The position numbers and the translations under genes were made by a program. From assembly GCA_002011125.2 (NCBI GenBank), contig MTMF02000009.1, positions 1,208,989 through 1,272,988 of the forward strand: DNA of 64,000 nt, written 5' to 3'. This document shows positions 1 to 64,000 of this stretch, one piece after another (position 1 is the stretch's first letter; the number at the start of each line of letters is the position of its first letter). This DNA comes from Candidatus Hydrothermarchaeum profundi (GTDB taxonomy: Archaea > Hydrothermarchaeota > Hydrothermarchaeia > Hydrothermarchaeales > Hydrothermarchaeaceae). The notes beneath the pieces were generated by a model, which was given only the letters and a program-made list of their open reading frames with translations, made no database searches and had not been told where the DNA came from.

Positions 1-573
1 TTATATTCTCTCAAGATGCAAAGAACATTAACAAGGGTTGAATCTGGAATTTATAAAGCTTTTCAAGAAAATAACCCAAGTTCATTTAAAATTTTTTTAA
101 TGATCAGGGACTTAACCGATTCATACATTTATTTTTATCTCGGAGATAACCCCGGTACAGTTCACATGGGTCAAGATTATAGGATAGGTTTTACATGGTA
201 TGGCGGAAGTCTTTACTACTTCGATACTAATAATGATAGGGTGGCTATTGCTTCTGGTCTTAAGCCGAATACTTGGTATGAGATTACGATTAGGAATATT
301 GACTATTCTGCAGATACCTATGACATATATCTTGATGGAGAATTAAAGATGGAAAATGCTCCGTTTAGGAGCTCTGAGGGCAATATAACGCATTTACAAA
401 TAGACTTAGACATGTGGCGAACCAGAACTTTTTATGTAGATTACATACAGTCACCAGTAAGCGATGAAAATAGGGGTCATGGTAATGACCCTGACGGTTC
501 TGATGAAGAAAATCCAGGACAAGGTTGCGATCACAAAAATGATAACGGAAATAAAAAGCGTTGCTCAACCTAA
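1..573 (+). CDS. LamG/concanavalin-like lectin domain protein, 5' truncated by window edge
   Basis: The frame is open from base 1, so the first ATG at 16 is probably internal and the gene begins upstream of the window. The visible 190 residues look like the end of a concanavalin A-like jelly-roll: alternating beta-strand segments with 'PNTWYEITIRN' and 'YDIYLDGEL', a pattern common in LamG-type carbohydrate or protein-binding domains. The last 40 residues are a low-complexity hydrophilic tail rich in Asp, Asn, Gly and Lys with two cysteines. A surface or secreted binding protein is inferred from the fold and from the neighbouring glycosylation island. The family assignment is tentative because the N-terminus is missing. 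Confidence 0.5.
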   Translation, partial: LYSLKMQRTLTRVESGIYKAFQENNPSSFKIFLMIRDLTDSYIYFYLGDNPGTVHMGQDYRIGFTWYGGSLYYFDTNNDRVAIASGLKPNTWYEITIRNIDYSADTYDIYLDGELKMENAPFRSSEGNITHLQIDLDMWRTRTFYVDYIQSPVSDENRGHGNDPDGSDEENPGQGCDHKNDNGNKKRCST

Positions 574-1265
574 AGAATACAATCCCAAAAGTCTATAAAT
601 GCAAAATAATAGCTACCTGAAAGTAGAGGATATACTCTATGGGACTCATAGCTATTGGGCATAAAAATATAGTGGAGGTAAAAATCCTAAAGGGCAAGTT
701 TAGATTCTCGTGCATTAACCTATATTGACTATTAAAGGCCAATTTTCGTGCATTAAAAATTCTTGAGGATATATAAAACCTCTTCATTATAGGTTTCTAG
801 AAGCAGAAGCTTAGTAGAAAAAAACGTAAAGTTAAAAGGGATACCTCAAAAAGGTAGATCTAAATGTTATGTGTACTGAAGAAATTCTTTCTAACGTAAA
901 AAATTAAAGTTTGTTCTAATCCTATACTCCCGCTGGGTGGTTATTGATCCGCGAGTTATTACAACTTCAAATAGCGATAGAATGCTTGTCATATAAATTT
1001 CATAGGTTCCTATTCCACAAGAGTGTAAGGATTGCTTGAATCATTATGGCAGATGCTCTTGAAATCCATGAAATATCTAATGTTAAATTAATATTGAGTA
1101 ATTTAGCATGCTCTCCCCTCGAATATTAGCCATTAGCTATTAGGTTCAAAATAAGAAATTTTGAGTACTATGTTTTTTCCTCAATAATATTTGGTAAACT
1201 ATGGTATTGCACTGGTTCAGATATTAACTAAAGATGATCCCTATAAATATCTACAGATATGAACT
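574..1265. other. 692-bp gap with no convincing gene
   Basis: AT-rich sequence between the lectin-like gene and the FrhB-like gene. A 64-codon frame on the minus strand (593-787) has no recognisable motif. The 10-mer TCGTGCATTA occurs twice (708-717 and 746-755). Short in-frame scraps around 925-1060 are broken by stops. The stretch looks like decayed sequence rather than regulatory DNA, but I cannot assign it. Confidence 0.4.
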
Positions 1266-2396
1266 TTATTTAAAACTTTTTTGTAAAAAAGGAAGAAAGG
1301 GACTTGACAAAGAATACTTTGACTTACTGGTTTCTGTAAGTTTTTTGGTTGTCCTCAAAATACATGATTTGGGTTTCCATTTTTCATTTTGATCCATACT
1401 TGTCACTAAGGCCTTTTTTATTTTTCTTGTCTCAAGACCGAATTTTATGAGTGAAGTTACTACTCCTCCATCTTGTGAGTTTTTAAGAATTTCCTGCATT
1501 GTTGAACGTGCTGAATAAATCTTCTTTGCATCACTGTTTGTATAAAATTTTGTAATTAACTGGATCTCATCGCATCCAAAAGCAAGATTAGCCTTAGGGC
1601 ATATTATGAAACATGCTCCACATATTTTTTTATGGCATTCCCCCTTTATCCTAGGAAGTTCTCCTTCAAATTCAAAAGCTTGTGTTGGGCAGATGGAAGC
1701 ACAAGCTCCACATTTTATACAAATATTTCGTGAAATTACGAAAAAATCTAATACATAGCAGTTTTGATTAACCGTTAATTCATAAATTTCCTTCTTTTTT
1801 ATGTCAGAGAAGTTATTATAAAAAATCGGAAGTCCTTCCAGATGTTTATTCATCTCTTTGATTGCAGATTCTCTCTTTTTTATATCCATTTTTCTAATCC
1901 TATCTAACTGTTTCTTATCAACTTCAGAAACTTCTATGTATCCTCTGCGAATAGCTTCCAATACAAAACTTGACCCTTTTTCAGAGCGTGTTATTAAGGT
2001 TGACCATCCTGTTGGAGAACCCATTGAACCCACAGAGATATCAGAAAAGTTAGAACTAAAATCTGAGCAAATTCTACAGCCTTCATGTACCAATTTTCTG
2101 AGTTCATATATCTCAAGGTCTATTCTTTCGTCTCCAAAAAATAATTCTATCGAGTTATTTTCAATTGTCATTTTAGTAAGACAGTTTATTTCTCTTACTT
2201 CTTCAATTAATTTCTTCAAATATTTGTACTCTATATTTTCCTTACAGAACAGACCTATTGTTATATCTATATCTTTAAACCAGCTTAAACTTTGGAATGC
2301 AACTGAATCCGTGCTATCTTCTTTGAGATTATATTGATAAAAGCTCTGAATTTTCCTGATAGCTTGTATATGGCAGGGGAGTCCAACAAATAACAT
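1266..2396 (-). CDS. FrhB-family F420-linked iron-sulfur protein with permuted or truncated domains
   Basis: Related to the beta subunit of F420-reducing hydrogenases/dehydrogenases, which carry two 4Fe-4S clusters and flavin. The usual order is 4Fe-4S, FrhB_N, FrhB_C. Here the protein starts inside FrhB_C (residues 1-155, 'VGLPCHIQAIRK', 'EGCRICSDFSSNFSDISVGSMG'). Two clusters follow (C226, C229, C232, C236 and C254, C259, C262, C266), then FrhB_N ('SQDGGVVTSLIKFGL', residues 307-320), ending just after 'SKYSLSSP'. That end is the point where FrhB_C would normally continue. An in-frame stop lies close upstream of the ATG, so the frame cannot be extended. It may be a remnant of a tandem FrhB protein, or a real circular permutation. 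The CxxCxxCxxxCP motifs are intact. Confidence 0.6.
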   Translation of the reverse strand: MLFVGLPCHIQAIRKIQSFYQYNLKEDSTDSVAFQSLSWFKDIDITIGLFCKENIEYKYLKKLIEEVREINCLTKMTIENNSIELFFGDERIDLEIYELRKLVHEGCRICSDFSSNFSDISVGSMGSPTGWSTLITRSEKGSSFVLEAIRRGYIEVSEVDKKQLDRIRKMDIKKRESAIKEMNKHLEGLPIFYNNFSDIKKKEIYELTVNQNCYVLDFFVISRNICIKCGACASICPTQAFEFEGELPRIKGECHKKICGACFIICPKANLAFGCDEIQLITKFYTNSDAKKIYSARSTMQEILKNSQDGGVVTSLIKFGLETRKIKKALVTSMDQNEKWKPKSCILRTTKKLTETSKSKYSLSSPFLPFLQKSFK

Positions 2397-2484
2397 ATTT
2401 TGTGATGAGGTTTTTTAACTTTAAAATTATTTTTGTTAGAGTAGAGCTCTATGTGTTATTTAATGTTAATATTTATTTAATCTT

Positions 2485-2495
2485 ACATATAAAGA
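2485..2495 (+). promoter_or_regulatory. Probable TATA box for the 2514 operon
   Basis: The sequence CATATAAAG is centred about 25 bp upstream of the ATG at 2514, the spacing expected for an archaeal promoter with a leaderless or very short-leader transcript. A second AT-rich block lies at 2468-2481. Confidence 0.35.
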
Positions 2496-2513
2496 ATATT
2501 TAGAGTGATTTTA

Positions 2514-3905
2514 ATGAAGGTTACATTGATTAATCCTATGATATCTCGGAAAGAACTAAGGTGGGATATTGAGGGATCTTACCCTCCATTAGGGCTTTGT
2601 TATATAGCTTCTGTATTAGAGGAAAAAGGTCATAAGGTAAACATAATAGATGCGGAATGCCTCCATTTATCTGGAAAAGAACTTGAGGCGGAATTAAAGA
2701 GACAAAGTCCTGATATTGTAGGTATCACTTCAGTTACACCAAAATATGAGAGATTTGTTGAAACGATTAAAGTAGTAGAAAAAATAGATAGAGAGATACC
2801 TATTGTACTAGGGGGGCCCCATGCTACTCAAGTTCCAATAGAAACAATGCAAAGCTTGAGTGAAGTAGACTTTTTGGTAAGAGATGAAGGCGAGCATACT
2901 ATGGCAGAGTTGGTGCATGCCATTGAAAAAGATATTCCTTTTAATGAAATAAAAGGGTTGGTCTACAGGAAAAATGGAAAGATAAAATGTAATGAGCGAA
3001 GACCGTTTATAGAAAATCTCGATGAACTTCCGTTCCCTGCAAGACATTTGATTCCAGATCTTAAAAGATATAAACTACCTTTTAGATATAAGAGACTTCC
3101 CGTTACTACTATGATAACTAGTAGAGGATGTCCGTTTGGTTGTTTATTTTGTGATAGGATTTTCGGGAAAAAATATAGGATGCATTCTGCAGATTACGTT
3201 ATTGAAGAAATCGAGCACCTTATTGAACGATATAAAATTAGGGAAATTCATTTCGTCGATGATATGTTTCTTCTAGATCATAAAAGGACTGAAGAAATAT
3301 GCAAAAAGATAATAGATAGAGGTATTGATATCTCATGGTCTTGTAATGGAAGGATTAATACGATGAGCAAAGAACACGCTAAATTAATAAAAAAAGCAGG
3401 ATGTTGGTATGTGAGTTTTGGAATTGAAAGTGGGAATCAAAGGATTTTGAATTTTATTAGGAAAGGCACTACTTTATCCCAAATTAAAAAAGTTGTAGGT
3501 TGGACGCATGAGGCTGGGATTTGGACTAAAGGATATTTTATGATAGGGCATCCAACTGATGATGAAGAAAGTATTAGGGATACAATAGAATTTGCAAAAT
3601 CATTGCCGCTAGATTCTGTCCAATTTAGTATAACGGTACCTTATCCAGGGACAGAATTATATGAAATTGCTCCAAATTATGGTCATTTTGAATATCAAAA
3701 CTATTCTAAGATGTCAGGGCATTCAAATGAACCTGTATTTGTTCCAAATGGTTTAACAAAGGATTTTTTAATAGAAATTCAAAAAAAAGCTTATAAAGAA
3801 TTTTATTTAAGGCCCTCATATATCCTAAGAAATATTCTTAAAATACGAGATTTGACTTCTCTTAAAAAATACTTAGAGAGAGGGCTTACTTATATTAAGG
3901 CATAA
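2514..3905 (+). CDS. B12-binding-type radical SAM protein
   Basis: About 463 residues in the two-domain layout of the cobalamin-binding radical SAM family. An N-terminal Rossmann-like B12-binding domain (about 1-150, 'PPLGLCYIASVLEEKGHKVNIIDAE', 'IVLGGPHATQVP') is followed by the radical SAM core with C206, C210 and C213 in 'SRGCPFGCLFC'. I see no canonical DxHxxG cobalamin-ligand motif. A GTG at 2505 is in frame, but the ATG at 2514 is preceded by AGAGTGAT and is preferred. Family members methylate or rearrange unactivated carbons; the substrate here is unknown, with a lipid or sugar suggested by the neighbours. First gene of a tight co-directional run to 9596. The C-terminal 'KEFYLRPSYILRNILKIRDLTSL' resembles that of the radical SAM protein at 13413-14864. 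Confidence 0.85.
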   Translation: MKVTLINPMISRKELRWDIEGSYPPLGLCYIASVLEEKGHKVNIIDAECLHLSGKELEAELKRQSPDIVGITSVTPKYERFVETIKVVEKIDREIPIVLGGPHATQVPIETMQSLSEVDFLVRDEGEHTMAELVHAIEKDIPFNEIKGLVYRKNGKIKCNERRPFIENLDELPFPARHLIPDLKRYKLPFRYKRLPVTTMITSRGCPFGCLFCDRIFGKKYRMHSADYVIEEIEHLIERYKIREIHFVDDMFLLDHKRTEEICKKIIDRGIDISWSCNGRINTMSKEHAKLIKKAGCWYVSFGIESGNQRILNFIRKGTTLSQIKKVVGWTHEAGIWTKGYFMIGHPTDDEESIRDTIEFAKSLPLDSVQFSITVPYPGTELYEIAPNYGHFEYQNYSKMSGHSNEPVFVPNGLTKDFLIEIQKKAYKEFYLRPSYILRNILKIRDLTSLKKYLERGLTYIKA

Positions 3906-3922
3906 ATCAAAAAAGGTCTTTT

Positions 3923-4822
3923 ATGTTAGGGATCACAATAACTTTTTTGTTCTATTTTTTAACAGCTCTTTTTGTAAATATTATTGCTTTGCTCGTTCTA
4001 TCGTTTAGATTTCAAATAATAATGAATTCTCTAAACGAAAGACTCTCCCTTCTGAATTCATTTAATTCTCTTTGCTTTGTACAATTTACAAGTTATCTCA
4101 CTCCATTCAGAAGTGGTTCTGTTATAACAAGACCCTTAGCTATAAAGTTGCTTTCGGGGAATCCTATAAGAAAATCAGTAGTGCCTTCACTGTTCGAGCA
4201 ACTTTATGATCTGGGCTGGCAAATGTTGATACTGCCTTTTCTTTTACTAGTTGCAGGTGAAAAAAAACTACTCAATAATGCAATATTTGAGATTACTATT
4301 CTCTTATTGATGATTATAATATTTTCTTTTATCCTCAAGGATTATGAAAGTTATATTGAATTTATTTGGAAACTGAAAAATATTTTTCCAAATTTTATTA
4401 AAAGAAAAGTTATAAAGATCGGGGTAACTAAAAAAAATATAAAAAATATGATTAAAGAAATTTCTATATTTACGTCAAATAAGAATTTAATAATTAGAAT
4501 TTCAATTCTTACGCTTGTGTTAATTATCATTTTACCATTTATTGTACAATTAGCAGGCTCAATGTATTCACTAAAAATTTCTTATCAAAAATCTTTTCTA
4601 ATTTACTGGATATCAATGATAATCGGAAGACTATCAGGCATCCCTGGCGGCTTTGGGTCAAGAGATGTAACAATGATAGGTCTGTTAAATCTTTATTCTA
4701 TTGATTCAATTTTAGCAGTTAAAATCACTTTAGTGTATAGAATAATAGCTATGTTGCCTCATATAGTAGTAGGCGGATTTTTATCCTTATATTTCGGAAA
4801 AAAAATATATTCCCGTGTTTAA
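3923..4822 (+). CDS. UPF0104 / flippase-like multi-TM protein
   Basis: A 299-residue integral membrane protein with about 7-8 hydrophobic segments from residue 3 onward. It shows the pattern of the lysylphosphatidylglycerol-synthase TM / UPF0104 family: 'QFTSYLTPFRSGSVITRPLAIKLLSG' near the second helix and 'IGRLSGIPGGFGSRDVTMIGLL' in the C-terminal half. Archaeal members sit in glycosylation and lipid loci; some are proposed to act on dolichol-linked sugars, but the exact activity is not established. It starts 17 bp after the radical SAM gene with AGGT just upstream and ends 16 bp before the next start, so it is probably co-transcribed. Confidence 0.75.
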   Translation: MLGITITFLFYFLTALFVNIIALLVLSFRFQIIMNSLNERLSLLNSFNSLCFVQFTSYLTPFRSGSVITRPLAIKLLSGNPIRKSVVPSLFEQLYDLGWQMLILPFLLLVAGEKKLLNNAIFEITILLLMIIIFSFILKDYESYIEFIWKLKNIFPNFIKRKVIKIGVTKKNIKNMIKEISIFTSNKNLIIRISILTLVLIIILPFIVQLAGSMYSLKISYQKSFLIYWISMIIGRLSGIPGGFGSRDVTMIGLLNLYSIDSILAVKITLVYRIIAMLPHIVVGGFLSLYFGKKIYSRV

Positions 4823-4826
4823 CTTC

Positions 4827-4834
4827 AAGGTGAT
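4827..4834 (+). promoter_or_regulatory. Ribosome binding site deciding the 4839 start
   Basis: AAGGTGAT lies 4 nt before the ATG at 4839. It matches the archaeal anti-Shine-Dalgarno and argues against the in-frame GTG at 4815. Confidence 0.6.
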
Positions 4835-4838
4835 ACTA

Positions 4839-6314
4839 ATGCATAGAAAAGAGTTTTATTCTTCTCAGATTAAGAAATTTTTTCCAAAACTACTAACCCT
4901 CCAAGATATTAGAAAAAACTCAGATACCTATGGATGTTTTGATCTTCCTTATTGGGAGGGCGAAATAGATTTCCCCAATGCGAGATGGCAAGAAGCTGTA
5001 GCGGCTATATCTTGGTTATATCTAAAAAAAAAAGATCGGATATTAGGAAAAAGAATAGAAGGTGGAATTTCCTTTTGGAAATCTCTACAAAATAAAGATG
5101 GGTCATTTCCAGAATATAATAAGAGAGATAGAAGTTTTTCTGCAACAGCTTTTTCTTCGTTAGCTGTTGCGTTAGCAATAAGACTAACTAATAACAACGA
5201 AGAGGAATGGCTCGACGCTTTATATAAAGCCGGTAAATGGTTGGCAAAGAATAACGAGCATATATACCTGAATCAACAGGCAGCAGCTTCATTAGCTCTT
5301 TTATATATATATTATCTTACTAAAGAGGAAAAATTTCTAGATGAATCGGAAAAAAAATTAAATGAAATTCTTAGAAATCAAACTGAGGATGGGTATTATC
5401 CAGAGAAAAAAGGCCTAGATTTAAGCTATTCTTCTCTTACTTTGGCTTTATTAGGAAACTATTATGTTAATGTAAAAGATCGCAGGATAATTAATTCAGC
5501 AAAAAAATTTATCAGTTTTGCGTCACATTTTATTTTTCCTGACGGTTCTTTCGGAGGCTACTACAATACAAGGACGGTAGGATGGTTAATTTTAGATGGT
5601 TTCGAAATTTTTTCTAAAAGTATTCCTCTGTCTAATTTTTTATTAGAAAAAATAACTAAGGCACATGTTGAACAAATTTGCAGGATAGAACATCTGCCGG
5701 ATAATCGCCACTTATGTACTGATTTAATTTGGTTATGCTTGGCGTATGATCACTGTAAAAATAAATTCCAAATGCCAGTTGTGGACTTTCCTGAGAGAAA
5801 GATTTTCAACGCAAGTAATATTAAAATAATTAGGAATAGAAACTACATCATTATTACTGATATGTCAGAAGAAAGACTGTTTTCACTCTGGACTACTAAT
5901 GGTTTTAGGATATTTGTTAATCCATTTGAAAGAGAGGAAAAAAAAGTTTCGCCGCTTATAAGGAGGTTCGGTGTCCACAAGTTAAGAAGATTTAAATACC
6001 TCAAATTCAAAAAATTTACAACACCCTTAAAGATTAGTATGCTGTCTAACGAGAGGGTAGTATTAACAGGTGATAAAATAATCTTAGCAACAAGACCAAA
6101 CGAACTCTCGATTTCAGGGAATAACTTTAATATGTTGAGATTATCAAGTAAAGATGGTTATATTGTTATTAAAATCGAAGATGGTGATTTGAGTTATCTT
6201 GATAGAGGAGTAATATCAGTTTCTGATTCCATTTTTTATGGTGATAAAGCTTTACATTTCATTGAAGTATTCTCGGTAGATAAAAAAAATATTAACTTTC
6301 ATTTGATAATATGA
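4839..6314 (+). CDS. Alpha/alpha-toroid protein with QW-like repeats, function unknown
   Basis: About 491 residues. The N-terminal two thirds is helical, with three glycine-aspartate motifs of the prenyltransferase / squalene-cyclase toroid type: 'SLQNKDGSFPEYN', 'NQTEDGYYPEKKG' and 'IFPDGSFGGYY'. These resemble QW motifs (Q-x2-DG-S/Y-F/Y). The cyclase catalytic signatures DxDD and DCTAE are not visible, so cyclisation is not supported. The last 150 residues are beta-rich; a toroid plus beta-sandwich layout also occurs in polysaccharide lyases such as heparinase II/III, but I see no lyase motif and no signal peptide. The gene overlaps the next GT2 start by 4 bp, so the product likely works in the same pathway as the radical SAM protein and the glycosyltransferases. 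Confidence 0.55.
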   Translation: MHRKEFYSSQIKKFFPKLLTLQDIRKNSDTYGCFDLPYWEGEIDFPNARWQEAVAAISWLYLKKKDRILGKRIEGGISFWKSLQNKDGSFPEYNKRDRSFSATAFSSLAVALAIRLTNNNEEEWLDALYKAGKWLAKNNEHIYLNQQAAASLALLYIYYLTKEEKFLDESEKKLNEILRNQTEDGYYPEKKGLDLSYSSLTLALLGNYYVNVKDRRIINSAKKFISFASHFIFPDGSFGGYYNTRTVGWLILDGFEIFSKSIPLSNFLLEKITKAHVEQICRIEHLPDNRHLCTDLIWLCLAYDHCKNKFQMPVVDFPERKIFNASNIKIIRNRNYIIITDMSEERLFSLWTTNGFRIFVNPFEREEKKVSPLIRRFGVHKLRRFKYLKFKKFTTPLKISMLSNERVVLTGDKIILATRPNELSISGNNFNMLRLSSKDGYIVIKIEDGDLSYLDRGVISVSDSIFYGDKALHFIEVFSVDKKNINFHLII

Positions 6315-7300
6315 TTTCAGAGTACCCGTTTATTTCAATAGTTATAATTACTCAAAATGAAGAAAAAAATATTAAAGACTGTCTAGATTCTATTATGGCT
6401 ATAGATTATCCCAAAGAAAGATATGAGATAATCATAGTGGATAGTTCTTCTGATAAAACTGCCGAAATAGCTAATAAATATAGTGTAAAAATTTTAAAAA
6501 CCAGTCCTAATAATTTTGCTTTTTCACGAAATATAGGAATTAACGAAGCTAAGGGAGAATTTGTAGCTTTTACTGATGCTGATTGTATTGTGCCTAGAGA
6601 TTGGCTAAAAACCTTAGTAAAAAATTTTGATAGTAATACGGCTGGAGTTGGAGGAAATGCATTTCCACCTAAGAATTCAACTTACTTTGGAAAATGTGTT
6701 GCAAGTCTAGGATTTCCTGCAGGTGGTTCTATTGGTCTAGATAGCCTCGTCAAAAAAATAGATAGTGGGGTTAGTGCACTATCTACATGCAATGCTATCT
6801 TTAAAAAAGATGTGATTTGTAAAATTGGAGGGTTTAATGAAAAATTAAATTATGGTGGAGAAGATTTTGATTTATCCCGAAGGCTGAGAAGTAAGGGGTA
6901 TATTTTAAAATATGAGCCAAAATCGTATGTTTACCATAAGCCTAGAGAAACCATTGCCGAATTTTTAAAATGGAATTATCGTAGGGGTAAAGCCAAATAT
7001 AAATACAATAAATTAAATTCTTTATTTGTTTTCTTAAATCCTTTTTCAATAACTTGGATTGGCTTTTTATTTTTTCTGAGTTTGGTTAATATAAGATACT
7101 CTCTTTTTTTTATACTCTGCATATGGCTCTTTACAATATTAGTGATGTTTTTAGGTACTAAGAGGTATAGGATGTTAATAAGCCGTAGAAAAAAAAGTGG
7201 TATAGATCTACCCTCTATTTTTATTACTGTAGCATTTTTATTTTATCTAAGACAAATGTTTTTAAACTTAGGCCAAATGAGGGAGATGCTTTCTAAATGA
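6311..7300 (+). CDS. GT2 family glycosyltransferase with C-terminal membrane segments
   Basis: A GT-A fold inverting transferase: 'PFISIVIITQNEEKNIKDCLDSI' at the N-terminus, DAD at residues 89-91 for nucleotide-sugar/metal binding, and 'GGEDFDLSRRLRSKGY' carrying the ED acceptor-site motif. Two to three hydrophobic helices (about 240-329) anchor it to the membrane. The paralogue at 12428-13294 shares the unusual 'LGFPAGGS' motif in the middle. Start and stop overlap the neighbours by 4 bp on both sides (ATGA junctions), implying translational coupling with the toroid gene and the nitroreductase fusion. Confidence 0.88.
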   Translation: MISEYPFISIVIITQNEEKNIKDCLDSIMAIDYPKERYEIIIVDSSSDKTAEIANKYSVKILKTSPNNFAFSRNIGINEAKGEFVAFTDADCIVPRDWLKTLVKNFDSNTAGVGGNAFPPKNSTYFGKCVASLGFPAGGSIGLDSLVKKIDSGVSALSTCNAIFKKDVICKIGGFNEKLNYGGEDFDLSRRLRSKGYILKYEPKSYVYHKPRETIAEFLKWNYRRGKAKYKYNKLNSLFVFLNPFSITWIGFLFFLSLVNIRYSLFFILCIWLFTILVMFLGTKRYRMLISRRKKSGIDLPSIFITVAFLFYLRQMFLNLGQMREMLSK

Positions 7301-8667
7301 CGAAGTTATTCCTAGAGGATGTATTAAAAAAAAGGAGAAGCATTAGAAAATTCAAAAAAGAAAAAATAGATTTAGCACTGATTCGGGAGGTAGTGGAAGC
7401 TGGGAGGTGGGCTCCCTCTGCATGCAATATGCAACATTGGGAATTTGTAGTAATAACTGATGAGAAAAAAATCAAAAATATATACGAGAAAGCTGGAGGA
7501 CAAAATATAATAAAAAATGCACCAGCGATTATTGCTGTTTTTTTCCATAAAGAATTAAACTCACAAAATTACGCTAATATCCAATCAGCATCAGCAGCAG
7601 TGCAAAATATGCTATTAAAAGCTTATGAGTTGGGTTTGGGAACATGTTGGGTCTGTGGTTTTGGAGATAAAAAGGAAATTAAAAAATTATTAAAGGCACC
7701 TGAAAATTTTGAACTTTTATGCTTAGTTTTGATAGGAAAGCCTTTGGAAGAACCTTACCCTCCCCCCTCAAGAAGACCATTATCGAAAATAATCTATTTA
7801 AATGAGTTCTCTCCTACTCCTCCTAAATTTCCCACGGGGATAAGAACTTCTTTATGGGATATTAGTGAAGTTTTGGAGTATCAAAAATACTCCTCTAGGG
7901 CAGGTGGACTGGGGAAAGATTATGAAAAATATGACGCTGAAGAAATAGAGGCGATTAGAGAGACTCTAAAAAAAATCTTACCGCGAGATAAATTAAGGAT
8001 CTTGTCTCTTTACTCCTATGATGGGACAATATTAAAAAAAATTATGAAAATCTTTGAAAACCATGAAATGTTTGATCTTGAGTTAAGTAAGGAAGCTTGT
8101 CTTTATATTGAAAGTAAAGTGGGGTATATGAATTTTTCAGTAGGAGCCCTCAAATTGCCATTTAAAAAAGAATCCTTTGATATTATAGTAGCGATTTTTT
8201 CTTTAGAAAAGATACCACAATGGGAAAAACTTATAGAAGACTCTTACTTTTTTTTAAAAAGAAACGGTAAAATGATAATATTCTTTAAAAATAGCATTTC
8301 ATTATATGGATTGATATATCTTGGGATTGAAAAAATATTAAAAGTTAGAGATGTTCAGAGTTTTTATAGCTCTGGGCCATTTGAACCTATTAATTCAATA
8401 AAACTGAAAAAAATTTTGGTAAAATATGGTTTTTATCTAAAAACGAAAGGATTCTTTTTGGTACCTCCAGATGTATTGATCTATTCAAAAAAAATAGATA
8501 GATATTTAAAACGTCATGGAAAAGAGATATCTCATTTTAAGTTCTTATTGAAATATATAGCAAGTATATTGGTATATTTATTTAGAATAACGAAAAGAGT
8601 TAGGTTAACGGAAATATCATCCACTATGCTGATAATAGCAGAAAAAATAGATAATAGATATTTATGA
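7297..8667 (+). CDS. Nitroreductase-methyltransferase-like fusion protein
   Basis: Residues 1-165 are a complete FMN-dependent nitroreductase-family domain: 'RRSIRKFKKEKID', 'AGRWAPSACNMQHWEFVVI', 'SAAVQNMLLKAYELGLGTCWV' and the end motif 'RRPLSKIIYLNEFS'. Residues about 180-456 look like a class I SAM methyltransferase: 'ALKLPFKKESFDIIVAIFSLEKIPQWEKLIEDSYFFLKRNGKMIIFF' fits motifs post-I to III. Motif I, however, reads 'ILSLYSYDGTILKKI' with no GxGxG, so SAM binding is doubtful. Members of the first family reduce nitro groups, quinones or C=C bonds or dehalogenate. The fusion is unusual and lies between two GT2 genes, with 4-bp overlaps at both ends, suggesting tailoring of a glycolipid or lipid carrier. 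Confidence 0.75.
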   Translation: MTKLFLEDVLKKRRSIRKFKKEKIDLALIREVVEAGRWAPSACNMQHWEFVVITDEKKIKNIYEKAGGQNIIKNAPAIIAVFFHKELNSQNYANIQSASAAVQNMLLKAYELGLGTCWVCGFGDKKEIKKLLKAPENFELLCLVLIGKPLEEPYPPPSRRPLSKIIYLNEFSPTPPKFPTGIRTSLWDISEVLEYQKYSSRAGGLGKDYEKYDAEEIEAIRETLKKILPRDKLRILSLYSYDGTILKKIMKIFENHEMFDLELSKEACLYIESKVGYMNFSVGALKLPFKKESFDIIVAIFSLEKIPQWEKLIEDSYFFLKRNGKMIIFFKNSISLYGLIYLGIEKILKVRDVQSFYSSGPFEPINSIKLKKILVKYGFYLKTKGFFLVPPDVLIYSKKIDRYLKRHGKEISHFKFLLKYIASILVYLFRITKRVRLTEISSTMLIIAEKIDNRYL

Positions 8668-9596
8668 AACTAGTTGTAACTATTCCGGCTTTTAATGAAG
8701 AAAAAACGATTGGAAAAGTAATTAGAAATATTCCTAGAGATTGTTGTGATGAAGTAGAAGTTCTGGTTATCGATGACGGTTCTACTGATAAAACTGTAGA
8801 ACGAGCCAGAGAAAATGGTGCTGATAAGATAGTGACCTTTAAAAGAAATTTAGGACTTGCTACGGCTTTTAGGAAAGGAATAGAAACGGCTTTAGAGATG
8901 AAAGCGGATATAATAGTAAATATAGATGCTGATGGGCAATACGATCCTAACGAGATTCCTGTGATCATACAGCCCATACTAGAAGGAAAAGCGGATATAG
9001 TTTTAGGTTCTCGGTTCTTAGGTAATATTGAATACATGCCTATCCAAAAGAAACTGGGAAATAAACTTGCAACAAAAATAACTAGCTTCCTTGTGGGTAT
9101 ACCCATATCAGATGCACAAACTGGGTTCAGAGCCTTCACAAAAAATGCAGCAATGAAGATTCATGTTTTGTCAAAATATACCTATGTACAGGAAACTATA
9201 ATACAAGCTGTTTATAAAAATTTAAAAATACTTGAAGTTCCTTGTAGTTTCAGAAAAAGAGAAGGAAAATCTAGGCTAATCTCAAATATCTTCACATATG
9301 CAATAAAAGCGGGACTTGTTATATTTAAGACCTATTTAGACTATAAACCTTTAAAAGTTTTTTTGTTTCTTGGGGGGGCGCTGTTTCTAGTGGGGCTACT
9401 ATTTGGAGCTAGGGTATTAATAGATTTCTTGCAAACCGGGGGAGTGCACTTTCTGCCTTCGGCAATACTTACAGCTATTTTCCTAATTATAGGATTTCAG
9501 ATAGTTGTTTTGGGATTAATTGCGGCAATGATCGGAACAAATCGGAGGATAATGGAAGATATACTCTATTACCAGAAAAAATCGAGGTATAAATGA
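8664..9596 (+). CDS. Polyprenyl-phosphate GT2 (dolichyl-phosphate sugar synthase-like)
   Basis: The catalytic GT2 domain spans residues 1-220: 'MKLVVTIPAFNEEKTIGKVI', 'VIDDGSTDKT', DAD at 88-90 in 'NIDADGQYDPNEIP', and 'VLGSRF' followed by 'DAQTGFRAF', typical of DPM/DPG synthase-like enzymes that load a sugar on polyprenyl phosphate. Two C-terminal hydrophobic helices (about 229-255 and 263-297) follow. Last gene of the overlapped run. A 124-bp segment near its 3' end (9223-9346) is duplicated exactly at 12051-12174, where a decayed second copy of the gene end lies. Confidence 0.88.
   Translation: MKLVVTIPAFNEEKTIGKVIRNIPRDCCDEVEVLVIDDGSTDKTVERARENGADKIVTFKRNLGLATAFRKGIETALEMKADIIVNIDADGQYDPNEIPVIIQPILEGKADIVLGSRFLGNIEYMPIQKKLGNKLATKITSFLVGIPISDAQTGFRAFTKNAAMKIHVLSKYTYVQETIIQAVYKNLKILEVPCSFRKREGKSRLISNIFTYAIKAGLVIFKTYLDYKPLKVFLFLGGALFLVGLLFGARVLIDFLQTGGVHFLPSAILTAIFLIIGFQIVVLGLIAAMIGTNRRIMEDILYYQKKSRYK
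9223..9346 (+). repeat. Copy 1 of a 124-bp exact direct repeat
   Basis: Identical to 12051-12174. It lies inside the intact GT2 gene, and the similarity continues with mismatches to the gene end. The two copies bracket the IS element and the radical SAM gene. Confidence 0.9.
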
Positions 9597-9648
9597 ATCA
9601 AGACTATCTTTTAGATATTTTTTCATATTTGTTGATTTAGCTAAAACC

Positions 9649-9655
9649 TAAAACC
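9649..9655 (+). repeat. Possible target-site duplication, left copy
   Basis: TAAAACC directly abuts the left inverted repeat and recurs at 10564-10570, one base beyond the right inverted repeat. It could be a 7-bp target duplication, but the surrounding sequence is repetitive (AAAACC-rich), so this is weak. Confidence 0.3.
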
Positions 9656-9679
9656 TGTTCTATCTTACCACATGTGTCT
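9656..9679 (+). repeat. Left terminal inverted repeat of the IS
   Basis: The first nine bases, TGTTCTATC, match the reverse complement of the right end exactly, and the next 15 match with five differences. Confidence 0.6.
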
Positions 9680-9723
9680 GCTTTTAAATCCTTGGAAGTG
9701 AGAACAGATGTGGGGTCATATTG

Positions 9724-10553
9724 GAGCGAGAACTGAAACGTAGGAGATGGACAGTTCACAAGAAACTCCAAGGCTGGAAGGAGAAGGATATCGCTGGGGC
9801 TCTTAAAAATATGTGCCAGGACTGTGAGAAGCTGGTGGAAGGCTTACCACCAGTACGGATGGTCAGGATTGGAGTTCAAGACCCAAAGACCTAAGACTAT
9901 CCATAGAAAGGACGAGAAAGCAGTTAGACCGAGCCATAGAGTTAAGTACAAGATACGGCTGGGGTCCAAAGCAAGGATAGCGGCCTACATGAAAGGGGAG
10001 GGCATACGCATATAATACAGTCTTATAGATATCTCTGTGATACGGGGCTCAACAGGCCGCAAGACAAGCCCCGGATAGACCTAGAGCAAAACACGGTTCC
10101 AGAAAGAATATCCTAATAGCTTGTGGTAGGCCGACTTCAAGCTGGCTGAGGACGACTAATTGGATGCTCACCTACCTGGATGACCACTCAAGGTTTGTCC
10201 TAGGATCTGAGAAGTTCTACGATCCCCTCTAAGAATGTCCTATGGCTCTTGGAAGAGTGTGTAGATACATATGGTAGGCCAGAGTAGATCCTCAGCGATA
10301 AGGTACGCAGTTCTATCCGGCTAGGAAGAAGGGCTGCCAGGGGCTTGGTATAGAGCATATTGTGGCAAGTAAGAGAAGACCGTCCATGATAGGTAAAGGT
10401 AAGGTAATGGACTTCATAAGGCCTATGTGTTTGAGGCCTGGATGTTTAACAGTCTCAGTAAGTTAGTGTACTACTGGAACTATGAGAGGCCTCACCAAGG
10501 GATCCACTATATGTCTCCTGCCTAGTTATACTTTAACAGGACATATGTCCTAG
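9724..10553 (+). pseudogene. IS481-type transposase remnant with several frameshifts
   Basis: Pieces in different frames assemble into one transposase. 'RRWTVHKKLQGWKEKDIAGALK' (frame from 9724) shifts frame into 'RTVRSWWKAYHQYGWSGLE', an HTH as in IS481 proteins. Then 'RIAAYMKGEGIRI' and 'LNRPQDKPRI' precede the core: 'ADFKLAEDD' (Asp codon 10133-10135), 'WMLTYLDDHSRFVLG', 'ILSDK' (Asp codon 10297-10299), and 'YYWNYERPHQGI' near the end. The third acidic residue falls in a degenerate stretch ('GKGKVMDF'). At least four frameshifts or stops make it non-functional. GC is visibly higher than in the flanks, consistent with transfer. Confidence 0.8.
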
Positions 10554-10562
10554 GATAGAACA
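10539..10562 (-). repeat. Right terminal inverted repeat of the IS
   Basis: Its reverse complement begins TGTTCTATCCTAGGACAT and pairs with the left repeat at 9656. Together the two set the IS boundaries. Confidence 0.6.
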
Positions 10563-10563
10563 A

Positions 10564-10570
10564 TAAAACC
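10564..10570 (+). repeat. Possible target-site duplication, right copy
   Basis: TAAAACC one base outside the right inverted repeat, matching 9649-9655. Confidence 0.3.
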
Positions 10571-10584
10571 CTAAAACCCAAAAA

Positions 10585-10594
10585 TTTTAAATAC
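10585..10594 (+). promoter_or_regulatory. TATA box for the 10628 gene
   Basis: TTTTAAATAC is centred about 38 bp upstream of the ATG, which would give a leader of roughly 12 nt. It sits just outside the IS right end, so the gene has its own promoter. Confidence 0.4.
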
Positions 10595-10627
10595 CATTAA
10601 TATTGGCAACTAATAAAATTTAAGATA

Positions 10628-12031
10628 ATGAAGGTTTTGCTTATTGTGCCAAACGCAATAGGGAAATATTACAAACCAACTTCCCCACATGTTGGGATCG
10701 CCTATCTGGCAGCTTTTTTGATGAAAAATGAGATTGCTGTAGAAGTTATTGATCTGAGACTAGACTCAAAAATTGAAAAACTATTTGATAAAATTCAAAA
10801 TTTCTCTCCGGATCTTATAGGTATTACTTGTGCCAGTAGAGAATACGATATAGCCTATGGTATTATTAGCCAAATCAAAGATAATTATAGCACCCCTGTC
10901 GTAATCGGTGGGCCTCATCCCTCTGTAATCCAAGAAAAGATATTACTAGAATCCAAGGCGGATTATGCTGTTATAGGTGAGGGAGAATATACGTTATTGG
11001 ATTTGGTTACTGGGAAGGATCTTGAGAATATAAATGGGTTGGTTTGGCGGGATAATGGAAAAATCGTGAAAAATCCGAAGAGAGAACTAATAGAAGATTT
11101 AGATTCGCTCCCCTTCCCAGCATACGAAAAATTTGAGCTTGAAAAATATCTTGATAATAAGATTCCAATAGTTTCATCTAGAGGATGTCCCTTTAGATGT
11201 ACGTATTGTTCCATAAAACTAATAATGGGCAATAGATTTAGGGCAAGAAGTCCAGAGAATGTAGTGGATGAGATAGAGTATTGGCATAATAAGGGGTATA
11301 ATTATTTCACCTTTACTGACGACAACTTCACATGCGACATAAATAGAGCTATTAGAATATGTGAGTTAATCATTGAAAGAGGATTAAAAATTAAATGGGA
11401 TTTGAGAAATGGAATAAGAGTAAATCGTGTAAATAAGGAACTCTTAGAAAAAATGAAAAGAGCTGGCTGCTTTTATCTTGCCTATGGCATTGAATCCGGG
11501 CATCCCGAAGTATTAAAAAACATAAAAAAAGGTATCACTACGAAACAGGTTAGAAATGCCGTAAAATTAGCCAAGGATGTTGGAATAAAGGTGGGCGGTT
11601 TCTTTTTAATTGGTGCCCCAGGTGACACCTTTGAAAGATTTAGGTACACCCTTAATTTCGCAAAATCATTAAGACTTAATGAAGCTATGTTTTATAATAT
11701 AGTTCCTTACCCGGGTACAGAGTTACAAAAATGGGTTTCAAAAAATGCAAAATTCCTGTATCCCCCAGAGATTTACTTAAACGAAATATCCTATGATGCT
11801 CATGAACCTGTATTTGTAACTGATGATTTTTCCAAAGAAGAAAGAAGACTAGCTCATGAATTGGGTGAAGTGTATACTATGAAATTATTCTTTAAAAGCG
11901 AGTTTGGGACAGTTTTAGGACCGATCTTCTACGGTTTCTGGAAAAACAAGTTAATTAGAAAATATGGTTTAAATGCTGGTCTTAGATTCTGGGCATTTAC
12001 GAGAAAACTAAAGACGAGAATTAAGTCGTGA
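10628..12031 (+). CDS. B12-binding-type radical SAM protein
   Basis: A 467-residue member of the same family as 2514-3905 and 13413-14864. The N-terminal domain ('MKVLLIVPN', 'VIGGPHPSVIQEKILLESKADYAVIGEGE') is followed by the radical SAM core with C187, C191 and C194 in 'SRGCPFRCTYC'; 'GIESGHPEVLKNIKKGIT' and 'FFLIGAPGDTFERFRYTLNFAKSL' are typical core motifs. It differs enough from the other two copies to act on a different substrate. It lies alone between the IS remnant and a decayed GT2 end. A GT2 gene (12428-13294) follows on the opposite strand. Confidence 0.85.
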   Translation: MKVLLIVPNAIGKYYKPTSPHVGIAYLAAFLMKNEIAVEVIDLRLDSKIEKLFDKIQNFSPDLIGITCASREYDIAYGIISQIKDNYSTPVVIGGPHPSVIQEKILLESKADYAVIGEGEYTLLDLVTGKDLENINGLVWRDNGKIVKNPKRELIEDLDSLPFPAYEKFELEKYLDNKIPIVSSRGCPFRCTYCSIKLIMGNRFRARSPENVVDEIEYWHNKGYNYFTFTDDNFTCDINRAIRICELIIERGLKIKWDLRNGIRVNRVNKELLEKMKRAGCFYLAYGIESGHPEVLKNIKKGITTKQVRNAVKLAKDVGIKVGGFFLIGAPGDTFERFRYTLNFAKSLRLNEAMFYNIVPYPGTELQKWVSKNAKFLYPPEIYLNEISYDAHEPVFVTDDFSKEERRLAHELGEVYTMKLFFKSEFGTVLGPIFYGFWKNKLIRKYGLNAGLRFWAFTRKLKTRIKS

Positions 12032-12050
12032 GGAACTTTTGATTATTCTC

Positions 12051-12174
12051 TAAAAATACTTGAAGTTCCTTGTAGTTTCAGAAAAAGAGAAGGAAAATCT
12101 AGGCTAATCTCAAATATCTTCACATATGCAATAAAAGCGGGACTTGTTATATTTAAGACCTATTTAGACTATAA
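12051..12174 (+). repeat. Copy 2 of a 124-bp exact direct repeat
   Basis: Exact copy of 9223-9346. It begins abruptly 19 bp after the end of the radical SAM gene, marking a recombination joint. Confidence 0.9.
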
Positions 12175-12416
12175 GCCCTTAAGAGTATTCTTGATTCAAG
12201 GATTTCTTTTGATATTCGTGGGAATGTTATTTGGGATGGATGGTATTAATAGATTTTATTGAAACGGGAGGAGTGCATTTCTTTCCTTCGGTGATACTGA
12301 CAGCGATATTTTTAATGATAGGATTTCAGATAGTTGTTTTGGGATTAATTGTAGCAATGATTGGAACAAATCGGAGGATAATGGAAGATATACTGTATCG
12401 TTTGAAAAAAATCTAA
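12051..12416 (+). pseudogene. 3' fragment of a polyprenyl-phosphate GT2 gene
   Basis: Homologous along its length to 9223-9589, the last 40% of the intact GT2 gene at 8664-9596. The first 124 bp are identical; the rest is similar, including 'TGGVHF.PS' and 'TNRRIMEDILY' coding. A one-base insertion near 12235 shifts the frame relative to the intact gene, and the catalytic N-terminal domain is absent. The only remaining open frame (12231-12416) would encode the two C-terminal membrane helices. I infer loss of the 5' part by recombination, with later sequence exchange homogenising the 124-bp block. Confidence 0.8.
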
Positions 12417-12427
12417 TTATAAATAAT

Positions 12428-13294
12428 TCAGTATTTATCCTTTATGTATTCCTCAATATATCCAATTTGTTGAAGAATAAAACTTAAGAATAATAGTACT
12501 AGGATAAGCGGGAATTTTGGATCTCTGTGAAATTTTTTTATTATGTTTTTCGTTGACCAAAATCTAAGTTTTACAAAATCTCCGACATAACCGACTTTCT
12601 TTTTAAAATAATAGTTGCTTCTTCCTCTTGTCAACTGCCATTTGACGAAAGATGAAAAGCTCTCTCTAGGCTCATGTATAACAATTGCATTTGGCAGATA
12701 TTTTATTTTGAATCCTTGTTTTGACAGTCTATAGGAAAACTCAGAGTCTTCTCCACCCGGGGTCTTAAATGTTTCGTCAAAAAATCCAATTTTTAGAAAT
12801 AAATCTTTCCTCACTGCGCAGTTACATGTAGTTATATGATCTGTGAACCCTTCTTTGGAGACATGCCACATGTTTTCAAAACCGACAGATCCACCAGCAG
12901 GGAATCCTAACGCTGAAATAGAGTCACCGAGAAAGTTAGATTTAGGAATTTTCACGTGACCTTGAACAGCATGGATATTTTGATCATCAAAGGCTTTTGC
13001 GATATTTTTCAACCAGTCTTTTTTAGCTACGCAGTCAGAGTCTGTGAAAGCAATGATTTGTCCATTAGCTTCTCTAATTCCGACGTTCCTTGCACCAGCA
13101 GGACCTTTTTTGTTTTTTAGCTTCACTACTTTGGCATATTCTTTTGCAATCTCAGAGGTTGGATCCGAGGAGTTGTCATCAATTACGATAATCTCATAAT
13201 CATAAAAATCCTGAGTTTTTAGGGATTCCAATAAATTATGTATTTTAGTAGAAGCATTGTGAGCTGGAATTACAACAGAAATATATGGTTTCAT
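12428..13294 (-). CDS. GT2 family glycosyltransferase
   Basis: The start at 13294 gives the family-typical N-terminus 'MKPYISVVIPAHNASTKIHNLL' and has AAGTGA shortly upstream; an in-frame ATG at 13372 would add 26 residues with no homology features. The GT-A domain has 'VIDDNSSDPTSEIA', 'GPAGARNVGIREANG', DSD near residue 86 and 'GGEDSEFSYRLSKQGF'. One C-terminal hydrophobic helix ('FPLILVLLFLSFILQQIGYI') suggests membrane association. It shares 'LGFPAGGS' and overall layout with the GT2 at 6311. Downstream of, and co-directional with, the radical SAM gene at 13413-14864. Confidence 0.88.
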   Translation of the reverse strand: MKPYISVVIPAHNASTKIHNLLESLKTQDFYDYEIIVIDDNSSDPTSEIAKEYAKVVKLKNKKGPAGARNVGIREANGQIIAFTDSDCVAKKDWLKNIAKAFDDQNIHAVQGHVKIPKSNFLGDSISALGFPAGGSVGFENMWHVSKEGFTDHITTCNCAVRKDLFLKIGFFDETFKTPGGEDSEFSYRLSKQGFKIKYLPNAIVIHEPRESFSSFVKWQLTRGRSNYYFKKKVGYVGDFVKLRFWSTKNIIKKFHRDPKFPLILVLLFLSFILQQIGYIEEYIKDKY

Positions 13295-13412
13295 ACAGAG
13301 TTCACTTATTTTTGACATTTGACAAATAATGTCCATCTCTTGAATGTATCCCCATCCCATAAGAAATCGCATTTATTTTCCATTTTTCTTTTTTAAAAGA
13401 GAAACTAGAATT

Positions 13413-14864
13413 TTAATCGCATGCGTCTTTACTACTTTTGTAGAAGGTCATTTTTCCAATAATAGTGCTCTTTGCTGATCTTAAAACTCTACCTACATCG
13501 GTGAGTGTTCTTATATTTTTTAAAGTCTGCAGGAAGAACTGGGGCCTAAAGTAGAACTCTCTATAGGCACGGCTAAGGATATCTTCTAGATCTTCCCTGT
13601 TCATATCCTGAGTTTTTAAAACCGGACCATGAGTCATATCGTACTCCTCCCATTCCTTCGCTAATACCCAATTGTTTTCCTTTGCTTGTTCATATAAAAC
13701 GGTGCCAGGATAGGCCATGGCAATTGAAAACTGAGCAGAGTCAGGTGCAAGTTCTTTTGCTATTTCTAAAGTCTTTTCTACAGTTTCCTTCGAATCAAAT
13801 GGGAATCCAAACATAAAACCAGCGTGGACAAGGATTTTATGTTTTTTTGTTAATTCGAAAGCTTTTCTTACTTGATCAAGAGTGTAACCTTTTCTTATTT
13901 TTTCCAATACTTCTTGAGATCCGGATTCAACACCATATTTGAGCATCTTACAACCAGCAGATTTCATAGCTTGAAGCATTTCATCGTCAACTGTATCAAC
14001 TCTCGCATTACATGACCACATAAGATAATCTAGCCCTTCCCTTTTCATTTTATTACAAAAATCTAGTACTCGTTTTTTGTTTACAGTAAAAGTATCATCG
14101 TCTATATATATCTCCTTGGCCCCATATTTATCAGCGAGATAATGGATTTCATCTACAAAATTATCCAGGCTCCTGTATCTAACTTTATGCCCGTACATCG
14201 CATTAGGCCACAAACAGAAAGTGCAATGGTAGGGGCAACCTCTCGAGGAAATGATATATAGGAAAGGTTTTTTTGAATGCCAGGCTTCGCAATACCACTC
14301 GTGCGGGATAGTTTCTCTATCAGGATAAGGTAGGGAATCGAGATCATCAAATAGTTTCGCTTCTCCGGTGTCCTCGATTTTGCTATCATCTCTAAAAACA
14401 ATCCCTTTTATTTTTTTCAGGTTATGAAGATTATCAAGAACTTCTACAATGCGGGTGTCAAATTCTTTTTTGATTATTATGTCAATACTTTTGCATTCTT
14501 GGAGGGACTCTCTGGGGAATACTGTTACGTGAGGCCCCACGGCAATGATGATGGCCCCAGTTGAGTTTTTCATTGATTCCATGGCTTTGAAGTCATATTT
14601 AATAGAAGGGGTTGTAGTTTCCATTAAAATGACATCAGGGTTGGACTTCCTTATTTTTTCGTCAGTCTCTTGTTGATCCAGATTCTGGACAACAGAATCA
14701 ATGTAGTCTACCTTGTAACCTGCTTCACGAAGCTGAGAAGCAGCATATCCAAGAAAAATAGGAAACTGGAGATACATATCTCCTCTCTGCTTTATTATTC
14801 TATTCTGTGACCTTGTACCAATCCCTTTACCAGGCCAGGGGGGATTGATTATCAATACCTTCAT
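13413..14864 (-). CDS. B12-binding-type radical SAM protein
   Basis: 483 residues. The N-terminal domain contains 'MKVLIINPPWPGKGIG', 'PIFLGYAASQLREAGYKVDYIDS' and 'AVGPHVTVFPRESL'. The radical SAM core has C210, C214 and C217 in 'SRGCPYHCTFC', plus 'YGVESGSQEVLEKIRKGYTLDQVRKAF' and 'YPGTVLYEQAKENNW'. The HpnJ/BchE-like superfamily is clear but the substrate is not. The C-terminal 'REFYFRPQFFLQTLKNIRTLTDV' closely echoes the protein at 2514, so these two are the nearest paralogues. Together with the downstream GT2 gene it repeats the radical SAM plus GT2 pairing seen at 2514-7300. Confidence 0.86.
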   Translation of the reverse strand: MKVLIINPPWPGKGIGTRSQNRIIKQRGDMYLQFPIFLGYAASQLREAGYKVDYIDSVVQNLDQQETDEKIRKSNPDVILMETTTPSIKYDFKAMESMKNSTGAIIIAVGPHVTVFPRESLQECKSIDIIIKKEFDTRIVEVLDNLHNLKKIKGIVFRDDSKIEDTGEAKLFDDLDSLPYPDRETIPHEWYCEAWHSKKPFLYIISSRGCPYHCTFCLWPNAMYGHKVRYRSLDNFVDEIHYLADKYGAKEIYIDDDTFTVNKKRVLDFCNKMKREGLDYLMWSCNARVDTVDDEMLQAMKSAGCKMLKYGVESGSQEVLEKIRKGYTLDQVRKAFELTKKHKILVHAGFMFGFPFDSKETVEKTLEIAKELAPDSAQFSIAMAYPGTVLYEQAKENNWVLAKEWEEYDMTHGPVLKTQDMNREDLEDILSRAYREFYFRPQFFLQTLKNIRTLTDVGRVLRSAKSTIIGKMTFYKSSKDACD

Positions 14865-14936
14865 ATCATGTTACCATGAGATTATCTTTTATAAAGATTT
14901 TCTAAAATAAGAGGCATAACTCCTAAGGAGCAGGAT

Positions 14937-16160
14937 ATGGAAGCACTTAAAATTTGTCTTCTAACTTCTGAGTACCCCCCCAATATCGTTTCTGGACCTG
15001 GAAGATATACAGAGAACTTGGCGATAGGACTCAGAGATAAAGGCTACAGAGTAACTGTTGTTACACCTTTAACTAATGGGAGTAAAGAATATGAGGAATT
15101 AAATGGAATTGAAGTGTATAGAATAAAGATTCCAAGATCATCTACATTGGAAAAAATAATACCAAATATTTTAGATAGAAGAGTTTTTTTCGGAATAAAA
15201 GCCAAGAATTTTTTGACTAAAGAAAGAGTAGATGAATATGACTTGATTCATGTTACAAATTTTACTGAATCTTTTGTTTTAACTAATGAAATCTTTAAAA
15301 AAATTCCGACTGTAGTCTCTGTAAATGAGTATTATTATTTAAAAAGTACATGGAATATCCTTAAATTTCCATATAAGACAATGGACTTGCCTTTACGATA
15401 CTTACAACATAATATTTTAAGGCAGATAAATACCCGAGTGTTGAATAAAGCTACAAAAATTTTGGCGAATTCAAAATATACTGCAAAAGCAATAGAATCC
15501 TGCGGAATACCAGAAGATAAAATACAAACAGTGTATAGAGGAATTAATACTAAAAAGTTCGATGTAAAACCAACTGAGGATAAATATACAAATCACTCTA
15601 TTTTATTTGTCGGAGGTAACATGGAAAGAAAAGGAGGAAAATATTTAATTCAAGCTGCGCCAAGTATTCTAAGAGATTTCCCTGACTCAACATTCATACT
15701 TATAGGTAGAACTTCTTGGATGTACCGACAACTTCTAAATAGATATATTAAAAAATATAATCTAAGAAAAAAAGCTAAAATTTTAGATTATGTTGCCCCA
15801 AATGAATTACGACATTTTTATGCTCGAGCTAATGTTTTTGTAATGCCAGCTATAGTGGAAGCTCTTGGGCAAGTTTTTATGGAGGCAATGATGAGTAAAA
15901 CTCCCGTAATTGGTTCTAATGTGGGAGGGATACCAGAAAACATATCAGATGGCGAAACAGGGTTTTTAGTAAAACCCAAGGATCCCACGGATATCAAAGA
16001 TAAAGTATTCAAAGTATTTGAAGACCCTACTATGGCAAAAAAAATGGGGGAGATGGGCCATAGGCGAGTTCTCAGGTTGTTCTCGCTAGAAAAAATGATA
16101 AATGAAACAATTAGGGTATATCAGGATGCGATCACTATATTTAAAGGGAATTTAAGATGA
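14937..16160 (+). CDS. GT4 family glycosyltransferase
   Basis: A GT-B fold retaining transferase of 407 residues. N-terminal acceptor domain: 'ICLLTSEYPPNIVSGPGRYTENLAIGL'. C-terminal donor domain: 'ILFVGGNMERKGGKYLIQAAPSIL', 'NVFVMPAIVEALGQVFMEAMMSKTPVIGSNVGGIPENI', which holds the E-x7-E motif that binds the nucleotide sugar. A strong AAGGAG precedes the ATG. It overlaps the next gene by 4 bp (ATGA), so the pair is co-translated. Probably adds a sugar on the cytoplasmic face of the lipid carrier. Confidence 0.9.
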   Translation: MEALKICLLTSEYPPNIVSGPGRYTENLAIGLRDKGYRVTVVTPLTNGSKEYEELNGIEVYRIKIPRSSTLEKIIPNILDRRVFFGIKAKNFLTKERVDEYDLIHVTNFTESFVLTNEIFKKIPTVVSVNEYYYLKSTWNILKFPYKTMDLPLRYLQHNILRQINTRVLNKATKILANSKYTAKAIESCGIPEDKIQTVYRGINTKKFDVKPTEDKYTNHSILFVGGNMERKGGKYLIQAAPSILRDFPDSTFILIGRTSWMYRQLLNRYIKKYNLRKKAKILDYVAPNELRHFYARANVFVMPAIVEALGQVFMEAMMSKTPVIGSNVGGIPENISDGETGFLVKPKDPTDIKDKVFKVFEDPTMAKKMGEMGHRRVLRLFSLEKMINETIRVYQDAITIFKGNLR

Positions 16161-17734
16161 AACAGAATAATTTTCTCTTATTTCTTCTACTTCTAGCTTC
16201 TATTATCTATATTATTTATTACCCCCGTCATAGTATTTTTCCCGATGAGTCAAAATATCTCCTGCTTGGAAAAGAAATCACGGATGGCGAATATTCCGAA
16301 GATTTTTTTCATAGAATGCCATTGATACCATTATCAGAGGCTTTTTTTTACATTCTAGGATTAAATGTTGATGCAATAAAATTTCTGATACCCTTAATCT
16401 TCATATACTTAGCTATACTAACCACTTACCTTCTTGCAAAAGAAATATGTGATAAAAATGTCGCCCAGATATCAGCCATTATATTGGTAGTTTTCCCATT
16501 CTTCTGGAGATGGGGAACTAAAGTACTGGCGGATATTCCTTTATTAGTTATAACAAATTCTCTTCTTTACTTTTTTATTAGGATTAGGGAAAACAATAGA
16601 TTTTTTTTGCATTTCGGCATTGTGATGGGATTAGGATCTATTACGAAACTCTCTTTTTTCATTTTACCTCTTCTACTCTATTCTTACATTTTTATGAGGA
16701 GGAGAGACCTACTTAAAGCAAGAGAATTTTGGATAGGATCTGGGTTTGCGATTTTAATATTCCTTTTTTCTTATATGTTCATACATTTTATTACAGTAGA
16801 AATTGAAACGTCGCAATTTAATAAAATTGGAGAACACTTAATAGATCCAAAACAAAATGTAATTTTTCAAATAATAACGGGAAGATTTTCAAGTGCTAAA
16901 TATCTCGCTAAGTTAATCTTATTCCCTTTGATTATCTTCACCCCTTTTGGCATCTTCGCATTATACAAAAAGGGGGAGAAATTGCTGATTTTTTATTTCT
17001 TCCTTTTTATTGCTCTATTTTTTTTAATTTGGCATATAAGGATAAGAACATTTTCTCCTCTGTATTCCCTCTTCTCTCTATTTGTAGCCCAGGGATATTT
17101 TGAACTAAAGAAAAAACATTTCATAAAAATTCTTTTTATTATCCTAGCAGTAATTTCTTTTTTGGATGCAATCTTTCTCTTAAACTTGGACTCTGAGTCG
17201 AGGTGGGGCGCTGATATACTTGCGAAAGAAATAACTCATCTTGACGGTAATATAGCTAGTGAGTATCTTCCGGATTATCTCAAGGCAAAAACATCGAAGG
17301 AAGTCATCCCCTTTAAAATATACTATGAGGTAGATGGTGAACGTATACCACGAGAAGAAGTTCAGTCTGGTTTTAAGAATGCGAGCCATCCTAGGCATGA
17401 AGAGTTTAGGAGGATATACAATAACCCGGAATACAAGCGGTATCCTTATTTAGAAGACGAGTGGGTTAGAGAAAATGGCGTCGATTATATAGTCCTCTCA
17501 ATTTACGAGGAATGGGAGAGAGAACCTACGGGTGATCATTTCCATCCAAAACTTGGACCCTTTGAGATAAAATTTGTTAAGCGGCCATATAGCAATGGAA
17601 GAGTTCCACCAGATTACGATTTTAGATCTGAATTATATTATAGGCTTGAAGACAGCGAGAAGTATGAAAAAATTGGAGAGGTATATAGAGGAAGCCAGAG
17701 GATTTTCATCATTTACGAGGTGACTTCTCGATAA
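16157..17734 (+). CDS. PMT/ArnT-like membrane glycosyltransferase (GT39/GT83-like)
   Basis: 525 residues: about nine transmembrane segments up to residue 345, then a soluble C-terminal domain. The first extracytoplasmic loop holds 'HSIFPDESKYLLLGKEI', the acidic DE motif used by polyprenyl-phosphate-sugar-dependent GT-C enzymes, and 'VFPFFWRWGTKVLADIPLLVITNSLLYFFI' is typical of the PMT_2 family. It likely transfers a sugar from a polyprenyl-phosphate donor outside the membrane. The 3' end overlaps the convergent GT4 gene by 22 bp. Confidence 0.8.
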   Translation: MKQNNFLLFLLLLASIIYIIYYPRHSIFPDESKYLLLGKEITDGEYSEDFFHRMPLIPLSEAFFYILGLNVDAIKFLIPLIFIYLAILTTYLLAKEICDKNVAQISAIILVVFPFFWRWGTKVLADIPLLVITNSLLYFFIRIRENNRFFLHFGIVMGLGSITKLSFFILPLLLYSYIFMRRRDLLKAREFWIGSGFAILIFLFSYMFIHFITVEIETSQFNKIGEHLIDPKQNVIFQIITGRFSSAKYLAKLILFPLIIFTPFGIFALYKKGEKLLIFYFFLFIALFFLIWHIRIRTFSPLYSLFSLFVAQGYFELKKKHFIKILFIILAVISFLDAIFLLNLDSESRWGADILAKEITHLDGNIASEYLPDYLKAKTSKEVIPFKIYYEVDGERIPREEVQSGFKNASHPRHEEFRRIYNNPEYKRYPYLEDEWVRENGVDYIVLSIYEEWEREPTGDHFHPKLGPFEIKFVKRPYSNGRVPPDYDFRSELYYRLEDSEKYEKIGEVYRGSQRIFIIYEVTSR

Positions 17735-18768
17735 GCCTTTTCGACCTTTTCTATGAAAGCTTCCCATGAATATTTTTTTATTTCTCTTAAACAATTCTTC
17801 CTCATAATCTCTCTCAGCTTTTCGTCCTTTAGCAATATTTCGATATATCTCGCTAGGTTATCCACATCTCTAGGGTCTACAATAAACCCCGTTTCCTCGT
17901 GCTTTATTATTTCAGGTATACCTCCTACTCTGGTTGATATAACTGGTAAACCATAGCTCATGGCTTCTAAGATGACATTAGGCATGCTCTCTACTAGCGA
18001 TGGTAGAACTAGTAGTTTTCCTTGTTTGTAATACTTTGGCATATACTCTGGCAGGACTCTCCCAACAAACTTCACGTTATGCCCCTTGCTCATTCTCTCC
18101 AAGCTTTTTCTCTCAGGTCCGTCTCCTATAATCAGTGTTTCGGGGTGATTTGGAATTCTCTTGAGAGCTTCAATAAGATATCTCACCCCCTTACTCTTAA
18201 CGAGCCTCCCGACATAGAGTATCTTATTACCATTGGAGACTTCTTCTGGAAACTCAATAGCATTGGGTATAACTTTTATTTTTAACCGTGGGAATTCTTT
18301 TAATATCTGTGCCCTTATGGACTCTGCTTGGGTTAAGACTAAATCCGAATTTTTGATGGCGAAGGAGGATAAAAACCTATTCAAGACTCCTGTGCTTTCG
18401 ATTCTAAAATCGGTTCTAACCCAGGTTATACATGGTATACTAAAGCATTTTTTAGCTAATGCGCCTATTACCCCATTTGGTAGGATAATCATGCACTGAA
18501 GTAAATCTATGTTTTTCTTTTCCCTTTTAATCTCTAAAAGAGCAGATGCTATATGAGTTATAAGCCTTAGAACCGGTATGTCCAAATACCATAGCCTCTT
18601 TACTCTGAAACCTTCTATATACTCTTCTCTCTTTCGATTTTGAACTCTCCTAGTGAGAATAATTACTTCATGACTCTTAGCTAAATGTCGAGCCATATGG
18701 TAAGACTGGGTCTCAGTACCTCCCACAGAGTCAGGTGGGAACTCAGAGACTAAAATTGCTATCTTCAT
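17713..18768 (-). CDS. GT4 family glycosyltransferase
   Basis: 351 residues from the ATG at 18768, chosen over the GTG at 18777 because GGTGG lies 5-9 nt before it. Motifs: 'MKIAILVSEFPPDSVGGTETQSYHMARHLA' (N-domain), 'ILYVGRLVKSKGVRYLIEALKRI', 'LLVLPSLVESMPNVILEAMSYGLPVISTRVGGIPEII' (donor domain with E-x7-E). It acts on nucleotide sugars in the cytoplasm; specificity is unknown. Its start region faces the divergent carbamoyltransferase gene, with overlapping promoter DNA. Confidence 0.9.
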   Translation of the reverse strand: MKIAILVSEFPPDSVGGTETQSYHMARHLAKSHEVIILTRRVQNRKREEYIEGFRVKRLWYLDIPVLRLITHIASALLEIKREKKNIDLLQCMIILPNGVIGALAKKCFSIPCITWVRTDFRIESTGVLNRFLSSFAIKNSDLVLTQAESIRAQILKEFPRLKIKVIPNAIEFPEEVSNGNKILYVGRLVKSKGVRYLIEALKRIPNHPETLIIGDGPERKSLERMSKGHNVKFVGRVLPEYMPKYYKQGKLLVLPSLVESMPNVILEAMSYGLPVISTRVGGIPEIIKHEETGFIVDPRDVDNLARYIEILLKDEKLREIMRKNCLREIKKYSWEAFIEKVEKAYREVTS

Positions 18769-18783
18769 GGATTCCACCGTAAT

Positions 18784-18792
18784 TTTTTATAA
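18784..18792 (+). promoter_or_regulatory. Probable TATA box for the carbamoyltransferase gene
   Basis: TTTTTTATAAAG at 18783-18794 lies about 45 bp upstream of GTG 18833 and inside the longer frame that opens at ATG 18767, supporting the shorter start. Confidence 0.35.
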
Positions 18793-18832
18793 AGGTAAAG
18801 GCTCTACCATAATAAAACTAGTGGGTGCTATT

Positions 18833-20533
18833 GTGGAAGTCATTATCGGAGCAAAATGCGTTGGTCACGACTCTTCAATTTTTATTCTTAGAGAAGGTGA
18901 GAAACCTTTTGGCTTGGATAGAGAAAGGCTGACTAGGCATAAGCATGATGTTGGATTTCCCTTTGAGCCTCTAGAGTATGCTTCAGGTATTTTGAAGGAC
19001 TCAAAAGTGTTCTTCTCATTGTCTGACAACACATACTCATTTGCTACCTACAAATTTGGATCTAATAGGAATATCCATTCTTCTGATTTATTAAAAAATG
19101 AAGGAGGCACATATCGCTCTGGCAATCCAATAATCAAAAAGATCAGAAGCCTACCAGTATTAAGAACGCTAAACAAATTAGCAATAGAAAAAATTCTTAG
19201 GGATAATTTGAAGGCTGTGGGATTGGATTCCGAAATTTCGATAAAAATGAGGGACCACCACTTATGCCATGCGGCCTCTGCCTTCTATTTTTCAGGGTTG
19301 AACAAAGCCACGGTAATCACAATAGACGGTGAAGGAGATGGCTACTCTTCCAAGGTCTATATTGGAAGAAAAGGAGAACTGGAATACATCGATGGAACAG
19401 ACTTACACAACTCTATCGGCCATATATACGGATCCTTCACTGAAGCTATGGGGTTGGTAAGAGATAGCGATGAGGGTAAAGTAGAGGCATTGGCTGACTT
19501 CGGGGACCAAGATACAGAGTTGTATCACAAACTCAAACGGAAGGTGAGGGTAAAAGGGCTGAAGATAGAAGTAGACCCTTCCCTAGATTATAAGCGGCAG
19601 GGGATGGGCGTTTTTAGGGGCCTTGTAAGAAAATATGGAGATAAAGATTGTGCAGCAGCCGTTCAAAGGGTTTTGAATGAGGTTGGTGTTGACTTGGTCA
19701 CTAATGCTATCGATGAGCTGGGCTTAAAGGACTTTGCCTTCGCGGGAGGATGCTTCGCTAATGTGAAGATGAATCTCAGGATTTTCGAGGAAACGGACCT
19801 TAGAAGCATGTATGTTTTTCCAGCCATGGGAGATTCTGGTCTTGGTGCAGGGGCTGCTATCATGACGGCACGAGAATTGGGATGGAATACAGATCAATTC
19901 AGGCATCATATGCCGTACTTTGGTCCAGAATACTCCAGGGAAGAAGCTGAGCGAGCGATAAAGAAGTACGGTGAGAAGGTGGAATACGAGTACGAAGAAG
20001 ACTGGCCGGAGAGGGTGGCTGAACTTGTATCCGAAGGAGAGATCGTTGGAATATTCCAAGGAGAAATGGAATATGGTCCGAGAGCATTGGGGAACCGAAG
20101 CGTATTAGCAGACCCTAGGAGACCCCAAGTCAAGGACATTATCAATAGCACCATCAAAAGGAGGAAACCCTACCAACCATTCTGCCCTTCTGTACTTGAA
20201 TCTGAAAGAAAAAGACTATTCGAAAACAGTTACCTTAACAAGCACATGACCTGCGCATTTAGGATGAAAGAAGAATTCAAGAGTGAGCTACCTAGTGCAA
20301 TACACGTCGACGGTACGGCTAGACCCCAGTTTGTCGAAGAGAGAGATAATCCATCGTATTACAGGTTGATCAAAACTTTTAAAGAGTTGACAGGGTATGG
20401 ATTGGTTGTTAACACTTCCTTCAATCTTCATGGAAGGGCGATGGTAATGTCTCCTGACCAAGCGATGCAGGACTTCATGGACTGCGGCCTAGATTATGTA
20501 GTGATTGAGGGATGGATGGTACGGAGAACGTGA
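18833..20533 (+). CDS. NodU/CmcH-type O-carbamoyltransferase
   Basis: Transfers a carbamoyl group from carbamoyl phosphate, via carbamoyl-AMP, to a hydroxyl such as that of a sugar. The Kae1-like N-terminal domain shows 'CVGHDSSIFIL', 'RDHHLCHAASAFYFSG' with the metal-binding histidines, and 'VITIDGEGDGYSSK'. The C-terminal domain has 'GIFQGEMEYGPRALGNRSVLADPR' and 'VVNTSFNLHG', hallmarks of the family. An in-frame ATG at 18767 would add a non-conserved 22-residue extension; GTG 18833 has GGTG six bases upstream and sits properly behind a TATA box. Length (566) is normal. Likely decorates the surface glycan. GC is higher than in neighbouring genes. Confidence 0.88.
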   Translation: MEVIIGAKCVGHDSSIFILREGEKPFGLDRERLTRHKHDVGFPFEPLEYASGILKDSKVFFSLSDNTYSFATYKFGSNRNIHSSDLLKNEGGTYRSGNPIIKKIRSLPVLRTLNKLAIEKILRDNLKAVGLDSEISIKMRDHHLCHAASAFYFSGLNKATVITIDGEGDGYSSKVYIGRKGELEYIDGTDLHNSIGHIYGSFTEAMGLVRDSDEGKVEALADFGDQDTELYHKLKRKVRVKGLKIEVDPSLDYKRQGMGVFRGLVRKYGDKDCAAAVQRVLNEVGVDLVTNAIDELGLKDFAFAGGCFANVKMNLRIFEETDLRSMYVFPAMGDSGLGAGAAIMTARELGWNTDQFRHHMPYFGPEYSREEAERAIKKYGEKVEYEYEEDWPERVAELVSEGEIVGIFQGEMEYGPRALGNRSVLADPRRPQVKDIINSTIKRRKPYQPFCPSVLESERKRLFENSYLNKHMTCAFRMKEEFKSELPSAIHVDGTARPQFVEERDNPSYYRLIKTFKELTGYGLVVNTSFNLHGRAMVMSPDQAMQDFMDCGLDYVVIEGWMVRRT

Positions 20534-20561
20534 TTATCAGGCGTTGAACTGTCTTAAGACT

Positions 20562-21164
20562 CTAATTTTTGTTTTTATTTGTCATCCGAGCAGCAAACAA
20601 CATGCCATCTGAAAAAGCTTCTCTAAACCTAAGTAGATTTTTTATTAAATATCTTCTTTTCCAAGTTGATGTGGTATCGGCATAGTAGTAGAATTCAACA
20701 ACTTTGAAGCCATGCCTTTCAAGTAAGTTCTTCAACGTAAAATAGTCATAATAGCATGTATGTTCAGGATTTGGTTTTGAGAAACCTCTGATAATGATAT
20801 CTAAGAATCGTCTAAATGCAAAAGTGTTTGGGGTTGTTAAGATGAGTACCCCGTTTTCTTTTAAATGTTCTCTTACTCTTTGGAGGAACTCGCCTTGATT
20901 TGACAGGTGCTCGATGATCTCGCCTGCTATAATTACGTCAAATTTTTTGTTTAGCTCCATTGTTTCAACGTTTCCAACGATCACGCCCGGTAAACTACTC
21001 TTTTTAATGTCTATACCAACAAGGCTCCTTGCATGTTTTGAAATAAATGTGTATAAATGGGTTTTTTGTAAATCCTGTCCCACGGAACCGCAGTCTAACA
21101 CTTCTTTCCCTGAAACGTATTTCCTAATTATTTCGAGTCTGTCTTCGAGAACTTTCCTTTTCAT
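20562..21164 (-). CDS. Class I SAM-dependent methyltransferase
   Basis: 200 residues: 'KEVLDCGSVGQDLQKTHLYTFISKHARSLVGIDIKKSSLPGVIVGNVETMELNKKFDVIIAGEIIEHLSNQGEFLQRVREHLKENGVLILTTPN' covers methyltransferase motifs I to III of the UbiE/Methyltransf_23 type. Motif I ('LDCGSVGQD') is slightly degenerate but plausible. Substrate unknown; a sugar or glycolipid is likely from context. It converges on the carbamoyltransferase gene with 28 bp between them, so the two are not co-transcribed. Confidence 0.82.
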   Translation of the reverse strand: MKRKVLEDRLEIIRKYVSGKEVLDCGSVGQDLQKTHLYTFISKHARSLVGIDIKKSSLPGVIVGNVETMELNKKFDVIIAGEIIEHLSNQGEFLQRVREHLKENGVLILTTPNTFAFRRFLDIIIRGFSKPNPEHTCYYDYFTLKNLLERHGFKVVEFYYYADTTSTWKRRYLIKNLLRFREAFSDGMLFAARMTNKNKN

Positions 21165-21546
21165 TTTTTAACAGAAACTGAAATTCGCTATGGTTGTTAA
21201 CATTTTAATGTCTCTATATAAAAATCCTACTTTATCCTATTAGGAGTAATACTTTCTTCCTTTTTATTTTGTTATGTAAAGATTAATTTAACGCATATAT
21301 TAATCCTAAGATGGGAAGTGATTTATAAAAGCCGTAATTTGCAGGTATTTCAAAAAGATTTCAGTTAAAGTGCACATAGGAAGAGGTTCCCAGGTGATGA
21401 TTGAATCTAAGTTGAGTAATTTAAAAGGAACTAAATGCTATAAGGTATTAGATTCTCCGAAAATATTAGATTCTTAGAAAAAAGAATACTTCCAGGGAGT
21501 TTACCTCTCAAATTTTAATTTTTGGGTCCCTATTATGACTTAAAAA
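21165..21546. other. 382-bp gap without a gene
   Basis: AT-rich DNA between the methyltransferase start and the 3' end of the sugar dehydrogenase gene. No frame of useful length on either strand. A lone RTGATGA-like C-box sequence occurs near 21396, but no matching D box follows within snoRNA distance. The promoter of the methyltransferase gene must lie near 21170-21210. Confidence 0.4.
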
Positions 21547-22875
21547 TCAGAGTTGCTCGTAAATGAATCCTTCTTCAATTGCATCTTTATGGTTAAACAT
21601 ACCTTTTATGTCGATCAACACAGGCAATGGGTTCATCTCTTTCTTAATTTCCTTTAATGATAACATTCTAAATTCATCATGCGGGCTAAATACAATTATC
21701 CCATCAATTTCATTAAAGGATAAGTTATCTTGTATGGGAATCTCAAAATAATTTTCTGCCTCCTTTTTATGGACCTTAGGGTCATAACCAATAATTTCAA
21801 CACCATACTCCTTGAGTTCATCTATAATCTCCTTTGCTTTTGATGTTCTTATATCTGAAACGTTCTCCTTGAAGGCAAGACCCAGAATTAGAACTTTTGA
21901 TTTTCTCAGAATCTTCCCAGCTCTATTTAAAGCTTTTATGGTTAGCTCAGCTACATATTTAGGCATATAATTATTAATCTTTCTTCCAGCCAAAATTACC
22001 TGAGGCTCATAGCCTATTTCAATGGCTTTATAGACAAGATAATATGGGTCTACAGGTATGCAATGTCCACCAACTAGGCCTGGATAGTATTTCCCGAAAT
22101 TCCATTTAGTAAATGCGGCCTCTAGCACATCTTTTGTCTTAATTCCCATTTTTCTGAAAATTATTGAAAGTTCATTCATCAGTGCGATATTCAAATCTCT
22201 TTGAATATTTTCAATAACCTTTGCTGCCTCTGCAGTTTTTATATTTTTTGCTACAAATATATTGGAATCTAAGATCTTACCATAAAGTTTTAGTAAAATT
22301 TCCGTAGTTTCTTTTGTGTCTCCGCTCACCACCTTTGTTATAGTCTTCAAAGTGTGTTCTTTATCTCCTGGATTGATTCTCTCTGGAGAATACCCAACCC
22401 AAAATTCTGATTTATATTTCATGCCAGAAGTTCTCTCGATAATAGGTACCATAAACTCCTCAGTTACTCCAGGGTATACTGTTGACTCTAAAACCACTAT
22501 CACTTCTTTTTTAAGATTCCTTCCAATTGTTTTGGAAACACTTTTCAGCAGTCTTAAATCTGGCTGAAAATTCTTTGTAACTGGAGTTGGAACGCAGATT
22601 ATTATTATATCTGCTTCTCTTATTATTCCTTCATCATCAGTAAAAATAATATCGCTGTTATTTAACACTTCTTTTAACTTATTATTTCCTACTTCTGAAG
22701 TATAATCAATACCTCTAATTAAAAGATTAATTTTTTGCCTGTTAATATCAAAACCTCTAACTTTAAAGCCTTTAAAAGCAAATTCCACAGCAAGTTGCAA
22801 ACCTACATAACCCAGTCCAATTATGCAAATTGTAGCTTCACACTTTTCCACTTTTTTCTTAAGCTCGTTCATCAT
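21547..22875 (-). CDS. UDP/GDP-sugar 6-dehydrogenase (WbpA/TviB/WecC type)
   Basis: Oxidises a nucleotide sugar to its uronic acid with two NAD+. The N-terminal Rossmann domain 'TICIIGLGYVGLQLAVEFAFKGFKVRGFDIN', 'CVPTPVTKNFQPDLRLLKS', 'LESTVYPGVTEE', and the catalytic cysteine in 'GGHCIPVDPYYLVYKA' are all present, followed by the UDP-binding C-domain ('GLAFKENVSDIRTSKAKEIIDEL'). The alternative first codon at 22878 is TTG; ATGs at 22875 and 22872 follow GGTTGATG. It overlaps the upstream epimerase gene, matching the dehydrogenase/4-epimerase pairs that make GlcNAc/GalNAc uronic acids. Confidence 0.92.
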   Translation of the reverse strand: MMNELKKKVEKCEATICIIGLGYVGLQLAVEFAFKGFKVRGFDINRQKINLLIRGIDYTSEVGNNKLKEVLNNSDIIFTDDEGIIREADIIIICVPTPVTKNFQPDLRLLKSVSKTIGRNLKKEVIVVLESTVYPGVTEEFMVPIIERTSGMKYKSEFWVGYSPERINPGDKEHTLKTITKVVSGDTKETTEILLKLYGKILDSNIFVAKNIKTAEAAKVIENIQRDLNIALMNELSIIFRKMGIKTKDVLEAAFTKWNFGKYYPGLVGGHCIPVDPYYLVYKAIEIGYEPQVILAGRKINNYMPKYVAELTIKALNRAGKILRKSKVLILGLAFKENVSDIRTSKAKEIIDELKEYGVEIIGYDPKVHKKEAENYFEIPIQDNLSFNEIDGIIVFSPHDEFRMLSLKEIKKEMNPLPVLIDIKGMFNHKDAIEEGFIYEQL

Positions 22876-23797
22876 CAACCAGCCACTTTGTTGTTTTTCT
22901 CAAGCCGTCTTCTAACGGGTATTTAACCCTATACCCAAGCAGTTTTTTAGACTTGGAGATATCTGCAAGAGAGTGGCGGATATCCCCTTTTCTTGGTATT
23001 CCGTAAATTGGTTTAATATTCTTTCCTAGAATTTTATTCATTAATTCGACAAGTTCGTTCAGAGATACTGATCTACCGCAGGCGATATTGAAAATTTTCC
23101 CGCCTATATTTTTTTTCTTAAGTGCAAGAATATTCGCTTCAACCACATTTTTAATATACGTGAAATCTCTGCTTTGTTTACCATCACCATAAATTTCAGG
23201 AGCCTTGTTGTGTATCATTAATTTAAGGAACTTGGGTATTACTGCAGCATACGGTGAATTAGGGTCTTGTCTCGGACCAAAGACATTGAAATATCTCAAT
23301 ATAATAGTTTCGAGTCCATAGACTTCATAAAAAACTTTCGCATAGTACTCGCCCGTTAGCTTGGATACTGCATAAGGAGATAATGGCATAGGGTTCATCT
23401 CTTCATGCTGAGGTAATGGGTTTAATCCATAAATAGATGATGAGGACGCATAAGCAACTTTCTCTACATTTTCTTCTTTGGCTGCGATTAACACATTTAG
23501 TGTTCCTTTAACATTAATATCATTCGTAGTAACCGGGTCTTGCAAAGATCTAGGTACTGAAGGCAATGCAGCTTGATGTAAGATGTAGTCTACCCCTTTT
23601 ACGACTTCTTTCACAAAATTTAAATCCAATATGTCTCCTTCGTATATCTCTATTTCTGTCTCTATCTCTCGCAGATTTTCTCTTTTTCCTGTAAAGAAGT
23701 TATCAAGTATGGCAACTTCATAGCCTCTTCTAAGTAGCTCTATACACAAGTTGGAACCTATAAATCCAGCGCCTCCAGTAACGAGAACTTTGCTCAC
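22859..23797 (-). CDS. UDP-N-acetylglucosamine 4-epimerase-like (WbpP/TviC type)
   Basis: A short-chain dehydrogenase fold, 312 residues: 'KVLVTGGAGFIGSNLCIELL' NAD site, 'SSSSIYG', catalytic YxxxK in 'SPYAVSKLTGE', and 'FNVFGPRQDPNSPYAAVIPKF'. The 'QAALPSVPRSLQDPVTTNDINVKGTLNVL' stretch is characteristic of the WbpP/TviC group acting on N-acetylated UDP-hexoses or their uronic acids. It starts with GTG 23797, with AAGGGA about ten bases upstream. Overlap with the dehydrogenase gene (about 17 bp) indicates an operon supplying an N-acetyl-hexosaminuronic acid. Confidence 0.88.
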   Translation of the reverse strand: MSKVLVTGGAGFIGSNLCIELLRRGYEVAILDNFFTGKRENLREIETEIEIYEGDILDLNFVKEVVKGVDYILHQAALPSVPRSLQDPVTTNDINVKGTLNVLIAAKEENVEKVAYASSSSIYGLNPLPQHEEMNPMPLSPYAVSKLTGEYYAKVFYEVYGLETIILRYFNVFGPRQDPNSPYAAVIPKFLKLMIHNKAPEIYGDGKQSRDFTYIKNVVEANILALKKKNIGGKIFNIACGRSVSLNELVELMNKILGKNIKPIYGIPRKGDIRHSLADISKSKKLLGYRVKYPLEDGLRKTTKWLVDDERA

Positions 23798-24047
23798 TTT
23801 TTTCCCTTCTAACTTTTTACGCTTATTATTTTTATTGGATACAGATTTCCAAACAAGTTATGGAACTTCTTATCTCCATTACTTGATTCCAAGTATACCC
23901 TAACTTTTGGATTTTTATTTCTATTGCCTTGTTCATATATAGTAAAAATTTCACTCTTGGGATTTTCAATTTATCTTTTTCCCGCTTATTTATGGGTATC
24001 GACTTTGATCTTATCTAACTGTATTATTTTCTTATAAATGAGAAGTT

Positions 24048-24054
24048 AAAAAAA
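24048..24054 (-). terminator. Poly-T tract after the flippase gene
   Basis: A run of seven Ts on the minus strand, 19 bp past the stop codon of the flippase gene; archaeal RNA polymerase terminates at such tracts. Confidence 0.3.
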
Positions 24055-24072
24055 TCTTCTATTGAACAAAAG

Positions 24073-25368
24073 TCACTCTCTGAATAGCTCTTCCTTAATT
24101 TTTTTGAATAAAAATATTGTACCTATAAGATATGAAAATATTAGTGAAATAACCGCACCATAGATGCCAAAATGCTGTACGAGGTAAAAAGAAAGTATTA
24201 TCATTATAGTTGATATAATTAATATAGTCATGGTAAATATTTTAGCGCCATTCTCTCCTATGGAAACTGCAAACCATGTTAAGAGTGAATAGACAAAAAA
24301 TTGCAATGAACCATAAACAAATAATATTAGCAAAAGAAACTTTAAAGGATATCCCGGACCGTATAGTTTCAAAATCACGAATGATATCAATAGAAGAGCA
24401 GGGAAAAGTGCTGGAGATTTTAATAAGAACATTTTCACCTTTAAAAAAAACTCTTTTTTGTCATGGTGTCGTGATGCTTCTGGGAAAAAAACCATAGATA
24501 TCGTCGTCACGAAAAACCCTACTAAGCTGAAAGTTGAGAAATAATAAGCTTGATAAATCCCGACATCCTCTAGAGACATGAAAAAATTGATGAGTATCTT
24601 GTTGATGTTCTCCGTCACCGATACAGAAAATATACCCAAAACAATGAAAGACGAGAATCTCAGCAAGCTCTTGACATAATCCCTACTAAAAGAAATAATA
24701 AGGTTTTTCCTGAACTCTGGTATTATAATACTGGCAGACAAGACATAGCCGATAATGAAGGCATATACGGGGGGTCTAGCCCCCTGAAAGTGGTCTATGA
24801 AAATGACTACGAAGATGGCAGTTGAGATACCCCATAAGACGTTTATAGCGCTTAATTTTCTCATTTCATTGAGCCCCTGAGATATTTTCTGACTTAAAAC
24901 CCAAAATGTGTAGGCAATAGCCATTACGATCGCCGCATGAAAATAGCGGGGGGAGATTGAGATTAAATTTGCAAAAAAGCCCGCAGTAGAATAGAAAATA
25001 ATAGAAAAAAAGGAAGTAAATAATAAAATGGAAAAGATCCCTGAAGAAAAAATCTTCTTTCTCTCGATATCATTTTCCTCTGGCGCCAAGTATCTAACCA
25101 TAGCTGTCCCAATACCAAATAACATAGGGACGTACAGTAAGTGAGAGACTGATATAATAAGGGCAAATTTCCCATACTCGTCTGCCCCTAGAGACCGGCC
25201 AATATAGACTTGAATGAAAACCGAAAAAAACTTAGATAAAGATAGGGCGGTGAAAACGAAGGTAAGATCCTTCAAAAAATTTTTCGCTCGAGTTCCTGGA
25301 GTACCTCCAAATATTTTCGAGTAAACCCAAAAAATGAATCCTGCAATTACTTCTTTGATCTTGTCCAT
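24073..25368 (-). CDS. Wzx-type polysaccharide flippase (MOP superfamily)
   Basis: 431 residues with about 12-14 hydrophobic helices, starting 'TRAKNFLKDLTFVFTALSLSKFFSVFIQVYIGRSLGADEYGKFALIIS', the standard opening of the polysaccharide biosynthesis protein / RfbX family. It likely moves lipid-linked oligosaccharides across the membrane. The longer frame opening at TTG 25386 is unlikely; ATG 25368 sits about 25 bp after a TATA box (25388-25399) and would be leaderless. Divergent from the GT4 gene at 25422. Confidence 0.88.
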   Translation of the reverse strand: MDKIKEVIAGFIFWVYSKIFGGTPGTRAKNFLKDLTFVFTALSLSKFFSVFIQVYIGRSLGADEYGKFALIISVSHLLYVPMLFGIGTAMVRYLAPEENDIERKKIFSSGIFSILLFTSFFSIIFYSTAGFFANLISISPRYFHAAIVMAIAYTFWVLSQKISQGLNEMRKLSAINVLWGISTAIFVVIFIDHFQGARPPVYAFIIGYVLSASIIIPEFRKNLIISFSRDYVKSLLRFSSFIVLGIFSVSVTENINKILINFFMSLEDVGIYQAYYFSTFSLVGFFVTTISMVFFPEASRHHDKKEFFLKVKMFLLKSPALFPALLLISFVILKLYGPGYPLKFLLLILFVYGSLQFFVYSLLTWFAVSIGENGAKIFTMTILIISTIMIILSFYLVQHFGIYGAVISLIFSYLIGTIFLFKKIKEELFRE

Positions 25369-25387
25369 TGCGTGTATTCTTTTCAAT

Positions 25388-25399
25388 AATATTTAAAAA
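25388..25399. promoter_or_regulatory. Shared bidirectional TATA element
   Basis: AATATTTAAAAA lies between the divergent starts 25368 (minus) and 25422 (plus). It is about 25 bp from each ATG, so one AT-rich element could serve both genes as leaderless promoters. Confidence 0.5.
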
Positions 25400-25421
25400 T
25401 CTAACCTGCTCATCTTGCTAT

Positions 25422-26492
25422 ATGAAATTGGCCATCCTCACTTCTCGATTTCCTCTTAAGGATATTGGAGGGGCAGAGCTCGCGGCTCATTATATTGGAA
25501 AATATGCTTCCATAGAGAACGAGGTATTCATATTAACCAGAAGGCAATTGAAGCCATTAAGAGACGGCTATAGGGTTAGGATGGTAAGATATATCGGAGT
25601 CCCAGCAATCATGAGGTATATATCCACGGTCGTAACTCTTACCATTGAAACAGTGAGGATTAAACCTCAAGCCATCTTCGCTGAGATGTTATACTCTGCC
25701 GGTATGGCGGCAGTGCTATCAGGAAAATTGCTAAGAGTACCAGTTTTTATTCACCCAGGTGGCGAAATTTACTGGACAAGTAAATGGAATTTTTTTGTAC
25801 GATATGTTTTAACCAATGCCACCTTAGTTCTAGCTTTGACCGAGCATATGAAAAAAGAAATTCTAAGATTTGCTCCCCATGCCAACGTAGAAGTATTGCC
25901 AAACGGTGTCGACTTAAAAACCATAGAGATTATTGAAGGTGCAACCGTAAAGCACCCTTGCATACTTTACGCCGGTAGGATGGAAAAAATAAAGGGAGTA
26001 GAGTACCTCATAGGCGCATTTTCAGCTGTAAAGGAGAAAATACCCACTGCGCACCTCTATATAATAGGCTCCGGCCTACTGGAAAGAAACCTCAAGAAGC
26101 TGGCAGATAGGCAAGGTATAGCCAATGTTCATTTTCTAGGCATGCTAGAAAACAGGTTAGTACTCTCATATATGAAATCCTGCGATGTCTTCGTCTTACC
26201 TAGTCTGACTGAGGGATTCCCCTTGGTTTTGGTTGAAGCTATGGCATGTGGAGCTCCTATTGTGGCTACGAATGTAAAAGGTATAAATGAAATTATCGAA
26301 GATGGGAAAAATGGCTTCCTCGTTGGGGCCAAGGATGAAGATGCATTAGCGTCAAAAATAATCACTATATTAACCGATAGCAATCTGAAAAAAGATATTT
26401 CTAAGAACAACGTTGAAAAATCTAGAGAATATGATTGGAAGACAATAACAAAGAAACTAATGGAGAAATTTTCGGAATATGCGACTAAGTAA
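25422..26492 (+). CDS. GT4 family glycosyltransferase
   Basis: 356 residues beginning 'MKLAILTSRFPLKDIGGAELAAHYIGKYA'; an 18-codon upstream extension to 25368 has no homology features and would precede the TATA box. Donor-domain motifs: 'ILYAGRMEKIKGVEYLIGAFSAV', 'HLYIIGSGLLERNLKKL', 'CDVFVLPSLTEGFPLVLVEAMACGAPIVATNVKGINEII' with E-x7-E. First gene of a four-gene operon (GT4, PMT-like, GT2, DUF2304) with overlaps or 2-bp spacing. Confidence 0.9.
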   Translation: MKLAILTSRFPLKDIGGAELAAHYIGKYASIENEVFILTRRQLKPLRDGYRVRMVRYIGVPAIMRYISTVVTLTIETVRIKPQAIFAEMLYSAGMAAVLSGKLLRVPVFIHPGGEIYWTSKWNFFVRYVLTNATLVLALTEHMKKEILRFAPHANVEVLPNGVDLKTIEIIEGATVKHPCILYAGRMEKIKGVEYLIGAFSAVKEKIPTAHLYIIGSGLLERNLKKLADRQGIANVHFLGMLENRLVLSYMKSCDVFVLPSLTEGFPLVLVEAMACGAPIVATNVKGINEIIEDGKNGFLVGAKDEDALASKIITILTDSNLKKDISKNNVEKSREYDWKTITKKLMEKFSEYATK

Positions 26493-27948
26493 ATACGACA
26501 AATTTGCTATATTAGTAGCAGTAGTATACTCCCTTATCATATTCTTTATTTCACCCATTCAACTCCCTATTGTAGATGATGCTGGATATGCAGATGTCGC
26601 GCAGAGCATCTTTCTTAGACATTCTTTCCAGACCAATTTTGAAACAGATGTGATAACTGCTCCAGGATTGCCCTTCCTTTTAGCCGGAGCAATGTTTCTC
26701 TTTGGGAATTTATTTATTAAGTCTTTTTTAGTCATCATATCTTTTTCCACAATTATTTCTGCCTATTTACTTGTAAAAGAACTTAAAAATGAGAGAATAG
26801 CGTTCTTTTCATCTTTATTCATGATTTTTATACCGGAGTTCATATGGGCGTCTGGAGTACTACTGTCTGATGTACCTTTCCTACCTTTTCTATTCATGGC
26901 GATGTATTTTTACTTAAAGACACTAAAAGGAGGTAAAAATCTCTCGGCCGCTCTTTGTGGGATTTTCACAGGCGTTTCTATTCTAATAAGATATGTTGGA
27001 TTAGTGTTGCCGTTCATATTCCTCATTCACTACTTGACAGTGAGGCATAAGATGAGGGTATCCTTTACGCAAGTACTCCTCTTCATTCTATTACTCCTGT
27101 CCTCTCTAGCTCCGTGGACTTTAAGGGAGATATCATTTGGCACTTATCCCGGTGCAAGCCATATTGAACGCTTTGAAAAAAGCGAGGTATATGGCGTTTT
27201 TGATATTGAAGTATACTCCGTAAACTATCCTTCTGGGAGCATACGGGAAAGGGGAATTGATATAAACATTAAGACTCCCGTAGAGGCTTTTCTGACTACA
27301 AGAATATTCGGTATAATGATTCTCTATTTGACTCCTGTAGTTGTTATAGTATTTGTAGTTAGACTTTTTAAGATGAAGTATTCATGGGAAGATAAGCTTT
27401 TATTGCTCTGGATTGGAATTTTTATATTGTTTCATATTTTCGTTCCTAACGATTTTTCTGTAAGGTATATATTGCCATTCTCACTTCCGCTTATGGTCAT
27501 ATTTAGTGAGGCAATGCTGGAAATAATACACCGAAAAATAATCATAGCACTTGTTTTAGGAGTTTTTATTATATCATCAAGTACGCTAATGTTCCATGAT
27601 TATAATAATAGGTGGAAAAAAGCAGATACTACGGTTTACATGGAAGCTGGAAAATGGTTGAAAGAAAATACTGAGGAGACGCAAGTAATTTACGGCTTCG
27701 GTGTATCCGAGGGAGCTATACCTTTCTATGCTAATAGGAAATACATTTCACTAGGAGATCCAACTACAACGGAGGATATAATGAGGATAAAAAAAGTCAA
27801 TCCTGAAATATTGCTGGTAGGAAAAATGGAACCGATTTTTCACAGGAAGTTCAATGAAACTAAAGTGATTAACCAGCTTGGAGACTATCATCTTGTGAAA
27901 TCCTTTGAAGATAACAATTTTTATGTCCATATCTATGTGAGGAGGTAG
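26479..27948 (+). CDS. PMT/ArnT-like membrane glycosyltransferase
   Basis: 489 residues, about 10-11 membrane helices to residue 375 and a short soluble tail. 'IQLPIVDDAGYADVAQSIFLRHSF' in the first external loop carries the conserved acidic pair of GT-C enzymes, and 'FFSSLFMIFIPEFIWASGVLLSDVPFLPFLFMAMYFYLKTL' is typical of the PMT_2 family. Expected to use a polyprenyl-phosphate sugar donor, plausibly made by the GT2 encoded next. Overlaps the upstream GT4 gene by 14 bp. Confidence 0.8.
   Translation: MRLSKYDKFAILVAVVYSLIIFFISPIQLPIVDDAGYADVAQSIFLRHSFQTNFETDVITAPGLPFLLAGAMFLFGNLFIKSFLVIISFSTIISAYLLVKELKNERIAFFSSLFMIFIPEFIWASGVLLSDVPFLPFLFMAMYFYLKTLKGGKNLSAALCGIFTGVSILIRYVGLVLPFIFLIHYLTVRHKMRVSFTQVLLFILLLLSSLAPWTLREISFGTYPGASHIERFEKSEVYGVFDIEVYSVNYPSGSIRERGIDINIKTPVEAFLTTRIFGIMILYLTPVVVIVFVVRLFKMKYSWEDKLLLLWIGIFILFHIFVPNDFSVRYILPFSLPLMVIFSEAMLEIIHRKIIIALVLGVFIISSSTLMFHDYNNRWKKADTTVYMEAGKWLKENTEETQVIYGFGVSEGAIPFYANRKYISLGDPTTTEDIMRIKKVNPEILLVGKMEPIFHRKFNETKVINQLGDYHLVKSFEDNNFYVHIYVRR
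27939..27946 (+). promoter_or_regulatory. Strong Shine-Dalgarno fixing a TTG start
   Basis: GAGGAGGT sits 4 nt before TTG 27951, inside the end of the previous gene. It supports initiation at a TTG codon. Confidence 0.7.
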
Positions 27949-27950
27949 CC

Positions 27951-28619
27951 TTGATAGTAGCTGTTATCCCGGTGTATAACGAAGCATCTACTATTTCACG
28001 TGTAGTTGAGGAAACTAAGAAATATGTGGACTTAGTAGTAGTGGTAGACGATGGCTCTACCGATGGTACTCGAAAAGTGTTAAAAAATTTAAACGGCAAG
28101 GTATTTGTTCATACGCACATCGTTAATAGAGGGGTGGGAGCAGCAACGGCTACCGGTATAACGGCTGCATTGAACTCTGGAGCGGATATTATAGTAACTT
28201 TAGATGCAGACCTTCAGCATAAACCAAGAGATATTCCTAGATTAATCGAACCTATAGTTCGTGGAGAGGCAGATGTTGTTATAGGCTCAAGGTTCAAGAA
28301 GCCTCCTCAGGGCATGCCGTTTACCAAGATAATTGGTAACAAACTGTTGAATTTTATTACTAAGGTATTATATGGATTTGAAAGTACTGATACGCAGAGT
28401 GGATTTAAAGCGTTTAGTAGAAAAGCGGCATCAAAAATTGAGATTACAGTTGATAAATATGGATTCTGCTCAGAAATAATAGGGGAGATTAAGAAAAATA
28501 ATCTGAAGATGAAAGAGGTTCCCATAGATGTTATATATTTAGATAAACAAAAAGGAACCAGTATAATAGACGGCATTGGAATAGCCGTTGATTTGATACT
28601 TAAGAGGTTTAGCAGATGA
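27951..28619 (+). CDS. Polyprenyl-phosphate GT2 (DPM synthase-like), TTG start
   Basis: 222 residues consisting of the catalytic domain alone: 'IVAVIPVYNEASTISRVVEETKKYVDLVVVVDDGSTDGT', 'TLDADLQHKPRDIPRLIEPIV', 'VVIGSRF', 'STDTQSGFKAFSRKA'. This matches dolichyl-phosphate mannose/glucose synthases that load the donor for PMT-like enzymes. It lacks membrane helices; the next gene encodes a DUF2304 membrane protein that may anchor it. The start codon is TTG, preceded by GAGGAGGT. It overlaps the next gene by 4 bp. Confidence 0.9.
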   Translation: MIVAVIPVYNEASTISRVVEETKKYVDLVVVVDDGSTDGTRKVLKNLNGKVFVHTHIVNRGVGAATATGITAALNSGADIIVTLDADLQHKPRDIPRLIEPIVRGEADVVIGSRFKKPPQGMPFTKIIGNKLLNFITKVLYGFESTDTQSGFKAFSRKAASKIEITVDKYGFCSEIIGEIKKNNLKMKEVPIDVIYLDKQKGTSIIDGIGIAVDLILKRFSR

Positions 28620-28945
28620 CATTAATACAAATCCTAGGTCTCTTCGTACTTATTGGAATCCTTTTCTATCTTATTAAAAGTGCAAAAAAAAGAGTAGATG
28701 CTGCCATTTTGTTAACTATAATGATTTTTGTGTTGTTGCTCATCATAGCTATTATCCCACAGAAACTTGAGAGTTTTTTAGAGCAGATTGGGTTCTGGAG
28801 ACCCTTTGATGCATTTTTGACACTACTTTCCACGACATCCTTAATTTTAGCATTAAAAATATATCTGAAACAAAAAGAAGCAGAAAAAGCAATCACAAAG
28901 ATTATTCAACACTTGGCATTAAACAAGGAAAAAGAAAATAAGTGA
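28616..28945 (+). CDS. DUF2304 small membrane protein
   Basis: 109 residues with three hydrophobic helices (about 4-20, 28-48, 66-84) and a charged C-terminal helix 'LKIYLKQKEAEKAITKIIQHLA', the standard DUF2304 layout. In archaea and bacteria such genes almost always follow a DPM-type GT2 gene, as here with an ATGA overlap. A role as membrane partner for the GT2 is inferred, not demonstrated. Confidence 0.8.
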   Translation: MTLIQILGLFVLIGILFYLIKSAKKRVDAAILLTIMIFVLLLIIAIIPQKLESFLEQIGFWRPFDAFLTLLSTTSLILALKIYLKQKEAEKAITKIIQHLALNKEKENK

Positions 28946-28988
28946 AATCTCTTTCTTTAGCATAATTTTATGGACAAACCTTCTCATT

Positions 28989-30566
28989 TTATATTTTTTT
29001 CGTCTTCTTTAAGTATCTTATTTTGTCTTTAATACGTTTTTTCTCATTTTCATTTGATTTTTGGTACACAATAGATCTTTTTGCAGGATCGCTATCTGCT
29101 CTAAAAATCTCTTTTAGGACTCTACCGTCCATATCAGTAGGTATTGATACATCTAGGAGATGCAGAACAGTCGGAGCAATATCAAATATTGTCGCACTAG
29201 TGATTTTTTTCCCACTTCTAAAATCAGGGCCGTATCCAACGAAAATTCCATTTAGTCTATGGGATCCTGTATGAGTTAAAGAAAATGGCTCATTTTTAAA
29301 TAAATAGTTCTTATTTAAGTTTTCCTCTATAATGCAACTCCAATCGTTTATCGTAAATAAGATATCTGGGAGTGTATCTATTTTATCTCCATTATATATC
29401 TTATAAGGATCAAAAAATTTTACTTTAAGATCCTCTCTAATATCTTTATTAATTCTTTTTAGCCCGCTTATAAGTTCGTGTTTCAAATTTTCGAAATTTT
29501 TTGTATTTCTCTTTATATAAATCGCCCCAAAGGGGATAGTATGTCCTATCGAGTAAGCCTTACTTTTTTCAAAATTTATCTGATTCAATGTCGAACCAAT
29601 AATTTCATCACGAATATTTTTAAACATACTTTGAGGTATGAGCTTTTCAAAAACCGAGTAGATATTTCTTAAAAATATTTCATATTTATGGAATATGGCG
29701 TGAAATCCTGACGAAAAGTTTCTCTTTTTACATAAATATCCCTGCCTTTCTAGCCATTTTGCTAAGTTAAAACAGCCTAATTGCGGTCCAAAACCATGAT
29801 CTGAAACAATCAAGATATTTGTGTCTTTACCTACTTTTTTAATGATTTTCGTAAGTGCTAAATCAAACTCGGTCCAAAAACTTAGTAATTTTTCCTCATA
29901 TTCATTTTTGCCAGGATATAATGGATGTTTTTTATCAATATACATCCACATACTGTGTTGAATCCAATCCGTAAGTGAAAATATAGATATCGCAAGACTC
30001 CATTCATACTTTTCAAGTAAATAAAGGTCAACTTTGAGCTTATTGGCTAAAAATTCCTTAATATCTTTCAGATACTTGTTAAAATCTTTATATCTCATAT
30101 AATCTAGATCAATTCTATAGTTTGGTGCAATTTCGAGTATCTCTTGCTTGACGTTTTTAGGAAAAGTAAATTCATCTGCCACAGCAGAACCCAGTCCGGA
30201 TATAAGTATCCCATTTATATTATAGGGGGGATATACCATTGGATAATTGATTATTATTTTTTTTGAGTTGATGCATTCCCAAAAAGGTCTATTTTTCCTA
30301 AAATCATTAGAATTAATAGGTCTTAGTGCATTCCCCTCCTTGATTAGGAAATCGATAACCCCCGTTTTTCCAGGATTTTTGCCGGTTGCTAATGACAGCC
30401 AACTCGCTCCTGTTACGGGGGGAATCGTTGATTTCAAATCTCCAGCTATGCCATTACTTACTAATCTTTTAAGAGTGGGCATTACGTTGGCATTGCATAG
30501 TGGCTCTAAGACGGACCATGTCCCTCCATCTATACCAATAATTAAAAGTTTTCTATTATTACACAT
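28989..30566 (-). CDS. Alkaline phosphatase superfamily phosphodiesterase/phosphotransferase
   Basis: 525 residues. The metal site opens with 'LLIIGIDGGTWSVLEPL'; the nucleophile region is 'TIPPVTGASWLSLATGKNPGKTGVIDF'; later metal ligands fall in 'ILIVSDHGFGPQLGCFNLAKWL' and 'LTHTGSHRLNGIFVGYGPDF'. This is the type I phosphodiesterase/nucleotide pyrophosphatase group, common in archaeal polysaccharide loci. No signal peptide is obvious, so a cytoplasmic nucleotide-sugar or lipid-phosphate substrate is possible. Monocistronic on the minus strand, convergent with the DUF2304 operon. Confidence 0.82.
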   Translation of the reverse strand: MCNNRKLLIIGIDGGTWSVLEPLCNANVMPTLKRLVSNGIAGDLKSTIPPVTGASWLSLATGKNPGKTGVIDFLIKEGNALRPINSNDFRKNRPFWECINSKKIIINYPMVYPPYNINGILISGLGSAVADEFTFPKNVKQEILEIAPNYRIDLDYMRYKDFNKYLKDIKEFLANKLKVDLYLLEKYEWSLAISIFSLTDWIQHSMWMYIDKKHPLYPGKNEYEEKLLSFWTEFDLALTKIIKKVGKDTNILIVSDHGFGPQLGCFNLAKWLERQGYLCKKRNFSSGFHAIFHKYEIFLRNIYSVFEKLIPQSMFKNIRDEIIGSTLNQINFEKSKAYSIGHTIPFGAIYIKRNTKNFENLKHELISGLKRINKDIREDLKVKFFDPYKIYNGDKIDTLPDILFTINDWSCIIEENLNKNYLFKNEPFSLTHTGSHRLNGIFVGYGPDFRSGKKITSATIFDIAPTVLHLLDVSIPTDMDGRVLKEIFRADSDPAKRSIVYQKSNENEKKRIKDKIRYLKKTKKI

Positions 30567-30755
30567 TTTTCTTTATAAAAAGTACTCTATTTCTTTTAAG
30601 CTATTACAATTTCTATATTTAGTGTAATATCTTGAAATTTAACATACTTTTTACATTTAAAACATACTGGATTCCATTTTTTCATAGACGTTATATTACC
30701 TAGATGATGGTTTGGTATAGCGTTTGTATTCTTGATTGTTGCATGTATAAATTAA

Positions 30756-30953
30756 TTAAAGATAACCAAGTTTTTGGAGGCGCTTTTTTATTTTCTCTTC
30801 ATCTTCTTCGGTCAGGCGCTCTTCATCTTCTTCCTCTTTAACGATCTCTTCAAGAACGAATGTTATATACTCTGAAACGGATTTGAATTCTGTACCTCTA
30901 ATCCTTTTTTCAATTTTTCTATATAGTTCTGGAGATATCTGAATTTTTTTCAT
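30756..30953 (-). CDS. Small ribbon-helix-helix-like DNA-binding protein
   Basis: 65 residues. 'MKKIQISPELYRKIEKRIRGTEFKSVSEYITFVLEEIVKEEE' fits the CopG/MetJ ribbon-helix-helix pattern (beta strand, helix, turn, helix), followed by a highly acidic tail ('EEEDEERLTEEDEEKIKKRLQKLGYL'). Probable dimeric transcription regulator. No toxin-like partner is adjacent (189 bp and 184 bp gaps without genes flank it), so an antitoxin role is not supported. It could control part of the glycosylation island. Confidence 0.7.
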   Translation of the reverse strand: MKKIQISPELYRKIEKRIRGTEFKSVSEYITFVLEEIVKEEEDEERLTEEDEEKIKKRLQKLGYL

Positions 30954-31137
30954 CTATTTAAAATTAATAGGTATTGAATAAAAGTTTTTGTTCGTCTAAT
31001 TATCCTCAATTATTTATAAATGGAGATATACAAATCAACTATATTAAATTTCAATAGACTGAGAGGAGTAAAGGCTCTCACATAATAACTCAACTAAAAC
31101 TCAGTTTTGATAATTTCACAAAAGAGAAAAAAAGATG

Positions 31138-32166
31138 TTAAATAAATCTTTTGATAAAACTCCAATAGCAATTTAGAATAGGGTTAAGAATTTTATCTAA
31201 TAGTGGATTTTTAATGCCGCTAAAATCTATAGTACCAACATAAAGTTTCACTATTTCTGAATCAGGTACTTTTCTTTTTGATTGAATTTCTGATCTTTTT
31301 TTTAATGTCTTTCTAATGTATTTTAGATTCCACAGATATCCTTTAACTTTCATCCAAAACCAGCCGGTAATTAGAGCATAACTAAGGATGGATAACTCTA
31401 AAATGAGTAAAGCTGGGGAAATAAGTAATAGAGTCTTCAAGTTATAATTTTTTAGGAGTGTCGTAATCCTATTTCTTTCTAAATAGTAGAGCTTGATTTT
31501 ATTATTAAGATTAAAGGCATATTTGTGGTAGACAATAGATCTAGGAGCAAAATAAATCTTATATCCTGCTAATCTAGTTCTCCAGCTTAAGTCACTATCT
31601 TCACAATAAATAAAATAATCTTCATCAAATAATCCTACTTTTTCCAAAACTTCTCTTTTAAATAGGGAATACCCGCCACAGGCAAAGCTAATTTCTCTTT
31701 TGCCATATTGCCCTTTATCTTCATCGTTGAACCCAATTGACCAAGCATGCCCTAAGTAATTAAGGACTCCACCAGCGGAATCTAAAATATCCCGATTATC
31801 AAATAAAAGGGCTTTGGATGTGCAAGCTCCAATTTCGGGATTAGACTCAGCCACTTTTATAAGCTCCCCAAGCCAGTTTCTATCGACTTCTGTATCTGGG
31901 TTCAGAAAGGCGATATAATCAACTTTATTTTCTAATGCAACTTTAGCAGCTAGATTATTTCCCTTGGCAAATCCGTAATTTTTCTTATTTTCTAAGATTT
32001 TTACTGTGGGAAATTTTTTTTTAACAAAATTTACACTTTCATCGGTAGATCCATTATCACTCAAAATTATCTCAAAATCCTTAAATGTTTGGTTCAGTAG
32101 ACTCGGCAAACAAGTTTCTAAGTGATGCTTCTCATTTGTATTTAAAACAATCACACAAGCTTTCAT
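31138..32166 (-). CDS. GT2 family glycosyltransferase (rhamnosyltransferase-like)
   Basis: 342 residues: 'ACVIVLNTNEKHHLETCLPSLLNQTFKDFEIILSDNGSTDESV', 'KNYGFAKGNNLAAKVA', DTE replacing DxD in 'FLNPDTEVDRNWLGEL', and 'IYCEDSDLSWRTRLAGYKI'. This is the WbbL/rhamnosyltransferase-like GT2 subgroup. A hydrophobic segment near 250-275 ('LLLISPALLILELSILSYALI') suggests membrane contact. Nearest gene on its strand is the deacetylase, 48 bp upstream, so it may end that operon. Confidence 0.87.
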   Translation of the reverse strand: MKACVIVLNTNEKHHLETCLPSLLNQTFKDFEIILSDNGSTDESVNFVKKKFPTVKILENKKNYGFAKGNNLAAKVALENKVDYIAFLNPDTEVDRNWLGELIKVAESNPEIGACTSKALLFDNRDILDSAGGVLNYLGHAWSIGFNDEDKGQYGKREISFACGGYSLFKREVLEKVGLFDEDYFIYCEDSDLSWRTRLAGYKIYFAPRSIVYHKYAFNLNNKIKLYYLERNRITTLLKNYNLKTLLLISPALLILELSILSYALITGWFWMKVKGYLWNLKYIRKTLKKRSEIQSKRKVPDSEIVKLYVGTIDFSGIKNPLLDKILNPILNCYWSFIKRFI

Positions 32167-32214
32167 ACCATCACTTTATTTTCTAAAATTATATAAAGTA
32201 ACATTAATTTACTA

Positions 32215-33063
32215 CTATAAAAGTTCCTTTAATGGCACGAAGTTAAATTTTTTAAAAAGCTCTTCTAGCTTATTTATAGTTGTATGGATCCCATAATAAC
32301 TTATGAAACTGTTCCACTTGGAAATTCCAAGCCTTGGTGTTGATGGGTAAATATCCCTAGGGTGTACATATATGATTGCAGGCCGTCCTTCTTTATTCAC
32401 TTTTTCCACACTATATTTTAGGAACCACTTAGGTAGTACTCGCAGATAGAATCCGCCAGAAAAAGGAATTTTGAACCCGAATTTCTTTAATATCGTAATG
32501 GGAAACTCTACTAAATTCCTATCCGCCTCTAATGTAATATCTTCTCTAGAAGGACTATAGGGGTATAATGGAGCATTAGAGATACCATAAATAGTGGTCT
32601 TCATAGGGAAAACACTTGAATCATACCTATATCCAAATTCCTCTAAGATATCCAATGCCCATTTAGTGCTATTATTCAAAGAGAAATTTGATGCCCGATA
32701 GCCTAGTGGCTTTCTACCGGTTATATCCTGTAGTAAATTGGTGCTTTTTTCGATTTCCTCTCTGAACTCTTCTTGGGTCATTTTATGAAGTGGTCTGTGG
32801 GAATAACCATGGGATGCGATTTCATGTTCCTTAGATATTTCTTTAATGAGTTCTAGATGTTTCTCAGCTAACTTGCCCAGTACAAAAAAAGTTGCTTTAA
32901 CATGATATTTTTTAAGCAATTCCAAAAGAGGCTTTACGGACTCTAGTACTTGATCTTCAAACTCTGGCGAAGACTCTGCCCACCGAATATTATTTGGTAG
33001 TGCTTTATAGAGGTACTCATTACACCACCAGAACTCTAGGTCAACAGTTAATGAATTTTTCAT
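32215..33063 (-). CDS. Polysaccharide deacetylase (NodB homology, DUF3473-like)
   Basis: 282 residues from ATG 33063, which follows the FemAB stop by 5 bp with AGGAT upstream; an extension to 33093 would overlap FemAB. Catalytic features: 'LTVDLEFWW' (the metal-binding Asp region), 'KATFFVLGKLAEKHLELIKEISKEHEIASHGYSHRPLH' with HxxxH, 'GYRASNFS', and the C-terminal 'FPITILKKFGFKIPFSGGFYLRVLP' and 'IYVHPRDI' typical of the XrtA/PEP-CTERM-associated deacetylase group. It likely removes N-acetyl groups from a glycan or lipid-linked sugar. Encoded with two FemAB-type genes, as in bacterial exopolysaccharide loci. Confidence 0.87.
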   Translation of the reverse strand: MKNSLTVDLEFWWCNEYLYKALPNNIRWAESSPEFEDQVLESVKPLLELLKKYHVKATFFVLGKLAEKHLELIKEISKEHEIASHGYSHRPLHKMTQEEFREEIEKSTNLLQDITGRKPLGYRASNFSLNNSTKWALDILEEFGYRYDSSVFPMKTTIYGISNAPLYPYSPSREDITLEADRNLVEFPITILKKFGFKIPFSGGFYLRVLPKWFLKYSVEKVNKEGRPAIIYVHPRDIYPSTPRLGISKWNSFISYYGIHTTINKLEELFKKFNFVPLKELL

Positions 33064-33068
33064 TTTAA

Positions 33069-34052
33069 TTATCCTATTTGCTTTATTAACCAAGGCCCGA
33101 GTTTTTTTGCCAAGAAGTTCGGCATTAGTTTACTCCAAAGCTTAGAAATACCTCTATACCTTATTTCTTGTCTCTCCTTTAATTCCCTTTTGTAAAATTT
33201 ATAATAGTAAGTCATAGGAACTTCTTCGCCACCCCAGCCCTTTTTAAAGGAATAGACGCCTGAATCTTTCCTAGTCCTCCCGAAATCGAAAACTTTTAAT
33301 CCTGAATCGCATCCTTCTTTGATCATAGACCATAAAAGTAGATTATTAGGTCTTAGATTTTGGTATTTAAGAGAAGAGGTACTAGAATAATAGTAAATTA
33401 TGTCTTCGAAAATAAAAAAAAGCATGCCTGCGATGCGGGTACCCTTATATTCTGCAAGCCTTATTTTACACGTAGGGAGCTTTGAGAGTCTTTCAAAAAA
33501 ATAATATGATTGGGGAGGGCTGCCCAGCTTCTTCATGGTTTCTAAATATAGGTTATAAAAATCCTTTAAATCCATAGAATTACTAGCTTTTTTTACTTCT
33601 ACTCCACTCTTCTTGGCCTTCCTAACCGCATTTCTAGTTTTTTTGTTTAGATTTCTCCAGATCTCTTTCTCTCCCTTACTTAACTCCAGTTTAAAGGTAC
33701 AGTAATCTATTCTACTTTTGAAGCCATTTTCAATGAGAATATTTGTTAATTCACCTCGAGGGCATCTAACCTCAATAAAGTCTAAATTTAGCTCTCTACA
33801 AATATTCCAGAGAACTCCGATCAATTTCTCAACTTCCGTCACTTCCCCACATGGTCCCCCATAGTCAGAGAAGGGAAGAGATATCAATCTATTCCCAAAA
33901 AGCCTACTTTTTACTAAGGCGAGAGGGAATATGGCCCTATCTTCCTTCAGCTTAAAAATCCTATATCCATGAATATCTTCTAGCACCTTAAGCCAAGCTT
34001 CCGATAAGAAGAAGCTACCTTCATATTCACTTATGATGTTATTCCACTCCAT
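33069..34052 (-). CDS. FemAB/GNAT acyltransferase (exopolysaccharide-associated type)
   Basis: 327 residues with the FemAB-like double-GNAT layout: N-terminal 'GSFFLSEAWLKVLEDIHGYRIFKL', then 'EIWRNLNKKTRNAVRKAKKSGVEVKKA', the family signature, and 'RIAGMLFFIFEDIIYYYSSTSSLKYQNLRPNNLLLWSMIKEG' with 'FDFGRTRKDSGVYSFKKGWGGEEV' at the acyl-binding end. Bacterial FemAB proteins add amino acids to peptidoglycan from aminoacyl-tRNA; archaea lack that polymer, so the acceptor is probably a surface glycan or lipid. Overlaps the upstream FemAB paralogue by one base (TGATG). Confidence 0.85.
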   Translation of the reverse strand: MEWNNIISEYEGSFFLSEAWLKVLEDIHGYRIFKLKEDRAIFPLALVKSRLFGNRLISLPFSDYGGPCGEVTEVEKLIGVLWNICRELNLDFIEVRCPRGELTNILIENGFKSRIDYCTFKLELSKGEKEIWRNLNKKTRNAVRKAKKSGVEVKKASNSMDLKDFYNLYLETMKKLGSPPQSYYFFERLSKLPTCKIRLAEYKGTRIAGMLFFIFEDIIYYYSSTSSLKYQNLRPNNLLLWSMIKEGCDSGLKVFDFGRTRKDSGVYSFKKGWGGEEVPMTYYYKFYKRELKERQEIRYRGISKLWSKLMPNFLAKKLGPWLIKQIG

Positions 34053-35092
34053 CAGAATCCCGATTTATACCTAAGATAATTTATTCTCTTGTACAAGGGA
34101 AGGAAATAGGGTAGCAGTATTTGTTTGAAAATCTTGTATCTCAAGGGGAAGATAATTCTGTTACTGTATTGCATCTCTTGGACAAACTTGCCTCCAAAAC
34201 CTTTTTTAAAAGTGTATAAACCGTATTTTGGATGTTTTTTATCGGGAATGCAAGGGCTTCCATAAAGATCAAGATATTTGTATCCATTTTCTGATCCCCA
34301 TTTCATCATCTCCCATACTATAAGCGTGTTAGCGTTTAAGCCCCAATATTTTTCTAGCGAGGCATTATTGAAATAGCTTATAGTATCCTTATAAAACAAG
34401 AAAACCGTCTCAGCTATAGCCTTTTCATCGTATTTAGCTATCAAAAATCGTGCAAGATTGTTTGGAGCCATCTCTCTCCAAATTGATTTAAAGTACTTTT
34501 CGGACAGGGGAATCATATTCTTAATATTGACCGCTCTACTTATGTAAACATTATAAGCTTCCTTTAATTTTTCATATGAATCGACTTCTTCCACAGTAAC
34601 TCCAAATTTGATTGCTTTTCTTATGGCATTCCTTGTTTTTTTGTTTAGTTTTTTCCACATTATTTCCTCTGAGGTAAGTTCAACTTTAAAGGAGCAGGCG
34701 ACCGCCAATTCATCAACTTCAAATCCTAGTCTAGAGACCTCCTTTTTAGTTAAAACAAAAGGTGTCCTGAGTTGTATGCCGAAGCAAGATTTATCTTTAG
34801 CAATTCTGCTGATTTTATCTAGAATAAGACTTAGGGCTTTATAATCTATTTTATTTAAAACAGGACCTGAAACTACAAACATTTGCTTTATAAACTTCGT
34901 CCTAGGTATGTAAAAAAAAGTTCCGCCAATTATTGTATCTTTTTCTTTCACCAATAGTAAAGAAACATCAAATCCGCTATTTCTCAAGGATGTAGCAAAT
35001 TCTTTGGTTTGGAATATATTTCCATAAATTGCCTTTTGATTGAAAGAATTCCATTCTTCCCATTCTGAAGGACCAGCGATGTTGGCATCCAT
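34052..35092 (-). CDS. FemAB/GNAT acyltransferase (lipid II aminoacyltransferase-like)
   Basis: 346 residues from ATG 35092 (a TTG two codons earlier is the alternative). 'QTKEFATSLRNSGFDVSLLLVKEKDTIIGGTFF', 'IMWKKLNKKTRNAIRKAIKFGVTVEEV', 'IAETVFLFYKDTISYFNNASLEKYWGLNANTLIVWEMMKWG' and 'LDLYGSPCIPDKKHPKYGLYTFKKGFGGKFV' are close to FemX/FemAB signatures. A paralogue of the next gene downstream, with the same 'NKKTRNA.RKA' motif, but different enough to attach a different residue or use another acceptor. Forms an operon with the second FemAB and the deacetylase. Confidence 0.85.
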   Translation of the reverse strand: MDANIAGPSEWEEWNSFNQKAIYGNIFQTKEFATSLRNSGFDVSLLLVKEKDTIIGGTFFYIPRTKFIKQMFVVSGPVLNKIDYKALSLILDKISRIAKDKSCFGIQLRTPFVLTKKEVSRLGFEVDELAVACSFKVELTSEEIMWKKLNKKTRNAIRKAIKFGVTVEEVDSYEKLKEAYNVYISRAVNIKNMIPLSEKYFKSIWREMAPNNLARFLIAKYDEKAIAETVFLFYKDTISYFNNASLEKYWGLNANTLIVWEMMKWGSENGYKYLDLYGSPCIPDKKHPKYGLYTFKKGFGGKFVQEMQYSNRIIFPLRYKIFKQILLPYFLPLYKRINYLRYKSGF

Positions 35093-35101
35093 TTCCAAAT
35101 C

Positions 35102-35464
35102 CTAGAATTTGTTAATACTTATGACGCCTATGAATATTAATATAGCTCCCATAATTCTCCCAATGCTAAGTGACTCTCCGAGCAATATATAAGAACCTGC
35201 GATTAAGGCGATATAATTAAATCCTGCGATCGTCAGCCCGGTTACTATTGCACTCCCATATTTCAATGCTATGATTGAGGTAATATATCCCAAAACGCTC
35301 ATTGAAAAAGATATAACGACATCTCTAGTTGTAGCGAGGTCCTTTATAATTTTTAATGGGCCTCCTGTAAATGATACTTCAACTACGCCTGACCGCATAA
35401 ACACGATTGCAAGGCCAAAGAGTATTCCTGAAACCATTGAGAGTAAAATTCCTGCTTCTCTCAT
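35102..35464 (-). CDS. EamA/DMT-type small membrane protein
   Basis: 120 residues, four hydrophobic helices: 'GILLSMVSGILFGLAIVFM', 'VVISFSMSVLGYITSIIALKYG', 'VTGLTIAGFNYIALIAGSYILLGE', 'IGRIMGAILIFIGVISI'. The pattern and the 'ILLGESLSIGRIMGAILIFIGV' end match the 4-TM half of the drug/metabolite transporter (EmrE/EamA) group; similar proteins (ArnE/F-like) occur in lipid-sugar export. It precedes the FemAB pair by 9 bp and is likely co-transcribed. It may export an activated precursor, but this is inference. Confidence 0.7.
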   Translation of the reverse strand: MREAGILLSMVSGILFGLAIVFMRSGVVEVSFTGGPLKIIKDLATTRDVVISFSMSVLGYITSIIALKYGSAIVTGLTIAGFNYIALIAGSYILLGESLSIGRIMGAILIFIGVISINKF

Positions 35465-35473
35465 TCGAGCATT

Positions 35474-35485
35474 AATAAATATATG
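35474..35485 (+). promoter_or_regulatory. TATA box for the 35507 GT4 gene
   Basis: AATAAATATATG is centred 27 bp before ATG 35507, predicting a leaderless mRNA and supporting that start over the frame opening at 35483. Confidence 0.45.
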
Positions 35486-35506
35486 ATGGCATATAAACCT
35501 ATTGTG

Positions 35507-36640
35507 ATGAAACTTTTGGTCCTAGGTTCCAAGGAGTTTCCCTTAGGAACATCCGATGACCCCCTTCCTTCAGGGGGAATTGAGGTTTACATAGAAAATT
35601 TCTTAAAAGCGCTTCAGGAGCGAGGAATAGAAATTTTAGTTATAACTAGAAAGTTTCCAGGAGTCCCTAAAAGAGAAGTTACGGGATCAATAGAGATACT
35701 TAGAGTTCCATGGATAAAGGGCTTTTATTTTAGGAATATAAGCTTCAACTTCGCAGCATTCCTCTCAGCGCTTCGTAAAGATTACGATATAATTCACGCT
35801 AATGGTCCGATTGGAAGTTTTTTTGGCATGCTCTTATCAAAGGTGAAAGGAGTTCCTTTAATAGCAGTACCTCATGGGCTTACCCTTGAGCAACCTCAGT
35901 ATAACCGTGTAATTAGAAAGACGTTCGCCATGCTGGAAAAGTTTGTGTATTCTAGGGTAGATCATGTAGTATTTTTGTCGGAGCAAGAAAAAGACCAATT
36001 TATAAAGAAACTTGGGTTCCTACCTACATCTTGGAGCATTATATCCCCTGGAATAGACTTCCTTAAGATAGAATCTGAAAAATCAGATAGTGCAAAAAAA
36101 GATTTCGGGATTAAAAAAGAAGTCGTTATTACCTTCACAGGAAGACTTATTGGAGTAAAGGGAGTCGAGTATCTGGTAAAAGCTGCTCGATATTTAGAAG
36201 GAGACTTTAAAATTTTAATTGTAGGTGATGGGCCTGAGAGGCAAAAACTCGAGAGACTAGTCTCGGATTCAGGGCTTACCAAAAGAATAATCTTTACAGG
36301 ACATCGCAAGGATGTACCAAATATTTTAGCTATTTCCGATATATTTGTGCTTCCCAGCATCTCAGAGGGCCTCCCTACCTCTTTACTCGAAGCCATGGCA
36401 ACGGGTTTGCCTTGCGTCGTGACGGATATAGGACTCCCAGTAGTTAATGGAGAGACCGCACTCGTAGTACCTTCCTGCAATGAAAAGGAACTCGCTAATG
36501 CGATTAACAAATTATTGAAAGATGTAGAACTGAGAAAAATATTAGGCAAAAAGGCCAAAAGAGAGATAATGACCAAGTACTCATGGGATAAAGCAGTAGA
36601 ATCCTATAAAAAGATTTTTCACTGCTTGTTAGAGAGATGA
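35507..36640 (+). CDS. GT4 family glycosyltransferase
   Basis: 377 residues beginning 'MKLLVLGSKEFPLGTSDDPLPSGGIEVYIENFLKAL'. Donor domain: 'ITFTGRLIGVKGVEYLVKAARYL', 'ILIVGDGPERQKLERLV', 'SDIFVLPSISEGLPTSLLEAMATGLPCVVTDIGLPVV' with E-x7-E. The preceding in-frame ATGs at 35483/35486 lie at or inside the TATA box and are disfavoured. Single gene, divergent from the EamA/FemAB/deacetylase operon and convergent with the aminotransferase gene (45 bp gap). Confidence 0.9.
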   Translation: MKLLVLGSKEFPLGTSDDPLPSGGIEVYIENFLKALQERGIEILVITRKFPGVPKREVTGSIEILRVPWIKGFYFRNISFNFAAFLSALRKDYDIIHANGPIGSFFGMLLSKVKGVPLIAVPHGLTLEQPQYNRVIRKTFAMLEKFVYSRVDHVVFLSEQEKDQFIKKLGFLPTSWSIISPGIDFLKIESEKSDSAKKDFGIKKEVVITFTGRLIGVKGVEYLVKAARYLEGDFKILIVGDGPERQKLERLVSDSGLTKRIIFTGHRKDVPNILAISDIFVLPSISEGLPTSLLEAMATGLPCVVTDIGLPVVNGETALVVPSCNEKELANAINKLLKDVELRKILGKKAKREIMTKYSWDKAVESYKKIFHCLLER

Positions 36641-36685
36641 ACAACTCATTTGTAAATAGTGGTTTTTGAATAGTCTCCTATCCCT

Positions 36686-37765
36686 TTAAGTTAAACTTTC
36701 TTTGAAGGATGAAATAATGAATCTAATATTCTCCTCTGAAACTGCTGGATGCACAGGTAAACTTAAAACCTCGCGAGAAGCTTTTTCAGCCTCCAATAGT
36801 TCGTCAGCATCATAAAGTCTTTCATATAGCTTTTGTCTATGAATTGGGATAGGATAATAGATGCCTGTTTCAACCCCTTTTTTTATTAACTTTTTAGAGA
36901 GTTCATCTCTGTTGGAAACACGTATAGTATACTGGTGGAAGACATGCCTAGCACGCGGTGATACGTGGGGGGGTACAAGCCCATCGATTTTTCCTAGTCC
37001 TTCTGTCAGTAAGTTAGCATTTTTAATTCTTTTCTCATTCATTCCATCAAGCTTCTTTAACTGCTCTATACCAATAGCAGCCGCGATATCGGTCATTCTG
37101 TAGTTATACCCTAAAGTTTCATGGTGATATCTTATCTTGGAGCCGTGTCCTCTAATCATCCTTGCCTTTTCAGCTATTTCTCTACTATCCGTGGTTATCA
37201 TTCCACCCTCGCCGGTAGTCATATTTTTAGTGGGATAAAAGCTGAAGGCGGCACAGTCTCCAAAGGAACCCACTTTCTTTCTGCCGTATTCAGCTCCATG
37301 CGCTTGGCAAGCGTCCTCAATTAGTAAGAGCCCATGATCTTGGCATATCTCCCTGAGCGCGTCCATCGCACATGGCTGACCGTATAGATGAACAGCGAGG
37401 ATGGCTTTGGTTTTACGGCTAATTTTTTCTTTTACTTCTTCTGGGTTAATATTGAATGTCTTAGGGTCTATGTCGGCAAATACTGGCTTGGCACCACAGT
37501 AAAGAATAGAATTAGCGGAAGCTATAAATGAAAAAGGAGTCGTAATCACTTCATCTTCATTCTTTATGCCCGTTGCCAATAGGGCGGTATGGAGGGCGGT
37601 GGTACCACTGCTAGTTGCGATAGCATATTTTGTACCGATATACCGAGCAAAGCTTGTCTCAAATTCTTCTACTTTTAAGCCTTGAGTAAGCATACCTGAG
37701 GATAGAACTTCTAGAACAGCTCTTTTCTCTTCTTCACCAATCATTGGTTTAGCAATAGGTATCAT
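36686..37765 (-). CDS. DegT/DnrJ/EryC1/StrS sugar aminotransferase
   Basis: 359-residue PLP enzyme converting a keto-nucleotide sugar to an amino sugar. 'GMLTQGLKVEEFETSFARYIGTKYAIATSSGTTALHTALLATGI', 'TPFSFIASANSILYCGAKPVFADID', 'LLIEDACQAHGAEYG', and the PLP lysine K180 in 'SFYPTKNMTTGEGG' are complete. The oxidoreductase at 39544-40533 could provide the 3-keto substrate, as in WlbA/WlbC pairs making 3-amino sugars. It lies 73 bp after the HAD gene on the same strand. Confidence 0.92.
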   Translation of the reverse strand: MIPIAKPMIGEEEKRAVLEVLSSGMLTQGLKVEEFETSFARYIGTKYAIATSSGTTALHTALLATGIKNEDEVITTPFSFIASANSILYCGAKPVFADIDPKTFNINPEEVKEKISRKTKAILAVHLYGQPCAMDALREICQDHGLLLIEDACQAHGAEYGRKKVGSFGDCAAFSFYPTKNMTTGEGGMITTDSREIAEKARMIRGHGSKIRYHHETLGYNYRMTDIAAAIGIEQLKKLDGMNEKRIKNANLLTEGLGKIDGLVPPHVSPRARHVFHQYTIRVSNRDELSKKLIKKGVETGIYYPIPIHRQKLYERLYDADELLEAEKASREVLSLPVHPAVSEENIRFIISSFKESLT

Positions 37766-37838
37766 TTTAAAAGCACCGATAGAGTATTTTGCCTAGGAAT
37801 TTCAATTGCTTCATAAATTTTGTATATTATAGCCTTTC

Positions 37839-38504
37839 TTATGCACATGACTTCACCAATTCAATAAATTCTTTTAGATTCTTTATAATATAATCCGCGC
37901 CGCTCCTCCTAAGGTCTTCTTCGTTTGCTGTGCCTGTTAGAATCCCGGCGGTTATAACACCTGCTCTTTTCCCACTTATGATATCATAAGGATGATCGCC
38001 AAGTAAGATACATTCCTCTGGGTTTATCTTAAGTTTTCTCAGGGCCAAGTTTATGGGCTCTGGGTGGGGTTTTGTCTTCTCAGCATCCTCTCTTGCGATA
38101 ACGATATCGAAACTTAAATTATATTTTCTTACAGCATCGTTTACTACACTTCTACTTGTTCTTGAAACCACTCCGAGGGTATACCCTGACCTCCGTAGAT
38201 GATCTAAAGCTTCTCTTGCAAAAGGCAGGATTTCAGAACCTTCTAAGGCGAGCTTCTCCTCTTCTTCTAAAATCTGTATAGCTATTCTGTAAGTAGTTTC
38301 TGCTTCTCTCCTACCAAATCTTTCTGAGATTTTCTGTGTACTCTCCTCTATAGATTTGAGAACTGGTTTGAACTCTTTTTTAATGCCATATTTTTTATAA
38401 AACTCTCTAAGCCTTTCTCTGGTTTTTTCTGCATTAAAATTTAATTTTACAAGAGTTCCGTCCAAGTCAAAAAGAATCAGCTTAAAGCTTTTTTGCTTCT
38501 CCAT
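37839..38504 (-). CDS. HAD superfamily hydrolase (phosphoglycolate phosphatase-like)
   Basis: 221 residues with HAD motifs: I 'LILFDLDGTLVK' (residues 9-20, two aspartates), II 'LGVVSRTSRS', III 'KTKPHPEPI', IV 'ILLGDHPYDIISGKRAG'. A helical cap lies between I and II. Likely dephosphorylates a sugar phosphate. It overlaps the upstream ATP-grasp gene by 28 bp, so the two probably act in one pathway. Confidence 0.85.
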   Translation of the reverse strand: MEKQKSFKLILFDLDGTLVKLNFNAEKTRERLREFYKKYGIKKEFKPVLKSIEESTQKISERFGRREAETTYRIAIQILEEEEKLALEGSEILPFAREALDHLRRSGYTLGVVSRTSRSVVNDAVRKYNLSFDIVIAREDAEKTKPHPEPINLALRKLKINPEECILLGDHPYDIISGKRAGVITAGILTGTANEEDLRRSGADYIIKNLKEFIELVKSCA

Positions 38505-39547
38505 TTCTCTCCCTTTACAAGTTTATGTCCTCCGTCTATCAGCCTAATCCAGTAAAGCCCTTCGGGAAGAGGATCGTATTTAGGTATACTAGGTAATTCT
38601 TCGTCATAGGCCAGTTTGATATAGATATAAGGCATGTTGACCCCGGCCTCTGAAAAGAAATTGCTTGTGGTAAAAAAGCGCCCAGCATTTATTTCAGTAA
38701 TACATGGAATTCCTTTAGAGTTCTCTTTCATATCAATACAGAAAACTCCATTAGCTTTGTTATCGATCGCCAATACAGCGTTGGTTGCGATTTCATTCAC
38801 ATCGCTTCTGTTTACCGTTCTAGCAACAGCTGGGCTTGAAGTTTGGCCACTAGGTGTGAGATGAGGAAAGATATATTCCAGTCTCTCCCTCGCCTGAGAT
38901 ACGATGAGTTCGCCATCTTTCCAAACGCTCTGAAAGGCGAATTCCCTCCCAGGCAGGTATTCAGCTAGCATGAAGTCGTTATAATCTAGACTATGCATTT
39001 TTTTCCAATAATCTATCCACATAACTGCATGAGAAACTTCTTTAACGGGCAGGCTAGCCTTCGCTCCAGCACCTTTTTTTGCCCTTAGCCATGCTTTCCT
39101 AGGATATACCTCAAGGAGCGTTTTTAAGGCCTTTGGGATTTCAGCCTCCCCGCTTAAATTAAAGGTATTAGGGACAGGGATATCGTTTTCTTTGAGAATC
39201 TCTGTCAAATGCATCTTGTCTTGGCAAATTCGCACTGTTTTTTTATCAGGAAGAAATGTTTTTGCTTTAATTCTTTCTCTATTTTCAGATATAGCTGCTA
39301 CTTCTACATCTGGTTGGGGATGTACAAATTCTATTTCCTCTAACTTGATAACCTCATTTAATGCTCTAATGTAGCTTGGGTCGTCAAACTTTGGAAGGAG
39401 GTATCTGGAATCTACATCTGATAACTCCAAGTGCCATTTGTTCACATCTCCCCCAGCAATATAGAATTTTTCTGAGGGGAGTCTAAGTGATTTTATAAAA
39501 TTAATCCCGGCAGGTCCTCCGGCTCCAGTTACAAATATTCTTTTCAT
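38477..39547 (-). CDS. ATP-grasp enzyme (carbamoyl-phosphate-synthase-like)
   Basis: 356 residues. 'MKRIFVTGAGGPAGINFIKSLRL' opens a Rossmann-like preATP-grasp domain; 'LTEILKENDIPVPNTFNL', 'KAWLRAKKGAGAKASLPV' (ATP-binding lysine), 'LAEYLPGREFAFQSVW', and 'GVFCIDMKENSKGIPCITEINAGRFFTTS' (metal-binding E..N) are ATP-grasp core motifs. Enzymes of this layout ligate an amino acid or carboxylate to an acceptor with ATP. Start overlaps the stop of the Gfo/Idh gene by 4 bp. In a sugar locus it may build an amide-linked substituent on a sugar. Confidence 0.82.
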   Translation of the reverse strand: MKRIFVTGAGGPAGINFIKSLRLPSEKFYIAGGDVNKWHLELSDVDSRYLLPKFDDPSYIRALNEVIKLEEIEFVHPQPDVEVAAISENRERIKAKTFLPDKKTVRICQDKMHLTEILKENDIPVPNTFNLSGEAEIPKALKTLLEVYPRKAWLRAKKGAGAKASLPVKEVSHAVMWIDYWKKMHSLDYNDFMLAEYLPGREFAFQSVWKDGELIVSQARERLEYIFPHLTPSGQTSSPAVARTVNRSDVNEIATNAVLAIDNKANGVFCIDMKENSKGIPCITEINAGRFFTTSNFFSEAGVNMPYIYIKLAYDEELPSIPKYDPLPEGLYWIRLIDGGHKLVKGEKWRSKKALS

Positions 39548-40533
39548 TTTCCAATTTTTATAGGTTTCATATTATAATGGGACTGGATAGCTGCTAACGC
39601 TACTTCTAAGGCAATTAAGCCGTCCTCGCCTGTGACCAGGGGTTCTTTGCCTTTCTCAATACAGTCGATAAAGTGTTTGAGTTCTATTTTAAGAGGTTCT
39701 TCTTTCTTTACACTTACAGTTATTTTTTTAGGTGTTCCGAATTTCCATATGAAATCTCCAAATGAGTCGTAACTCTTCTCATAAAAGCTCTCATAAATTC
39801 TTAGCTCCTGAGTTAAATAATTCAGCTCCGCATATCCCTTAGTACCTGTTACTGAAAGCTCTCTTATCTTAACCGGAGTGATCCAGTTTACTTGTACAAA
39901 ACAAGGTATCCCCTCATAATCGAGAGTTATTAGAGCATGATCCTCTCTTTGGACAAGAGCCTTGCCTGCTTTGGCATATACTTCATCTGGCCGCTTTTCT
40001 AGTATATAGTTGAATATATCTATATCGTGAACCGCAAGATCTAATATCACGTTAGCATCCTTTATTTGTGGAGGAAACACTCCAACCCTCCTCGCCATTA
40101 TGGAGGTTATCTCACCGATCTTTCTTTTTTTCATCAGCTTTTTAAGTCTAGTCACTGCTGGGTTAAATCTTTCAATATGCCCCACCATCACGGTTACTCC
40201 TTCCTTGCGGCTTTTTTCGATTATCTCCTTTGCACTTTTAATACCGTCTGCGATAGGCTTCTCTACGAGGATATGTTTACCGGATTCAATACACTTTAGT
40301 GAGATTTCTCTATGCAAGGAAGTGGGAGCGCAGATAGAAACTGCCTCTATATCCTCTATTTTCAACATTTCGGAGTAGTCTTGATAGAAATTGCATCCAA
40401 GCTTTTGCGAAAGGTCTTTTCCTTCTTTCTTAATATCGGAGATAGCTACTAAATGTGCTCCTTTTATTTCAGTATAAACCCTAGCATGGTTTCTCCCCAT
40501 ATTGCCTATCCCTATAACACCAACATTTACCAT
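39544..40533 (-). CDS. Gfo/Idh/MocA family NAD-dependent sugar oxidoreductase
   Basis: 329 residues: 'VNVGVIGIGNMGRNHARVYTEIKGAHLVAISDI' dinucleotide site, 'APTSLHREISLKCIESGKHILVEKPIADGIKSAKEII' with the catalytic EKP lysine, 'GHIERFNPAVTRLKKL', and 'DLAVHDIDIFNYIL'. This resembles WlbA-type oxidases that form 3-keto UDP-sugars for a DegT aminotransferase. Single base between it and the upstream epimerase gene. Confidence 0.88.
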   Translation of the reverse strand: MVNVGVIGIGNMGRNHARVYTEIKGAHLVAISDIKKEGKDLSQKLGCNFYQDYSEMLKIEDIEAVSICAPTSLHREISLKCIESGKHILVEKPIADGIKSAKEIIEKSRKEGVTVMVGHIERFNPAVTRLKKLMKKRKIGEITSIMARRVGVFPPQIKDANVILDLAVHDIDIFNYILEKRPDEVYAKAGKALVQREDHALITLDYEGIPCFVQVNWITPVKIRELSVTGTKGYAELNYLTQELRIYESFYEKSYDSFGDFIWKFGTPKKITVSVKKEEPLKIELKHFIDCIEKGKEPLVTGEDGLIALEVALAAIQSHYNMKPIKIGK

Positions 40534-40534
40534 T

Positions 40535-41542
40535 TTAGACCCTCGGTGGATAATCCCAGAATTTCTTGTTAGTTGAATACCACTCTATCTCTTCTCTAAC
40601 TCCTTTATCAACCGAGATTTTAGGCGAGAATCCTATTTTGCTGGCTTTCTTTATATCTAAGACGAAGTCGCGTAGCTCTCCAATAAGTCTCCTTCTTCCT
40701 TTCTGATATTTACTCGCAGTACCGGGCTTTGGGTCATCGTATATGGGTCGCAGGTCAGATTCATAGGTCTTAAGCACGATTTCTGCAAGTTCTTTTATCG
40801 AAGTGCCTACTCCACTTCCAATATTAAAATAATCTCCATCTCCCTTTCTTTTCTTCATAAAAATAAGGTTAGCATCTACCGCATCGCTAATATACACATA
40901 ATCTCTGGTTTGAAGGCCATCCCCAAATATCACCGGGGGCAGTCCCTCAGATACTCTTTTTATGAAAAGCGTAAGAACTCTTCCATACCATTCTCTCGGA
41001 CCATAAACAATACTATACCTTAGGCTAACTGTAGGAAGCCCATAGAGCTGTGATGCCATAGTACAGTATCTCTCTCCAGCAAGCTTGCTAACGCCATAAG
41101 GCCACTGTGGAATTGTTGGATGTTCTTCGTCTTCCGGAAGATATTTAGCTGGCCCGTAAACCCCTCCTGACGATGCGTAAATTAATTTTAAAACATCGTT
41201 TTCTAAGCATGCCTTAACAACATTTAATGTTCCTTCGATGTTTGTCCTTAAATCATGAGTGGGGTCTTCTATCCCTGTGAATACCTCCAGTTCTGCAGCG
41301 TGGTGGGATACTAAGTCAACTCCTTCAATGCTCCTCTTGAGTAAATCATAGTCTAGGATATCTCCCTCTATAATCGTAACCCTGCCAGACTTTTCAGCAT
41401 CTTTGAGATTTTCTCTATTCCCCGTGCAAAAATTATCATAAACGATAACTTCTTCGGCTCCTTCCTTAACGAAACGATCCACTAAATGGGAGCCTATAAA
41501 GCCTGCGCCTCCTGTAATCAAAATCCTCTTATTACTAAGCAT
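40535..41542 (-). CDS. NAD-dependent nucleotide-sugar epimerase/dehydratase
   Basis: 335 residues from ATG 41542 (a GTG one codon earlier is possible). 'RILITGGAGFIGSHLVDRFVKEGAEEVIVYDNFCTG', 'VSHHAAELEVFTGIEDPTHDLRTNIEGTLNVVKACL', 'SSGGVYGPAKYLPEDEEHP', catalytic YxxxK in 'PYGVSKLAGE', 'LRYSIVYGPREWYG'. Extended SDR of the UDP-glucose 4-epimerase group; specificity unclear. Part of the minus-strand operon running from the GlcNAc-1-P transferase through the aminotransferase. Confidence 0.88.
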   Translation of the reverse strand: MLSNKRILITGGAGFIGSHLVDRFVKEGAEEVIVYDNFCTGNRENLKDAEKSGRVTIIEGDILDYDLLKRSIEGVDLVSHHAAELEVFTGIEDPTHDLRTNIEGTLNVVKACLENDVLKLIYASSGGVYGPAKYLPEDEEHPTIPQWPYGVSKLAGERYCTMASQLYGLPTVSLRYSIVYGPREWYGRVLTLFIKRVSEGLPPVIFGDGLQTRDYVYISDAVDANLIFMKKRKGDGDYFNIGSGVGTSIKELAEIVLKTYESDLRPIYDDPKPGTASKYQKGRRRLIGELRDFVLDIKKASKIGFSPKISVDKGVREEIEWYSTNKKFWDYPPRV

Positions 41543-41552
41543 CACATCACTC

Positions 41553-42569
41553 TCAAAGCATGAAAAGATATACGAGTAGCATTATAATGATTTCTACTCC
41601 AAAAAGGAAATAAGTGACTTCCTTCTCATAACATTTACCTTTAATCTTTTTTACACTCCACAAAGCAAGGTGTTCCATACCATAAATATGAGGATAGGGA
41701 AGCTCTAAGGTTCCATCTTTATTTGGCTTTCCAAACGCTTCTGTTTTGAAAGTTTGCTCCTTAGAGAGGAAAGGGCTTACTGCGGGAATAATAAAGTCTA
41801 TAAAGTAGGGTATAAAGAGAATAACTGCTATCTTCTCAAGGTTTCCGAGGATAGCAACGCATGCGATCAAAGCTCCTACGGAATAGCTCAAGGAGTCGCC
41901 AGGGAATATCTTGGCGGGATACCAGTTGTACTTTAAAAATGCTAGGAGAGAGAAAGCCATAGCTAAAGCAAGCATTGCTACCCAGCCGCTATCTGTCTGC
42001 CAAGCAGCGAATCCAAGAAACCCAAGGATAAGCACACCCATTCCCCCTTCCAACCCATTATATCCAGCAAGAATATTGAAGCCATTAGCAGCTCCAGCAA
42101 TCCCAAAGGGGATTACTATCAGTGGATACAATACCCCGAAGTCTACATTACCTACTATCGGTAGAACCATGCTGGATTCACCTGCGTTTACCACCATCAT
42201 AGGAAAAGCAGCAACTAAAGTAAGCAGGGGCTTCTGCCATTGCTTAAGACCTTTTTTCCATCCTAATATGTCATCCAGCATTCCTACAATCATAATAATC
42301 ATGCATGAAGAAATAGCAGCGAGAATATACAGATTATACGTAGTAGACTTAAAGTAAAAGGTATTCAAGGCGATATAAACGAAGACACCCGCAAGAAAAC
42401 CGGCATTTACTGGAAGACCTCCCATCTCTGCTACTACTGGGTTGTCATACTTATTCATATCCTTACCAGTAATCCCATTCTGGTGGGCAATATTTATCCA
42501 CTTAGGAGTGAGAAGATATGTTACTACAAAGCTTATTCCAAGACTGACGAATAATAAGACATCTACCAT
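41553..42569 (-). CDS. UDP-GlcNAc:polyprenyl-phosphate GlcNAc-1-P transferase (AglH/MraY-like)
   Basis: 338 residues, about 9-10 membrane helices. Family motifs: 'DNPVVAEMGGLPVNAG', 'MIVGMLDDILGWKKGLKQWQKPLLTLVAAFP' with the catalytic DD, 'NGFNILAGYNGLEGGMG', 'FPGDSLSYSVGALIACVAILGNLEK', and 'KTEAFGKPNKDGTLELPYPHIYGMEH' near the end. It transfers HexNAc-1-phosphate to dolichyl phosphate, the first membrane step of glycan assembly. First gene of the minus-strand sugar operon (42569 to 36686). Confidence 0.9.
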   Translation of the reverse strand: MVDVLLFVSLGISFVVTYLLTPKWINIAHQNGITGKDMNKYDNPVVAEMGGLPVNAGFLAGVFVYIALNTFYFKSTTYNLYILAAISSCMIIMIVGMLDDILGWKKGLKQWQKPLLTLVAAFPMMVVNAGESSMVLPIVGNVDFGVLYPLIVIPFGIAGAANGFNILAGYNGLEGGMGVLILGFLGFAAWQTDSGWVAMLALAMAFSLLAFLKYNWYPAKIFPGDSLSYSVGALIACVAILGNLEKIAVILFIPYFIDFIIPAVSPFLSKEQTFKTEAFGKPNKDGTLELPYPHIYGMEHLALWSVKKIKGKCYEKEVTYFLFGVEIIIMLLVYLFML

Positions 42570-42761
42570 ATCAACATCCCAATTTACCTAAGGTTTGTTT
42601 AAGGAAATCCGATTACATTCGAAGTTGTCATTAGTACTGCCTTTTTATTAAACTCTTACTTACGCGAATTAAGTTTTTTTTACATTATGATATAAATTTG
42701 GTGTAACAGCGAACTGTCAAGTTGTCTTTGTTCGAGCCTATCTGTGAATTAGCCTGAAGTA

Positions 42762-42835
42762 TGCCCCTGCCGGGATTCGAACCCGGGCCTAGAGCTCCGC
42801 AAGCTCCCATTCTATCCAGACTATACTACAGGGGC
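42762..42835 (-). tRNA. tRNA-Arg (anticodon GCG)
   Basis: 74 nt on the minus strand. Acceptor stem GCCCCTG/CAGGGGC with discriminator A; T arm CCGGG-TTCGAAT-CCCGG; anticodon stem GGAGC/GCTCT with loop TTGCGGA, giving anticodon GCG (reads CGC/CGU). The D stem is weak (G10-T25 and T13-G22 wobble pairs, A12 opposite A23). No CCA is encoded and no intron is present. An AT-rich stretch upstream (42845-42868) likely holds the promoter. Confidence 0.93.
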
Positions 42836-42871
42836 CTTACTTTTCTTAATTAAATAGCATTTGAATAGAGG

Positions 42872-43657
42872 TTAGTATGATAAAAACCTCCTTAATTCTT
42901 CCATATTTTTAAGTTTTTCATAGCTAGTAAAATCTAATTTGAGAGGCGTTATTGAGATACGTCCTTCCACTCTAACTGCATGTACATCTGTTCCTTCTTC
43001 TGCGTCATATATAGGGTCCCCATCAATCCAGTAATATACCCTACCTCGGGGGTCATGTCGCTTTTGAACTCTAGTAGTATACATTCTCTTCGCGAGATGG
43101 GTGATTTTTACTTCTTTATTTTTAACTTCTTCTGGCACATTTACATTTAATAGGTCAACTCCCTCAGGTAGACCTTTATCCAGCACGTAGGTCCCTATCT
43201 TCTTCAGAATATCCTGAGCTTCCTTAAAATCTATTTTTGGTTCAGTTGAACCATAGACCTTGTTTTTTGCATGTACTGATATCGCAATAGAGGGAACTCC
43301 TTGGCTAGCGCCTTCAAGTGCAGCCCCTACAGTACCGGAAGTAGTTGCCTCTGAGCTCATGTTTTCTCCTATATTTATACCAGATATAATCAGGTCAGGC
43401 TTGCTTTTTATGATGCCGTAGATTCCAACTATAACTGCGTCTACCGGTGTTCCGTCTATCGAGTAGGCTTCAACTCCTTCTACTTCTCCTTTAGTAATGC
43501 CCACCGGCGAGAAGAGGGATATAGATCTACCGACTCCACTCCGCTGCATAGCCGGGGCAACAACGACAACTTCCCCTAGCGCTTTTGCAGCATTCACAGC
43601 AGACTTGATTCCAGAAGAGCTTATGCCGTCATCATTTACTATTAAGATTCTTTTCAT
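42872..43657 (-). CDS. surE: 5'/3'-nucleotidase SurE
   Basis: 262 residues from ATG 43657 'MKRILIVNDDGISSSGIKSAVNAAKALGEVVVVAPAMQRSGVGRSISLF', with the metal-binding DD and N of the SurE active site, and 'DLIISGINIGENMSSEATTSGTVGAALEGASQGVPSIAIS'. An in-frame ATG at 43678 adds seven basic residues and is less likely. SurE removes phosphate from nucleoside monophosphates. Length is normal. Divergent from the IPP isomerase gene, with TATA-like DNA between them. Confidence 0.95.
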   Translation of the reverse strand: MKRILIVNDDGISSSGIKSAVNAAKALGEVVVVAPAMQRSGVGRSISLFSPVGITKGEVEGVEAYSIDGTPVDAVIVGIYGIIKSKPDLIISGINIGENMSSEATTSGTVGAALEGASQGVPSIAISVHAKNKVYGSTEPKIDFKEAQDILKKIGTYVLDKGLPEGVDLLNVNVPEEVKNKEVKITHLAKRMYTTRVQKRHDPRGRVYYWIDGDPIYDAEEGTDVHAVRVEGRISITPLKLDFTSYEKLKNMEELRRFLSY

Positions 43658-43710
43658 CTTTCGTTGCCTTTTTAACATTAAAAGGATATTTCTTTATTCA
43701 AACACGCATC

Positions 43711-43720
43711 ATTTAAATAT
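43711..43720. promoter_or_regulatory. Bidirectional TATA element between surE and idi
   Basis: ATTTAAATAT is centred 27 bp upstream of the isomerase ATG at 43742, predicting a leaderless mRNA. Its near-symmetry allows use for surE on the other strand, with a leader of about 30 nt. Confidence 0.5.
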
Positions 43721-43741
43721 TCCTCGCATATATTTAGTGGC

Positions 43742-44806
43742 ATGATAGGAGCTAGGAAACTTGAGCATATTGAAATTTCTCTCGAGAGAGATGTCCAGAG
43801 CAAGGTAACCACTGGATTTGAGGATATAACATTAATCCATAGGGCCTTGCCTGAAATAGATAAAGATGAAATAGACCTCACAATTGATTTCTTTGGAAAA
43901 AAAATAAATGCTCCAATTTTAATCGCAGGTATGACTGGAGGACATGAAAAAGCTTTAAAAATAAATGAAAACCTCGCTAAAGCAGCGCAGGAATTGAATA
44001 TCCCAATGGGAGTAGGAAGTCAACGGGCTGCTATAGAGGACAAAAGCCTTTCCACAACTTATTCAATCGCTAGAAAGGTAGCGCCTGACGCATTTTTGAT
44101 AGCAAATCTTGGCGCAGCACAGTTCACAGAGGAATATAGTATAAAGGAGGCTGAGGAGGCAGTTAAGATGATAATGGCGGATGCCCTTGCAATACATTTT
44201 AATCCACTTCAAGAGGCGGTGATGTCTGAAGGTGATGTTAGGTTTAAGGGTTGCCTTAGCGGACTAGAGAATCTGAAGGATATAGGCGTACCATTAATAG
44301 CCAAAGAAACGGGCGCTGGCATTGCAAGAGAAGAAGCCAAATTATTCGAAAATATAGGTTTTTCGGGGATAGATGTTGGGGGCCTTGGGGGCACCTCTTT
44401 TTCTGCCGTGGAGTATTATAGGAATAAAGGAAGCTTAGGGAAAACCTTTTGGGATTGGGGTATCCCTACCGCTGTTTCTACCCTTGAATGCGTAGAATAT
44501 ACTAATTTGTCGGTAATTTCCACAGGGGGTATACGAAATGGTATACAAGTGGCTAAGGCTCTGGCCCTTGGTGCGACTGCATGCGGTATAGCAATGCCTC
44601 TCTTATCGAAAGCAATCAAAGGTTCGGATAGGGTTGTTTCAGAGCTTCAAAGAATAATAAATGAACTAAAGACTGCTATGTTCCTGGTTGGAGCGAGTAC
44701 TGTAGAAGAGCTTAGGAAGTCGGAGCTTATTATAAGGGGTAAGACGAGAGAATGGCTTGAGGAGAGGGGTATTAACTGCAAAAAGTTCGCTAATAGGAGA
44801 GATTGA
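43742..44806 (+). CDS. fni: Isopentenyl-diphosphate delta-isomerase, type 2 (FMN-dependent)
   Basis: 354-residue TIM-barrel flavoprotein interconverting IPP and DMAPP for archaeal isoprenoid lipids. Signatures: 'LIAGMTGGHEKALKINENLAKAAQELNIPMGVGSQRAAIED', 'FLIANLGAAQ', 'LAIHFNPLQEAVMSEGD', 'IAKETGAGIAREEAKLFENIGFSGIDVGGLGGTSFSAVEYYR', 'STGGIRNGIQVAKALALGATACGIAMPLL'. All FMN and substrate motifs look intact. The stop lies 2 bp before the RNase J ATG, so the pair forms an operon. Confidence 0.96.
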   Translation: MIGARKLEHIEISLERDVQSKVTTGFEDITLIHRALPEIDKDEIDLTIDFFGKKINAPILIAGMTGGHEKALKINENLAKAAQELNIPMGVGSQRAAIEDKSLSTTYSIARKVAPDAFLIANLGAAQFTEEYSIKEAEEAVKMIMADALAIHFNPLQEAVMSEGDVRFKGCLSGLENLKDIGVPLIAKETGAGIAREEAKLFENIGFSGIDVGGLGGTSFSAVEYYRNKGSLGKTFWDWGIPTAVSTLECVEYTNLSVISTGGIRNGIQVAKALALGATACGIAMPLLSKAIKGSDRVVSELQRIINELKTAMFLVGASTVEELRKSELIIRGKTREWLEERGINCKKFANRRD

Positions 44807-44808
44807 AT

Positions 44809-46122
44809 ATGAAGGTAGTAGCTGTCGGGGGGTATGATGAAGTAGGTAGAAATATGACCGCGGTAAACATTGATGGGGATACCTTCATCTTTGACATGGG
44901 TATAAGATTGGATAGAGTTTTGGTTCATGAGGACACTGATATCTCTAAAATGGATCCAATAGAGCTTAGCTCGAGGGGGATCATACCAAATACTTCAGTG
45001 GTAAAAGGGGATATTAAAGCAATAATACTCTCCCATGGGCACTTGGATCACATAGGTGCAGTCAGTAGGTTAGCTGCAAATTATCCTGCAGCACCCCTTA
45101 TAGGAACACCATATACGATAGAACTTATAAAACATGAAATGAAGTACTCTGGTGGGCTTCCGAATCAATTGGTCACGCTTGAGGGAGGGGAAACTTTACA
45201 GGTTTCACAAAAGGTAACACTAGAGTTTATAAGAGCTACTCATTCTATCCCTCAGACTGTACTGTGTGCACTACATACCCCGGAGGGGATCATACTCTAT
45301 GCAAATGATTTCAAGCTTGATGATACCCCGACTTTGGGTGATGGACCAGACTACAAGAGGATTAAAGAATTAGGGAAGGAGGGAGTTAAAGCCCTTATCG
45401 TAGAAACAGTCAGAGCTGAAAGAGATGGAAGGACGCCTTCAGAAGCGGTAGCACAGAAGCTATTAGAAGAGAATCTTCTAAAAAGTGATCCTGAAAGAGG
45501 GATGATCGTTACTACATTTTCATCTCACGTTGCAAGGATAGCTGGAATAGTTGAGATAGCTAGTAGAATGGGAATAACTCCTATCCTTCTAGGCAGGTCC
45601 ATGCAGAAATACTCTACTATCGCGGAAAGCCTTAAACTAGTTGAGTTTCCAAAGGATACTCGCATATATGGGGATAAGAAAGCTATCACCAAGGCTTTAA
45701 AAAAAGTGATGAAGGATGGGAAAGAGAAGTTCTTACCCATAGTTACGGGGCATCAGGGAGAGCCAGATGCTCTTTTAACGAAGATAGCTAATAGGAGTAC
45801 ACCATATACTATTGAAAAAGGGGATCAAATAATTTTTTCTTCCGATGTAATACCTAACCCAATTAACGCAGCAAATAGATACGCATTAGAGACTAAGCTA
45901 AAGTGGCAGGGTGCTAGGCTTTTTAAGAATACGCATGTCTCAGGGCACTCGTCTAAAGAAGATCACAGGGATATGCTTAATATGCTTCAACCAGAGAATA
46001 TTATACCCTGTCATGGAGATTTGAAACTAATCTCGGGATACGTAGAACTGGCGGAGGAACTAGGCTATTCAATAGACAAGGATATATTCATAAGGAGAAA
46101 TGGACAAAAGGTGGTCTTATAA
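44809..46122 (+). CDS. Archaeal RNase J-type beta-CASP metallo-beta-lactamase nuclease
   Basis: 437 residues from ATG 44809 (AGGAGA seven bases upstream; TTG 44803 is rejected). The metal-binding HGHLDH is at residues 76-81; '[26 protein letters not shown]' and '[31 protein letters not shown]' complete the lactamase part. The beta-CASP part has '[17 protein letters not shown]', '[18 protein letters not shown]' and '[31 protein letters not shown]'. Predicted 5'-3' exoribonuclease in RNA decay. The position after IPP isomerase is a known euryarchaeal arrangement. Confidence 0.94.
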
Positions 46123-46537
46123 GCCTCGATATTTTTTGAGCTTATCTCTCAATTCTCCGTTTTCTACTGCTAAGATTTCTAGGGCTAGGAGTGCTGCGTT
46201 TTTTGGATTGTCTATCCCTACTGTTGCCACGGGGACGCCAGGTGGCATTTGAACCATAGAAAGTAGAGAGTCTATACCACAAAGCTTAACATTCCTTGGA
46301 AGACCTATAACAGGTTTAACTGTATGGGATGCAATAGCTCCGGGGAGTGCAGCACTTAGACCAGCAATTCCAATAAATACCTTAGCATCAGAGTTTCTTA
46401 CGATTTCCTTAACTTTATCAGGCGATCTATGAGCAGATGCGATAAATGATTCATAGCTAACTCCGAACTCCTTAAATACTGCCTCTACCTTCATAGCAAG
46501 CTCTGAGTCAGATTCGCTCCCTGAAATAATCACTACG

Positions 46538-46545
<8 letters not shown>
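46117..46545 (-). CDS. purE: N5-carboxyaminoimidazole ribonucleotide mutase / AIR carboxylase (PurE)
   Basis: 142 residues: '[48 protein letters not shown]' is the PurE substrate-binding signature (SGS.SD, SAHR), followed by '[28 protein letters not shown]' and '[19 protein letters not shown]'. It carries out the carboxylation step of purine synthesis. The start overlaps the end of the aminotransferase gene by 8 bp, so the two are co-transcribed. The 3' end overlaps the RNase J stop region by 6 bp. Confidence 0.95.
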
Positions 46546-48213
<1,668 letters not shown>

Positions 48214-48225
48214 TGTTTTAATATT

Positions 48226-50565
48226 ATGCGAGCAATATTCTCCGGAATTTTTTTGGTTTCTGTTGCAACGTTGATGTTAGAGGTATCCCTAACCAGAGTC
48301 TTTTCGGTATCACAGTGGTACCATTTTGCCTTCATGGTAGTGAGCTTGGCATTATTTGGGTTTGGTGCCAGTGGCTCGTTTCTATATCTGTTACCATCTC
48401 TGCTTGAAAAAGATTTAAAAAAGACTCTCTCTCATTTATCATTCCTTTTTTCTTTTACAACCCTAGTAACATTCGCTATCACCAATAAAATCCCGTTTGA
48501 TCCTTTTAGAGCGGCTTTTGACCCTCTTCAGTTAATTTATCCTGCCATATATTACGCATTACTCTCGATACCTTTTTTCTTCAGCGGACTTATCATGGCG
48601 GTTACCTTTACTAAAAAAGCTGAAAATGTAGGGAAAATATACTCCTCTTCGCTTTTGGGGTCTGGAGTCGGTAGCGTACTTCCGTTAGTTTTATCCCCGT
48701 TGGGAGGAACTAAGCTTATCATCATCTCGTGTTTGATAGGTGCAATTGCTGCAGTTTTGTTTGTTTCTTCTTTAAACAGGATTTTCTTTTTAATCAGTTG
48801 GATTATAGTAATTATAGCTATCTCCAGTCAACCTTTCTTACAGATAAATATCTCTCCTTATAAGTCTTTAAAAGCAGCTTTACGATATCCTGAAGCAAAA
48901 ATCCTTTACACAGAATGGAATGCGTTTTCTAGAGTAGATGTAGTAAATAGTTCTTATGTGAGATATGCTCCAGGCCTGAGCTATTCTTATACAAAGCCTC
49001 TACCACCCCAGTTAGGCATAACTATAGATGGAGGCGGATTAGATGTTATAACAAAGTATAATGAAAGTTCGTTAGAATTCCTAGACTACCTCACAACTGC
49101 CGTACCATATAGAATGAAAAAACATCCAAAAGTTCTAATCCTTGGGGCAGGAGGCGGATTAGAAGTCTTGAATGCATTGTACCATAATGCAAGTTCTGTT
49201 ACTGCAGTTGAGTTCAATCCAATAATTGTCCGCATTGTAAAGGATGATTTTCCTGATTTTTCTGGTGGGATATATGAGAAGGTGAAAGTGGAAGTAGATT
49301 ATAGTAGAAGCTTCGTCAAGAAAGATGAAAAGAACTACGATGTTATACAGCTTTCTTTAAAGCATGGAGCCGTTTTATCGTCTACAGGTGTCTATGCTCT
49401 AACGGAGGATTACATCTTTACCGTAGAGGCCTTTGAAGACTACTTACAAAGACTTTCAAATGAAGGAGTGTTAAGTATTACTAGATGGGTAAGGCCTCCT
49501 CCAAGGGAAACACCACGAATTGTTTCAATCGCAATTAGTGCTCTTAAACAAGAAGGGGTAGAGGACCCCAAGCGGCATATAGTTGTGATAAGAAGTTGGG
49601 GGACTATTACAACATTGATAAAAAAAGAGCCATTTCTACCTAGTGAAATATCCGCGGTAAAAGAGTTTTGTAAAGAAAAAAAGTTTGATATAGTTTATGC
49701 ACAGGGCATTGGACCTGCAGAAATAAACATTTACAATAGGTTTCCAGAGCCCTATTATCACCAGGTGGTCAGTGGTATACTAAATGGAGAGGTTGGTGAA
49801 GACTACCTTTTTGACATATCACCATCAAGTGATGACAAGCCCTTCTTTTTCCATTTCTTTAAATTAAGGAAGATCATTCCAACTTATCGAAGTATGGGTG
49901 AAAAATGGCAGCCTTTTATCGAGGGGGGATATTTAGTGTGGCTAGTCTTTGTTCAGGCATTATTTCTATCTTTTATTTTTATTCTTTTGCCTGTACGTTA
50001 TTATAAAAAAGTAAGGAGGGAGCAGTGGAGATTATTATTATATTTCTTCTGTCTGGGAATAGGGTTTATGTTTATTGAAATCGCTTTTATTCAAAAGTTT
50101 ATACTATTTTTAGGACATCCTGTATATTCTGTAGCTATTGTACTATTTTCGATGCTTATATTTTCCGGAATAGGAAGCCTGTTGTCTGAAAGACTAAAAG
50201 CTGAGAAAGAGAACTTCAGATGTATTCTTATCTTCTTGGCATTTGGTGTAATAGTTTATACGATTGGGTTGCCTCTTCTCTTCAAGAATTTATTAGTGGG
50301 GGGGATAATCGGTAGAGCAATTTTATCTTTAATCATTATAGCCCCTATTGCATTCCTTATGGGGATTCCCTTTCCTTTGGGTATAAAATTAGCAAATACG
50401 GCTGATCCTGATATTATCCCCTGGGCTTGGGCAGCTAATGGATGTTCCTCGGTCTTAGGCTCGATATTGGCTGTGATGTTAGCTATGCCTATGGGATTCA
50501 GCTCGATTTTGATAATAGCGTCTGTTGTATATGTCTTGGGATTATCTACGCTCATTTTGAAATAA
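48226..50565 (+). CDS. Integral membrane spermidine-synthase-like protein
   Basis: 779 residues: about seven N-terminal membrane helices (residues 1-205), a spermidine-synthase-like Rossmann domain (about 210-520), then about seven more helices. The soluble part shows 'KVLILGAGGGLEVLNALYHNASSVTAVEFNPIIVRIV' (SAM/dcSAM site near 303), 'DVIQLSLKHGAVLSSTGVYALTEDYIFTVEAFEDYLQRL', and 'SSDDKPFFFHFFKL'. Such fused proteins are widespread, but their aminopropyl- or methyl-transfer activity is unproven. The 'MLEVSLTRVFSVSQWYHFAFMVVSLALFGFGASG' opening is typical. Twelve bp after ribC, so possibly co-transcribed. Confidence 0.82.
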   Translation: MRAIFSGIFLVSVATLMLEVSLTRVFSVSQWYHFAFMVVSLALFGFGASGSFLYLLPSLLEKDLKKTLSHLSFLFSFTTLVTFAITNKIPFDPFRAAFDPLQLIYPAIYYALLSIPFFFSGLIMAVTFTKKAENVGKIYSSSLLGSGVGSVLPLVLSPLGGTKLIIISCLIGAIAAVLFVSSLNRIFFLISWIIVIIAISSQPFLQINISPYKSLKAALRYPEAKILYTEWNAFSRVDVVNSSYVRYAPGLSYSYTKPLPPQLGITIDGGGLDVITKYNESSLEFLDYLTTAVPYRMKKHPKVLILGAGGGLEVLNALYHNASSVTAVEFNPIIVRIVKDDFPDFSGGIYEKVKVEVDYSRSFVKKDEKNYDVIQLSLKHGAVLSSTGVYALTEDYIFTVEAFEDYLQRLSNEGVLSITRWVRPPPRETPRIVSIAISALKQEGVEDPKRHIVVIRSWGTITTLIKKEPFLPSEISAVKEFCKEKKFDIVYAQGIGPAEINIYNRFPEPYYHQVVSGILNGEVGEDYLFDISPSSDDKPFFFHFFKLRKIIPTYRSMGEKWQPFIEGGYLVWLVFVQALFLSFIFILLPVRYYKKVRREQWRLLLYFFCLGIGFMFIEIAFIQKFILFLGHPVYSVAIVLFSMLIFSGIGSLLSERLKAEKENFRCILIFLAFGVIVYTIGLPLLFKNLLVGGIIGRAILSLIIIAPIAFLMGIPFPLGIKLANTADPDIIPWAWAANGCSSVLGSILAVMLAMPMGFSSILIIASVVYVLGLSTLILK

Positions 50566-50567
50566 TT

Positions 50568-51713
50568 TCAACGCTTCTCAGCTTCGCCTGTCATCGGCAC
50601 GAATCTATAAAAACCAGGGAGTTGCGTTATATACGATTCTCCATTTTCTTTTCTTAAAATAGTCATAGTCTGATAATACGTTGTAGGACCCAGAGGTAAG
50701 ATTAGTCTTCCACCCTCTTTAAGCTGATCTATGAGGGGAGGAGGTATATGATCAACAGCAGCTGTGATCATTATAGCATCAAAAGGTGCCTCTTCTTTCC
50801 ATCCGAAATACCCATCGGCATTCTTGACGTGAATATTAGTATAACCCATCTCTTTTAATCTCTCCTCTGCCTTTTCAGCTAGCTCTTTCCTTATCTCTAT
50901 GGTGTAGACCTCCTCCACGATCTCAGCTAAAATCGCTGCTTGATAACCTGACCCAGTGCCGATCTCTAAGACTTTCTCATCCCCCTTCAATTCTAAGGCT
51001 TGAGTCATTAAAGCCACCACATAAGGTTGAGATATTGTCTGGCCCTCCCCTATTGGTAGAGGATGGTCTTCATAGGCAATATTCACATCACTAGGCCGCA
51101 CAAACTTATGTCGGGGTACCCTCCACATGACCTCTAGCACTTTCTCATCAGTTATATCGCGCTGTTTCAAGTCTTTTTCTACCATTAGAGTTCTCTTCTC
51201 TTTAAATTCTGTCTCTTCAAACAAGCTTAAATAGTTCTGATAAAGCCGCACCTTGTTTTCCATACCCGCTTCTTTGGTTTGAGTTCTCCCGCTTCCTCCA
51301 ATTACACAAATTATCTGTCCTTTAGCCCATTTATCTGTCTTAACATACATCCTTTTTTTACCCGGAATCCTCAAATACTTCTCTTCCTCGTTGTTTAAGA
51401 TTCCTCTAACGACCTCACCTATGCCTTCATAGGCGTCTGGTCCTCCAAGGATAAGGATAAATTGCTCCTTTTTATAGCTTTCAAAGTTAGAAGCTTCAAT
51501 AGGCGTCAAGTCTACTCCTTTTTCAGCGAGAAAGGTAATCAACTCAGAGGCAAGTTCAATATCGATGGAGTTAGCAAGCAACACTCCAGAAGCAGTCTCT
51601 TTATTCTCAGGGTTAATAGTTTTAGCTTGTCCGCTCTCTAAACAGCCTACAAATATGAAGGCGATTAAGAATGTAATTAAGGTTAATTTGTCTAGCGTAC
51701 TTTTAACTTTCAT
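50568..51713 (-). CDS. pcm: Protein-L-isoaspartate O-methyltransferase with lipoprotein-like N-terminus
   Basis: 381 residues, far longer than the usual 210-220. A signal peptide with hydrophobic core (9-20) and lipobox 'FVGC' (C24) is followed by an extra domain (about 40-165: '[29 protein letters not shown]', '[20 protein letters not shown]', '[16 protein letters not shown]'). Residues 170-381 are a full PIMT: 'VPRHKFVRP', '[23 protein letters not shown]', '[18 protein letters not shown]' (SAM site). It repairs isoaspartyl residues; the export signal implies repair outside the membrane, where SAM supply is puzzling. Convergent with the preceding gene (2-bp gap). Confidence 0.88.
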
Positions 51714-51720
51714 CTCAAAT

Positions 51721-51736
51721 TTGAGTAGCTACTCAA
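51721..51736. promoter_or_regulatory. 16-bp perfect palindrome between TATA box and pcm start
   Basis: TTGAGTAGCTACTCAA, overlapped by a second palindrome TCAAATTTGA (51715-51724). It sits at the expected transcription start of the pcm-like gene and just upstream of the ribH TATA box, so it could be an operator controlling pcm. Confidence 0.45.
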
Positions 51737-51739
51737 AAG

Positions 51740-51751
51740 TTATATATATTT
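51740..51751. promoter_or_regulatory. Bidirectional TATA element between pcm and ribH
   Basis: TTATATATATTT is near-symmetric, about 32 bp from the pcm ATG and about 50 bp from the ribH ATG, allowing divergent transcription. Confidence 0.5.
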
Positions 51752-51796
51752 CTTGGTAAAAATCCAAGGCATAAATCCTTAAAGGGGTGGTAATAT

Positions 51797-52207
51797 ATGA
51801 ATCTAGGCATAGTAGCCGCTGAGTTTAATTATGATATCACATATGCAATGGTGGAGCTTGCCAAAGAGCATGCTGAATTTCTAGGCGCAAAAGTTGTAGA
51901 GATCGTAAAAGTACCAGGGGTATTCGATATGCCCCTCGGTGTCAAAAAACTTCTTGAGAGAGAGGATATAGATGGCGTGGTTACCCTTGGAGCAGTAATA
52001 GAAGGCGAGACAGAACACGATGATATCGTAATCCAGCATGCTTCGAGAAAAATTGCAGACTTAGCTCTCGATTACGGTAAGCCGGTTTCTCTCGGGATTT
52101 CTGGTCCAGGTATGAGTAGGCTTGAAGCCCATGCGAGAGTGAAATATGCTAAACGAGCAGTTGAAGCGGCTGTTAAAATGATAAAAAGAATGAAAGAGTT
52201 AGAGTGA
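51797..52207 (+). CDS. ribH: 6,7-dimethyl-8-ribityllumazine synthase
   Basis: 136 residues: 'NLGIVAAEFNYDITYAMVELAKEHAEFLGAKVVEIVKVPGVFDMPLGVKKLLEREDIDGVVTLGAVIEGETEHDDIVIQHASRKIADLALDYGKPVSLGISGPGM' covers the complete lumazine synthase signature including 'GAVIEGETEHD'. It condenses the ribityl-aminouracil with dihydroxybutanone phosphate ahead of RibC. GGGGTGGT lies 5 nt before the ATG. The 3' end overlaps the convergent ribL gene by 9 bp. Confidence 0.96.
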   Translation: MNLGIVAAEFNYDITYAMVELAKEHAEFLGAKVVEIVKVPGVFDMPLGVKKLLEREDIDGVVTLGAVIEGETEHDDIVIQHASRKIADLALDYGKPVSLGISGPGMSRLEAHARVKYAKRAVEAAVKMIKRMKELE

Positions 52208-52810
52208 TTCGTCTCTTTTATTCGGGTATCCCCTTTCAATAATCCTTTGAAGAATGTTCCTAGTGGAATGAAGGGCGCACTCTTTATACTCTGTGACTCT
52301 TTTTACTTCGACATTTAGTCCTCTTTTCCGTAGCTCTTCTTTTATATACTCTGCATTATGTGTCTGATCCGGTCCGAGAACTATAACATCTGGTTTAATC
52401 CTCTCTATAACCCTAAGGTAATCATCGGTTTCACCTAATATAGCAATATCGACAGGTTTTAATAGTTTAACCATCTCCAACCTCTGGTCTTCCGGCACTA
52501 TTGGAATACGTTTTCTGTTTTTTACAGTTTCATCTCTTGCTACGATGACTACCAAAACATCCCCATATGCCTTAGCTTTCTCAAGCATGAAACCATGGCC
52601 CGGATGAAGAATATCAAAAACTCCCCCGCATACAGCGACCCTTATCTGTTTCCTCCCCTTATCAGTAAGTTTAAATCCTTCGATGTAACCTTTTTCTCTC
52701 AGTAATTCTAGTTTCCGCTGGGTTAAGTTAAGCTTTTCTTTTAAATCCTCCTCACTAGTAACAGCATTCTCAAACTCGAGTTTCCATATCTCAGCTAATA
52801 TTTTTTTCAC
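52199..52810 (-). CDS. ribL: FAD synthetase (RibL type) with N-terminal HTH-like extension
   Basis: 203 residues. The C-terminal 145 form the archaeal FAD synthetase nucleotidyltransferase: 'VAVCGGVFDILHPGHGFMLEKAKAYGDVLVVIVARDETVKNRKRIPIVPEDQRLEMV' with HPGH at residues 69-72, 'VLGPDQTHNAEYIKEELRKRGL', and 'STRNILQRI' (the RTS-like motif). The first 55 residues ('LKEKLNLTQRKLELLREKGYIEGFKLTDKGRKQI') look like a winged-helix unit, an addition to the usual 150-residue enzyme. GTG 52810 is preferred over GTG 52819, which overlaps the Shine-Dalgarno AGGTGAT. Last gene of the dph5-DUF99-ribL operon. Confidence 0.9.
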   Translation of the reverse strand: MKKILAEIWKLEFENAVTSEEDLKEKLNLTQRKLELLREKGYIEGFKLTDKGRKQIRVAVCGGVFDILHPGHGFMLEKAKAYGDVLVVIVARDETVKNRKRIPIVPEDQRLEMVKLLKPVDIAILGETDDYLRVIERIKPDVIVLGPDQTHNAEYIKEELRKRGLNVEVKRVTEYKECALHSTRNILQRIIERGYPNKRDESL

Positions 52811-52814
52811 AAAA

Positions 52815-52821
52815 ATCACCT
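52815..52821 (-). promoter_or_regulatory. Ribosome binding site deciding the ribL start
   Basis: AGGTGAT on the minus strand, 4 nt before GTG 52810, in the short gap after the DUF99 gene. Confidence 0.55.
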
Positions 52822-52832
52822 AGAATCTCACA

Positions 52833-53411
52833 TTATAATTGGTACCGCATTGCCTTTCTCAAAGCTCTTGCTAGAAGTCTAGCCACCCTTAAGGGTTCAG
52901 GTATTGCGCCCTGAAGCGTAAACTTATCTAAGAAATATTTTACTTCCATTTTTTTGGCGCCTAAAAATCTGACTAGAACTTCATGGCCTGTGTGGAGCTT
53001 AATAGGCGTCCTATTTCCCAGACGCTTATACATACTAAGCCTAACCTCCGAATCCTCAAATTCTTTGAGATACTTATCCAATCCTTCAGACTCTTCATAT
53101 GTAACGCATACAACTGGCAGTTTTGTTTCACTATGAACCTTCTCAAGGTCGATTATATTGAACATGCTTATAACACATCCGTTAAGGAGGATTGCATTTA
53201 TGTCCCTTCTATTTAAGGTATCAAAAATTTGTATTACCCCTTCAGTAGCGTCAAGCCCTCCAATAGTAATTTTACTAATCGCAAATCCATCAATTTGCAA
53301 ATCTCCTCGCATTACGACCCCTGCTAGAATAGCATTTTCACTGCTCCCTTTTTGAAAACTTTCAGCTATTCCCAATGTTCTAATACCCTTCTTATCAAAA
53401 TGGATCTTCAC
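52833..53411 (-). CDS. DUF99 family protein (endonuclease V-like fold)
   Basis: 192 residues: 'GIRTLGIAESFQKGSSENAILAGVVMRGDLQIDGFAISKITIGGLDATEGVIQIFDTLNRRDINAILLNGCVISMFNIIDLEKVHSETKLPVVCVTYEESEGL' is the archaeal DUF99 signature. The fold is reported to resemble endonuclease V, but no activity is established. The overlap with dph5 (ATGA, 4 bp) and closeness to ribL point to housekeeping co-expression. Confidence 0.9.
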   Translation of the reverse strand: MKIHFDKKGIRTLGIAESFQKGSSENAILAGVVMRGDLQIDGFAISKITIGGLDATEGVIQIFDTLNRRDINAILLNGCVISMFNIIDLEKVHSETKLPVVCVTYEESEGLDKYLKEFEDSEVRLSMYKRLGNRTPIKLHTGHEVLVRFLGAKKMEVKYFLDKFTLQGAIPEPLRVARLLARALRKAMRYQL

Positions 53412-54178
53412 CCAAACTCCTCCAAGTATTCTTCCTCCATAAAATGGAGTTCTCCAGGGACTATTAACGTATGAGGAGGAACCCCAAAATCTAGGTATAA
53501 AAGGTCCCTAACTTTTCCAGATTTCATTACATACTCAAAAGAGCCTATGTTTCCTAGTACTACACACAGGGTATCATATGTAAATACCTTTTCACCTCTT
53601 TTCTCCTCAATATCGAGCAGAACTCTCATAGCATCGTTAGCAGTCATTGTTTTCCTCTTATCCCCCTCAACTTTAATGTCAAGGAATAGTAGAGTATGAA
53701 GACCCCTTTCCCGATTTTCCTTTATCACGTTATAAGGGGTTTCTGGTGAATAGCCTCTTTCCGGTATAGCAACTGTGGCAGAACGTCCAAACTTGTAGTT
53801 ATGTAAGCCGGAGATAGATGGAGCAGCGGAGAAAATTGAAGAATTATGAATTACTCTGGTGCTGATACCAAGCTTTTTGGCATCTAATCGTAGATGTACA
53901 TGTGTCGTGGATATTAGGGGATCTCCGGGTACCATCAGTCCTACTTTTGAATTCTTAGCTAACTTTAGAATAGTTTCATGGGCCTTCTCCTCGATGTCCT
54001 CCCTCTTTAAAATTTTGATTTTCTTTCTTACAAGTTCTTCGAGTCTACTAATATTCAGGCCAGCCATTTCACTAGTATAGAACTCTGCGAAAAGTATATC
54101 GCAACTTTCCGCTTCGCGTAGGCCTTTAAGAGAGATATCAGCCTCAGAATGAAGTCCTAGACCTATGAACACTAGCAT
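53408..54178 (-). CDS. dph5: Diphthine synthase
   Basis: 256 residues: 'MLVFIGLGLHSEADISLKGLREAESCDILFAEFYTS', 'VGLMVPGDPLISTTHVHLRLDAKKLGISTRVIHNSSIFSAAPSISGLHNYKFGRSATVAIPE', 'TPYNVIKENRERGLHTLLFLDI', 'PPHTLIVPGELHFMEEEYLE'. The SAM-dependent enzyme methylates the diphthamide precursor on EF-2; this marks the genome as archaeal. First gene of the dph5-DUF99-ribL operon. Confidence 0.97.
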   Translation of the reverse strand: MLVFIGLGLHSEADISLKGLREAESCDILFAEFYTSEMAGLNISRLEELVRKKIKILKREDIEEKAHETILKLAKNSKVGLMVPGDPLISTTHVHLRLDAKKLGISTRVIHNSSIFSAAPSISGLHNYKFGRSATVAIPERGYSPETPYNVIKENRERGLHTLLFLDIKVEGDKRKTMTANDAMRVLLDIEEKRGEKVFTYDTLCVVLGNIGSFEYVMKSGKVRDLLYLDFGVPPHTLIVPGELHFMEEEYLEEFG

Positions 54179-54225
54179 AATAAAAAGATATAGGCCCTTA
54201 ACCGATAAAAAGGTATATATTAGCT

Positions 54226-54795
54226 TTAGAGAACTCCTTTAGTGCTGGGTATACCTTCCCCTTCGATAGAACAGGCTTGTTTTAATGATAATGCTAGAGA
54301 TTTAAAAATAGCTTCAGCTTTATGGTGTTCATTTTTACCATCCAATAGCTTGATGTGGAGATTTATTTTGAATTCTGAGGTAAAAGTTTCAAGAAAATGT
54401 AAGATCATCTCAGAGCTTAATCCTTCAATTTTTTTCCTACGAAAACTCACATTATTGACGAAATAGCTTCTGCCACTTATATCTACTGAGGTAAGAATGA
54501 GAACGTCATCCATAGGAACGATAGAATATCCGAATCTCCTAATTCCCTTTTTATTTCCTAAAGCATCTTTAAAGGCTTTCCCAAGGACAATCGCCACATC
54601 TTCTATGATATGGTGTTCATTATCTCCAATGGCATTAATTTTTAAGTCAAAGGAACCATGCTTCGCTAAACTTGAAAGCATATGATTAAAAAAAGGGATT
54701 CCTGTTTCTATTTCTTGATCTCCTTTTCCATCTATTTTAAGAGAAACCTTAACATCTGTTTCATTAGTCTTTCGTTCTACGTTTGAAGCACGCAT
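54226..54795 (-). CDS. hisB: Imidazoleglycerol-phosphate dehydratase
   Basis: 189 residues: 'RKTNETDVKVSLKIDGKGDQEIETGIPFFNHMLSSLAKHGSFDLKINAIGDNEHHIIEDVAIVLGKAF', 'RRFGYSIVPMDDVLILTSVDISGRSYFV', and 'HFLETFTSEFKINLHIKLLDGKNEHHKAEAIFKSLALSLKQA' include both metal-binding HH clusters. Sixth step of histidine synthesis. A TATA box at 54818-54827, centred 27 bp from the ATG, predicts a leaderless transcript separate from hisA. Confidence 0.97.
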   Translation of the reverse strand: MRASNVERKTNETDVKVSLKIDGKGDQEIETGIPFFNHMLSSLAKHGSFDLKINAIGDNEHHIIEDVAIVLGKAFKDALGNKKGIRRFGYSIVPMDDVLILTSVDISGRSYFVNNVSFRRKKIEGLSSEMILHFLETFTSEFKINLHIKLLDGKNEHHKAEAIFKSLALSLKQACSIEGEGIPSTKGVL

Positions 54796-54817
54796 AAGAT
54801 TGGGATTGTAAGCGAAT

Positions 54818-54827
54818 CAATATAAGG
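54818..54827 (-). promoter_or_regulatory. hisB TATA box
   Basis: CCTTATATTG (minus strand) is centred about 27 bp before the hisB ATG. Confidence 0.5.
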
Positions 54828-54835
54828 CTTACCAT
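54826..54835 (-). promoter_or_regulatory. Shared his motif ATGGTAAGCC (hisB copy)
   Basis: An exact 10-bp match to 55571-55580 upstream of hisA. Here it abuts the upstream side of the TATA box, over the BRE position. Confidence 0.4.
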
Positions 54836-54850
54836 CTAAAAGGATCCTAA

Positions 54851-55558
54851 TTAAAATACCTTCTTAGGGTCAATTTTGCCAAAATATAGGGCTGAGCCGA
54901 TTATTACTCCAGCTGCTCCTAATTCCCTCACTTTCGAAATATCATTTACAGATGAAATCCCGCCTGAGACTATAACACTTAATGGCGAGGATTCAATAAC
55001 CTCCTTTAACATTTTTTCGTTAATACCACTCATTCGGCCTTCTACATTCACATCAGTGAATAATATCTCCTGTGCATATGACTCAAACTTTTTAGCTATC
55101 TCTGAGGCCCTAAACCCAGTAGACTCAGTCCACCCTTTTATTACTACATACCCATCCTTTGAATCAAGGGCTACGATTATTCTCTCTCTACCATACTTTT
55201 CAGCAAGTCCCTTCAATCTGCTAGGATCTTGGATAGCAAGGGTACCTAATATTATCTTTTCAACTCCCAGATCCAAGAACCTCCTAGCGTCTTCTATGCT
55301 CCTTATTCCCCCTCCAAATTGAATCGGAATTTGAAGCTCTTCAACTATCTTCTTTACTATCTCTTCGTTTTTCCTAAATCCTCCTATTGCTCCATCGAGA
55401 TCAATAAGATGTAGTCTCTTAGCGCCCATCTCCTCCCACTTTTTTGCTACTTCTACCGGGTCCTCTAGTTCTATTAGCCTTCTAGAAGGGTCTCCTCCTT
55501 CTAGTTGGACGCACTTCCGATCTTTCAAGTCTAAGGCAGGTATAACCAAAAAAGTCAT
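54851..55558 (-). CDS. hisA: Phosphoribosylformimino-5-aminoimidazole carboxamide ribotide isomerase
   Basis: 235-residue TIM barrel: 'VIPALDLKDRKCVQLEGGDPSRR' (N-terminal phosphate/catalytic Asp), 'RLHLIDLDGAIGGFRKNEEIV', 'IQFGGGIRSIEDARRFLDLGVEKIILGTLAI', 'ILFTDVNVEGRMSGINEKMLKEV', 'VIVSGGISSVNDISKVRELGAAGVIIGSALY'. HisA rather than HisF is favoured by 'DLDGAIGG' and the single-gene context. Leaderless promoter 28 bp upstream. Confidence 0.95.
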   Translation of the reverse strand: MTFLVIPALDLKDRKCVQLEGGDPSRRLIELEDPVEVAKKWEEMGAKRLHLIDLDGAIGGFRKNEEIVKKIVEELQIPIQFGGGIRSIEDARRFLDLGVEKIILGTLAIQDPSRLKGLAEKYGRERIIVALDSKDGYVVIKGWTESTGFRASEIAKKFESYAQEILFTDVNVEGRMSGINEKMLKEVIESSPLSVIVSGGISSVNDISKVRELGAAGVIIGSALYFGKIDPKKVF

Positions 55559-55570
55559 GGGAATAGGTTT

Positions 55571-55580
55571 GGCTTACCAT
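55571..55580 (-). promoter_or_regulatory. Shared his motif ATGGTAAGCC (hisA copy)
   Basis: Identical 10-mer to 54826-54835. Here it lies between the TATA box and the hisA start, where a bound repressor would block initiation. Confidence 0.4.
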
Positions 55581-55591
55581 TAAATATAAAA
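55581..55591 (-). promoter_or_regulatory. hisA TATA box
   Basis: TTTATATTTA (minus strand) is centred 28 bp before the hisA ATG. Confidence 0.5.
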
Positions 55592-55613
55592 TTTGGCTAT
55601 TATAGGGGAATAC

Positions 55614-56474
55614 TTATGGCACGATTCTCTCAATGGGTACTACCAAAATATCCCTTGCGCCGACTTTTTTAGCTTCATTTATAACTGAGTATACGTCTTC
55701 TTCATCAACTACGACATTCACTGCCAGCATAGGGGACTCTGCAGCTACTTCCGATACAGTGGGCCCAGCCATACCGGGCATAATCCTTTTTATGTCCTCT
55801 AACGCCTCCCTTGGAACATTCATCATTATTAACTTCTTCCTCTCGGCGAGGAGTACGCTTTTTAAGGATAGAACTATGCCGTCGATTTTCTTTTTAAACT
55901 TCTTTAAAGAATCTTTATTTGCTATTAAATGGGCTGAAGTTTCTATTATTTCATCTATAATCTTTAGCTTATGGACTGTGAGTGTAGTGCCGGTACTTGT
56001 TAGGTCCACTATTAGGTCGGCTATTCCAATATGCGGGGCTATTTCAGTAGCTCCTGAAACTTTAGTAATTTCTACTTTTTTTCCATGTTTTTTAAAGAAC
56101 TCTGTTGTAAGCCTCGGGAATTCTGTAGCAACTCTAGCGCCTGACTTAATATCTCTTGGAGACCTAATACTAGAGCTGTCCGGTACAGCAACAACCAGTC
56201 TTGCTTTACCGAAATTTAAATTAAGGATAAGCTCTACATCATAGTTGGTTTCCATGATGACGTCTAAACCCGTAACACCTAGGTCCGCGGCTCCGTCGTG
56301 GACGAATTCCGGGATGTCTAATGCTCTGACAAAGAGTAATTGCACTTCAGGATCAACGGTGCTGGCAAAGAGTCTACGCTCTCCGAAATCTACTACTTTT
56401 AGACCAGCCCTATCAAGTATATTAATTGTTGGCTCATGCAGTCTTCCTTTATTTGGTATAGCGATTTTTATCAT
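55614..56474 (-). CDS. hisG: ATP phosphoribosyltransferase, long form
   Basis: 286 residues, the long HisG with a C-terminal regulatory domain and no need for HisZ. Catalytic part: 'IKIAIPNKGRLHEPTINILDRAG', 'DIPEFVHDGAADLGVTGLDVIMETNYDVELIL', 'ARVATEFPRLTTEFFKKH', 'GATEIAPHIGIADLIVDLTSTGTTL'. C-terminal HisG_C: 'PMLAVNVVVDEEDVYSVINEAKKVGARDILVVPIERIVP', which binds histidine for feedback inhibition. The start is only 14 bp from the divergent deaminase start, so its promoter must lie within that gene. Confidence 0.97.
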   Translation of the reverse strand: MIKIAIPNKGRLHEPTINILDRAGLKVVDFGERRLFASTVDPEVQLLFVRALDIPEFVHDGAADLGVTGLDVIMETNYDVELILNLNFGKARLVVAVPDSSSIRSPRDIKSGARVATEFPRLTTEFFKKHGKKVEITKVSGATEIAPHIGIADLIVDLTSTGTTLTVHKLKIIDEIIETSAHLIANKDSLKKFKKKIDGIVLSLKSVLLAERKKLIMMNVPREALEDIKRIMPGMAGPTVSEVAAESPMLAVNVVVDEEDVYSVINEAKKVGARDILVVPIERIVP

Positions 56475-56488
56475 ATGGAGGTAGGGAT

Positions 56489-57802
56489 ATGGATATCCTT
56501 ATTAAAAATGGTATCGTAATAACAATGGATAAAGAAAGGAGGATATTAAAAGATTTTTCTATAAGTATAACCGATGGTATTATTGAAGAAATAAAACCTG
56601 AAATAAAGGGGGAGGCGGACTTTGTAATCGATGCTAGCCGTAAGATAGTAATGCCGGGGTTTGTCAATACACATACGCATCTTGCAATGAGCCTTTTCAG
56701 AGGAGTAGCAGATGATTTACCATTAATGAGATGGCTCCAAGAGGAAATATGGCCGATGGAAAAGAAGCTTGAAGCAAACCACGTGTATGCAGGAGCTCTT
56801 CTCGGATGTCTTGAAATGATAAAGACAGGTACCACTTGTTTTAATGATATGTACTTTTACATGGATGAGGTAGCGAGGAGTATAGAAGAGTCAGGTATGC
56901 GAGGCGTGATATCCTACGCAATGTTTGATTTTGGAGACGAGAGTAAAGCTGATGATATATTAAAGGAAGGAGGAAAAAGTATAAAGAAATACAACGTGGC
57001 AGGAAGCCGGATTAAAGCAGTTCTTGGACCACATGCGCCTTACACTTGCTCTGAAAAGCTCCTTGTCAAGACTGCAGAAATGGCGAAAAAACATAATACC
57101 TTGATACATATTCATGTCGCAGAAACTAAAGAAGAAGTTGAAACATCAAAGAAAGAAAAAGGAAAAACCCCTTTTGAGTACTTAGATAATATTGGTTTCC
57201 TTAGGGATAATGTTTTAGCGAGCCACTCAACATGGGTGACTGAAAAAGAGATAAAGATTCTTAAGAAGAGAAATGTCAAGGTGGCGCATAATCCTACCAG
57301 CAATATGAAAATAGGATGCGGAGTCGCTCCGATTCCTGAATATATAGAAAACGGGGTCTTGGTATCATTAGGCACAGATGGAGCAGCTAGTAATAATAGC
57401 CTAGATATGTTTCAGGAAATGAAAATCTGTGCTTTATTACATAAGATAAATAAAAGAGATGCGTCAGTTGTTCCCGCAGAGAAAGTCCTAGAGTTTGCAA
57501 CAATAAATGGTGCAAGAGCCCTTGGTTTAGATAATGAAATAGGTTCGGTAGAGGTGGGGAAAAAAGCTGATGTTATCCTTGTTGATCTAGATAGACCTAA
57601 TCTCACTCCTCTGACCAATCCTGTATCACACCTAGTTTATTCAGCAAGGGGATGTGACGTAGACACAGTAATAATAGATGGGAAGATAGTAATGGAAGAT
57701 AGGCGGGTGAGAACTATCGACCAGCCCCAAGTATTAAATTTTGCCATGGAGCAGGCTAGAGACCTATATCAAAAGACAGCGAAAGAAGATAAATTATTTT
57801 AA
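56489..57802 (+). CDS. 5'-deoxyadenosine/SAH/MTA deaminase (amidohydrolase)
   Basis: 437 residues. Zinc-site motifs: 'VMPGFVNTHTHLAMSLFRGVADDLPLMRWLQEEIWPMEKKL', 'LIHIHVAETKEEVE', 'VLASHSTWVTEKEIKIL', 'VSLGTDGAASNNSLDMFQEMK'. Closest in pattern to MtaD/DadD, which deaminate S-adenosylhomocysteine, methylthioadenosine or 5'-deoxyadenosine. A source of 5'-deoxyadenosine exists in the radical SAM enzymes of this window. GGAGGT lies before the ATG; divergent from hisG with 14 bp between the start codons. Confidence 0.92.
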   Translation: MDILIKNGIVITMDKERRILKDFSISITDGIIEEIKPEIKGEADFVIDASRKIVMPGFVNTHTHLAMSLFRGVADDLPLMRWLQEEIWPMEKKLEANHVYAGALLGCLEMIKTGTTCFNDMYFYMDEVARSIEESGMRGVISYAMFDFGDESKADDILKEGGKSIKKYNVAGSRIKAVLGPHAPYTCSEKLLVKTAEMAKKHNTLIHIHVAETKEEVETSKKEKGKTPFEYLDNIGFLRDNVLASHSTWVTEKEIKILKKRNVKVAHNPTSNMKIGCGVAPIPEYIENGVLVSLGTDGAASNNSLDMFQEMKICALLHKINKRDASVVPAEKVLEFATINGARALGLDNEIGSVEVGKKADVILVDLDRPNLTPLTNPVSHLVYSARGCDVDTVIIDGKIVMEDRRVRTIDQPQVLNFAMEQARDLYQKTAKEDKLF

Positions 57803-57810
57803 TTTTTTTT
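57803..57810 (+). terminator. Poly-T terminator after the deaminase gene
   Basis: A run of eight Ts starts right after the TAA stop, as expected for archaeal termination. Confidence 0.4.
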
Positions 57811-57975
57811 GGCTCCGGCTCTGTTTTATATTCTTTCTGAAAAGGATCTACTCTAAATATATTTTTTTCTAGGTTTCTCCCTACCTAGGATCATATCAAT
57901 CTAACAGACTTTCAATTTACTACAGTCTGCCGCAGCATTTAATGTACTTATCCTATACTGCCTAAGAATATTGAG

Positions 57976-58104
57976 TTAGTTATTTTTAAGGGACTCCTTA
58001 AGCCTTGCTATTTCATAGGAATTCGGGTTTCTACCTCTGTGAGTTCGCCTGAATTCCTTCAAGGCCTCAAGCCACCTGTTATCTACTGGTATTTTATCTG
58101 CCAT
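57976..58104 (-). CDS. Small 42-residue protein, unknown
   Basis: ATG 58104 to TAA 57976. The product reads 'MADKIPVDNRWLEALKEF' then 'RRTHRGRNPNSYEIARLKES' then 'LKNN'; charged, predicted helical, no signal peptide. GAGGTAA lies nine bases upstream of the ATG. Codon use is like neighbouring genes, and the sequence is far less AT-biased than the surrounding non-coding DNA, which argues for a real gene. I do not recognise the family. It lies 110 bp downstream of the DUF763 gene on the same strand. Confidence 0.5.
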   Translation of the reverse strand: MADKIPVDNRWLEALKEFRRTHRGRNPNSYEIARLKESLKNN

Positions 58105-58213
58105 TCTTCTATTACCTCGCTAAAATTTTGGCTCTAGAAATCAATTTTTCAGTAGCTCTAGAAAGAGCAGGTATCTTTTGTTATCTTGAATTTTAATAGA
58201 GCCAGAAAAAGAG

Positions 58214-59308
58214 TTAATTGCTACTGTCAGCAAGAATATTTGAAAGCTTTTTAAGTGCCATATACTTTTCTTTTTTCTCAACTTTAGCATCTTCTATGGC
58301 ATTTCTCAATAAAGTTATTGAATCATCATAGACTTTTTTATCTACGGGGTAAGGGTAGCCGTCTTTTCCTCCAACGGTAAAACTATATTTTACAGGATCT
58401 TTCCAGCTGACTTCACTCCCATAAATAAGCTCAGAAATTAATGCTAGCGCTCTAATTGTTTTTGGGCCAAGGCCTCTTAGGGATATTAGTTCCTCGTAAT
58501 CCTTAGGCTGGATCTCATAAGCTCTTTCCAGTGCTTTTAAACTTTGCGGGGTAATGTCTGCCTCTAATATAGGATGATGCTTAGGCATTGAATACTCTGT
58601 GAGTGTAAGCTGTTTAGGGTCTAATAGCCTTGATAAATGCTGTGGACCATCCAATACGAGATCTAAGCTAGTATCTCTCGTTTCTCTACTTTTTCTGGAC
58701 GTTAGATCTAATGCGCATTCAGACACCTTATCGCAACAAATAGCGGAATGAGGTTCTTCAATAAAATTCTTGACCGCATCTTTACGCCAATGATATCGCC
58801 TAGCATACTCATCATTCATCCCTTGTTGTATGACTGCCCAATTCCCCTCAGCATTGAAGATGAAAGTATGGTGATAAAGTTGATATCCGTCCTGAACTAA
58901 CGAATTATCCACTTTCGCGGATATTCTACTAGCGTATTTTAACTCTTCAATATCCGATTCAGATAAAGACAATTTATCTCCAAGGAATTCCAGTTCCCTT
59001 GGAGTCTGTCTCGACATACGCCCTTTTCCACCAGCAACAGCTAGGCCATGTTCTTCGGGATCGATGGCGATCTTTAAAGCTCCGCATGTAGTCGTAGTCG
59101 TTCCAGATGAATGCCAGTCAAATCCAAGAACGCATGAAAAAGCTTGAAACCAGTAGGGATCGGATATCCTATTTAGAAATTCTTGAGCATCATATTCTGT
59201 TAGTAAACTATCAACTATTGATTTAGCCATTTTAACCATTCTATTAAAAAGCCATCGAGGAGTATGGCCTGTATGTAATGGAAGATTCGCTATGCCAACT
59301 CGACCCAT
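58214..59308 (-). CDS. DUF763 family protein
   Basis: 364 residues from ATG 59308 ('MGRVGIANLPLHTGHTPRWLFNRM'), the family-typical start; an extension to 59353 is not conserved in character. Signatures: 'VLGFDWHSSGTTTTTCGALK', 'GLAVAGGKGRMSRQTPREL', 'YQLYHHTFIFNAEGNWAVIQQGMNDEYARRYHW', and a helix-hairpin-helix-like 'LISLRGLGPKTIRALALISELIYG' near residue 300, which suggests nucleic-acid binding. Common in thermophilic archaea and bacteria; biochemical role unknown. Confidence 0.92.
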   Translation of the reverse strand: MGRVGIANLPLHTGHTPRWLFNRMVKMAKSIVDSLLTEYDAQEFLNRISDPYWFQAFSCVLGFDWHSSGTTTTTCGALKIAIDPEEHGLAVAGGKGRMSRQTPRELEFLGDKLSLSESDIEELKYASRISAKVDNSLVQDGYQLYHHTFIFNAEGNWAVIQQGMNDEYARRYHWRKDAVKNFIEEPHSAICCDKVSECALDLTSRKSRETRDTSLDLVLDGPQHLSRLLDPKQLTLTEYSMPKHHPILEADITPQSLKALERAYEIQPKDYEELISLRGLGPKTIRALALISELIYGSEVSWKDPVKYSFTVGGKDGYPYPVDKKVYDDSITLLRNAIEDAKVEKKEKYMALKKLSNILADSSN

Positions 59309-59451
59309 ATTATAATTAAAGGTAAAATTAACTTTTATGGATTTCCGGAGCAACGTAAAAGTGGTTCATAACTCAAGTAACTGGATTTATAAGCTTTTGA
59401 AAATTATTAAATACTTACTATAACTTACCGCTACTCTGAGGCAAAGTTTCT

Positions 59452-60495
59452 ATGAGCGAGATAGTTGAAGCTATGATGAAACCAAGCACATATGATGAAA
59501 AGGTTAAAAACATTAGAATGATCCAGACTCATATCTCATGGGTATTCCTCACAGGAGAGTATGTTTATAAGATAAAAAAGCCTGTGAACTTTGAATTTTT
59601 GGATTTCACAACTTTAGAAAAAAGAAAATATTACTGCGAAGAAGAACTCCGTCTTAATAGACGCCTATGTAAGGAAATATACCTCGGGGTAGTACCCTTA
59701 AAAAAATCAGAAGCAGGGATTAAAATTAAGGGCGAAGGAGAGACTATTGAATATGCAGTAAAAATGAAACAACTCCCACAGGAAGCTATTATGTCCGAAC
59801 TTTTAAAAAAAGGGGAGGTTACTCAAGATGACGTTGAAGAAATTGCGAATATTTTAGCAAATTTTCATAAAGAAGCAGATACTGGGGAGGAGATAAATGA
59901 ATATGGGTCGATAGAGCAAATCAAGGCGAATTGGATACAGAATTTTGAACAAACAAGGAACATTAGAGGTAATATTGTTGATGCTCATGTGTTCGATTTT
60001 ATAGAAACTAATGTGTTACGCTTTATCGAGACAAATAATGATTTTTTTGAGTGGCGGGTAGAGAGTGGAAAAATCAGGGAATGTCATGGAGACCTCCATT
60101 CAGGAAACATATTCATAATAAAAAATAAAAAACCTAAAATATGTATTTTTGACGCCATAGAGTTTAATAAGGCCTTTTCATGCTCTGATGTAGCTTCAGA
60201 AGTAGCCTTTTTAGCAATGGATTTGGAATTTCATAGAAAATATGATCTTGCTCAGCAATTTGTTAACAAGTATGTCGAACTTACTGGAGATAAAAAGTTA
60301 GAGGACCTCCTTCCTTTCTACAAATGCTATAGAGCCTATGTAAGAGCTAAAGTTGCAAGCTTTAAATTATTCGATGTGGGTGTAAGCGATAGAGAAAAGA
60401 AGATCGCAAAAAATTTAACTAAAAAATATTTTAATCTCGCTTTTCAATACTCAAAAGAATTATATTCTCCAGGGTTTACTCCTTATTTTCTTTAA
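59452..60495 (+). CDS. Aminoglycoside-phosphotransferase-like kinase (COG2187 type)
   Basis: 347 residues. 'TGEYVYKIKKPVNFEFLDFTTLEKRKYYCEEELRLNRRL' is the COG2187 opening with the ATP-binding lysine; the catalytic loop is 'CHGDLHSGNIFI' (H212, D214, N219), and 'ICIFDAIEFNKAFSCSDVASEVAFLAMDLEF' carries the metal-binding Asp. Substrate unknown; small-molecule phosphorylation is likely. In many bacteria this domain is fused to a P-loop kinase; here that kinase is the separate convergent gene at 60460-60984. Confidence 0.85.
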   Translation: MSEIVEAMMKPSTYDEKVKNIRMIQTHISWVFLTGEYVYKIKKPVNFEFLDFTTLEKRKYYCEEELRLNRRLCKEIYLGVVPLKKSEAGIKIKGEGETIEYAVKMKQLPQEAIMSELLKKGEVTQDDVEEIANILANFHKEADTGEEINEYGSIEQIKANWIQNFEQTRNIRGNIVDAHVFDFIETNVLRFIETNNDFFEWRVESGKIRECHGDLHSGNIFIIKNKKPKICIFDAIEFNKAFSCSDVASEVAFLAMDLEFHRKYDLAQQFVNKYVELTGDKKLEDLLPFYKCYRAYVRAKVASFKLFDVGVSDREKKIAKNLTKKYFNLAFQYSKELYSPGFTPYFL

Positions 60496-60984
60496 ATATT
60501 CTAGGATTTCATCTACACAGGTGTTAAAAGGCTTTGTCGTGTCCACGGTTAGATGTTCCCGTCTAATAGGTTCAAATTGTTTTTTTATTTTTAGATAGAC
60601 ATCATAGTCTGCGTCTGAAAGTCCTCTCCCCTTTGAAATACGCCTTTTCATACGTTTTTTTATCACTTCCTCCGGCGCCGTACATTCTATTATTATAAAA
60701 CGATTTTTACACTCATCTGCAATTTTATATGCTTCATTCCTAAGCTTTCTTTTGTAAAATGTGCCATCTAAAATCACATTTCTTTTGCTTTTAAGAAGAT
60801 ATTTGGTTATCAAAAAAACCACTTTATATACTAACCGTTTCTCCTCCTGCGAGTAAGTTGGTTTTTTTATTATCTCTTTCCGAACTTCATCTGTCTGTAA
60901 TATAGTTGCGGAATATCTCCTTGTGATTCTTTTAGCTAATGTGCTTTTACCTGTGCCGGGCAATCCACATAGTAATATAAGCAT
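60460..60984 (-). CDS. P-loop small-molecule kinase (COG0645-like)
   Basis: 174 residues. Walker A 'LCGLPGTGKSTLAKRI' (residues 5-20), 'LQTDEVRKEIIKKPTYSQEEKRLVYKVVF', 'VILDGTFYKRKLRNEAYKIADEC' (Walker B region), 'ECTAPEEVIKKRMKRRISKGRGLSDADYDVYLKIKKQFEP' (lid). This is the AAA_33/COG0645 family, usually the C-terminal half of the COG2187 fusion. It overlaps the convergent COG2187 gene by 36 bp at the 3' ends, so the halves are neighbours but cannot share an mRNA. Confidence 0.85.
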   Translation of the reverse strand: MLILLCGLPGTGKSTLAKRITRRYSATILQTDEVRKEIIKKPTYSQEEKRLVYKVVFLITKYLLKSKRNVILDGTFYKRKLRNEAYKIADECKNRFIIIECTAPEEVIKKRMKRRISKGRGLSDADYDVYLKIKKQFEPIRREHLTVDTTKPFNTCVDEILEYLKKIRSKPWRI

Positions 60985-61063
60985 CAGCTACACTTAATGC
61001 GCTCTTTCTATAATTAATTAATCTATTACAAAAACATATTAACTCTAAACTTTAGTCAATATC

Positions 61064-61954
61064 ATGCGAATAATCTTATGCATTGCTCATGATAGGGATG
61101 TTGACGGTTTAGGATGCCATGCTATAATGCACCGATTTTCAAATCAAAAAAATCTCAGAATAATTCATATTTTTACGGATTACGACAGGTTTTGTAAGGA
61201 TATCTCAGGGGTATCTGTTAATGGGGTTAATATAGTAATTGCGGATTTAGGATATAATAAAAGATTCAAACAATGTGAGAGTGTTCTTAAAAAATTAATT
61301 TCAAAAAATAGGGTTGTTTGGTATGACCATCATGATTGGAGTGAAGCAGATTTAAGTGGGATAACACTTATTTTAAAAAAAGGACTTTGCGCTTCTGAGA
61401 TACTGCAGCAAGAATACCTCCCAACAGATGAAGTTGCTGCAGAGATTGCTAATTTAGCTAGGGCTCATGATTTTAGAATGGAAAACAAACTCGCATGGAA
61501 GCTTTATGACGTAATTTCTTCTGGATATGATAAACTAAAACTTGTGAAATTATTAGCGAAGGGAGTTTATTGGAATAATGAGCTAGAGGAGGTCTATAAC
61601 TCTTATAGCGAATTGAAAGAAAAAGGTTTCAAATATTTGGAAAAACACTCAAAACTATATAACATCAAGGATTTTAGATGTATAATAGGCCTATCAGATA
61701 CAAAATTGAGTTCAACTTTGGCCACAGAACATCTACTTAAGAAAAACGTCGACTTAGTAATCTGTATATGGAAAAATGGAAAAATGAGTTTCAGGAGGCG
61801 CAATCAGAATATTAATTTAAGAAAAATAGCATCTATATTCGATGGAGGAGGGAGAGAAGAAGCTGCAGGAGGATTTTTCTACAAAAAAATTGATGAAACC
61901 AACTATCTAGAGATATTTGATGAAATAATCGAGATAATAAAGAAAAATATATGA
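61064..61954 (+). CDS. DHH family phosphoesterase
   Basis: 296 residues. 'IAHDRDVDGLGCHAIMHRF' (motif I, DxDG), 'IVIADLGYNKRF', the DHH triad at residues 88-90 in 'VWYDHHDWSEAD', then a DHHA1-like C-domain ending 'IFDGGGREEAAGGFFYKK'. The usual GGGHxxAAG has Arg in place of His, so substrate handling may differ from oligoribonuclease NrnA or RecJ. Probable nanoRNase or cyclic-dinucleotide phosphodiesterase; exact substrate unknown. A TATA-like ACATATTA near 61035 suggests a leaderless start. Confidence 0.83.
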   Translation: MRIILCIAHDRDVDGLGCHAIMHRFSNQKNLRIIHIFTDYDRFCKDISGVSVNGVNIVIADLGYNKRFKQCESVLKKLISKNRVVWYDHHDWSEADLSGITLILKKGLCASEILQQEYLPTDEVAAEIANLARAHDFRMENKLAWKLYDVISSGYDKLKLVKLLAKGVYWNNELEEVYNSYSELKEKGFKYLEKHSKLYNIKDFRCIIGLSDTKLSSTLATEHLLKKNVDLVICIWKNGKMSFRRRNQNINLRKIASIFDGGGREEAAGGFFYKKIDETNYLEIFDEIIEIIKKNI

Positions 61955-61958
61955 ATAA

Positions 61959-63221
61959 TCATTCGAGAATAATTTTTTTTCCATATAATTTTGATATCTC
62001 CTCTTCTAAAGCTTTCTTCATATTTGATATTTCGTTATTAAGTTCTTCTAAACTATTAGATTTTAAACTGATTAATTCTTTTAATTTGTTAATCTTTGTC
62101 TTTTTTTCATCTATTTGGGTTTCTAATTCTTTTAGCTCTTCAGTAACTCTTATTTTTGATATCCTCTCTTTTAAGGATGCCTCTCGATTTTCAGCTTCTA
62201 AAAATTCTTCTACTGCCTTCCGTAGTAGTACTTCTACATCCTTAAGTTTCTCTCTTTCTTTCCTATCTAGAACAAGAATCCTAGCGGCTGTAGCTTTTTT
62301 GCAACCAGCAATAAAATCCTTTAGATACGGAAATCCTTTAGGCTCTGAGAAAAATGCTTTATCAGGATGTCTAATGTACTGGTCTAGGATTTTAATATCA
62401 CCAGTAGCTTTTCCACTCTCGATGATCTTTCTATATTTTCTAAAAATTCTACTAAGAGGTCCTAAGATATTTAACACTCTGGTTTTTATCTCGTCTTTTT
62501 CATGTTGGATTTCTCTTAATTCTCTTTCAAATTGCTTAAATAACTGATATTCTTCACTTTTTTTAAGTTCTATTTTTTTCTTTTCTTTTTTCTTTATTAT
62601 CTCTGCTAACTTTTTAACATCTTCAGTAAAATATTCTATTTCGCTCTTAATTTTTGAAATTTCTTTGTATTTTTTTTCTAATTCTAAGATCTGTATCTCG
62701 ATTTTTTCAAAGTGAGTCCTTCTTTCTTTTTCCTCATCTAGTATCTCCTCCAGATTTTTTGATGAATCGATTATTCTATTCAGGCAAGTACCTAGTTTGG
62801 GAACCTGGTCAGCATATACCGCAGCTATGTATTTCCCATGACTTAGCTGAATCTTTTGAATCGTCTTCAGAGCCTTCATCAACCTGTTATGGAATTCTAT
62901 AAGCCCTTGAAAATCTTTACCTTCTACTTTTATCATAGATAGCCCTTCCATTATCCCGCTGACATATTTTGGTTTGGCTGTTAGGGCAGGTTTAAAGACC
63001 CTATTTTTAATATCTTCAGGGAACTCATGGTCTCTAATATCCTCAATAACTTTGAGAGCCCTATCTCTCTGCGCTATGATATCATATAATAGAGATTCAA
63101 CTTCATCTCCATTCCACTTATCTTTCTTTTCCTTAACCCAGTCCTCTGCCTCTCTAATATGCATTACAACCGGGCTTTCCGATTTTTGCGTATTTCCAAA
63201 AATTCGATCAAAAAAACCCAT
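61959..63221 (-). CDS. Coiled-coil protein of unknown function
   Basis: 420 residues. An N-terminal helical region (about 15-150: 'IREAEDWVKEKKDKWNGDEVESLLYDIIAQRDRALKVIEDIR', 'FQGLIEFHNRLMKALKTIQKI') is followed by a long coiled coil (about 155-250), a less regular part ('PLSRIFRKYRKIIESGKATGDIKILDQYIRHPDKAFFSEP') and a second coiled coil (about 330-410). No membrane helix or catalytic motif. Similar proteins occur in archaea, sometimes beside zinc-ribbon genes as here; a structural or cell-division scaffold is conceivable but not shown. Convergent with the DHH gene (4-bp gap). Confidence 0.7.
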   Translation of the reverse strand: MGFFDRIFGNTQKSESPVVMHIREAEDWVKEKKDKWNGDEVESLLYDIIAQRDRALKVIEDIRDHEFPEDIKNRVFKPALTAKPKYVSGIMEGLSMIKVEGKDFQGLIEFHNRLMKALKTIQKIQLSHGKYIAAVYADQVPKLGTCLNRIIDSSKNLEEILDEEKERRTHFEKIEIQILELEKKYKEISKIKSEIEYFTEDVKKLAEIIKKKEKKKIELKKSEEYQLFKQFERELREIQHEKDEIKTRVLNILGPLSRIFRKYRKIIESGKATGDIKILDQYIRHPDKAFFSEPKGFPYLKDFIAGCKKATAARILVLDRKEREKLKDVEVLLRKAVEEFLEAENREASLKERISKIRVTEELKELETQIDEKKTKINKLKELISLKSNSLEELNNEISNMKKALEEEISKLYGKKIILE

Positions 63222-63267
63222 GTTTAAATGATCTACCTAATTTTATAAATAAAAAGGTTCTGTAATG

Positions 63268-63867
63268 CTATTGCTGTTTGATATCTATGATCACAGTGTC
63301 ATTGAGTAACCGAGTTCCCAGTACGATGCTCCCCTCTTCTATAGGTATTAAAGAGTAATATATCGTATTACCTACTCTTCCGATGACCTCTAAGTTTTGA
63401 GAATTCTTTTTTATTTCCACATCCTCAATCGATCTTATACCAGGAACACGAATTACTACTTCCTTTTTACCCTTAATAATACGGGTTGAGACTTCTGCTT
63501 CCTTAAATTCAATTCCCTTTTCTTTTTCCATCATTTCTCTAATAAAAGAAGGAATCGGGGCATCTTTTATCAAATTCTCGAAGTCCTTCATTTCACCTGT
63601 TTTTATTATAGGCTTTCCATCTCGCATTTCAATAGAGAAGAAAAGTCCCTTTCCGAGAGTCTCTCCTTTTGCTATCTTTTCCGCTAACTCTTTTAATACT
63701 CCAGCATTATGCTCTAAAAGCTCTTTCATCATAAACTCCATCTGGCTTTTGAAATCTCCAAGATGCTTCTTACCTTTTAATTCAGTTAGGTCGGTTCCAC
63801 AGTTGGCGCAGAAATTTTGATAACTTAGAACTTTGGTTCCGCATGTAGGGCAGTAATTCAATTTCAT
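63268..63867 (-). CDS. Zinc-ribbon protein with Hsp20/CS-like C-terminal domain
   Basis: 199 residues. The N-terminal ribbon has C6, C9, C20, C23 ('YCPTCGTKVLSYQNFCANCG'). A helical linker (35-65) follows. The C-terminal 80 residues are beta-rich with an alpha-crystallin-like pattern: 'EVSTRIIKGKKEVVIRVPGIRSIEDVEIKKNSQNLEVIGRVGNTIYYSLIPI' resembles Hsp20 domains ('V..PG....D..I......L.I.'). A chaperone-like or adaptor role is inferred only. Same strand as the coiled-coil gene, 46 bp upstream of it, possibly an operon. Confidence 0.72.
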   Translation of the reverse strand: MKLNYCPTCGTKVLSYQNFCANCGTDLTELKGKKHLGDFKSQMEFMMKELLEHNAGVLKELAEKIAKGETLGKGLFFSIEMRDGKPIIKTGEMKDFENLIKDAPIPSFIREMMEKEKGIEFKEAEVSTRIIKGKKEVVIRVPGIRSIEDVEIKKNSQNLEVIGRVGNTIYYSLIPIEEGSIVLGTRLLNDTVIIDIKQQ

Positions 63868-64000
63868 TGAAAGTAGAGGAAAAAATTAACAATGTTAAAG
63901 CTTTGGAACGTTAGCTATACCTATTGATTTACCCAATATAGAGTTGCTGGATTCTATCGTAGGGCCGTAGAATTAGCGTGTAAAATGATTTAAGGGTAGA
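63868..64000. other. Window end, no feature seen
   Basis: 133 bp of AT-rich upstream DNA; it must hold the zinc-ribbon gene promoter, but no clear TATA box is evident. Confidence 0.3.

Follow-up and report, generated by a model that had tools for sequence, protein, structure and literature searches.

A six-gene archaeal operon with a putative role in making and tailoring a lipid-linked sugar contains an undescribed toroid protein and a nitroreductase-methyltransferase fusion

RESULTS

We propose, at a probability of roughly 0.55, that six genes of Candidatus Hydrothermarchaeum profundi form an operon through which this archaeon builds and then modifies a lipid-linked sugar destined for its surface. 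The genes lie at positions 2514-9596 of the 64,000-nucleotide stretch analyzed here (the window). The first-pass annotation had suggested an unusual glycolipid or polyprenyl-linked product; a polyprenyl- or lipid-linked glycan is the form of this proposal best supported by the type of the second glycosyltransferase (GTb), the neighbors of the toroid protein and the co-occurrence of toroid and fusion genes.

Operon organization

ORF calling on the window revealed six tightly packed, co-directional plus-strand genes: a radical SAM gene (GTG 2505 or ATG 2514 to 3905), a UPF0104 gene (3923-4822), a toroid gene (GTG 4815 or ATG 4839 to 6314), the glycosyltransferase gene GTa (6311-7300), a nitroreductase-methyltransferase fusion (7297-8667) and GTb (8664-9596). 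A 17-nt gap (3905 to 3923) separates the first two genes, and three 4-nt ATGA overlaps (6311, 7297, 8664) join the last four. How the UPF0104 and toroid genes meet depends on the start codon of the toroid: ATG 4839, in agreement with the start positions of its homologs, leaves a gap of 16 nt, and GTG 4815 gives an 8-nt overlap. These frames and junctions confirmed the co-directional layout with 16-17 nt gaps and ATGA overlaps described earlier, and the spacing suggests a single transcript. Domain searches assigned Radical_SAM and B12-binding domains to the first gene, LPG_synthase_TM (UPF0104) to the second, no family to the third, GT2 to the fourth and sixth, and Nitroreductase with a weak Methyltransf_11 match to the fifth.

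The toroid protein and its predicted fold

The product of the third gene (best start ATG 4839; residues are numbered from GTG 4815) belongs to an undescribed family of (alpha/alpha) toroid proteins and has no Pfam or NCBIfam family above cut-off, no transmembrane segment and no evident signal peptide. AlphaFold2 predicted a helical toroid at about residues 10-315 (pLDDT mostly above 90 across 10-240), beta strands at 328-423 and a low-confidence chain end. In Foldseek searches with this predicted model, the nearest folds were chondroitinase, GH127 and cellobiose 2-epimerase, and TM scores against carbohydrate-active toroids reached only about 0.4-0.46, which agrees with polysaccharide lyases, GH127 and AGE epimerases at the level of fold class only; at a TM of about 0.45, superposition of their catalytic residues onto the model was not achieved. 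Weak family matches likewise pointed to pectate lyase (Pec_lyase in 21 of 44 family members) and GH127 (12.7 bits for the window protein, below the cut-off of 24.9). The modeled fold is thus nearest to the carbohydrate-active toroids, and the label "squalene-cyclase-like" given at first pass was not supported by this comparison. As that annotation had stated, DxDD is absent, and the motif search found not even DD in the window toroid, while two QW-like stretches (QNKDGSF and QTEDGYY) are present. No squalene or terpene cyclase profile matched the window protein, oxidosqualene or squalene cyclase matches were weak and confined to 2 of 44 family members, and drimenyl diphosphate synthases ranked lower in Foldseek (TMq 0.36-0.37). 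With motif, profile and fold rank all against it, squalene cyclase identity was rejected.

Residues particular to the family include YGCFDxxYW, E197, D202, Y205 and R253. At W194, Y198, G204 and other positions the window toroid does not follow the family consensus, and it groups with short toroids in a divergent branch, so its reaction may differ from that of the canonical members.

Distribution and neighbors of the toroid family

A profile scan of genome contigs with the window toroid as sole query gave no match. The successful scan used an alignment with six added fragments, five of which had been made up by varying the Phyllobacterium N-terminus, with the sole aim of relaxing the motif to YGCFDxxYW; every match was confirmed by tblastn using the real window protein. 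At least 130 relatives were found across Bacteria and Archaea, of which 80 loci were kept, a set skewed to the canonical branch in which the window's own branch is under-sampled; scans of viral contigs found none. Among archaea the family is patchy (1 of 23, 16 of 371, 2 of 228, 2 of 394 and 1 of 29 genomes), the first figure being the organism's own phylum, where only the window genome carries it, and the fourth, obtained with the toroid profile, the phylum of the Methanophagales relative.

The neighbors of the toroid are strongly position dependent. A GT2 of DPM/ArnC-like type stands at -1 in 30 of 97 same-strand loci and an LPG_synthase_TM flippase at +1 in 31 of 94, and both counts drop to 0-3 farther than four genes away, although a GT2 or flippase is present at only about half of the loci. 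Gene order varies among genomes. A Phyllobacterium plasmid reads GT2-toroid-flippase-membrane protein, Novosphingobium sp. Chol11 has GT2-toroid-flippase, PMT_2/GT-C partners occur near the toroid in family loci, and in one genome a stretch of about 8 kb holds a toroid (42% identity), a radical SAM protein (40%), GTb (44.5%) and PMT_2. The GT2-toroid-flippase core is widespread and, as far as we found, undescribed, the literature searched containing no description of a toroid-GT2-flippase cluster or of the nitroreductase-methyltransferase fusion. The earlier statement that this is not a standard glycan module therefore stands with respect to novelty, whereas the core itself is common.

Reading by eye, we observed that a distant secreted toroid relative adjoins sugar ABC transporter and GH5-like genes. 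On Ruegeria and Sulfitobacter plasmids, also read by eye, a GTb-like GT2 occurs with a membrane protein and a UPF0104-like protein but no toroid, which suggests that the toroid is an optional addition to systems of this kind. GTb-like genes are also present on haloarchaeal plasmids.

The nitroreductase-methyltransferase fusion

The plus-strand gene at 7297-8667 encodes an FMN-type nitroreductase (about residues 1-180; PF00881, 118.4 bits against a cut-off of 23.5) fused to a class-I-methyltransferase-like half (about 185-456; Methyltransf_11, 30.5 bits against 21.2). The motif search found no GxGxG, as noted earlier; motif I of the second half is degenerate and carries a conserved YDG in 8 of 8 aligned fusions. 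Structure prediction gave this half a Rossmann-like strand order at low confidence, and the Foldseek matches listed for the fusion model were nitroreductases only. SAM binding by the putative methyltransferase domain is uncertain.

In another archaeal phylum the fusion occurs in 8 of 371 genomes, all eight of which also belong to the 16 with a toroid (P about 1.6e-12), and in seven of them fusion and toroid are no more than about 3 kb apart. In one genome (G397), relatives of the fusion (39%), GTa (46%), the LPG protein (34%) and the B12 radical SAM protein (30%) stand together, with the toroid (38%) on a separate contig. More broadly, a nitroreductase or the fusion is found within four genes of the toroid at 14 of 97 loci, including Nanoarchaeota, Altiarchaeales, Rokubacteria and one genome of the Borrarchaeum phylum. 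The fusion is a real, recurrent family. The first-pass annotation had staked its reading on toroid and fusion homologs keeping company with the other genes: the fusion was never seen without the toroid in the searched genomes, whereas the fusion or the radical SAM gene was often absent where the toroid was present.

Glycosyltransferases, flippase candidate and radical SAM protein

GTb (8664-9596, plus strand) is a GT2 of the DPM/AglJ/ArnC/GtrB type with two C-terminal transmembrane segments (228-258 and 259-293), and is probably a polyprenyl-phosphate glycosyl synthase. Its PDB matches include DPM synthase (5mlz, E 2.2e-17), ArnC and GtrB sll0501, and it shares 39% identity with the GT2 adjoining the Phyllobacterium toroid. 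It scored 159.7 bits with the AglJ model (TIGR04182), under the cut-off of 325, and identity with AglJ was rejected. GTa (6311-7300, plus strand; PF00535, E 5.2e-28) is also a GT2 with C-terminal transmembrane segments; its best homolog seen (46% identity; locus L202, 10571-11455, minus strand) lies beside a nitroreductase-methyltransferase fusion.

The plus-strand gene at 3923-4822 encodes a membrane protein of the LPG_synthase_TM/UPF0104/TIGR00374 family (PF03706, E 2.6e-28; TIGR00374, 80.1 bits against a cut-off of 43.2) and is a putative lipid-sugar flippase. UPF0104 has been predicted as a glycosylation flippase, and the phospholipid flippase MprF belongs to it (PMC5898192). The glucosaminyl-PG flippase model NF053789 scored weakly.

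The B12-binding radical SAM protein (2514-3905, plus strand; 463 aa from ATG, GTG 2505 possible) falls in an HpnJ/BchE-like subgroup, resembling HpnJ/BchE-type enzymes and AprD4 (6fd2, the nearest solved structure by sequence) in domain layout and in CxxxCxxC (residues 206-213). HpnJ identity was rejected because the TIGR03471 score of 271.8 bits is short of the 577.6 cut-off, and the protein is also under the BchE cut-off. Within the phylum, 16 of 23 genomes have relatives of comparable closeness and one has the toroid, so this gene may not belong functionally; it is the weakest operon member.

Outside the operon, two plus-strand GT-C type enzymes lie in the surrounding glycan island: a PMT_2 enzyme at 16157-17734 (PF13231, E 1.6e-14), a candidate acceptor-side transferase, and a second PMT_2/PMT enzyme at 26479-27948 (PF13231, E 1.7e-11); a DPM-like GT2 comes next, at 27951-28619. 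Two additional B12 radical SAM genes and a GTa-like GT2 adjoin the operon.

DISCUSSION

The operon would work, by analogy, like the three-component systems (GtrA/GtrB/Gtr*; Citrobacter ORF12-15), in which a cytoplasmic epimerase acts on undP-pentose (PMC11127046), and we do not file it as a member. Like them, it has a DPM/GtrB-like polyprenyl-phosphate glycosyl synthase by family, a putative flippase and a modifier lacking a signal sequence, and the island around it contains GT-C enzymes. In contrast, those systems use a GtrA/SMR or MATE flippase where the operon has UPF0104, and an SDR or DprE1/E2 epimerase where it has the toroid and the fusion; additionally, no GT-C gene lies inside the operon. 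The nearest functional precedent is Agl32 of Halobacterium salinarum, an all-helical archaeal D-glucuronyl C5-epimerase on lipid-linked glycan (PMC13308652). Agl32, known to us by description only, resembles the toroid in its helical, AGE-like predicted fold and its archaeal glycosylation cluster; its cluster has AglJ/AglG-type glycosyltransferases and it acts before export, and unlike it the canonical toroids have the C-terminal beta domain. In fold class the toroid is like chondroitin AC lyase/PL8, PL33, GH127 and AGE-type epimerases, and a toroid followed by a beta domain is found in PL8 and GH127 as in the operon protein, whereas the family has its own conserved residues and stays below all Pfam cut-offs.

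Three other explanations were weighed. The product could be a glycosylated membrane lipid instead of a carrier-linked sugar, with the GT2s acting on a core archaeal lipid, the radical SAM protein on its isoprenoid chain, in the manner of some hopanoid enzymes, and UPF0104 flipping it. We consider this unlikely: the top, sub-threshold score of the radical SAM protein to a hopanoid enzyme, the place of MprF in UPF0104 and the weak NF053789 score are in its favor, but GTb is of a type that uses polyprenyl phosphate, PMT_2/GT-C partners lie near the toroid, and the toroid and radical SAM genes are not linked. A cyclized isoprenoid, made by a toroid with a terpene cyclase or prenyltransferase fold that acts as a cyclase or prenyl-modifying enzyme, is improbable. 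Its QW-like stretches, the lower-ranked drimenyl diphosphate synthases and the two weak oxidosqualene cyclase matches are outweighed by the missing DxDD and DD, by higher-ranked carbohydrate-active toroids with mostly higher TM, by glycosyltransferases and flippases as conserved neighbors and by the sugar-related genes seen by eye beside the secreted relative.

The genes may instead be co-transcribed for unrelated sugar decorations, their linkage reflecting horizontal transfer and a general tendency of glycan genes to cluster. The window does lie within a large glycan region with more B12 radical SAM genes and a GTa-like GT2 next door, and the archaeal toroids are patchy and variable in order. 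Yet the neighbor counts show sharp maxima at +1 for the flippase and at -1 for the GT2, no searched genome had the fusion without a toroid, and the same fusion/GTa/LPG cluster recurs in G397, which leaves this explanation quite unlikely.

Under the preferred reading of a lipid-linked sugar pathway, GTb would charge polyprenyl (dolichyl) phosphate at the cytoplasmic face with a sugar taken from a nucleotide donor, and the toroid would modify this sugar, or a short glycan, on its lipid carrier, most likely via epimerization or an elimination-type reaction. The fusion would contribute coupled flavin redox chemistry and probably methylation, GTa may attach a further sugar, and the UPF0104 protein would flip the product outward, where the GT-C enzymes of the island could use it. 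The radical SAM protein, the loosest member, may add a methyl group or rearrange carbon in the same product. We infer the substrate, the reaction types and the step order from protein families and gene linkage.

More tentatively, the toroid family may be a new class of cytoplasmic enzymes that, in Bacteria and Archaea alike, remodel sugars carried on polyprenyl phosphate, the archaeal members pairing with the fusion; a possible chemistry for this pair would be elimination or epimerization by the toroid, then flavin-dependent reduction and methylation by the fusion. On this reading the pair would produce a sugar chemistry that has yet to be reported for any lipid carrier. Their co-occurrence gives a two-enzyme pair for direct expression and assay, and culturable bacterial carriers of the toroid exist among Leptolyngbya, Novosphingobium and Phyllobacterium strains. 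A family that lacks a curated model and spans many bacterial and archaeal phyla, often with similar GT2 and flippase neighbors, points to an unrecognized common step in the biosynthesis of lipid-linked sugars.

Results

The first-pass annotation had proposed six co-directional genes at 2514-9596 (+), and this layout is borne out by the open reading frames and their junctions, which comprise a 17-nt gap, a 16-nt gap and three ATGA overlaps; the 16-nt gap presumes that the toroid starts at ATG 4839, the start position of its homologues. The host genome (2.19 Mb) is archaeal according to its small-subunit rRNA. Gene 1 encodes a B12-binding radical SAM protein, nearest to HpnJ and far under the HpnJ cut-off. 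It is the least secure member of the operon, because similarly close relatives occur in 16 genomes of the 23-genome own-phylum comparison set and the operon is followed at once by a further pair of B12 radical SAM genes. Gene 2 is an LPG_synthase_TM/UPF0104 protein above the TIGR00374 cut-off; flipping of lipid-linked saccharides has been predicted for the UPF0104 family (PMC5898192). Genes 4 (GTa, 6311-7300) and 6 (GTb, 8664-9596) both encode GT2 proteins, GTb having DPM synthase, ArnC and GtrB as solved-structure relatives and carrying the C-terminal TM pair expected for its type.

A glycan region running to about 42 kb has the operon at its left edge. Just past the operon, at 10628-12031 (+), 12428-13372 (-) and 13413-14864 (-), come two genes for B12-binding radical SAM proteins and one for a GTa-like GT2; a radical SAM-GT2 pairing is seen twice inside 12 kb. 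The large glycan island at 12428-42569 holds PMT_2 GT-C genes, a carbamoyltransferase, a UDP-sugar dehydrogenase, a Polysacc_synt flippase and a type I phosphodiesterase, and by eye also DPM-like GT2, GT4-like and DegT-like genes. On the other side, an FrhB/FdhB-like ORF (1266-2396, -) places the C-terminal family domain (2-161) ahead of the 4Fe-4S and N-terminal family domain (293-371), opposite to the order that the domain names imply; it is possibly permuted or rearranged.

Gene 3 (4839-6314), the toroid, had no match above cut-off in Pfam or NCBIfam. By tblastn, a relative was found on a Phyllobacterium plasmid (E 4e-18), flanked by a GTb-like GT2 (39% to GTb) and a UPF0104 protein. A motif-guided scan, whose motif and hence relatives set are biased to the canonical toroid branch, returned 130 relatives, 80 of them kept, from 152 candidate stretches; the relatives spread over Omnitrophota, Woesearchaeota, Altiarchaeales, Borrarchaeum, Methanophagales, Cyanobacteria, Verrucomicrobia, Planctomycetes, Proteobacteria and others. 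In a 44-row alignment, YGCFDxxYW, Q59, N153, E197, D202, Y205 and R253 (numbered from GTG 4815) are invariant or nearly so, and G40, C41, F42, Y46, E197, D202 and Y205 stay invariant with three short relatives included.

The AlphaFold2 model of gene 3 is an (alpha/alpha) toroid, predicted with confidence, and then a beta region; confidence is low past about residue 370. The protein had been labeled squalene-cyclase-like. A terpenoid enzyme, drimenyl diphosphate synthase, does appear among the Foldseek matches, but it ranks below the carbohydrate-active toroids chondroitinase, GH127, cellobiose 2-epimerase, PL33 and chondroitin AC lyase (E 1e-5 to 1e-4, TM about 0.4-0.46), and the most frequent weak profiles in the family are pectate lyase and GH127. 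These observations argue against a terpene cyclase and for a predicted toroid of carbohydrate-active type, the likeness being at fold class only. A distant relative with a Tat-type signal on a Streptomyces sp. NBC_00046 plasmid (L070, 11815-13770) adjoins sugar ABC transporter and GH5-like genes (by eye) and is probably a secreted glycan-degrading cousin.

Around the toroids, with each locus counted equally whatever its phylum and up to 97 loci counted, same-strand profile counts placed a GT2 at -1 in 30/97 loci and an LPG protein at +1 in 31/94, values that are lower bounds because gene calling was mechanical. Both counts fall near zero past four genes from the toroid; PMT_2/GT-C, asparagine-synthase-like and B12-radical-SAM genes are recurrent, less frequent neighbors. 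In Woesearchaeota archaeon ARS1419 (L074, 4813-11611), one run of GT2, stand-alone nitroreductase, B12 radical SAM, GT2, SPASM radical SAM and toroid nearly matches the gene content of the window in another archaeon. Runs of a GTb-like GT2, a membrane protein (GT-C-like by eye), a GT, a methyltransferase and a UPF0104-like protein on a Ruegeria plasmid (L204, 8001-13609) and a Sulfitobacter plasmid (L206, 8001-13603) have no toroid; therefore, the GT2-flippase core exists without it.

The toroid itself is sparse, occurring in 1/23 own-phylum genomes, in 2/228, 2/394 and 1/29 genomes of other phyla searched, and in 16/371 genomes of a phylum that includes two Woesearchaeota with full-length homologues of gene 5 (7297-8667) directly upstream of their toroids (29% and 27%). 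Because of these homologues, the gene 5 fusion, a nitroreductase followed by a weakly recognizable methyltransferase, is not peculiar to the window genome. Its methyltransferase domain was found in 8/371 genomes, all among the 16 with a toroid (hypergeometric P about 1.6e-12, treating non-independent genomes as independent), and in 7/8 no more than about 3 kb separates the fusion from the toroid. Without the fusion, a plain nitroreductase can adjoin the toroid, as in Altiarchaeales, Rokubacteria and one genome of another searched phylum. The position of the glycine-rich SAM motif is taken by a conserved YDG, so the earlier remark that the methyltransferase lacks GxGxG holds across the aligned family. 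The fusion model is of low confidence, and the structure matches listed are nitroreductases.

In the tree, the window toroid clusters with three 336-344 aa toroids without the beta domain (SH-aLRT 99), which come from the same phylum as the 371 genomes. Toroids of this short kind, about 310-345 aa long and lacking the C-terminal beta domain, sit at two distinct positions in the tree, and occur in Aminicenantes and Omnitrophota (L095, L102, L115, L134) and in Nanoarchaeota-type genomes (L186, L188, L203). Of the genomes that hold the three toroids grouping with that of the window, one small genome (G397) carries GTa (46%), fusion (39%), B12-radical-SAM (30%) and LPG (34%) homologues in one stretch and its toroid (38%) on a different contig; in another (G090), some 8 kb contain a toroid (42%), a radical SAM gene (40%), a PMT_2 gene and a homologue of GTb (44.5%). 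The two genomes jointly cover all six window genes by largely clustered homologues, which supports a functional linkage of the six and suggests that the set was transferred laterally.

Discussion

Among described systems, the logic closest to that of the operon is the three-component one: polyprenyl phosphate is charged by a synthase, a cytoplasmic epimerase may alter the lipid-linked sugar, a flippase exports it and a GT-C enzyme transfers it (PMC11127046). The toroid can be likened, by published description, to Agl32, an archaeal helical epimerase whose nearest fold is that of AGE-type epimerases and whose substrate is a glycan still on its lipid carrier and not yet exported (PMC13308652). 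By this analogy, we infer that the toroid would catalyze epimerization or other remodeling of the lipid-linked sugar and that its nitroreductase-methyltransferase partner would contribute redox and methyl chemistry.

Follow-up and report, generated by a model that had tools for sequence, protein, structure and literature searches.

On balance, we lean toward the view that a compact four-gene unit of Candidatus Hydrothermarchaeum profundi synthesizes an amino sugar bearing an aminoacyl group, destined for a surface glycan, by deacetylation followed by tRNA-dependent aminoacylation. The unit occupies the minus strand at positions 35464-32215 of the window (the whole 64,000-nucleotide stretch that was analyzed) and encodes, according to its open reading frames and Pfam and NCBIfam profile matches, an EamA-like protein, 2 FemAB proteins (FemAB1 and FemAB2), and a NodB-type deacetylase. 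This view draws on the tight packing of the genes, the retention of a FemX Lys305 equivalent combined with the aminoacyl-tRNA dependence of the nearest solved relatives of FemAB2, the retained motifs of a deacetylase without a transmembrane segment, the enrichment of NodB-like genes beside FemABs and the presence of the same pair in bacterial XrtA and haloarchaeal loci, an AlaRS-type domain encoded beside a FemAB in Halocatena, the lack of a Mur ligase, and the published VimE/VimA precedent. The order of reactions had been proposed in a sequence-only reading of this DNA, and it is now backed by adjacency statistics, catalytic residues, structural neighbors, and that precedent.

The four-gene unit and its glycan cluster

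All 4 ORFs of the sequence-only reading were recovered at the same positions. The first encodes a 120-aa membrane protein (35102..35464, minus strand) whose four hydrophobic segments fit the EamA-like label it had been given, but whose PF00892 score of 22.7 bits falls under the Pfam cut-off of 28.2. It has no solved-structure match, and calling it flippase-like is a guess. No homolog was found near other sampled archaeal FemABs, and the protein was therefore rejected as a conserved FemAB partner. A gap of 3 nt separates this ORF from FemAB1 (34052..35098, minus strand), which in turn overlaps FemAB2 (33069..34052, minus strand) by 1 nt (TGATG), in keeping with the translational linkage described earlier. 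The deacetylase (32215..33093, minus strand) has two candidate starts, a TTG that gives a 25 nt overlap with FemAB2 and the ATG of codon 11, which lies 5 nt past FemAB2.

Both acyltransferases belong to the FemABX family (PF02388, 97.3 bits for FemAB1 and 67.4 for FemAB2, gathering cut-off 24) and also match PF13480. FemAB2 is an XrtA-like FemAB/double-GNAT enzyme, scoring 206.6 against TIGR03019, the model for XrtA/PEP-CTERM-associated FemABs, where FemAB1 scores 50.3; neither passes the cut-off of 260.35, and 0/394 archaeal genomes contained a match above it. Placing the FemABs against the XrtA-associated clade, as the earlier reading had advised, gave a divided answer: FemAB2 falls in a fork with bacterial XrtA FemABs (81/91, drawn open), with a Nanohaloarchaeal protein as its partner (100/98), but FemAB1 lies outside that fork. 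FemAB1 is a divergent FemAB/double-GNAT protein with no close relative. Its solved-structure matches are FemX and 6snr, and its structure model is of low confidence (pLDDT 60.9) and was used for top fold matches only, among which FemX appears. The paralogs agree at 34% over 178 aa and sit apart in the tree, ruling out a recent tandem duplication. A third FemAB is encoded elsewhere in the genome, also with an overlapping deacetylase-like gene.

The deacetylase combines a NodB/CE4 domain (PF01522, 88.4 bits) with a C-terminal DUF3473 (PF11959, 113.5). It is a relative of the XrtA-type deacetylases of TIGR03006, and its 243.1 bits against a cut-off of 276.2 place it below membership. The acidic residues of CE4/NodB motif 1 and the HxxxH metal ligands are present, and D18, E20, H95, H99, R133, and H244 are invariant in an 8-row alignment of deacetylases. 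There are 2 departures from the motifs, DLEF in place of the DLED or DLEH of its relatives, and HPRD for HPWE. No transmembrane segment is predicted, and the VimE family (NF053580) gave no match at E 0.01. Phylogenetically, the protein lies inside an archaeal group (85/89); that group branches as the sister of the bacterial XrtA deacetylases (99/98) and is not nested among them. With the archaeal deacetylases sister to the bacterial ones and FemAB2 grouping with the Nanohaloarchaeal protein, recent acquisition of both genes from XrtA bacteria is unsupported; deep forks in these trees are weak and many branches long, and no direction of transfer is read from them.

The unit is embedded in genes for glycan synthesis. 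Next downstream, 48 nt past the deacetylase, is a family 2 glycosyltransferase (31138..32166, minus strand; PF00535), and on the other side a divergently oriented GT4 glycosyltransferase (35483..36640, plus strand; PF00534, PF13439), for which the best NCBIfam model is the PEP-CTERM/XrtA family TIGR03088 (153.9 against 409, a non-member). Beyond it, on the minus strand, are a DegT/PseC-like nucleotide-sugar aminotransferase (36686..37765; PF01041 at 461 bits, TIGR03588 at 344 against 423.5), an ATP-grasp protein with a PylC-like N-terminus that is a possible ligase (38477..39547; PF15632, PF02655, PF21360), a Gfo/Idh oxidoreductase related to archaeal UDP-GlcNAc 3-dehydrogenase (39544..40533; PF01408, NF040723 at 366.9, below the cut-off of 450), and a PF00953-family sugar-phosphate transferase that is likely to initiate the glycan (41553..42569). 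The 3 ATP-grasp domains also occur near a FemAB on a Halocatena plasmid. The minus strand additionally encodes a TviB-like nucleotide-sugar 6-dehydrogenase (21547..22878; TIGR03026 at 404 against 189.8, TviB model at 385.9 against 592), which would fill the WbpA role in a Wbp-type route, and a Wzx-type polysaccharide flippase (24073..25386; PF01943, 66.2 bits). PADLOC returned no match for 3 other proteins of the window.

Recurrence of the FemAB-deacetylase pair

FemABs of this kind occur in 26 of 394 archaeal genomes, and the pair is found on haloarchaeal plasmids as well and in the cultured archaeon Haladaptatus salinisoli, so that the pairing is not the peculiarity of one archaeon that it had seemed from the sequence of a single locus. 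A NodB-like gene directly adjoins 15 of 36 FemAB units sampled from these genomes, always on the same strand and with gaps of no more than 22 nt; the other 21 units have no directly adjacent deacetylase. Across the 35 units used for the statistics (the 36th, G062, has no adjacent NodB-like gene), NodB-like genes fill 15/65 positions at distance 1 from FemAB versus 11/295 at distances 3 to 9 (p = 2.5e-6), and a control centered on GT4 genes gave 3/68 versus 24/280 (p = 0.93). Among the 15 adjoining deacetylases, 8 match a curated model with an E value of 1e-5 or lower, and the remaining 7 were assigned by custom profiles, which for one subfamily give a weak match (hhalign probability 78.9). In Halocatena, the FemAB is followed after 4 nt by the coding sequence of a C-terminal AlaRS-type domain. 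We found no description of archaeal FemAB-deacetylase modules in the open-licence literature searched.

The same pair occurs in bacterial XrtA plasmid loci. The resemblance to XrtA loci noted from the sequence holds in that relatives of TIGR03006 and TIGR03019 are adjacent here, as they are in the XrtA/PEP-CTERM loci of Nitratidesulfovibrio, Vibrio, and Sphingomonas plasmids, where a deacetylase and a FemAB of the nearest subfamilies adjoin amid glycosyltransferases. In contrast to those loci, the window locus has no exosortase, stays below both cut-offs, and carries a second, divergent FemAB and the EamA-like ORF.

Candidate chemistry of the unit

The fold and motifs of the deacetylase suggest that it would act first, in the cytoplasm, stripping an N-acetyl group from an acetamido sugar that is linked to a nucleotide or a lipid. 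FemAB2 could then load the bared amine with an aminoacyl group whose likeliest donor is aminoacyl-tRNA, and FemAB1 may add a second residue or acylate another amine, such as one that Gfo/Idh and DegT of this cluster generate. Carriage of the product across the membrane by the EamA-like and Wzx-type proteins would be a guess at the final step.

That the FemAB donor is an amino acid is something we infer from conserved residues and structural kinship. The sequence-only reading had counted FemABs lacking acyl-acceptor residues as evidence against itself; both proteins keep a lysine matching FemX Lys305 (K298 in FemAB1 and K270 in FemAB2, in alignments to 1ne9), as do 49 of 53 aligned FemABs. This lysine is given as catalytic in the available text of PMC12945691. 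By sequence and by Foldseek alike, the nearest solved relative of FemAB2 is the aminoacyl-tRNA-dependent enzyme 9wqy, and in VIA-align with the FemAB2 model (pLDDT 79.8) the top 11 rows are all aminoacyl-tRNA-dependent (Z 19.4-20.8), and the next score falls to 16.5. Foldseek TM-scores are modest, at 0.48-0.55 for the top three. The closest kin are the aminoacyl-tRNA-dependent streptothricin-type peptide synthases Sba18/Sbb17 (9wqy, 9wqw, 9wqx), at about 20% identity; 9wqy and 9wqx were solved with streptothrisamine. In bacteria, Sba18/Sbb17 serve in antibiotic tailoring.

These structures bear on an alternative in which the amine exposed by the deacetylase receives an acyl group (formyl, hydroxybutyryl, or other) that the FemAB/GNAT proteins take from acyl-CoA, with no amino acid involved. 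The PF13480 (Acetyltransf_6) matches of both FemABs fit this acyl exchange, as does the likeness of the FemAB2 model to CoA-dependent double-GNAT enzymes, including a glucosamine N-acetyltransferase, at Z of about 15. However, the best solved relatives by both sequence and structure depend on aminoacyl-tRNA, and the lysine is retained in nearly all FemABs aligned, leaving this an unlikely account.

A lower probability still attaches to the proposal that the FemABs act on a 3-amino group made by Gfo/Idh and DegT, as in a GlcNAc3N-type sugar, with the deacetylase serving another step. The DegT enzyme is an alternative source of the sugar amine, both genes lie within the same cluster, Rhodovastum has the order Gfo/Idh, DegT, sugar transferase, FemAB, and DegT sits directly beside FemAB at 5 of 65 sampled positions and again in the G062 unit. 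Adjacency to FemAB, however, is enriched for the deacetylase and not for DegT (5/65 versus 10/295, p = 0.11), which was accordingly dropped as a preferred neighbor, and the packed unit of the window holds the deacetylase, not DegT. ArnD/ArnEF is the model for an analogy of deacetylation-gated export, but its application here, with the EamA-like protein flipping a deacetylated polyprenyl-linked sugar and the FemABs as incidental decorators, is very improbable: the EamA-like ORF does lie 3 nt upstream in the packed unit with its hydrophobic segments, yet its family match is below cut-off, other sampled FemABs have no such neighbor, and the ArnD-family match of the deacetylase is sub-threshold (19.9 versus 382).

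Against the aminoacyl-sugar reading itself stand the scores of FemAB2, FemAB1, and the deacetylase under curated cut-offs, the 21 of 36 units without an adjacent deacetylase, the assignment of 7 of the 15 adjoining ones by custom profiles, the fold likeness to CoA-dependent double GNATs, the motif departures and missing VimE match of the deacetylase, and the isolation of FemAB1. FemX and FemA share PF02388, the double-GNAT fold, and the Lys305 equivalent with the window proteins, but the genome of the window has no peptidoglycan route. No Mur ligase (PF08245) was found in it, while 13 of 14 controls gave a match; a role in peptidoglycan or pseudomurein was dropped for that reason, in agreement with the sequence-only reading.

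The closest precedent for the aminoacyl-sugar reading is the Wbp/Vim linking-sugar pathway of Porphyromonas and Tannerella. In the available text of PMC7468200, deacetylation by VimE followed by amino-acid transfer by VimA is proposed for Porphyromonas, and VimA itself matches TIGR03019. The proposed order is the same, and the window contains candidates for the WbpA, WbpB, and WbpE roles; its deacetylase, in contrast, is not VimE-like, and its host is an archaeon. The Myxococcus Exo spore coat system also has two acyltransferases and a deacetylase. This parallel was kept out of the argument; the words "deacetylase" and "glycine" are absent from the available text of one paper.

Possible links to exosortases and archaeosortases

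The description of the locus as lacking an exosortase is accurate for the locus but not for the genome. The archaeosortase search suggested earlier found a single PF09721 match, an exosortase family protein on the same contig 204 kb away, with an intact Cys/Arg/His triad and a passing TIGR04178 score (44.5 against 23); no XrtA model is among the 5 families listed for it. Searches of this genome for PGF-CTERM and PEF-CTERM tails found no protein of the first kind and, for the second, 3 sub-threshold matches with none above cut-off.

More widely, an exosortase occurs in 18 of 26 FemAB genomes versus 148 of 368 others (p = 0.0065). Of the 13 genomes for which gene positions were listed, 5 have a FemAB within 12 kb of an exosortase (expected 0.28), all 5 being archaea other than that of the window. 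Four of these 5 loci encode a tail-bearing secreted protein of sorting type, 3 have archaeosortase C above cut-off, and one has a PEF-CTERM protein above cut-off. VimE-like deacetylases were found in the archaeal genomes G369, G217, and G014, with sub-cut-off NF053580 scores (80-99 versus 440).

These associations point to a tentative and still rather doubtful extension, an archaeal counterpart of the Wbp/Vim linker, in which a FemAB and a NodB-like deacetylase would build an aminoacyl sugar whose free alpha-amine serves archaeosortase C-type enzymes as the nucleophile for coupling PEF-CTERM-tailed proteins to a glycan carried on a lipid, the window module performing the same chemistry while positionally decoupled from its exosortase. 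The proposal bears on the attachment target of exosortases and most archaeosortases. That, in the genome of the window itself, an exosortase/archaeosortase couples surface proteins to a lipid-linked glycan by using the aminoacyl sugar as its amine nucleophile is a less probable version, modeled by analogy on type IX secretion and its seryl/glycyl linking sugar; it would extend the aminoacyl-sugar explanation and does not exclude it. The proximity and co-occurrence figures, the archaeosortase C, PEF-CTERM, and tail-bearing proteins of the shared loci, and the VimE-like deacetylases are consistent with it, and an amine nucleophile has already been proposed for archaeosortase A, according to the available part of PMC7157517. 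Set against it are the 204 kb that separate the 2 loci, the lack of PGF- and PEF-CTERM proteins above cut-off, the 8 of 26 FemAB genomes in which no exosortase is shown, and the chance that the linkage stems from a common location in glycan clusters.

For archaeal glycans, the FemABs described here are candidates for enzymes of amino-acid addition. In the case of the threonine on the Methanococcus N-glycan, the adding enzyme was still lacking in a 2010 review (PMC2952790, as far as its available text goes). Veith et al. 2020, in the portion available, offered the guess that FemABs of exosortase bacteria produce an amino-acid-modified sugar, and archaeal loci that combine FemAB, deacetylase, archaeosortase C, and a PEF-CTERM-type protein carry that guess to another domain. 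If the linker proposal is true, bacterial exosortases, type IX secretion, and archaeosortase C would share one chemical logic, that of a FemAB-made amine acceptor.

The unit and its genome

All four ORFs proposed from the sequence alone for 32215-35464 are present, tightly packed on the minus strand, and constitute a real archaeal unit: an EamA-like ORF (35464-35102), FemAB1 (35098-34052), FemAB2 (34052-33069), and a deacetylase (33093-32215), the last three assigned with curated models. A 3-nt gap separates the EamA-like ORF from FemAB1, FemAB1 and FemAB2 overlap by 1 nt (TGATG), and FemAB2 and the deacetylase are either overlapping by 25 nt or 5 nt apart, depending on the deacetylase start chosen. 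The predicted membrane protein exists as an ORF, but its EamA match is below cut-off. The proposed likeness to bacterial XrtA loci is supported: FemAB2 and the deacetylase are nearest to TIGR03019 (XrtA/PEP-CTERM-associated FemAB) and TIGR03006 (XrtA deacetylase), but both fall under the cut-offs. FemAB1 is a divergent FemAB, distinct from FemAB2.

The surrounding glycan cluster encodes GT2, GT4, a PF00953 sugar-phosphate transferase, a Wzx-type flippase, a DegT aminotransferase, a Gfo/Idh enzyme resembling UDP-GlcNAc 3-dehydrogenase, a TviB-like dehydrogenase, and an ATP-grasp protein. The G+C content across the glycan genes (window 1-36000) is mostly 31-37%, versus about 37-43% over 36000-60000, perhaps reflecting a variable glycan island. 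Members of the type I phosphodiesterase family (PF01663; 28989-30566 in the window) turn up in 7 of 30 loci with FemAB, at a distance of 2-7 genes from it.

The window (C9:1208989-1272988) belongs to a 2.19-Mb genome of 19 contigs. TIGR03019 finds three FemABs there, and PF02388 picks out the identical three genes. The third (L045:9703-10719) shares a 4-nt overlap with a deacetylase-like gene (PF01522 29.0 bits, cut-off 23.1; pair L045:9703-11657) and groups with a Halorussus plasmid FemAB (98/97). In keeping with a lack of peptidoglycan, no Mur ligase was detected in this genome, against 13 of 14 control genomes positive.

Recurrence and relatives of the pair

Across 394 archaeal genomes, TIGR03019 (E of 1e-7 or better) marked 35 places, spread over 26 of them; 31 loci were fetched, in which our own profiles identified 39 FemAB ORFs in 35 units. 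A NodB-like gene lies directly beside FemAB in 15 of the 35 units, always co-directional with it and at most 22 nt apart, in both gene orders, and two genes away in 5 more; a 36th unit (genome G062), dropped by the ORF filter, has no adjacent NodB-like gene. In this sample, drawn with the XrtA-associated model and treating related genomes as independent, deacetylase density around FemAB is 15/65 at distance 1 versus 11/295 at distances 3-9 (p = 2.5e-6, kinship ignored). A profile made only of deacetylases away from FemABs gives 6/65 versus 3/295 (p = 0.0015), and a GT4-centered control 3/68 at distance 1 versus 24/280 at 3-9 (p = 0.93).

Curated models (E of 1e-5 or better) support 8 of the 15 adjacent deacetylases (the window and loci L045, L049, L051, L057, L067, L068, and L069). 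For one neighbor family, with members in L069, L075, and other loci, the match to the NodB profile has 97% probability; for another, that of L047, L048, and L066, only 79%. The latter family, with RHDxD and HE-G-HYEV motifs, adjoins FemAB, near an exosortase, at L047:11724-12485, L048:11673-12416, and L066:10456-11322; none of the three has a Pfam match at E 0.01. Between one of these and a VimE-like deacetylase sits a 428-aa protein (L048:10390-11676) with sub-threshold zinc-ribbon matches only.

Among named relatives, two contigs of Nanohaloarchaea GLR72 carry the pair, the order deacetylase then FemAB is found on plasmids of Haladaptatus, Halocatena, and Halobaculum, and in Natronococcus a GT2 separates FemAB from another deacetylase. 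A Methanosarcina vacuolata plasmid encodes the closest deacetylase (53% in the tree alignment), with no annotated FemAB nearby. Among bacteria, XrtA loci on plasmids of Nitratidesulfovibrio, Vibrio, and Sphingomonas also carry the pair, in the latter two close to xrtA. In trees with many long branches, FemAB2 joins the GLR72 protein (100/98) in a fork with bacterial XrtA FemABs (81/91, drawn open), while FemAB1 and the third FemAB are placed elsewhere. The window deacetylase clusters with that of Methanosarcina (99/96); both belong to an archaeal set (85/89) whose sister group combines bacterial XrtA with one archaeal row (99/98).

Active sites and acyl donor

The unit is best read as a sugar deacetylase and FemAB aminoacyltransferases making an aminoacyl sugar. 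Deacetylase residues D18, E20, H95, H99, R133, and H244 are invariant in an 8-row alignment, with departures from the usual motif at two positions (DLEF, HPRD). Both FemABs have a Lys (K270 in FemAB2, K298 in FemAB1) aligned to FemX residue 305 (1ne9), described in the available text of PMC12945691 as the sole reactive residue near substrate, its DhpH-C counterpart being essential. Lys occupies this position in 49 of 53 FemABs, and the residue before it is Phe in 43 and Tyr in 10. A cytoplasmic reaction would fit, since no transmembrane segment is predicted in the three enzymes.

The FemAB2 model (pLDDT 79.8) is best matched by aminoacyl-tRNA-dependent enzymes. Sba18/Sbb17 (9wqy, 9wqw, 9wqx), FemX, and FemA take the top Foldseek ranks and 11 VIA-align rows at Z 19.4-20.8, followed by a tandem GNAT (16.5) and MprF (15.8). 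Sba18 and Sbb17, themselves aminoacyl-tRNA-dependent, were solved with bound streptothrisamine, whose acceptor amine is on a gulosamine sugar. The match list of the weaker FemAB1 model (pLDDT 60.9) is also headed by FemX, Sbb17/Sba18, and FemA. Deacetylation followed by aminoacylation stands as the best reading, but the fold does not settle the donor because CoA-dependent double GNATs, a glucosamine N-acetyltransferase among them, come next with Z of about 15.

On Halocatena salina plasmid NZ_CP096020.1, a gene for a 218-aa protein (L079:9983-10639) lies 4 nt after the FemAB that follows the deacetylase; its product resembles archaeal alanyl-tRNA synthetase in the C-terminal part (TIGR03683 744-897, 5e-8, under cut-off), a hint of tRNA handling. 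A Halobaculum marinum plasmid encodes a 385-aa tryptophanyl-tRNA synthetase (L082:11436-12593; NCBIfam over cut-off) beside FemAB, deacetylase, and GT4.

Exosortases and the linking sugar

In the available text of Veith et al. 2020 (PMC7468200), the linking sugar of type IX cargo is seryl or glycyl, vimA exchange shows that VimA sets the amino acid, VimE is proposed to remove the acetyl group first, VimA matches TIGR03019, and exosortase bacteria are speculated to form a comparable compound; a term count gave no "archaea" for that paper. An amine nucleophile, archaetidylethanolamine, is proposed for archaeosortase A (PMC7157517, available text).

PF09721 matches occur in 166 of 394 archaeal genomes, in 18/26 with FemAB versus 148/368 others (p = 0.0065). 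FemAB and exosortase lie within 12 kb in 5 of 13 FemAB genomes with a listed exosortase place (G302, G110, G055, G217, G014), against 0.28 expected under uniform placement (P about 1e-5); common residence in glycan clusters could account for part of this linkage. Among exosortases other than G217's own, those of L066 (346/100, score/cut-off in bits), L048 (153/100), and L076 (125/100) pass archaeosortase C, and that of L047 passes general TIGR04178 only. Proteins that combine a hydrophobic segment at the N terminus with a sorting-type C-terminal tail (PEF or PES, hydrophobic stretch, basic end) are encoded in four of the five linked loci (L047, L066, L069, L076); only that of L066 passes TIGR03024 (38.9/23). 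In G014, which belongs to the order of the window's genome, FemAB and a VimE-like deacetylase (80.5/440) share a single 13.6-kb contig with archaeosortase C, a nucleotide-sugar dehydrogenase, and a UDP-GlcNAc 3-dehydrogenase over cut-off (474.6/450).

The absence of an exosortase, noted for the locus, does not extend to the window's genome: an exosortase-family gene (L020; PF09721 56 bits, TIGR04178 44.5/23) lies 204 kb away in a second glycan cluster (L043/L044, G000:C9:1432000-1465000), with a GT4-like ORF, a DUF2334/NodB-type deacetylase, a YdjM-like protein (sub-threshold), an STT3 oligosaccharyltransferase, and a flippase. Its Cys/Arg/His triad, presumably catalytic, aligns with four other archaeal exosortases. 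This genome has no PGF-CTERM match and no PEF-CTERM match over cut-off. A sortase-linker role is unproven here and attractive for other archaea. Although it does not pass as a member of those curated families, the unit probably functions in the way the XrtA and VimE/VimA pairs do.
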